Positions 1-18,523 of a DNA stretch of 18,523 nt are shown here, one piece after another. The stretch lies in contig JAFPXU010000110.1 of NCBI GenBank assembly GCA_017394605.1, positions 1-18,523 on the forward strand, given 5' to 3'. The position numbers and the translations under genes were made by a program. Origin of the DNA: Clostridia bacterium. GTDB lineage: Bacteria; Bacillota_A; Clostridia; Christensenellales; CAG-138. A model generated the notes under the pieces. It did no database searches. It had not been told where the DNA came from and saw nothing but the letters and a program-made list of their open reading frames with translations. Numbering within the stretch: the first letter of the stretch is position 1; the number at the start of each line of letters is the position of its first letter.

Positions 1-408
1 AAAAAGCCCGATCCGGGCATGGCAAAGAACAGCCTCGGCTGGGTCATTGACGGGCGGGTGATGTACTGGAACGTGAAGTTCGTCTACGAGCGCTATAAGC
101 TGCCCATCCTGATCACGGAAAACGGCCTTGCCGCAAACGACGCCGTTTCCCTGGACGGGAAGGTCCACGACCCGCAGCGCACGGACTTCATTTTCCGCTA
201 TCTCGGCGGCCTCAAACGGGCAGTAGACGAGGAAATCCCGGTTCTGGGCTATCAGCACTGGTCCGTCATGGACAATTTCGAGTGGGCGGAGGGCTACGAT
301 CCCCGCTTTGGGCTCATCTACGTGGATTTTGCCACGGGAAAGCGCATCATCAAGGACAGTGCCTGGGCGTATAAGAAAATAATCGACTCAAATGGCGCAG
401 CGATATAA
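1..408 (+). CDS. Beta-glucosidase, glycoside hydrolase family 1 (C-terminal part only)
   Basis: The open frame enters from the left edge and stops with TAA at 406-408, so only about 135 C-terminal residues are visible. The piece carries the GH1 nucleophile motif ITENG (Glu encoded near 118-120) and the downstream block HWSVMDNFEW-AEGYDPRFGLIYVDF, which is diagnostic of GH1 and contains the aglycone and glycone pocket Trp, Glu and Phe residues. The acid/base NEP motif would lie upstream of the window. The family hydrolyses beta-glucosides or 6-phospho-beta-glucosides; the residues seen here do not settle which. No signal peptide can be judged. The gene points towards the inositol operon and is separated from it by two inverted repeats, so it is probably a separate transcription unit. 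Confidence 0.93.
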   Translation, partial: KKPDPGMAKNSLGWVIDGRVMYWNVKFVYERYKLPILITENGLAANDAVSLDGKVHDPQRTDFIFRYLGGLKRAVDEEIPVLGYQHWSVMDNFEWAEGYDPRFGLIYVDFATGKRIIKDSAWAYKKIIDSNGAAI

Positions 409-412
409 AATA

Positions 413-481
413 GGTTCCATAATAAATGTTGGGTGTAGCTCGGCCTTTCGGATTCGCTGCCCCAACATTTATTATAGAACC
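413..481. repeat. Long inverted repeat with 21-nt arms and 27-nt spacer (possible mini-element or terminator)
   Basis: The arms at 413-433 and 461-481 are reverse complements over 21 nt with one mismatch. Each outer end begins GGTTC and each inner end reads ATGTTGGG. The 27-nt spacer is 434-460. The repeat lies 4 nt after the GH1 stop codon. As RNA it would form a long A/U-rich hairpin without a following U tract, so it is not a textbook terminator. The GG-starting ends resemble terminal inverted repeats of ISL3-type elements as I remember them. The flanks (ATAAAATA before, ATAAAGCC after) share only the first five bases, so there is no clean 8-bp target duplication. It could be a very short non-autonomous element or an insertion-sequence remnant recruited as a terminator. 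Confidence 0.7.
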
Positions 482-486
482 ATAAA

Positions 487-523
487 GCCCGGAGGAACTC
501 GGCTATGCCAAGTTCCTCCGGGC
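487..523. terminator. Strong GC-rich hairpin between convergent genes, probable bidirectional terminator
   Basis: The arms at 487-503 and 507-523 form a 17-bp stem with one C/A mismatch around a 3-nt TAT loop. The outer half of the stem is G/C-rich (GCCCGGAGGAACT). On the plus strand a run of six T lies at 540-545, about 16 nt beyond the stem. On the minus strand only TTT follows. It lies between the GH1 gene and the 3' end of the iolD operon and is well placed to stop transcription from both sides. Because the T tracts are weak or distant, the terminator call rests on stem strength and position. Confidence 0.6.
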
Positions 524-586
524 CATGTATTCAGGTGTGTTTTTTGAAACCATCCGAATGCTTTTTATCTGAAGCTTCTTGATCAG

Positions 587-2509
587 TTAATACTTTCTTG
601 CATCTTTCAAATGTGCAAGATGGTCCTGATACGCTTCCAGGTTTCGCGGATTTTCCGAAACCTCGGTATCGCCCACGCGCCACCAAGAGCCGTAGCCCTC
701 GGTCATGGATTTGGGCAGCACGCGGATGTCGAATACGACGGGTACGCCCTCGATCTGCTTTGCTTCTGAAATCGCAGCTTTCAATTCAGCGATTGAGTGA
801 ATCGTGAACGCTCTGCAGCCATAGCCCTCGGCGATCTTTGCGAAGTCGACCGGGATAAAACGGCCGGAGTGTTCACCGTCCTCGCCCCGGAAACGCAACT
901 CGGTACAGAGAGTATCATTGCCGTGACCGACCTGCAGATTGTTGATGCAGCCGAACGAGGCGTTGTTAAACACGCAGACGTTGATTTTCTTGTGCTCCTG
1001 AACGGCGGTCAAAAGCTCGGAATGAAGCATGATGAAGCTGCCGTCGCCGACCATCGCATATACATCACGGTCACCTATCGCGTATTTTACCCCCAGCGCG
1101 CCGGACACCTCGTAACCCATGCAGGAATACCCGTATTCCATGTTGTAGGTGTCAACGCCCCGTGCGCACCACATACGCTGCATATCTCCCGGCAGGGAGC
1201 CGGAGGAGCCGATGGCAACATCCTCGGGATCTATGGAGAAATTGATCGCGCCGAGCACGGTGGTCTGGGTCAGCGCGGCGTCAAGATCCTCTGCAAAGCG
1301 ATAGGCGCTTTGTGCGTTTGCATCATTTACTTCGGGCACATAACCGTCTCCAAAGGAAATGTGATGCAGGCGGTCAAGCTCCCGGAACCAGCGATCCCGT
1401 GCATCCTTGACTTCGTTCTGATACGGCGCCTTATAACCGCTCAGCGCATCGAGCAGTGCAGGCAGCGCGCGTTTTGCGTCGGCAATGACGGGAACGGCAT
1501 CCAGTTTGTATGCCTGGAACTCGGAAACATTGATGTTGATAAATCTCGCGTCATCTCTGAACAACCACTTCGAGGAGGTGGTGAAATCGGTATAGCGGGT
1601 GCCTACCCCGATGATGACATCCGCCTCCTTTGCGATCTCATTGGCAGCGGAGCAGCCGGTGACGCCGATGCCGCCAAGATTCAGGGGATGATCGTACACG
1701 ACAGCGCTCTTTCCGGCCTGTGTCTCACCGAACGGGATCCCGGTTGCTTCGGCAAACGCTTTGAACTCTGCATGCGCTTCGCTGTAACGAACGCCGCCGC
1801 CGCAGATCAGCAGAGGCTTTTTCGCGGATTTGATAACGGCCGCTGCCGCTTCAATCGCCTCAGGCTCAGGCAGCCGCCGGGCAAGGCGATGGACGCGCTT
1901 TTCGAAGAAGCTCTCGGGATAGTCATACGCCTCGCCCTCCACATCCTGGGGGATCGCGATGCATACCGCGCCGGTGTTGGCGGGATCCGTCAGCACGCGG
2001 AAGGCGGAGATCATGGCGCTCATCAGCTGTTCGGGGCGTACGATGCGGTCCCAGTAGCGGCATACGGCGCGAAAAGCGTCGTTGGTGGAGATCGAGAGAT
2101 CGTGGGACTGCTCGATCTGCTGCAGAACCGGATCGGGTTGACGGCAGGCATAAACGTCGCCGGGCAGAATCAGAACAGGGATGTTGTTGGCGGTTGCTGT
2201 GGCGGCTGCGGTAACCATGTTGGCAGCACCGGGACCGACAGAGGAGGTCACGGCAATGATTTTTTTGCGTTTCATCTGTTTGGCAAACGCCACTGCGGTA
2301 TGTGCCATACCCTGCTCGTTCTTGCCCTGCCAGACCTTCAGATGATGAGCTTCCTGACGAAGTGCCTGTCCAAGTCCGACAACATTGCCGTGCCCGGGCA
2401 GCATGATAACACCTTCTACAAACGGATGCTCGACACCGTCATAGGCAAGATACTGATTTTCGAGGAAGCGGACCAGCGCCTGCGCCATCGTCAAATGTAT
2501 GGTTTTCAT
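587..2509 (-). CDS. iolD: 3D-(3,5/4)-trihydroxycyclohexane-1,2-dione acylhydrolase (IolD)
   Basis: This ThDP-dependent enzyme opens the ring of the diketo-inositol made by IolE and yields 5-deoxy-D-glucuronate (step 3 of inositol catabolism, cytoplasmic). The protein has 640 residues, normal for IolD, with the three-domain ThDP fold: a PYR domain with the activating Glu65 in NEQGMAH, a central domain, and a C-terminal PP domain with the ThDP/metal motif GDGS (488-491) ending in NN (515-516). The near-C-terminal [13 protein letters not shown] block is typical of IolD. I chose the ATG at 2507-2509 because a GGAGGT site sits at 2514-2519; an upstream TTG at 2519-2521 overlaps that site and is unlikely. 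It is the last gene of the operon, 39 nt after iolB, and faces the hairpin at 487-523. No defect is visible. Confidence 0.96.
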
Positions 2510-2548
2510 AGACACCTCCAATATTGTGGCCGATTTGGAAATGATACG

Positions 2549-3340
2549 TCAGGCTTTAAAGATGTGATCATTTGCGTCGGGTTTCCAAAGCCATGTGTGC
2601 TCGGGGTCGTCGATGCGGGTCTTCTCCCACGGGTTGCCGGGAAGATGCCGGATCGCCCATGCATAGCACATTGCATAGCCGGGCGCAGCAACCTGGGAAT
2701 GGAATCCGTGATTGATCGTTGCCATTCCGTTGTGCTCTGTTTTGTATATCTCCCCGTTTGAGAAACCCGCGCCGAAGCCCTGCGGATGGTCGAACCGGTA
2801 GAAATAGACCTCCGGCTGCGGATGATGATGAGGCGGATAGCTTGACCAGCGGCCGGGGAAGTTGAGGACTTCTCCGAGCACCATGTTGGAGAACGGAGCG
2901 TTCTCGTAATCGAAGAACGTTTTGATCTCGCGGCGCATTGCACCCATCAGCTCGCCGTTTGCCCCGGCATGCTGTACCTGTACAGTCTCGGGCGTGAAGA
3001 GAACCGGTGCATAGTCGCGTTCGTTCAGCGTCTGCTGAATGAACAGTTCCGCATGGGAACGCGCTTCGATCTCAATGCGTATCCTGCGCGGACACAGCAG
3101 GCAGTAAGCCTCGTTTCGGAAGGTGTCGGGCCGGTCTGCTTCAACGGAGTTGCCGCTCCAGCGAAGAGAGACGCTGCCTTCAAAGAGCAGTACCGCCGTC
3201 TCCTTTTCGGGTTCTTCGATCATATATGTGTCGCCGGGTTCCATGACAAGCAGTCCGATATCCATCAGCATGCCAAGATCGTCGATGCTTGTATCAATAT
3301 ACGCGTTATACCCGCGTTTCGGTTTCTTGCTGAGATACAT
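2549..3340 (-). CDS. iolB: 5-deoxy-glucuronate isomerase (IolB)
   Basis: IolB isomerises 5-deoxy-D-glucuronate to 2-deoxy-5-keto-D-gluconate (DKG), the branch-point compound of this window. The 263-residue protein has the bicupin layout of the IolB/KduI family. The C-terminal cupin holds the metal site: PPHHHPQPE (His171-173, Glu177) and a later His in INHGFHSQ. The family's FPGRWSSYPPHHH block is intact. The ATG start lies 9 nt after the iolE stop, and the GAGGA ribosome site overlaps that stop codon, suggesting translational coupling. In most genomes the next steps would be IolC and IolJ; neither is encoded in this operon. Confidence 0.96.
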   Translation of the reverse strand: MYLSKKPKRGYNAYIDTSIDDLGMLMDIGLLVMEPGDTYMIEEPEKETAVLLFEGSVSLRWSGNSVEADRPDTFRNEAYCLLCPRRIRIEIEARSHAELFIQQTLNERDYAPVLFTPETVQVQHAGANGELMGAMRREIKTFFDYENAPFSNMVLGEVLNFPGRWSSYPPHHHPQPEVYFYRFDHPQGFGAGFSNGEIYKTEHNGMATINHGFHSQVAAPGYAMCYAWAIRHLPGNPWEKTRIDDPEHTWLWKPDANDHIFKA

Positions 3341-3349
3341 GTGCGTTCC

Positions 3350-4258
3350 TCACAGTCCGGTATGTTCCGCAATATAGCGGCGTCCTTTGATTGCATATTC
3401 GAGGGGATTTGCTTTTGCGGGATCCTGTTCCGCCTCAACAAGCAGCCAGCCTTCGTAATGCGCATCCGACAGCACTCTGAACACGGGATCGAAGTCCACA
3501 TCGCCGTCTCCCGGTACGGTGAATGCGCCGTTGCGTACGGACGTCAGAAAACTCCACTCATTTCTGCGGGCCTCCTCAACAACGGGGAGGCGCATGTCCT
3601 TCAAATGCACATGACCGACGCGGTCAACGTACTTTTTGAGCATCGCAAGCGGATCCTCTCCCGCAAAGGTGAAATGACCCGTATCATAGCACAGAAACAC
3701 GTAGCGGGGATCGGTGGCTGCCATCATACGGTCGGTTTCCTCCGCTGTCTGGACGACGGTTCCCATGTGATGATGGAAGCACAGCTTGAAACCCCGTTTG
3801 ACAGCGATCTTTCCGAGCGTATCAAGTCCTTTTGTGAAACGGGCCCACTCCGCGTCATTCATCACCGGTTTGTGGTTTCCGCTCAGGATGGGCGTATTAA
3901 CCTGGCCCTGAATAGAATAACTCTGCTCAGATACATTGATGCGGTTTGCACCGACGGCAGAAAGGAAGTCAAGTTCCTTCTCAAACGCGGCAATATTCTT
4001 CTCAAGCGGCTCCGTCAGCAAAAACGAGGAAAACCAGCGGCTTGCGATACGCATGCCCCGAAGGTCCAGTTCCCATTTCAGCTCTTTCGGATCATTCGGA
4101 TACTTATTTCCAATCTCACAGCCTGTGAACCCCGCAAGCGCCATCTCGCTGACGGTCTGGCGGAATGTGTTTTCCGCACCGAGTTCGGGCATGTCGTCAT
4201 TGCACCATCCGATGGGAGCAATGCCGAGCTTAACTTTTCCTGCGTCAAACAATGCCAC
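3350..4258 (-). CDS. iolE: Inosose dehydratase (IolE)
   Basis: IolE removes water from scyllo-inosose (2-keto-myo-inositol) to give the diketo-inositol used by IolD. The 302-residue TIM-barrel protein (AP-endonuclease-2/xylose-isomerase-like fold) begins with the IolE block LGIAPIGWCNDDMPELG. Putative metal ligands are visible at FHHHMG (His162-164), YDTGH (Asp192, His195), HVHLKD (His218) and a late VEAEQDP. The start is GTG at 4256-4258, supported by AAGGAG seven bases upstream. It follows the malic enzyme stop by 13 nt. The related isomerases IolI and IolH lack the N-terminal block, so IolE is the better call. Confidence 0.95.
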   Translation of the reverse strand: MALFDAGKVKLGIAPIGWCNDDMPELGAENTFRQTVSEMALAGFTGCEIGNKYPNDPKELKWELDLRGMRIASRWFSSFLLTEPLEKNIAAFEKELDFLSAVGANRINVSEQSYSIQGQVNTPILSGNHKPVMNDAEWARFTKGLDTLGKIAVKRGFKLCFHHHMGTVVQTAEETDRMMAATDPRYVFLCYDTGHFTFAGEDPLAMLKKYVDRVGHVHLKDMRLPVVEEARRNEWSFLTSVRNGAFTVPGDGDVDFDPVFRVLSDAHYEGWLLVEAEQDPAKANPLEYAIKGRRYIAEHTGL

Positions 4259-4271
4259 GTTAATACTCCTT

Positions 4272-5444
4272 TCAGATGCGGGCCACGCCGGTAGCCCGGG
4301 CGGCCTCGGCCACGGCCTTGGCCACGGCGGGTCCTACCCGCGGGTCGAAGGCCTTGGGGATGATGTAGTCGGCGCACAGCTCCTCGTCGGAGATCAACCC
4401 GGCCAACGCCCGGGCGGCGGCCATCTTCATCTCCTCGTTGATGTCGCTGGCCCGTACGTCGAAAGCGCCCCGGAAGATGCCGGGGAAGGCCAGAACGTTG
4501 TTGATCTGGTTGGGATAGTCGCTGCGGCCGGTGGAGATTACCCGGGCGCCGCCGGCTCTGGCGTCGTCGGGGAAGATCTCCGGGGTGGGATTGGCGCAGG
4601 CGAAGATGATGGGATCCTTCGCCATGGTCTTTACCATCTCCGTGGTGACGGTACCCGGGGCGGATACGCCGATGAACACGTCGGCGCCTACCAGCGCGTC
4701 GGCCAGGGTGCCGGCCTTCCGCTCCAGGTTGGTGACCTGGGCCATCTCCTCCTTGATCCAGTTGAGGCCGTCGCGGCCGGCGTAGATGGCGCCCTTGCGG
4801 TCGCACATGGTCACGTGGCGGAAGCCGGCGGAGAGCAGCAGCCGCACGATGGAGATGGCGGCTGCGCCGGCGCCGGAGGTGACGATCTTCACGTCCTCCT
4901 TCTTCTTGCCCACCACCTTCAGGGCGTTGGTCAGACCCGCCAGCGTGATGACGGCGGTGCCGTGCTGGTCGTCGTGGAAGATGGGGATATCGCACTTCTC
5001 CTTCAGCTTGCGCTCGATCTCAAAGCAGCGGGGAGCGGAGATGTCCTCCAGGTTGATGCCGCCGAAGGAGCCGGAGATGTTGTAGACGGTCTCCACGAAT
5101 TCATCCACGTCCTTGGTCTTCACGCACAGGGGGAAGGCGTCCACCCCGCCGAAGGACTTGAACAGCACGCACTTGCCCTCCATGACGGGCATGCCGGCCT
5201 CGGGGCCGATGTCGCCCAGACCCAGCACGGCGGTGCCGTCGGTGATGACGGCGCACAGGTTGTGGCGGCGGGTCAGCACATAGCTCTTCTCCGGGTCCTT
5301 CTGGATCTCCAGGCAGGGCTGGGCCACGCCGGGGGTATAGGCCAGGGACAGATCGTCCTTGCTCTTCACCGGCACCGTGGCCACCACCTCGATCTTTCCC
5401 CGCCACTCCTCGTGCAGCCGCAGGGATTCCTTCGCGTAATCCAT
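4272..5444 (-). CDS. NAD(P)-dependent malic enzyme (oxaloacetate-decarboxylating malate dehydrogenase), short bacterial form
   Basis: The enzyme oxidatively decarboxylates L-malate to pyruvate and CO2. The 390-residue product is the compact bacterial type. It carries YTPGVA with Tyr36, Lys96 in LFKSFGG, the metal ligands Glu133-Asp134 (NLEDISAP) and Asp158-Asp159 (FHDDQHGTA), and a Rossmann GAGAAA at 191-196 followed by CDRKG, which leans towards NAD. I chose the ATG at 5442-5444 because GGAGG lies eight bases upstream; another in-frame ATG at 5457-5459 has only AAGGA in front. The DNA is clearly more GC-rich than its neighbours (44 of 60 bases in 4681-4740 against 31 of 60 in 3601-3660), with strong G/C third positions. 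It may have entered the operon separately. It lies between larA-like and iolE, which suggests malate is an intermediate of this pathway. Confidence 0.95.
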   Translation of the reverse strand: MDYAKESLRLHEEWRGKIEVVATVPVKSKDDLSLAYTPGVAQPCLEIQKDPEKSYVLTRRHNLCAVITDGTAVLGLGDIGPEAGMPVMEGKCVLFKSFGGVDAFPLCVKTKDVDEFVETVYNISGSFGGINLEDISAPRCFEIERKLKEKCDIPIFHDDQHGTAVITLAGLTNALKVVGKKKEDVKIVTSGAGAAAISIVRLLLSAGFRHVTMCDRKGAIYAGRDGLNWIKEEMAQVTNLERKAGTLADALVGADVFIGVSAPGTVTTEMVKTMAKDPIIFACANPTPEIFPDDARAGGARVISTGRSDYPNQINNVLAFPGIFRGAFDVRASDINEEMKMAAARALAGLISDEELCADYIIPKAFDPRVGPAVAKAVAEAARATGVARI

Positions 5445-5476
5445 ATCTCGTTCCTCCATGTTTTTCCTTAATTGAT

Positions 5477-6730
5477 TCAGGAATTTGTCACTATCGGGAG
5501 CGTGGAGCCGCCAAAAGGCATTGCCAGCACCTTTGCGTCCGGACCGAGTTTTTCAAACGCCCTATCGAGCGCGATCTGTGCTGACGGCTGTGGCGTCAGG
5601 AAAACGGAACGGACAAAATCATCGTCCAGATCCGATACGAGATCCACCTCCGCGCGTTCCAGTACCATAGCGATGGCTGCGGCCTTATGCCCGCCGAGTT
5701 TGAAGTCACGGCCAATGCGTTCAATCAGATCATGCGGTGTCCGGGCGGTAGTCATCCACTCCTCGAAGGTGCGCTCGCCCAGACCTTCCCGACACGACCC
5801 GATCAGGATGATCACGCCGCCGTCCCTGACTGCGTGCTTGGCGTTGTCCAGTGCTTTCTGCGTCTGATACAGATTCAGATCTTTCGGTGCGCCGCCCTGT
5901 GAAACGATCACGATATCTGCCGCTTCCTTCAGCTCCTTGCGGTACAGCCGGTCGAGGAATCTGCATCCCGCGCGATGTGCCGCTGTGACGTCGCCCGCGA
6001 CTGCGCAGAGGATTTCTTTGTGCTCGGATAGCACGACATTCAGAATGAAATCGACACCCACCATTGCGGCTGCTTCTTCAATGTCCATGCGCAGGGGGTT
6101 TGTCTCCAGCGCACCCGCGCAGCAGGAGGGGAGCACCATGCGGCTGTGATTTGCCTGGATCGCCGCGCGTGTCGACACGCCAGGCATGATCGCCTTTGCG
6201 CCCCCCGAATAACCGGCGAAATAGTGGTATTCGATGTTGCCCAGGCAGATCCTGCGGTTCGCCTCCGCTACGACGCGGGTGATATCCACAGGCGTACCTC
6301 GCGTTGTTCTTCCGAAGGAAACGCAATCCTCGGGATCGCTGTTGACGCAGCGGATCTCATTCCAGGCCCTTTCGCCTGCGAGCTTTTGCATTTCGGCCTC
6401 GGTCTGTTTTCTGTGACTGCCCAGTGCAAATACGAGGGTAATGTCCTCGGGCCGTATACCGCCCGAATACAGTTCATCCAAAAGAGCGGGCATCACCACA
6501 GAAGTCGGCATCGGGCGGGTGATATCGCTGGTAATGATCGCGACTGTTTCACCGGGATGCACGATTTCACGAAGGAGCGGAGAGCCGATCGGCTCTTTCA
6601 AAGCGCGCTCCACTTCCGCCGAGCCGGTCAGTGCCAGCGGAACGGTATTAGCGTGCAGTTCGCCGATCAGGTTTTTATCCGGCACATCGACTTCCTGAAA
6701 GCCGGTACCGCAGCCGAAACGGAGCCTCAT
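5477..6730 (-). CDS. LarA-family nickel-dependent 2-hydroxyacid racemase (candidate malate racemase)
   Basis: LarA-family enzymes use a nickel-pincer nucleotide bound to a Lys to racemise or epimerise 2-hydroxy acids. The 417-residue protein has the family landmarks: SDITRPMP (Arg72), GSHR (His106), the cofactor block YHYFAGYSGGAKAIMPG with His169 and the cofactor-attaching Lys179, NHSRM (His195), and YQTQKALDNA (Lys292). These correspond to Arg75, His108, His174, Lys184, His200 and Lys298 of lactate racemase as I recall the numbering. The cofactor genes larB, larC and larE are not in the window. Family members include lactate and malate racemases and sugar-acid epimerases, so the substrate cannot be read directly. 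The adjacent malic enzyme makes malate the most attractive candidate. The gene lies 9 nt after the transketolase gene. Confidence 0.9.
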   Translation of the reverse strand: MRLRFGCGTGFQEVDVPDKNLIGELHANTVPLALTGSAEVERALKEPIGSPLLREIVHPGETVAIITSDITRPMPTSVVMPALLDELYSGGIRPEDITLVFALGSHRKQTEAEMQKLAGERAWNEIRCVNSDPEDCVSFGRTTRGTPVDITRVVAEANRRICLGNIEYHYFAGYSGGAKAIMPGVSTRAAIQANHSRMVLPSCCAGALETNPLRMDIEEAAAMVGVDFILNVVLSEHKEILCAVAGDVTAAHRAGCRFLDRLYRKELKEAADIVIVSQGGAPKDLNLYQTQKALDNAKHAVRDGGVIILIGSCREGLGERTFEEWMTTARTPHDLIERIGRDFKLGGHKAAAIAMVLERAEVDLVSDLDDDFVRSVFLTPQPSAQIALDRAFEKLGPDAKVLAMPFGGSTLPIVTNS

Positions 6731-6739
6731 AACGACCTT

Positions 6740-7702
6740 TTACTTCCTTTCCACTACAGCTTTGACCTGCTCGGCGATGTGAGCGGCCGTCAGGCCGAAG
6801 CGTTCCATAAGATATCCCTGTGTTCCGACTTCGCCGAACTCATCCTCGATGGCAACGCAGGCGGCGGGAACGGGACAGCGCTCCGCAAGCACTTCGAGAA
6901 TCATATCATAAAGTCCGCCGTGGCGGTTTGCGTTCTCTGCCACGACGACGGCGCGGCATTTCCGCGCCCAGGCCTCAACCGCATCCGCATCGATCGGCTT
7001 TATTGTAAAACAATCAACGACCGCGGCGGATAAGCCCTGTGCTTCAAGAGAAGCAGCGGCTTTCATAGCTTCATTCAGCATAATGCCGGCGGCAAAGATT
7101 ACCACGTCCGTGCCGTCGCGAAGTGTGACTGCCTTGCCGATCGTCAGGTCGGCGCCGTCTTCATAGATCCTCGCATACTGCTTTCTTCCGACACGGATGT
7201 ATTTGATTCCGGGACGGTTTATGCTCTGTTTCAACACACTGACAAGGCAGGCGGGATCGGATGCGTCGATCACCGTCGCATGGGGAAGCGCGTTAAACAG
7301 AGCGACGTCCTCGAAAGGCATGTGTGTACCGCCGTTCATCGTAGCGGTAACGCCGGGATCTGTTCCGATGACCGTGATGTCGTTTTTTGCATAGCCGCCG
7401 GACAGAAAAATCTGGTCGTAGATGCGGCGGGAGGCAAACGTACCGAAACTGTGAATGATCGGCTTGAAGCCGGCGGCAGCCAACCCGGCAGCCACACCGG
7501 CCATATTCGCTTCCGCAATACCGCAGTCGATCGCGCGATCGCCGTGAGTCTTCGACCATTTCAGTGTACCGGAGCAGCTCATCAGATCGGCATCCAGAAA
7601 AATAACATCGGGGTCCCTCTCCGCAAGCTCTGCTACCGTTTGCCCGATCACATCCTTACAGAGACGAGGATCCAACTCTCCGTTGTAGACAATATTCGTC
7701 AT
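6740..7702 (-). CDS. Transketolase, C-terminal subunit (PYR and C-terminal domains), divergent
   Basis: This 320-residue protein is the second half of a split transketolase. It holds the pyrimidine-binding domain with the catalytic Glu64 in GIAEANM and the SFGTFASRRIYDQI block, followed by the transketolase C-terminal domain. Compared with ordinary split transketolases, the substrate loop is unusual. Where THAGxxxGEDGxxHQ is expected it reads TDPGVTATMNGGTHM (114-128), so the phosphate-contacting His becomes Asp115 and the Glu-Asp pair becomes Met122-Asn123. The N-terminal phosphate-contacting Arg appears to be Lys16. The Arg in VGRKQ (173) is kept. The ribosome site GGAGGG lies inside the end of the upstream gene, and the two halves are only 4 nt apart. 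I infer an altered sugar substrate; alternatives are an ordinary transketolase or a DXS-like enzyme, the latter unlikely from length and motifs. Confidence 0.9.
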   Translation of the reverse strand: MTNIVYNGELDPRLCKDVIGQTVAELAERDPDVIFLDADLMSCSGTLKWSKTHGDRAIDCGIAEANMAGVAAGLAAAGFKPIIHSFGTFASRRIYDQIFLSGGYAKNDITVIGTDPGVTATMNGGTHMPFEDVALFNALPHATVIDASDPACLVSVLKQSINRPGIKYIRVGRKQYARIYEDGADLTIGKAVTLRDGTDVVIFAAGIMLNEAMKAAASLEAQGLSAAVVDCFTIKPIDADAVEAWARKCRAVVVAENANRHGGLYDMILEVLAERCPVPAACVAIEDEFGEVGTQGYLMERFGLTAAHIAEQVKAVVERK

Positions 7703-7706
7703 TGTC

Positions 7707-8549
7707 TCAGCCCTCCAATGCAGCGAGCCTGGAGCTCAGCTCGGCGGTCCAGCTTGAAAACCGCTCGTCAGTCACCGGCATGCTGTGATTCATGGCGGTG
7801 TTTTCCACTTCGTCGACGCCGTGACCCTTTATCGTATCGAGGACGATTGCATAGGGCTTATCGCCGCCGCTGCGCGTACGTTCGAGCGCCGCTGCGATTG
7901 CCTCAACGTCGCCGCCGTCAACCTTGACGGTGTCAAATCCGAACGCTTCCATTTTGGCGGTAAAATCGCCCATGGGCAGGACTTCGTCGAGATAGCCGTC
8001 AAGCTGACGTTTGTTCCAGTCGATCAGTACGACAAGGTTGGAAAGCTTTTTTGCGCTTGCGAACAGGAACGATTCCCAGCACTGGCCTTCCTGCATTTCT
8101 CCGTCACCGACGATCAGGAACACGCGGTTGTTTCTGCCCTTGAGTTTATTGCCCAGAGCAAGACCGGCTGCCTGTGAAGTGCCCTGTCCAAGAGATCCGG
8201 TCGTCATATCCACACCGGGAGTTTTGTTGCGGTCACAATGGCTCGGGAGCCGTGTGCCGCCGCGGTTAAGAGTTTTCAGTTCTTCATAGGGGAAAAAGCC
8301 TTTCAGTGCCAGAGTGGCGTACACCGCCGGACCGGCATGCCCTTTTGACATGACAAGATAGTCGCGATCCGGCCATTTGGGATCCTCGGGGTTCACCCGC
8401 ATCTCACGAGCGTAGAGTACCGCCATAGTATCGGCAATGCTCATAACACCGCCGACATGTCCGGAGCCGATCGAATGGATCGCATCAAGAGCTGCCATCC
8501 GGATTCGAACGGCAAACGCCTGCAAAGCTTTCTTTTCCTGCAATTCCAT
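7707..8549 (-). CDS. Transketolase, N-terminal ThDP-binding subunit
   Basis: This 280-residue protein is the first half of a split transketolase. It carries the ThDP/metal motif GDGEMQEGQCWES (148-160) closing at the Asn in IDWNKRQLDG (Asn179), and the active-site His residues in SGHVGG (His31), SKGH (His71) and LPSHCD (His104), plus the GSLGQG turn (118-123). The usual WHG near the C-terminus reads NHS here. It pairs with the following gene to form a full enzyme that moves a two-carbon ketol unit between sugars. The start is supported by AAGGAGGG upstream. Split transketolases are common in anaerobes; the placement inside an inositol operon is what stands out. A split transketolase (SqwGH) is known to act on a sulfonated sugar in the sulfo-transketolase pathway, so phosphate-free anionic substrates have precedent. 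Confidence 0.94.
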   Translation of the reverse strand: MELQEKKALQAFAVRIRMAALDAIHSIGSGHVGGVMSIADTMAVLYAREMRVNPEDPKWPDRDYLVMSKGHAGPAVYATLALKGFFPYEELKTLNRGGTRLPSHCDRNKTPGVDMTTGSLGQGTSQAAGLALGNKLKGRNNRVFLIVGDGEMQEGQCWESFLFASAKKLSNLVVLIDWNKRQLDGYLDEVLPMGDFTAKMEAFGFDTVKVDGGDVEAIAAALERTRSGGDKPYAIVLDTIKGHGVDEVENTAMNHSMPVTDERFSSWTAELSSRLAALEG

Positions 8550-8559
8550 AGCGCCCTCC

Positions 8560-9813
8560 TTACTGCTGGGGGATCGTTGACCCGTGCCGCAGAGCTTTTA
8601 CCACGGGGAGTTCCTCCCCGCTCAGGAAGCGGATCAACGCGCCGCCGCCGGTACAGATATAGTCGATCTGATCCGTAAAGTGATACTTTTCGGTCGCTGT
8701 GATGCTGTCGCCGCCGCCGAGAACCGTAAAGGCCCCGGTGTCCGCGAGGGCCTGCCACAGCGTTCTGGTGCCGTATTCGCTCGGTTCCTGTTCAAACACG
8801 CCCATCGGCCCGTTGACGAATACGGTTTTCGCGGAAAGGATGTGCGTCCGATAGCAGGCTGCCGTCTCATGGCCGATGTCTACCGCACTGACAGAGGAGG
8901 GAATACTTCCGAGATCTGCCTCCCGGCGGTTGCCGTTTTCAACCCACGCAAGATCATTCGGAAGCACGATCTTATGACCGAAAGACTCGTACAGTGATTT
9001 TGCGCGATCGAAAAATTCGGCATAGTTGGACTTGACTATAAAATCGTAACTGCCCTGGCCGATGTTGTGCCCCTGTGCAATCAGGAAGATGTTGGCGACG
9101 AGGCCTCCCGTAAGAATCGTATCGGCGGCGCCGCGCTCCAGAACGGTCTGCATCATCTGGAACGCGTCGGAAATCTTTGCGCCTCCGAGCACGAAAACAC
9201 AGGGACGTGCCGGCTCTTCCATGATTGAGGAAACCGTACAGTATTCGGTTTCGAACAGACGCCCCATAGCAGAGGGCAGTACCTGTTCAAACCCGCAGAG
9301 ACTGGGCTGATCACGATGTGCGGCCGCAAAAGCATCACACACATAGCAGTCCGCAAGAGGCGCGAGTTTTTCAACCAGCAGGGTTTTTGCCTGCTGCTCA
9401 TGTGACAGCTTCAGTTTCATCTCGAACAGCGTCTGTTCCTCGGATACGTACCGGACGTTGTCCAGAAGCAGAATATCGCCGTCTTTAAGATTGCGGATCA
9501 TGTCCCGCGCCGCAGGACCGCAGACATCGTCGATCCAGAGGACTTCCCGGCCGAGAAGCCTGCTCAGGACCGCTGCGTGCGGCCTGGTTGTGTAAAAGTT
9601 CTTGTATTCGATGTCACTGCCCTGATGTGCCAGCAGAACGACCTTCGCACCGCTGTCCGACAATTCACGGATCGTCGGCACGCAAGCCGCGATGCGGTTG
9701 ATGCTTTTCAGCGTTCCCGTACCGCGGTCCACGGGCTGATTGATATCCACGCGGCACAGGACGGTCTTCCCGTGTACTGCCAGTTCATCCAGCGTTCTGA
9801 TCCCGAATCGCAT
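8560..9813 (-). CDS. Phosphoglycerate kinase homologue of archaeal type, altered substrate site
   Basis: PGK transfers the acyl phosphate of 1,3-bisphosphoglycerate to ADP. This 417-residue protein has the two-domain PGK fold: RVDIN (Asp23, Asn25), AHQG (63-65), LLLDNVRY (Arg121), DAFAAAHR (Arg167), LGGAKISD (Lys213) and a C-terminal GGGDS nucleotide loop. The style (AHQG, LDNVRYVSEE, DAFAAAHRDQPS) matches archaeal rather than bacterial PGKs. The Arg that normally follows AHQG/SHLG (Arg65, a ligand of the 3-phosphate) is replaced by Ser66, with an altered loop after it. That suggests a ligand lacking the usual phosphate. Nucleotide-site residues look complete, so ATP formation from an acyl phosphate is plausible. 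It lies directly after the GAPDH homologue, the usual partner. The ordinary glycolytic PGK is presumably elsewhere in the genome. Confidence 0.92.
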   Translation of the reverse strand: MRFGIRTLDELAVHGKTVLCRVDINQPVDRGTGTLKSINRIAACVPTIRELSDSGAKVVLLAHQGSDIEYKNFYTTRPHAAVLSRLLGREVLWIDDVCGPAARDMIRNLKDGDILLLDNVRYVSEEQTLFEMKLKLSHEQQAKTLLVEKLAPLADCYVCDAFAAAHRDQPSLCGFEQVLPSAMGRLFETEYCTVSSIMEEPARPCVFVLGGAKISDAFQMMQTVLERGAADTILTGGLVANIFLIAQGHNIGQGSYDFIVKSNYAEFFDRAKSLYESFGHKIVLPNDLAWVENGNRREADLGSIPSSVSAVDIGHETAACYRTHILSAKTVFVNGPMGVFEQEPSEYGTRTLWQALADTGAFTVLGGGDSITATEKYHFTDQIDYICTGGGALIRFLSGEELPVVKALRHGSTIPQQ

Positions 9814-9843
9814 ATTGAACCGAACCTCTCTTTGACAAATTGA

Positions 9844-10896
9844 TTATTTGAACCGGCCGATCTTAAGGTATTCGTTGGTCTTCCCGGTCCCTTCCTCACG
9901 GGTCAGCTGCATTTTCATGGCAGCGCGGATAGCGTCGATGGTTTCGGGGATGGTTACGCTCTCCTGCGGAATGTTGATGGCGAACATGATATCATTGCCG
10001 CTCTCCACGATGCTGTCCTCCCAGAGGCCGATCTCATACATATCGCCTCTGCGGTTGCCAAGATCGCGCGCATACTTGAAGAGGCTGGCGTTGCCCTTGA
10101 ACCCCTCGTCGATCGTGACCGTGCGGATGCGCGGATGCTTGCGGAAGGCTTCAAGCGCCATTTCACGGGTGATCTTCTTTCCGTCCTTTGCGGTTGCCAT
10201 AACAGTGATGATATGCCCGTGTGTGACAGGCGTATGGACGAGGATGCCGGTAGCCTCGACATGAGGCATGATTGTCATCAGATCGACCGCCTGATGTGAA
10301 GGGGCCTTGTCAATCTGCAGAGCGTTGGTCAGCCCCCGGTGATAGTCGCCGGGATCCGCAACGCGGCGGATGATCGTAATGGCCACTTTCTCAATGCCGA
10401 TGATCCGGTCAAGGCAGTCCACCGCGCGGATAAGGCCGGTGGTATTGCAGCTCGTCAGCTTGAGATAATTCTGGCCGACGCCCTTCTCATAGTTGGCATA
10501 TCCGTGGAAGAACACGTCTGCGACGGAGTTCTTTTCACCGCCCTGAAAGATTGCCTTTACGCCGACCTTCTCATACAGCAGCTTATTCTTTGCTCCGACG
10601 CCGCCGGGAGAAGAATCCAGCATAATATCAACGTTTCTGCACAGATCCTCGAAGGTTCCGGCCACAGGGATGTCATAACGGTCAAAAGCGTCCCTGTCCG
10701 CGCCGTCGACCAGATACAGGTTGTACTTGACGTTGTTCGCGCCGATCATATCGTTTTCCCGCAGCGCACGGATCGACAGCGTTGGCATAAGATCCGCAAT
10801 GCCTACGAGCTCCATGTCGCCCTGCAGAGCGACGCCGTCAGCAAGACGCTGACCGATCGTGCCATAACCGGCTACGCCGACTTTGATTTTTGCCAT
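9844..10896 (-). CDS. Type II (archaeal-type) glyceraldehyde-3-phosphate dehydrogenase homologue
   Basis: The 350-residue protein begins with a Rossmann motif (VGVAGYGTIGQR) and has the type II GAPDH catalytic block TSCNTTG with nucleophile Cys150, then IRRVADP (177-182) and the general-base region THGH (His226, His228). This is the archaeal GAPDH family; ordinary bacterial GAPDH has SCTTNC and a different sequence. Two active-site stretches deviate from the archaeal pattern as I remember it. PSHHGPD reads PSHQAVD (199-205), and PTTLMHLH reads HTPVTHGH (221-228). These lie near the substrate and phosphate sites, so a changed aldehyde substrate is plausible. The fold predicts oxidation of a 2-hydroxy-aldehyde to an acyl phosphate with NAD(P). 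It sits next to the PGK homologue, as expected for a coupled pair. An ordinary GAPDH role is not excluded. Confidence 0.92.
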   Translation of the reverse strand: MAKIKVGVAGYGTIGQRLADGVALQGDMELVGIADLMPTLSIRALRENDMIGANNVKYNLYLVDGADRDAFDRYDIPVAGTFEDLCRNVDIMLDSSPGGVGAKNKLLYEKVGVKAIFQGGEKNSVADVFFHGYANYEKGVGQNYLKLTSCNTTGLIRAVDCLDRIIGIEKVAITIIRRVADPGDYHRGLTNALQIDKAPSHQAVDLMTIMPHVEATGILVHTPVTHGHIITVMATAKDGKKITREMALEAFRKHPRIRTVTIDEGFKGNASLFKYARDLGNRRGDMYEIGLWEDSIVESGNDIMFAINIPQESVTIPETIDAIRAAMKMQLTREEGTGKTNEYLKIGRFK

Positions 10897-10923
10897 AAAA
10901 GTACTTCCTTTCCTATGCTGAAA

Positions 10924-11937
10924 TCAGATCTCGTCAATTCTGACGGGCCGATTGTTTTTCAGGGACTTGGCGCATGCGAGAGCCAGCTTGATCGAAACAA
11001 GACCGTCCTCGATGCCGACCCACGGTTCGGTTCCTTTTTCAATGCAGTTGATGAATTCCCGGATCTCCGCCTGATACGAGCCCATATAGCGCTCCAGGAA
11101 GAACCACAGCGGCTTTTCGGAGGTTACGCCGTCCACCGTTGAAAGCACGATGTTGGATTCGCTGTCGTTGGAGTTGGTCACACAGCCTTTGGAACCAAAC
11201 ACTTCGCCGCGCTGATCGTATCCGTAAACCGCCTTGCGGGACCCGTCAATCGTTGCCAGGGCACCGTTTGAAAGCTTGAGGGTGACCGTCGCGGTATCCA
11301 CATCGCCGGCTTCGCCGATCGCGGGATCGATGAGGCATGCACCCTGTGCATACAGTTCCACGACTTCCTGACCGGAAAGATAGCGGACCATGTCGAGATC
11401 ATGGATCATCATATCCATGAAGATGCCGCCGGAAACCGCGGCATACTCTGCCGGAGGCGGTTCCGGGTCGCGCGAGGACACGCGGACATACTGCACTTCG
11501 CCGATCCTGCCCTCCTCGACCGCTTTGCGCATGGCCCGATAATTGTGGTCGTAGCGGCGGTTAAAGCCGACCTGATATACGAGTTTCTTGGGGGAGGCCA
11601 GAAGCGCCGCCTTGACCTCTTCGATCCGCTCAATACTCTGGTCGATGGGCTTTTCACAGAAAATGTGTTTTCCTGCGGCGATTGCTTCCAGCGAAAGCTG
11701 CGCGTGCAGGTTGGTGGATGCGCAGATCAGAACCGCGTCAATGCGCGGATCTTCAAGGATCTTTCTGTAATCCTGATAGATGCCTTCGATACCGACAGAC
11801 TCTGCCCAATCAGCGACTGCGGGTTTCATATAGGGATCAGCGATTGCCAGGATACGCGCGTTGGAAACACCGGTCAGAATACTCTTTGCGTGGACCTGAC
11901 CGATGCGGCCTGCGCCAATGATGCCAACATTGATCAT
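10924..11937 (-). CDS. iolG: Inositol 2-dehydrogenase (IolG), Gfo/Idh/MocA family
   Basis: IolG oxidises myo-inositol to scyllo-inosose with NAD and opens the pathway. The 337-residue protein starts with the Rossmann motif VGIIGAGRIGQVH, has the family EKP triad Lys96, the GFNRRYD block, and FMDMMIHDLDMVRYL holding the catalytic Asp175 and His179. These features are typical of IolG rather than of other Gfo/Idh/MocA members. I chose the ATG at 11935-11937, which has GGAGGAG seven bases upstream and puts the Rossmann strand at the N-terminus. A longer reading from 11988 would add 17 residues without a good ribosome site and would overlap the preceding gene. It lies 47 nt after the mutase-like gene and 27 nt before the GAPDH homologue. 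Closely related scyllo-inositol or sugar dehydrogenases are the main alternative. Confidence 0.92.
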   Translation of the reverse strand: MINVGIIGAGRIGQVHAKSILTGVSNARILAIADPYMKPAVADWAESVGIEGIYQDYRKILEDPRIDAVLICASTNLHAQLSLEAIAAGKHIFCEKPIDQSIERIEEVKAALLASPKKLVYQVGFNRRYDHNYRAMRKAVEEGRIGEVQYVRVSSRDPEPPPAEYAAVSGGIFMDMMIHDLDMVRYLSGQEVVELYAQGACLIDPAIGEAGDVDTATVTLKLSNGALATIDGSRKAVYGYDQRGEVFGSKGCVTNSNDSESNIVLSTVDGVTSEKPLWFFLERYMGSYQAEIREFINCIEKGTEPWVGIEDGLVSIKLALACAKSLKNNRPVRIDEI

Positions 11938-11984
11938 AATGCTCCTCCAATGCAACAATATTTGAGTGTGGGATCGCTCCCGGA

Positions 11985-13550
11985 TCATTCGCGATACGGT
12001 TCGCCCTTGCCCTCGACGAGTGAGTCGTAAGTGCGCTGCACCTTTGCCCAGTTCTGGTCGCGGTCAAGCGCGACCCCTCTTCCGACGCCGGATACGATAA
12101 GACCAACGCCTTTCTTTTCGATCATATCTCCAAACTCGCGCAGGAGTGCAGGCGCGCTGCCCGGCTCTGTGGAGCGGCCGTCGAATATGATATGAACGAA
12201 GACATCCTTCACTCCCGCATCACGCGCCATGTCTATGAGCGCAAGGGGATAGTCGATGGATCCGTGAGAGGACTTTTTCGTGAGCAGTGCAAACAGATGC
12301 AGTGCCGTACCGCGCTCTCTGACGCCTTCCAGTGTCTTCAAAAATACCGGATTTGCAGCGAAGGAGCCGTCCTTCATTGCGTTGTCCAGCCGCACGTCAT
12401 CCTGCAGCACCACACGGCCGGAGCCGAGGTTGATATGGCCGGCCTCTGAATTGCCCGTTTTTCCTTCGGCAAGACCTACAGCCGGACCGGAAGCCTCAAG
12501 GACAGCATACGGATGGTTTTCGAGCAGGGCGTCCCACTCAGGCGTTGAAGCCGTGAAGATCGGGTTGTTCTCTGTGGGCTTATCGAGTCCCCAGCCGTCG
12601 CAGATCAGAAGAAGGACCTTGCCGGCATCCGCAAAGCGGAACAGAGGCGAGCCGGTCATTTCTTCGGGCTTCTCCAGTCCCATGGCGGAGAGAACGGTCG
12701 GCGCCACGTCGCAAAGCCTGCCGGTTTTGCGGAGCTGTTCCACACCGGCGCCAAGCGCGACGCAGGCGACCAGGTTCGTGGTATGCGAAACGTGAGGCTT
12801 GCCCTCCGGCGTGTGCAGAACTTCGATGTTGCCGTGGTCTGCCGTTACCAGCACGGTATAGCCTTTTTCCCGGGCGTAGGAGACCACTTTTCCCACATAC
12901 CTGCTGATCGCTTCGCAGGCAACGGGCTTTGCGGCGTCACTGGACGTGTGTCCGATTACATCGCCGTTGGCGAAGTTCGTGACGATAAAATCATATCCCT
13001 TGTCCAGACCTTCACACAGGGTTTTCGCAACATCGGGGAGCCGAAGCTCGGGGACGGTTTCAAACGGCACTCCTTTGGGAGACGGTATGCGGATGTCGTC
13101 CTCCCCCTCAAACGGGTGCTGATTGCCGCCGTTGAAAAAGAAGGTCACGTGAGCGAACTTCTCGCTTTCGGAAAGATGCAACTGCGTTTTGCCGTTTTCG
13201 GCTAGAACCTGCGCCAGCGTCTTTTGTACCTTGCTGGGAGCAAAAGCGATGGGCAGATAGGTATAGCGCTCGCTGTACATGGTGAGGATCACAAAATCCA
13301 GGGGGTCGATCTTTTCGCGATCAAAACCCTTGAAATCCGGATCGGTGAAGGCGTCGGTGAGTTCTGTCTCGCGCTCGCCTCTGCGGCAGCAGAAGATCAC
13401 ACCGTCACCCGGCTTGACAAGACCGACAGCTTCACCTTTCGCATCTACCAGATTCATCGGCTCGAAGTGATATTCAGAACCGCCGGCCTCGTAGCGTTTT
13501 TCAACGGCGCGGGCCAGGGCGTCGCCGCCGGAATACTTATAAGCACACAT
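11985..13550 (-). CDS. Circularly permuted cofactor-independent phosphoglycerate mutase-like protein
   Basis: All parts of GpmI are present, but the order is rotated. Residues 1 to about 303 match the canonical C-terminal part: RGER (Arg57, Arg60), EKFAHVTFFFNGG (Lys131), NFANGDVIGH (Asp197, His201), TADHGN (Asp238, His239), HTTN (His256) and the usual C-terminal PEEMTGSPLF. After a linker near 304-310, residues 311-521 match the canonical N-terminal part: ICDGWGL (Asp318), the nucleophile Ser368 in GNSEAGH, His429, FDGR, and GRGVALDRDQNW (Arg491, Arg497), ending where canonical proteins continue into residue 1 here. The length, 521, is normal. Asp154 of the canonical DGRD motif is Ser460, and GGVHSH reads KSSHGS. 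The phosphatase domain becomes contiguous, and the transferase domain is opened. AAGGAG precedes the start by eight bases. Substrate is uncertain: 2-/3-phosphoglycerate or a related compound. Confidence 0.9.
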   Translation of the reverse strand: MCAYKYSGGDALARAVEKRYEAGGSEYHFEPMNLVDAKGEAVGLVKPGDGVIFCCRRGERETELTDAFTDPDFKGFDREKIDPLDFVILTMYSERYTYLPIAFAPSKVQKTLAQVLAENGKTQLHLSESEKFAHVTFFFNGGNQHPFEGEDDIRIPSPKGVPFETVPELRLPDVAKTLCEGLDKGYDFIVTNFANGDVIGHTSSDAAKPVACEAISRYVGKVVSYAREKGYTVLVTADHGNIEVLHTPEGKPHVSHTTNLVACVALGAGVEQLRKTGRLCDVAPTVLSAMGLEKPEEMTGSPLFRFADAGKVLLLICDGWGLDKPTENNPIFTASTPEWDALLENHPYAVLEASGPAVGLAEGKTGNSEAGHINLGSGRVVLQDDVRLDNAMKDGSFAANPVFLKTLEGVRERGTALHLFALLTKKSSHGSIDYPLALIDMARDAGVKDVFVHIIFDGRSTEPGSAPALLREFGDMIEKKGVGLIVSGVGRGVALDRDQNWAKVQRTYDSLVEGKGEPYRE

Positions 13551-13564
13551 TTCGGATTCTCCTT

Positions 13565-14341
13565 TCAGTGAATGCGCGGTGCCGGATCCTCTGCGTTTTC
13601 GGGGCAGAAGCGACCCTCGCCCGGAAAGAGGTTGAGAAGCTCGTCGAAGTGATGAATGATGCAGTCCGGACGGTTTTCCTCGGTCAGCTTGAACTCCAGC
13701 CCGCCGGGGTACTCCGCGCCGACCGTTCCGGCGAAACAGGACTGCTTCGCGCCGATGATATCGCGTTTCAGGTTATCGCCGACAAAGCAGCTCTCTTCCG
13801 GACGAACACCGGATTCGCTGAGTGCCAGGAAATAGATCGCGGGGTGCGGCTTTCTGAGCATAGTGACCGAAGACTGCTGTACCGTGCAGAACAGGTCGCG
13901 AATCCCGTCGCGGTCGAGCCACTCGTCGATTTCGACCGTCCCGATCAGATCGCTGATGATGCCGACCTTATAACCGCGTGCGCGCAGTTCCCGGACGGTT
14001 TCAATGCCCTTTTCCACCACAACACGTTCGCCTTTTGCCCGGCGGAAGCAGTAGGTCAGCTCAACAGCCGCCTTTTCGATGCGGTCACGGTCCCATTCGG
14101 GCACCAGCCAGCGGGTCCACAACATGGTTTCCGGCGCTTCACACATGTATTTCAACGCCCACTCGCGGTAACCGTCATAGCGCTTGTTGAGGAAGTCGTA
14201 GAATTCGTCGGGATCCATATCGGTCCCGCACAGCTCCTTGATGCGCGTACGTGCTTCATGGATAAAGGGCAGATTGTTTTCGTCCACTTCACGGAACGTG
14301 CCGCCCAGATCCAGAAAAATAGCCTTGATATTCTCAAGCAT
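13565..14341 (-). CDS. HAD-superfamily hydrolase-like protein, copy 1
   Basis: The 258-residue protein has the HAD-IA layout: motif I FLDLGGTF (nucleophile Asp near residue 11), an alpha-helical cap, motif II GIISD, motif III RKPHPAIYF and motif IV FVGDNLKRD. The second motif-I Asp, the usual acid/base in HAD phosphatases (DxD), is Gly. Some phosphatases such as YihX also have DxGN, so activity is not ruled out. I chose the ATG at 14339-14341 with GGAGGG eight bases upstream; it begins 2 nt after the stop of the preceding HAD gene, and the longer upstream reading would overlap that gene. It is the last of four tandem paralogues and lies 14 nt before the mutase-like gene. The substrate is unknown; a sugar- or inositol-phosphate is only a guess. 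Confidence 0.88.
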   Translation of the reverse strand: MLENIKAIFLDLGGTFREVDENNLPFIHEARTRIKELCGTDMDPDEFYDFLNKRYDGYREWALKYMCEAPETMLWTRWLVPEWDRDRIEKAAVELTYCFRRAKGERVVVEKGIETVRELRARGYKVGIISDLIGTVEIDEWLDRDGIRDLFCTVQQSSVTMLRKPHPAIYFLALSESGVRPEESCFVGDNLKRDIIGAKQSCFAGTVGAEYPGGLEFKLTEENRPDCIIHHFDELLNLFPGEGRFCPENAEDPAPRIH

Positions 14342-14343
14342 CG

Positions 14344-15111
14344 TCAGACCCTCCGTACCTTGTCCCACGCGACATACGGCGCCTTGGGGAACAGTTCTTT
14401 CAGCTCGTTGAAGTCAAAGATGACAGCGTCCGGACGGTTCTCATCCGTGATCTTCTCCTTGGCGAGCTTCTCGGGAGTGGTGTATAGAATGAACATCCCG
14501 TAACCTGCAAGGCGGGTTCCTTCAACATCACGGTTCAGATTATCGCCGATATAGACGCAGCGCTCCGGCCTGACGCCGAGAATGTCGCAGGCCTTGTTGG
14601 AGATTGCGGGATCGGGCTTCCGGATACCCTCCACGCAGGACAGCAGCACCGCGCCGAAGTACTTCCCGAGGTCGTCCGATTCAAGCCAGCGGGGGATCTC
14701 CTGAGAGGTCACCAGGTTTGAGATGATGCCCAGCTTGTAGCCGTTGGCGTACAGATCCTTGATCGACTGCGCTCCGTTCGGGGCCACTACACGGCGTCCG
14801 TCTTTATTGCGGTACTCGATAGTCAGCTCGATTGCATTCTTTTTGATCAGATCGCGCGGATATTCGGGCGTGAGCCACTTGGTCCAGAGTTCCTCCTCGG
14901 TTGCTTCGCGCATGGTCTCAAAGCACCATTTGCGGTAGCCTGCATAACGATAATCGAGGAACTTGCAGAATTCATCGGGATCACCGGTCTCGCCGCACAT
15001 TTCGGCGATCTTGCGTCGTGCTTCGGCCTCAAACTCCGCGTCGCGCTCAACAAGGCGCAGCGTGCCGCCGAGGTCATAGAAAATGGCATCAAATTCTCTT
15101 TCGTTCGTCAT
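14344..15111 (-). CDS. HAD-superfamily hydrolase-like protein, copy 2
   Basis: The 255-residue protein repeats the layout of its neighbours: motif I FYDLGGTL near residues 11-18, a helical cap with a YRKW segment, motif II GIISN, motif III RKPDPAIS and motif IV YIGDNLNRD. As in the other copies, the second Asp of DxD is Gly. AGGAG lies eight bases before the ATG at 15109-15111. Its stop codon is separated from the next start by two bases, which suggests coupled translation. It is clearly homologous to copy 1 in cap and core, so the pair arose by duplication. Function is unknown beyond a probable phosphoryl-transfer fold. Confidence 0.88.
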   Translation of the reverse strand: MTNEREFDAIFYDLGGTLRLVERDAEFEAEARRKIAEMCGETGDPDEFCKFLDYRYAGYRKWCFETMREATEEELWTKWLTPEYPRDLIKKNAIELTIEYRNKDGRRVVAPNGAQSIKDLYANGYKLGIISNLVTSQEIPRWLESDDLGKYFGAVLLSCVEGIRKPDPAISNKACDILGVRPERCVYIGDNLNRDVEGTRLAGYGMFILYTTPEKLAKEKITDENRPDAVIFDFNELKELFPKAPYVAWDKVRRV

Positions 15112-15135
15112 GGCATAGTCTCCTGTTCTGCGTTC

Positions 15136-15858
15136 TCAGTTCAGCGGCGGGAAGATGTCCAGAAGTTCAGAGATCCGCGTGATCGTATAGTCCGGCTGCA
15201 AAATGATCTCCTGCGGCTCCTTTTTGATTGTGTCGGGCTCGTCGATGCGAATCATCATGGCGAAACCGGCATCTCTTGTGCCCTGTACGTCACGGATCGG
15301 ATTGTCGCCGACATAGGCGCACTGCTCGGGGGCCTTGCCGATCGCGCGGCAGGCGAGGAAATAGATTGCGGGGTCGGGTTTTCTCAAACGCACTTTGGAG
15401 GAAAGGATAACGGCTTTGAAATAATGAGCCACGCCATCGGCGATCATCCAGTCCGGAATCTCCGTTTCGGTGATCGTGTTGGCGATGATACCGAGCGTGT
15501 AGCCGCGGCGGTCAAGCTCGATGATCGTGGACTTTACGTCGTCACGCGGAACCCGGCGTCCGTCGTGGTCGCGCCACAGACGTGTCAGTCTTCCCGCGTG
15601 TGCGCATACACGCTCCGGATCGTAATCGGGCAGCAGGTGCTGACTCCACAGCTCCATTTCACCGGCGTCAAGCAGGGTTTTCTTCACCGTCTTGCGGTAG
15701 ATTTCCCAGCGCTTCTCCAGCTTTTCGAAGAATACGTCGTGCGGTTCGGTCGCGCCGACCAGTTCCATCAGCTCCCTTTCGGCAGCGTCGGAAAACTCCT
15801 TGTCCGGGATCACAATGCGCAGTGTGTTGCCGACATCGAAGAAAATCGTATCCGTCAT
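15136..15858 (-). CDS. HAD-superfamily hydrolase-like protein, copy 3
   Basis: From the ATG at 15856-15858 the protein has 240 residues. AAGGAG lies nine bases upstream of that ATG and directly abuts another ATG at 15865-15867, which therefore cannot use it. Motif I is FFDVGNTL, motif II GIIAN (the usual Ser/Thr is Ala), motif III RKPDPAIYF and motif IV YVGDNPIRD. It lacks the second motif-I Asp like its neighbours, and the Ala in motif II makes it the most degenerate copy. The cap domain has the YRKT segment shared with the others. It is flanked by copies 2 and 4 in the same operon. It may have a specialised or non-catalytic role; I do not recognise a characterised relative. Confidence 0.87.
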   Translation of the reverse strand: MTDTIFFDVGNTLRIVIPDKEFSDAAERELMELVGATEPHDVFFEKLEKRWEIYRKTVKKTLLDAGEMELWSQHLLPDYDPERVCAHAGRLTRLWRDHDGRRVPRDDVKSTIIELDRRGYTLGIIANTITETEIPDWMIADGVAHYFKAVILSSKVRLRKPDPAIYFLACRAIGKAPEQCAYVGDNPIRDVQGTRDAGFAMMIRIDEPDTIKKEPQEIILQPDYTITRISELLDIFPPLN

Positions 15859-15882
15859 TTGCTCCATCTCCTTTATGCGTTG

Positions 15883-16641
15883 TCAATTGTGATTATATGA
15901 CCGGAGAATATCCGGCAATTCATTCAGCTCGCGGATCACAAAATCCGCCTGCGGGGCGTCCGGCCCCATAAACGCCGCGTCACGGTGCGCGATCGACGGG
16001 TTGTCGATCCGGACAACCAGCCCCAAATGCGCGTTTCGTGCTCCGAGAACATCGCGGGAGATCGTGTCGCCCACATAACCGGTTTCTTCGGCAGTGACGC
16101 CCATGCGGTCCAGCGCAATCTGGAAAATACGGGGATCGGGCTTCCGAATGCCCGTCTCACTGGACATCACGATGCATTCCATGTATTCGGAAATGCCGTA
16201 TTCTATCAGAACGTGGGGAACGAGCGAGGTGGAAATGATGTTTGAAACAATACCCATGCGGATGCCCGCCTCGGAAAGCGCGCGGATCGTCTCGCGGAGA
16301 AAGGGCTTGCGAAGGTTGCGCACGCGCTCGTAATCGTAAAGGAAACTAAGCTCCTCGGCAATCGGCCGCAGCCGGTCTCTTCCGATATGATACTCTTTGA
16401 GGTAGAAGTCGTTCCAGATCGTGGCCTGGTCCAGTTCGGTCAGATCCCTTTCGCCTCGATGTTTGTATTCCTCTCCGTTCTCGTACAGCGACGCCGCCAA
16501 AGCTTCCGGAACCGCCTCAAGCTCGATCCCGTAGTCGGAAAGACGGCGGATAAGACGCTCCGCAAACCGGACGTCGTCGCCCTTGACGCGTTTGACGGAA
16601 TGCAGAGTTCCACCGAGATCAAACAGCAGTGTTGAGATCAT
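15883..16641 (-). CDS. HAD-superfamily hydrolase-like protein, copy 4 (first gene of the operon)
   Basis: The 252-residue protein starts MISTLLFDLGGTL, so motif I is at residues 7-13 with Gly in place of the second Asp. Motif II is GIVSN, motif III RKPDPRIF and motif IV YVGDTISRD. The cap differs most from the other copies. The ATG at 16639-16641 is preceded by GGAGG with a six-base gap. It is the promoter-proximal gene of the 15-gene minus-strand operon, about 40 nt from the predicted transcription start and just behind the LacI-type operator. Being first implies it is part of the regulated pathway rather than a passenger. The substrate cannot be inferred from sequence alone. Confidence 0.88.
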   Translation of the reverse strand: MISTLLFDLGGTLHSVKRVKGDDVRFAERLIRRLSDYGIELEAVPEALAASLYENGEEYKHRGERDLTELDQATIWNDFYLKEYHIGRDRLRPIAEELSFLYDYERVRNLRKPFLRETIRALSEAGIRMGIVSNIISTSLVPHVLIEYGISEYMECIVMSSETGIRKPDPRIFQIALDRMGVTAEETGYVGDTISRDVLGARNAHLGLVVRIDNPSIAHRDAAFMGPDAPQADFVIRELNELPDILRSYNHN

Positions 16642-16666
16642 GAAATACCTCCGAAATGCGGCAAAT

Positions 16667-16681
16667 TACGAAAACGTTTGC
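16667..16681. promoter_or_regulatory. LacI-family operator in front of the inositol operon
   Basis: TACGAAAACGTTTGC is a near-palindrome centred on AACGTT and fits the LacI/CcpA-type operator pattern. It lies at about +3 to +18 relative to the start predicted from the minus-strand promoter at 16691-16719, where a bound repressor would block transcription. It matches the site at 16899-16913 in 14 of 15 bases. Confidence 0.85.
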
Positions 16682-16690
16682 GCTACTTAA

Positions 16691-16719
16691 ATTGTAACTC
16701 AGCGTGTGCAATTTGTCAA
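16691..16719 (-). promoter_or_regulatory. Sigma-A-type promoter of the inositol operon
   Basis: Read on the minus strand, a perfect -35 TTGACA (16714-16719) is followed after exactly 17 bases by the -10 TACAAT (16691-16696). The predicted start is near 16684, directly before the operator, and HAD copy 4 begins about 40 nt further on. It is the only strong minus-strand promoter I noticed for the whole gene run. Confidence 0.85.
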
Positions 16720-16865
16720 CAACAAATGCCTTGGGAAAGGGTGCGTTTTTAATGGAAATGCCGGTTTGCCCTTGTCTGTATTCTCACGAGGTCCGCCCGG
16801 TTTGCTGACGCTCTGTCGTTCATAAGGCTTCCGCTGCTCTCCGGATGCGGAAAAGTTTCTGTGCA

Positions 16866-16894
16866 TTGACAAATAAGATGGCTGGTAGTAATAT
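16866..16894 (+). promoter_or_regulatory. Promoter of the lacI-type regulator gene
   Basis: The -35 TTGACA at 16866-16871 is followed after 17 bases by TAATAT at 16889-16894. An overlapping TATAAT at 16892-16897 has a better sequence but a 20-base spacer. Either choice puts the start inside or next to the operator at 16899-16913. Confidence 0.7.
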
Positions 16895-16898
16895 AATA

Positions 16899-16913
16899 TA
16901 CGAAAACGTTTAC
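16899..16913. promoter_or_regulatory. LacI-family operator in the regulator's own promoter
   Basis: TACGAAAACGTTTAC differs from the operon operator by one base and overlaps the predicted transcription start of the regulator gene. This points to negative autoregulation. The two operator centres are 232 bp apart, so looping by a bivalent repressor is conceivable but not shown. Confidence 0.83.
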
Positions 16914-16946
16914 TTGGCGTTTGAGTTATTTTTTCTTGGAGGAGTT

Positions 16947-17963
16947 ATGGGGTTCGTTACACTCAAAGATGTCGCGAAAGTAGCAGGCGTTTCCTATGCG
17001 ACTGTCTCCCGTGCGTTGTCCGGAAGCCCGGAGATAAGCGAGAGCACCAGAAAGCGCGTTATCAAGATCTGCGAGGAGATGGGCTATACGCCCAACTTCG
17101 TCGCCCGGTCGATGGTCATGAAGAAGACAAAGATCCTGGGATTGATCGTCACCAGCATAGACAACCCGTTCATGAGTGAGATGACCGCACATCTGGAGAT
17201 CTACGCACGCAAATGCGGCTACAACCTGATGGTCTGCAATTCGTCCTATGACCGCGAACTCGAAAAGGAGGTCTTTTCGCTGCTTCTTGGTCGAAAGGTC
17301 GACGGGATTATCATGATCCCGGTGGGTAATGAGTCCTATGAATCGTTGAAGGTTTTGACCGCGCAGGTACCGACTGTGTTCATCGGTGAGAATCTGCAGG
17401 ATCTGCCGGAAAACTATGTGTCGGTAGACAACTCGAACGGCATGCAGCAGGCGACGGAATACCTGTACGGACTCGGGCACCGCAAGATTCTTTACCTCGG
17501 CGCACGAAGCAACAGCATGACGCACCGCCTGCGCGTGGAGGGTTATATCAATGCGTGCAACCGGCTCAACATCGAACCGCGCGTTCTGGAGAACAACGGA
17601 CCGCGCAGTTCCTCCGAGGCGGGTTATGCAATCGCTTCGGAATACTTCTCCAGACCGCATGAGGAAACCGCCGTTCTGTGCGCGGCGGATACGCTGGCGA
17701 TCGGCGTGATCAAAGCCGCATATGAGCACAAGATCCGGATCCCCGAGGATATGTCCCTGATGGGGTTCGATAATATCTCATTTTGCGCACTTCCTCCGAT
17801 CGATCTGACTACGGTCAATCAGCCTAAACATGAGCTGGCCGTTGCGGCGGTGGATATGCTGTTGAACTACATCAGAAGACCTGACACGCCTCATACCAAG
17901 ACCATTCTTTCGCCTTCGCTCGTAATACGCAGTTCCTGCCGCGCGATCGAAGGCCAGGAGTAA
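16947..17963 (+). CDS. LacI-family transcriptional regulator, probable repressor of the inositol operon
   Basis: The 338-residue protein has a LacI helix-turn-helix at residues 5-24 (LKDVAKVAGVSYATVSRALS), the hinge segment YTPNFVARSMVMKKT near 47-61, and a periplasmic-binding-protein-like effector domain running to the C-terminus. I chose the ATG at 16947-16949 because GGAGG lies just upstream and the HTH then sits at the N-terminus as usual. An in-frame upstream ATG at 16845 would start before the promoter and operator and is rejected. Divergent orientation and matching operators in both promoters make the operon its likely target. The inducer is probably inositol or a pathway intermediate, which is inference. 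Inositol genes in bacilli are often controlled by a DeoR-type IolR, so a LacI-type regulator is a variation. Confidence 0.93.
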   Translation: MGFVTLKDVAKVAGVSYATVSRALSGSPEISESTRKRVIKICEEMGYTPNFVARSMVMKKTKILGLIVTSIDNPFMSEMTAHLEIYARKCGYNLMVCNSSYDRELEKEVFSLLLGRKVDGIIMIPVGNESYESLKVLTAQVPTVFIGENLQDLPENYVSVDNSNGMQQATEYLYGLGHRKILYLGARSNSMTHRLRVEGYINACNRLNIEPRVLENNGPRSSSEAGYAIASEYFSRPHEETAVLCAADTLAIGVIKAAYEHKIRIPEDMSLMGFDNISFCALPPIDLTTVNQPKHELAVAAVDMLLNYIRRPDTPHTKTILSPSLVIRSSCRAIEGQE

Positions 17964-17974
17964 CAGGAGAACGC

Positions 17975-18523
17975 ATGAATCGCTACGAATTGCATCTGCA
18001 TACGTCAGAGACCAGCAAATGCGGACATGTTCCCGCAGCTGATCAGGTCAAGACATACAAAGCCCTTGGCTATCAGGGTGTTTGTGTGACGGATCATCTG
18101 CATAAAGCCCAGATTGACTACTTCAACGTCGGCGCTGACTGGAATGCGATCATCGACCGATACCTTATGGGTTACCGGGCCGCTAAAGCAGCCGGCGAAT
18201 CCATGGGAATGGATATTATCTTCGGTGTGGAGCTGCGTTTCCCTGAAAACGACAGCGACTATCTGATCTACGGAATTGACGAGCAGTGGCTTTATGATCA
18301 CCCGTGGATCACCGACATGGATCATCAGTCTTTCTTTGACAGATTCAAGGACGAGGTGTTGATCATCCACGCACATCCATACCGCAACTGCGATGAGGTG
18401 TTCTACAACTGCGTACACGGCATTGAGATTGTAAACTGCAATCCGCGCCATGACAGCCGAAACGCGCTTGCACTGGAACTTGCAAAAGAGAACCCGCATC
18501 TGTATCGCACAGTCGGGTCCGAT
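17975..18523 (+). CDS. PHP-domain metal-dependent phosphoesterase (5' part, cut by window end)
   Basis: An open frame of 183 codons starts at ATG 17975-17977, with AGGAGA five bases upstream and 11 nt after the regulator stop, and runs off the window. It carries the PHP metal-binding motifs in order: HLHT (His7, His9), TDH (Asp40, His41), GVEL (Glu86), HAHP (His132, His134), EIVN, and a final GSD at the very edge. The family hydrolyses phosphate esters, as in histidinol phosphatase or nucleoside 3',5'-bisphosphate phosphatase. Which substrate is used here cannot be told. It is probably co-transcribed with the repressor and thus linked to inositol or inositol-phosphate metabolism by position only. 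Confidence 0.9.
   Translation, partial: MNRYELHLHTSETSKCGHVPAADQVKTYKALGYQGVCVTDHLHKAQIDYFNVGADWNAIIDRYLMGYRAAKAAGESMGMDIIFGVELRFPENDSDYLIYGIDEQWLYDHPWITDMDHQSFFDRFKDEVLIIHAHPYRNCDEVFYNCVHGIEIVNCNPRHDSRNALALELAKENPHLYRTVGSD

Follow-up and report, generated by a model that had tools for sequence, protein, structure and literature searches.

How might a bacterium dispose of 2-deoxy-5-keto-D-gluconate (DKG), the product expected of IolG, IolE, IolD and IolB, if the enzymes that follow in the canonical inositol pathway are not encoded beside them? The question is raised by an operon in the window, i.e. the whole stretch of 18,523 nucleotides from a Clostridia bacterium that was analysed here, in which IolG, IolE, IolB-like and IolD genes are accompanied by genes for a split transketolase (TK), a type II GAPDH-like protein, a PGK-like protein, a LarA-like protein and malic enzyme.

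Gene content of the operon

The operon comprises 15 genes (16641–587, minus strand; Table 1), with intergenic gaps of −25 to +30 bases. Open reading frames and profile scans place all of the named genes on the minus strand as open frames. The preliminary description had put them in one operon at 587–11937. They do lie together there, but the unit is larger, with five more genes at its start: four HAD-family genes and a circularly permuted phosphoglycerate mutase (iPGM). IolG, IolE and IolD each exceed their own NCBIfam equivalog cut-off. The assignment of IolB is looser, since this protein falls below its equivalog cut-off and passes only the Pfam KduI/IolB model. IolC, IolJ and IolA, reported earlier as missing from the operon, were indeed not detected among the scanned proteins of the window, nor did profile scans of the window name any member of a sulfoquinovose family.

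Table 1. Positions of genes and putative regulatory sites in the window
Feature	Position	Strand	Evidence
Terminator-like hairpin after IolD, 18 pairs, 12 G-C	486–524	−	1 found vs 0.4 average in shuffles
IolD, trihydroxycyclohexanedione hydrolase	587–2521	−	TIGR04377, 901 > 715
IolB-like isomerase	2549–3340	−	TIGR04378, 99 < 205; PF04962 (KduI/IolB), 165 > 24
IolE, inosose dehydratase	3350–4258	−	TIGR04379, 405 > 290
Malic enzyme	4272–5459	−	PF00390 + PF03949
LarAH6-family nickel-dependent malate racemase, predicted	5477–6730	−	NCBIfam NF052593, 567 > 500
Split TK, C chain, proposed DKG transketolase	6740–7702	−	Profile scan + site residues
Split TK, N (ThDP-binding) chain	7707–8549	−	PF00456, 176.5 bits
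PGK-like, proposed ATP-forming D-malyl-phosphate kinase	8560–9813	−	PF00162, 384 bits
Type II GAPDH-like, proposed phosphorylating D-malic semialdehyde dehydrogenase	9844–10896	−	NF003251, 391 > 185; TIGR01546, 292 > 233
IolG, inositol 2-dehydrogenase	10924–11988	−	TIGR04380, 446 bits, cut-off 355
Circularly permuted BPG-independent iPGM	11985–13550	−	Swapped profile order
HAD-family hydrolase 4	13565–14368	−	Profile scan
HAD-family hydrolase 3	14344–15111	−	Profile scan
HAD-family hydrolase 2	15136–15867	−	Profile scan
HAD-family hydrolase 1 (HAD1), first operon gene	15883–16641	−	PF00702, 76.5 bits
LacI-type operator-like site GAAAACGTTT, just downstream of operon −10	16670–16679	.	Motif count
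Promoter-like site of operon, TTGACA-17-TACAAT	16691–16719	−	11/12 matches
Divergent LacI-family regulator	16845–17963	+	Longest ORF, profile scan
Second operator-like site GAAAACGTTT	16902–16911	.	Motif count

Proposed pathway

The operon probably specifies a branch of myo-inositol catabolism that depends on transketolase and runs from DKG through D-malic semialdehyde and malate to pyruvate. IolG, IolE, IolD and IolB would yield DKG. The dedicated split TK would then act on DKG in its unphosphorylated form, releasing D-malic semialdehyde and passing C5–C6 to an aldose phosphate; the likeliest acceptor is glyceraldehyde 3-phosphate, which would become xylulose 5-phosphate. The GAPDH-like enzyme would oxidize this aldehyde, with phosphate, to D-malyl phosphate, from which the PGK-like enzyme would produce ATP and D-malate. 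The LarAH6 racemase would convert D-malate to L-malate, and malic enzyme would convert the latter to pyruvate and CO2. If the C2 unit is recycled via the pentose phosphate route, three molecules of inositol would be expected to yield five pyruvate, three CO2, eleven NAD(P)H and five ATP, by a tally checked for its electron balance alone. The gene content is observed directly; from it and from the sequences we infer every substrate and product below DKG, as well as the acceptor. The same reading had been offered in the preliminary description, and the comparative tests that follow are mostly favourable to it. The statement made there that each extra gene has a job was too broad, since roles within the scheme were sought for the four HAD-family proteins and the permuted iPGM and none was found.

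Putative regulatory signals

A 361-base stretch contains two promoter-like sites, compared with an average of 0.5 in shuffled sequences. As a promoter-like site (16866–16894) and the second operator-like site both fall inside the longest ORF of the LacI gene, the ATG at 16948 is likely to be the true start. The operator-like sites were first spotted by eye and counted afterwards; a repeat search for an operator palindrome found nothing. A like operator site was observed upstream of HAD1 in nine of the 18 loci that retain the divergent LacI/HAD1 pair.

Recurrence of the gene cluster and search for IolC

Eighty loci, mutually related, were fetched by similarity to the GAPDH, and the genomes of 48 of them were tested. 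It is apparent that the same genes cluster, in changing orders, in records from Clostridia, Spirochaetes and Synergistaceae (L068, L074, L058 and L053 are examples of shuffled order). This conserved linkage is a matter of observation, and as it extends over many species with differing gene orders, the grouping goes beyond chance. Where the GAPDH gene is flanked by 9 kb or more in each direction (31 loci), PGK was found in 30, LarA in 27, IolE, IolB and IolD in 26 each, TK in 20 and malic enzyme in 16. One locus (L018/G007) counts against the proposed route: it has iol genes and GAPDH, but is without PGK, LarA and malic enzyme, and no split TK was found in its genome. Three of the four Spirochaetes loci carry a LarA-like gene of only 37–39 % identity.

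The presence of IolC elsewhere in the genome had been raised as a possible objection to the proposed route. In the 48 relatives' genomes tested, IolC was above cut-off in none; the best score was 199 bits, compared with 358–421 in genomes that have IolC. The IolA family (IolA/MMSDH) was above cut-off in two of the 48. A PfkB gene lying near the LacI gene or in the same loci (nine loci) was considered as a hidden IolC; the scan of one of these genes gave no TIGR04382 match. The search for IolJ was not discriminating, because six of ten IolC-positive genomes also had no match above 50 % identity to the candidate; the four that did include the query's own genome.

Co-occurrence of these genes with iolGEDB, together with absence of iolC and iolJ, had been proposed as a check. 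For IolC the expected pattern was observed. Among 291 other genomes of the class, GAPDH-II was present in 7 of 22 with IolE and in 3 of 269 others (Fisher P=5.4e–7, uncorrected for phylogeny). In the same sample it was found in 0 of 10 IolC-positive and 7 of 12 IolC-negative genomes (P=0.005, likewise uncorrected).

GAPDH-like and PGK-like enzymes

The catalytic SCNTTG motif is retained in the window GAPDH and in all 92 relatives. In comparison with archaeal type II GAPDH, for which 2czc and 1cf2 are the nearest solved structures by sequence, His-His of the aligned enzymes is replaced by His-Gln (His-Gln-Ala) in the window protein. The PGK is closest to archaeal-type PGK, with 2cun as its nearest solved structure by sequence, and HQGKP there is HQGSD in the window, i.e. 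the Arg/Lys of the HxG[RK]PK motif has become Ser (residue 66, HQGSDI). Arg65, together with residues 122 and 170, grips the 3-phosphate of the PGK substrate (PMC7729029). At the Arg65 position, 81 cluster-type sequences have Ser (71), Asp (9) or Gly (1) and never Arg or Lys, whereas Arg or Lys was present in all 30 canonical sequences fetched of the 42 found. The loss in 81 of 81 is what would be predicted if a carboxylate replaced the 3-phosphate.

These data bear on the view that GAPDH-II, PGK and permuted iPGM form an additional lower-glycolysis set that handles triose phosphate, while a kinase and an aldolase elsewhere still phosphorylate and split DKG. An iPGM homologue does lie within the operon, the 48 genomes all have PfkB-type kinases that score below the IolC cut-off, and class II aldolases, at most 46 % identical to the IolJ candidate, reach E values of 1e–50 in nine of them. 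Against this view, most of these genomes already possess such enzymes: canonical PGK occurs in 42 of 48 (in full form alongside the cluster-type PGK in 41), type I GAPDH above cut-off in 40, and a normal iPGM in 13 of 16 related genomes. Only the cluster-type PGK was seen in five of the 48, which favours an ordinary glycolytic role. The paralogy, itself directly observed, fails as an argument for those five and for the eight genomes without type I GAPDH above cut-off; most of them are MAGs, whose sequences may have gaps. The permuted iPGM has the same swapped domain order in all 16 related genomes (in the window, profile positions 214–504 align with residues 13–304, and residues 389–517 correspond to the beginning of iPGM_N), but it was found in only 25 of the 80 loci, many of them on short contigs. 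Given also the lack of an IolC above cut-off in the 48 genomes tested, the altered Arg65 position, and a malate racemase and malic enzyme that would be left without a purpose, this view is judged very unlikely.

Transketolase

The positions of His416 and Asp424 of human TK are occupied by Asp and Asn in all 58 cluster or relocated TK chains. Across the human R/S/H/D sites, cluster-type TKs mostly have K/C and always D/N, an alteration that is seen directly in the sequences. As a specific signature, the changes at 416 and 424 were rejected, being shared by 8 of 17 other split TKs.

The TK might instead serve ordinary pentose phosphates, with another enzyme cutting DKG and malate having a different origin. 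This would fit the lack of TK in 11 of the 31 full-flank loci, seven of which carry iol genes, and in the fetched stretch of the four Spirochaetes loci, where flanks were shorter. In five of six such iol loci with a tested genome, however, a TK orthologue was present elsewhere, and in two of these five genomes the order was TKN-TKC-malic enzyme. The genomes also carry further split TKs besides the cluster-type one, and the residues described above depart from those of the human enzyme, so that a pentose phosphate role seems very unlikely and cleavage of DKG by the cluster-type TK is preferred.

Predicted malate racemase and variant loci

The earlier proposal that LarA turns D-malate into L-malate is supported by a score above the NCBIfam cut-off for malate racemase (LarAH6), a point absent from the preliminary description; a distant relative in L169 scores 600 against the same model. 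LarAH6/MAR2 of Thermoanaerobacterium thermosaccharolyticum, a malate racemase of the same NCBIfam family, was characterized as a single enzyme, whereas the window LarA is part of an operon. A word search of the main texts of PMC7583248 and PMC11770544 gave no occurrence of inositol or transketolase.

A further alternative is that the substrate is a different 5-keto acid, with tartaric rather than malic semialdehyde as the C4 product and LarA epimerizing tartrate. Malate racemases do epimerize tartrate promiscuously (PMC11770544). In L059, moreover, GAPDH and PGK are paired with a tartrate dehydrogenase-type enzyme, and in L062 an IolN and an IolO-like epimerase are coupled to GAPDH-PGK-TK. In the window itself, IolE, IolD and the IolB-like protein would give a 2-deoxy acid, and the malic enzyme gene directly follows that of LarA; this alternative is therefore considered highly improbable, and malate is retained as the expected product. 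L059 was also considered as a clean replacement of LarA and malic enzyme by a D-malate dehydrogenase. It is ambiguous in this respect, because the dehydrogenase also passes the 3-isopropylmalate dehydrogenase model (413, cut-off 393), and its PdxA-like and tartronate semialdehyde reductase-like neighbours point to C4 sugar acids.

A sister variant with transaldolase was also seen, with a transaldolase-like protein encoded in L162. We are inclined to regard TK, the GAPDH-like and PGK-like enzymes, malate racemase and malic enzyme as a portable carboxylate-isostere glycolysis, in which duplicated central enzymes would have turned from phosphate to carboxylate substrates. It would be fed by several routes (iolGEDB, IolM/IolN/IolO-like enzymes, or other sugar acids and other transporters) and would gain ATP from D-malyl phosphate. 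With the transaldolase sister branch beside it, inositol, like sulfoquinovose, would have a transketolase and a transaldolase route that both dispense with a kinase.

Significance and comparison with known systems

Inositol breakdown by this route, as predicted from gene content and sequence, appears to be absent from the literature searched. Searches for inositol with transketolase and malic semialdehyde, or with malate racemase, gave no match in open-licence PubMed Central, though subscription papers may exist. In the matching passages of PMC5808187, the genes are ordinary iolBCDEG and transketolase occurs only inside a reference. A large survey took iolB, iolC, iolD and iolE as the core four, required three of them, and attributed a missing fourth to genome incompleteness, faulty assembly or frameshifts (PMC9430895), so the proposed route would be easy to overlook. 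If the proposal is correct, gut and rumen bacteria degrade inositol, e.g. from dietary phytate, by such a route. It would also mean a new transketolase donor, substrate-level phosphorylation of a new kind, from a C4 acyl phosphate, and a physiological job for one malate racemase family. Annotation as GAPDH or PGK could then no longer be taken as a sure sign of a glycolytic role. Of 40 pig isolates, 21 could grow on inositol although no recognized cluster was present (PMC12838507), which indicates that inositol pathways are still missing; these isolates are other species, and no use of the route described here is implied for them.

The window shares with the canonical pathway (Bacillus subtilis type, IolG-E-D-B, then IolC-IolJ-IolA) the first four enzymes, leading to DKG. 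It differs in being without IolC, IolJ and IolA and, as proposed, in cutting DKG unphosphorylated between C4 and C5 rather than between C3 and C4. A kinase-free conversion of inositol to a keto acid is that of Thermotoga maritima (IolG-IolM-IolN-IolO), which uses IolM, IolN and IolO where the window uses IolE, IolD and an IolB-like protein. To our knowledge, there is no GAPDH/PGK step in the sulfo-transketolase pathway. The sulfoquinovose route further differs in acting on a sulfonate rather than a carboxylate, in removing two C2 units and in ending at isethionate. The sulfo-transketolase pathway occurs in rumen Clostridia and Sphaerochaetaceae, and its transketolase, SqwGH, detaches C2 units from an anionic ketose that bears no phosphate and passes them on to glyceraldehyde 3-phosphate (PMC13219744), as is proposed here for the TK of the window.

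Gene content of the operon

The minus-strand operon of the window comprises 15 genes, with intergenic gaps of -25 to +30 bases. These encode four HAD-family proteins, a circularly permuted BPG-independent phosphoglycerate mutase (iPGM), IolG, a type II (archaeal-type) GAPDH, PGK, a split transketolase (N and C chains, TKN and TKC), a LarA-family racemase, malic enzyme, IolE, an IolB-like isomerase and IolD, and the identities were concordant between Pfam and NCBIfam scans of the window proteins. IolG, IolE and IolD, as named in the preliminary description, exceed their NCBIfam equivalog cut-offs; IolB, also named there, reaches 99 bits against a cut-off of 205, and the IolB-like assignment is based on the KduI/IolB Pfam family and gene position. 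The suggestion that LarA is a malate racemase is strengthened by its score against the NCBIfam LarAH6 malate racemase model (567 bits; cut-off 500), information to which that description had no access.

The operon is framed by a LacI gene in divergent orientation, a promoter-like site with a near-perfect match and a terminator-like hairpin, and its flanking elements include two operator-like sites, GAAAACGTTT. In nine related loci a PfkB-family kinase is found in the corresponding stretch, in some of them adjoining a PHP gene. Motif I of the four HAD-family genes, read by eye, is D-x-G in place of D-x-D. Both halves of the permuted iPGM match in swapped order in 16/16 related genomes examined, and catalytic-looking motifs, again judged by eye, are retained; a normal iPGM exceeds its cut-off in 13 of these genomes.

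Features of the window and of related loci (L numbers), with scores in bits given against the cut-off of the relevant model
Locus	Coordinates	Feature
Window	16641-587 (minus strand)	Operon
Window	13565-16641	Four tandem HAD-family genes, first in the operon
Window	11985-13550	iPGM with halves in exchanged order
Window	17975-18523	PHP-domain gene, after LacI
L037	2146-3069	PfkB-family kinase (one example of nine loci)
L068		IolG-IolE-IolB-IolD-IolG-TKN-TKC-GAPDH-PGK, preceded by ABC transporter genes
L074		IolG-GAPDH-PGK-LarA-malic enzyme-TKN-TKC-IolE-IolB-IolD-IolG
L058		IolE-IolB-IolD-IolG-TKN-TKC-GAPDH-(two unknown genes)-PGK-LarA
L169	1689-9376	GAPDH-PGK-TKN-TKC-malic enzyme-LarA, zinc dehydrogenase, ABC transporter; no iol genes in stretch read
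L178	3554-12157	Full module, no iol genes in stretch read; zinc dehydrogenase, D-mannonate oxidoreductase-family SDR (370 > 281), TRAP-like genes
L062	205-14147	GAPDH-PGK-TKN-TKC beside IolN (276 > 245)
L059	2376-13479	GAPDH, PGK, then tartrate dehydrogenase-family enzyme (504 > 470)
L180	6753-8493	GAPDH, then directly a short IolN-like gene (185 vs 245)
L147	3483-8324	Further split transketolase unit
L142	54-4884	Further split transketolase unit
L162	8074-9150	Transaldolase-like gene in iol operon, IolC-negative class genome
L163	8910-9986	As L162
L164	10362-11441	As L162
L165	9425-10501	As L162
L176	10494-11570	As L162

Proposed pathway

Read from C6, 2-deoxy-5-keto-D-gluconate (DKG), the product of IolG, IolE, IolD and IolB, is a D-threo ketose resembling xylulose 5-phosphate, with a carboxylate replacing the phosphate. 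Cleavage by transketolase between C4 and C5 would yield D-malic semialdehyde, which would be oxidised to D-malate via D-malyl phosphate; reworking by hand gave the stereochemistry and products put forward in the preliminary description. The formation of D-malate would account for a racemase ahead of malic enzyme, which uses L-malate. By hand count, 3 inositol would give 5 pyruvate, 3 CO2 and 11 NAD(P)H, and the computed electron balance agrees. We regard the pathway as described as likely. The enzyme families are already known; novelty would lie in the pathway itself, in the donor used by transketolase and in the step through D-malyl phosphate.

Conserved linkage among related loci

Genome contigs were scanned using a 25-sequence GAPDH alignment; this identified 339 relatives, of which the best 80 loci (83-97% identity) were retained. 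Taxa given in the record titles are Clostridia, Lachnospiraceae, Oscillospiraceae, Christensenella, Spirochaetales and Synergistaceae, and the records are largely MAGs, many of rumen or gut origin. Mapping of the window proteins revealed a common gene set in varying order (Table). Linkage was counted, at a match of at least 35% identity, in the 31 loci whose flanks reach 9 kb or more on both sides of GAPDH, the 49 with shorter flanks being excluded. IolE, IolB and IolD were each present in 26/31, PGK in 30, LarA in 27, both transketolase chains in 20 and malic enzyme in 16. At least two of IolE, IolB and IolD occurred in 26 of the 31, the exceptions being L040, L059, L062, L078 and L080. The HADs and permuted iPGM are confined to a window-like group (permuted iPGM in 25 and the first HAD in 22 of the best 80 loci). 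No transketolase was found within the stretches read of the four Spirochaetes loci, three of which have a LarA-like gene at 37-39% identity.

Seven of the 26 iol-bearing full-flank loci lack transketolase (L005, L011, L018, L026, L027, L033 and L073). The genomes of all of these except L027 were searched, and an orthologue was located elsewhere in five of the six, with identities for the two chains of 91/88% (G035), 91/87% (G036), 70/68% (G010), 70/65% (G012) and 56/57% (G030). In G035 and G036 it adjoins a malic enzyme of 87-88% identity. The search of the sixth genome, G007 (locus L018), found neither split transketolase nor a second PGK; this either counts against the scheme or reflects a decayed or incomplete copy.

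IolC and housekeeping paralogues

Whole-genome searches covered 48 relatives from the 80 loci. IolC exceeded its cut-off of 300 bits in none of the 48 (best score 199, compared with 358-421 for IolC genes elsewhere in the class), and IolA/MMSDH exceeded its cut-off in two. A full canonical PGK (493-578 bits) accompanies the cluster-type PGK, i.e. the relative of the operon's enzyme (341-399 bits), in 41/48; in G042 the cluster type is accompanied by a fragment, while G019, G023, G024, G039 and G046 have the cluster type only and G007 the canonical only. Type I GAPDH exceeds its cut-off in 40/48 and gives a match of some kind in 46, several of these matches being fragmentary or very weak. In most of the 48 genomes, therefore, the GAPDH and PGK of the operon are second copies and not the glycolytic set.

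Independent class sample

To avoid the bias of GAPDH-fetched loci, 292 genomes were drawn evenly from the class; with the centre genome, G003, excluded, 291 were counted, the statistics taking genomes as independent of phylogeny. IolE exceeded its cut-off in 22, ten of which have IolC, and cluster-type GAPDH was found in 10/291 (E 1e-30). This GAPDH occurred in 7/22 IolE-positive genomes vs 3/269 others (Fisher p 5.4e-7) and, among the former, in 0/10 with IolC vs 7/12 without (p 0.005).

Five of the seven (G070, G075, G145, G259 and G293) have IolE and GAPDH no more than about 11 kb apart. In G137 they are on separate contigs, each ending within IolD; in G168 a distance of 157 kb separates them, with a transaldolase-like gene in the iol operon instead. 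Among the 12 IolC-negative genomes, six have GAPDH and, in the ORFs read from their fetched iol stretches, no transaldolase, G168 has both, and G107, G080, G122 and G132 have the transaldolase-like gene only. Neither was found in G202, where no IolD occurs within the 19.5 kb read.

Substrate-site residues

PGK contacts, as given in excerpts of PMC7729029, are Arg65, Arg122 and Arg170 to the 3-phosphate, Asp23 and Asn25 to the 2-oxygen, and His62 to the bridge oxygen. Equivalents of Asp, Asn, Arg38, Arg122 and Arg170 are retained in all 70 cluster PGKs aligned (69 from the 80 loci plus the window's). The Arg65 position is Ser in 70/70 (motif HQGSDI); the 30 canonical PGKs fetched, of 42 found in these relatives' genomes, have Arg (21) or Lys (nine) there (HxG[RK]PK), and archaeal 2cun has Lys. 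Eleven distant cluster-type PGKs from the class sample (42-63% identity) have Asp (nine), Ser (one) or Gly (one). One of three phosphate-holding charges is therefore gone, where the proposed substrate has a carboxylate. The catalytic SCNTTG is present in 92/92 cluster GAPDHs, all of which have His-Gln-Ala at the position of His-His in three aligned archaeal structures; this position may, at a guess, contact the substrate phosphate.

TKC carries Lys, Cys, Asp and Asn at the positions of Arg318, Ser345, His416 and Asp424 in human transketolase and split transketolase 6yaj, residues with a role in phosphate binding. Of 58 chains (54 cluster, four relocated), all carry Asp and Asn and retain Arg474, 51 carry Lys and 50 carry Cys. 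The Asp and Asn pair is also found in 8/17 other split transketolases, and the changes are therefore support, not proof. The four positions figure in an active-site model in the excerpted text of PMC8016368.

The module outside the iol setting

The L169 and L178 modules, with transporter types assigned from protein starts, probably serve other sugar acids; the genome of L169 also has an iol cluster (L168) with GAPDH, PGK and malic enzyme. L062 also contains an IolO-like epimerase (273 vs 300 bits) and an IolM-like dehydrogenase (187 vs 450), a set of the Thermotoga type of inositol route. The L059 tartrate dehydrogenase-family protein also passes the 3-isopropylmalate dehydrogenase model, and its neighbours are PdxA-like, tartronate semialdehyde reductase-like and KDPG aldolase-like; the tartrate dehydrogenase family is linked to D-malate as well. 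These four contexts are at least as compatible with a GAPDH acting on a C4 hydroxy-acid semialdehyde as with one acting on triose phosphate. L078, where just GAPDH and PGK occur, is informative in neither direction.

At L180, no PGK occurs within the 17 kb read. The 4.5 Mb genome of L062 (G026) has 16 Transketolase_N matches, two of them weak: a large split-transketolase family, probably with several further donors. The L147 and L142 units are flanked by L-fucose-isomerase-like, RpiB-like and dehydrogenase genes, named from protein starts.

A possible transaldolase branch and comparison with sulfoquinovose

Of the five transaldolase-like genes (Table), that of L162 was assigned by a scan, in which the best model scored 125 bits and so fell short of its cut-off of 367; the other four were assigned from similar protein starts. 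Companion enzymes are MMSDH/IolA in L162 (590 > 448.5 bits) and a SauS-like acylating aldehyde dehydrogenase in L164 (603 > 600). This suggests a sister branch in which DKG would give malonic semialdehyde and fructose 6-phosphate.

According to excerpts of PMC13219744 and PMC11659671, the SqwGH transketolase branch of sulfoquinovose degradation passes C2 units to glyceraldehyde 3-phosphate and is transcribed in rumen Caproiciproducens, Ca. Limivicinus and Sphaerochaetaceae, Caproiciproducens having a transaldolase gene besides. By analogy, the IolE-positive, IolC-negative genomes suggest that inositol may have a similar pair, of which no description was found in the openly licensed PubMed Central literature searched.
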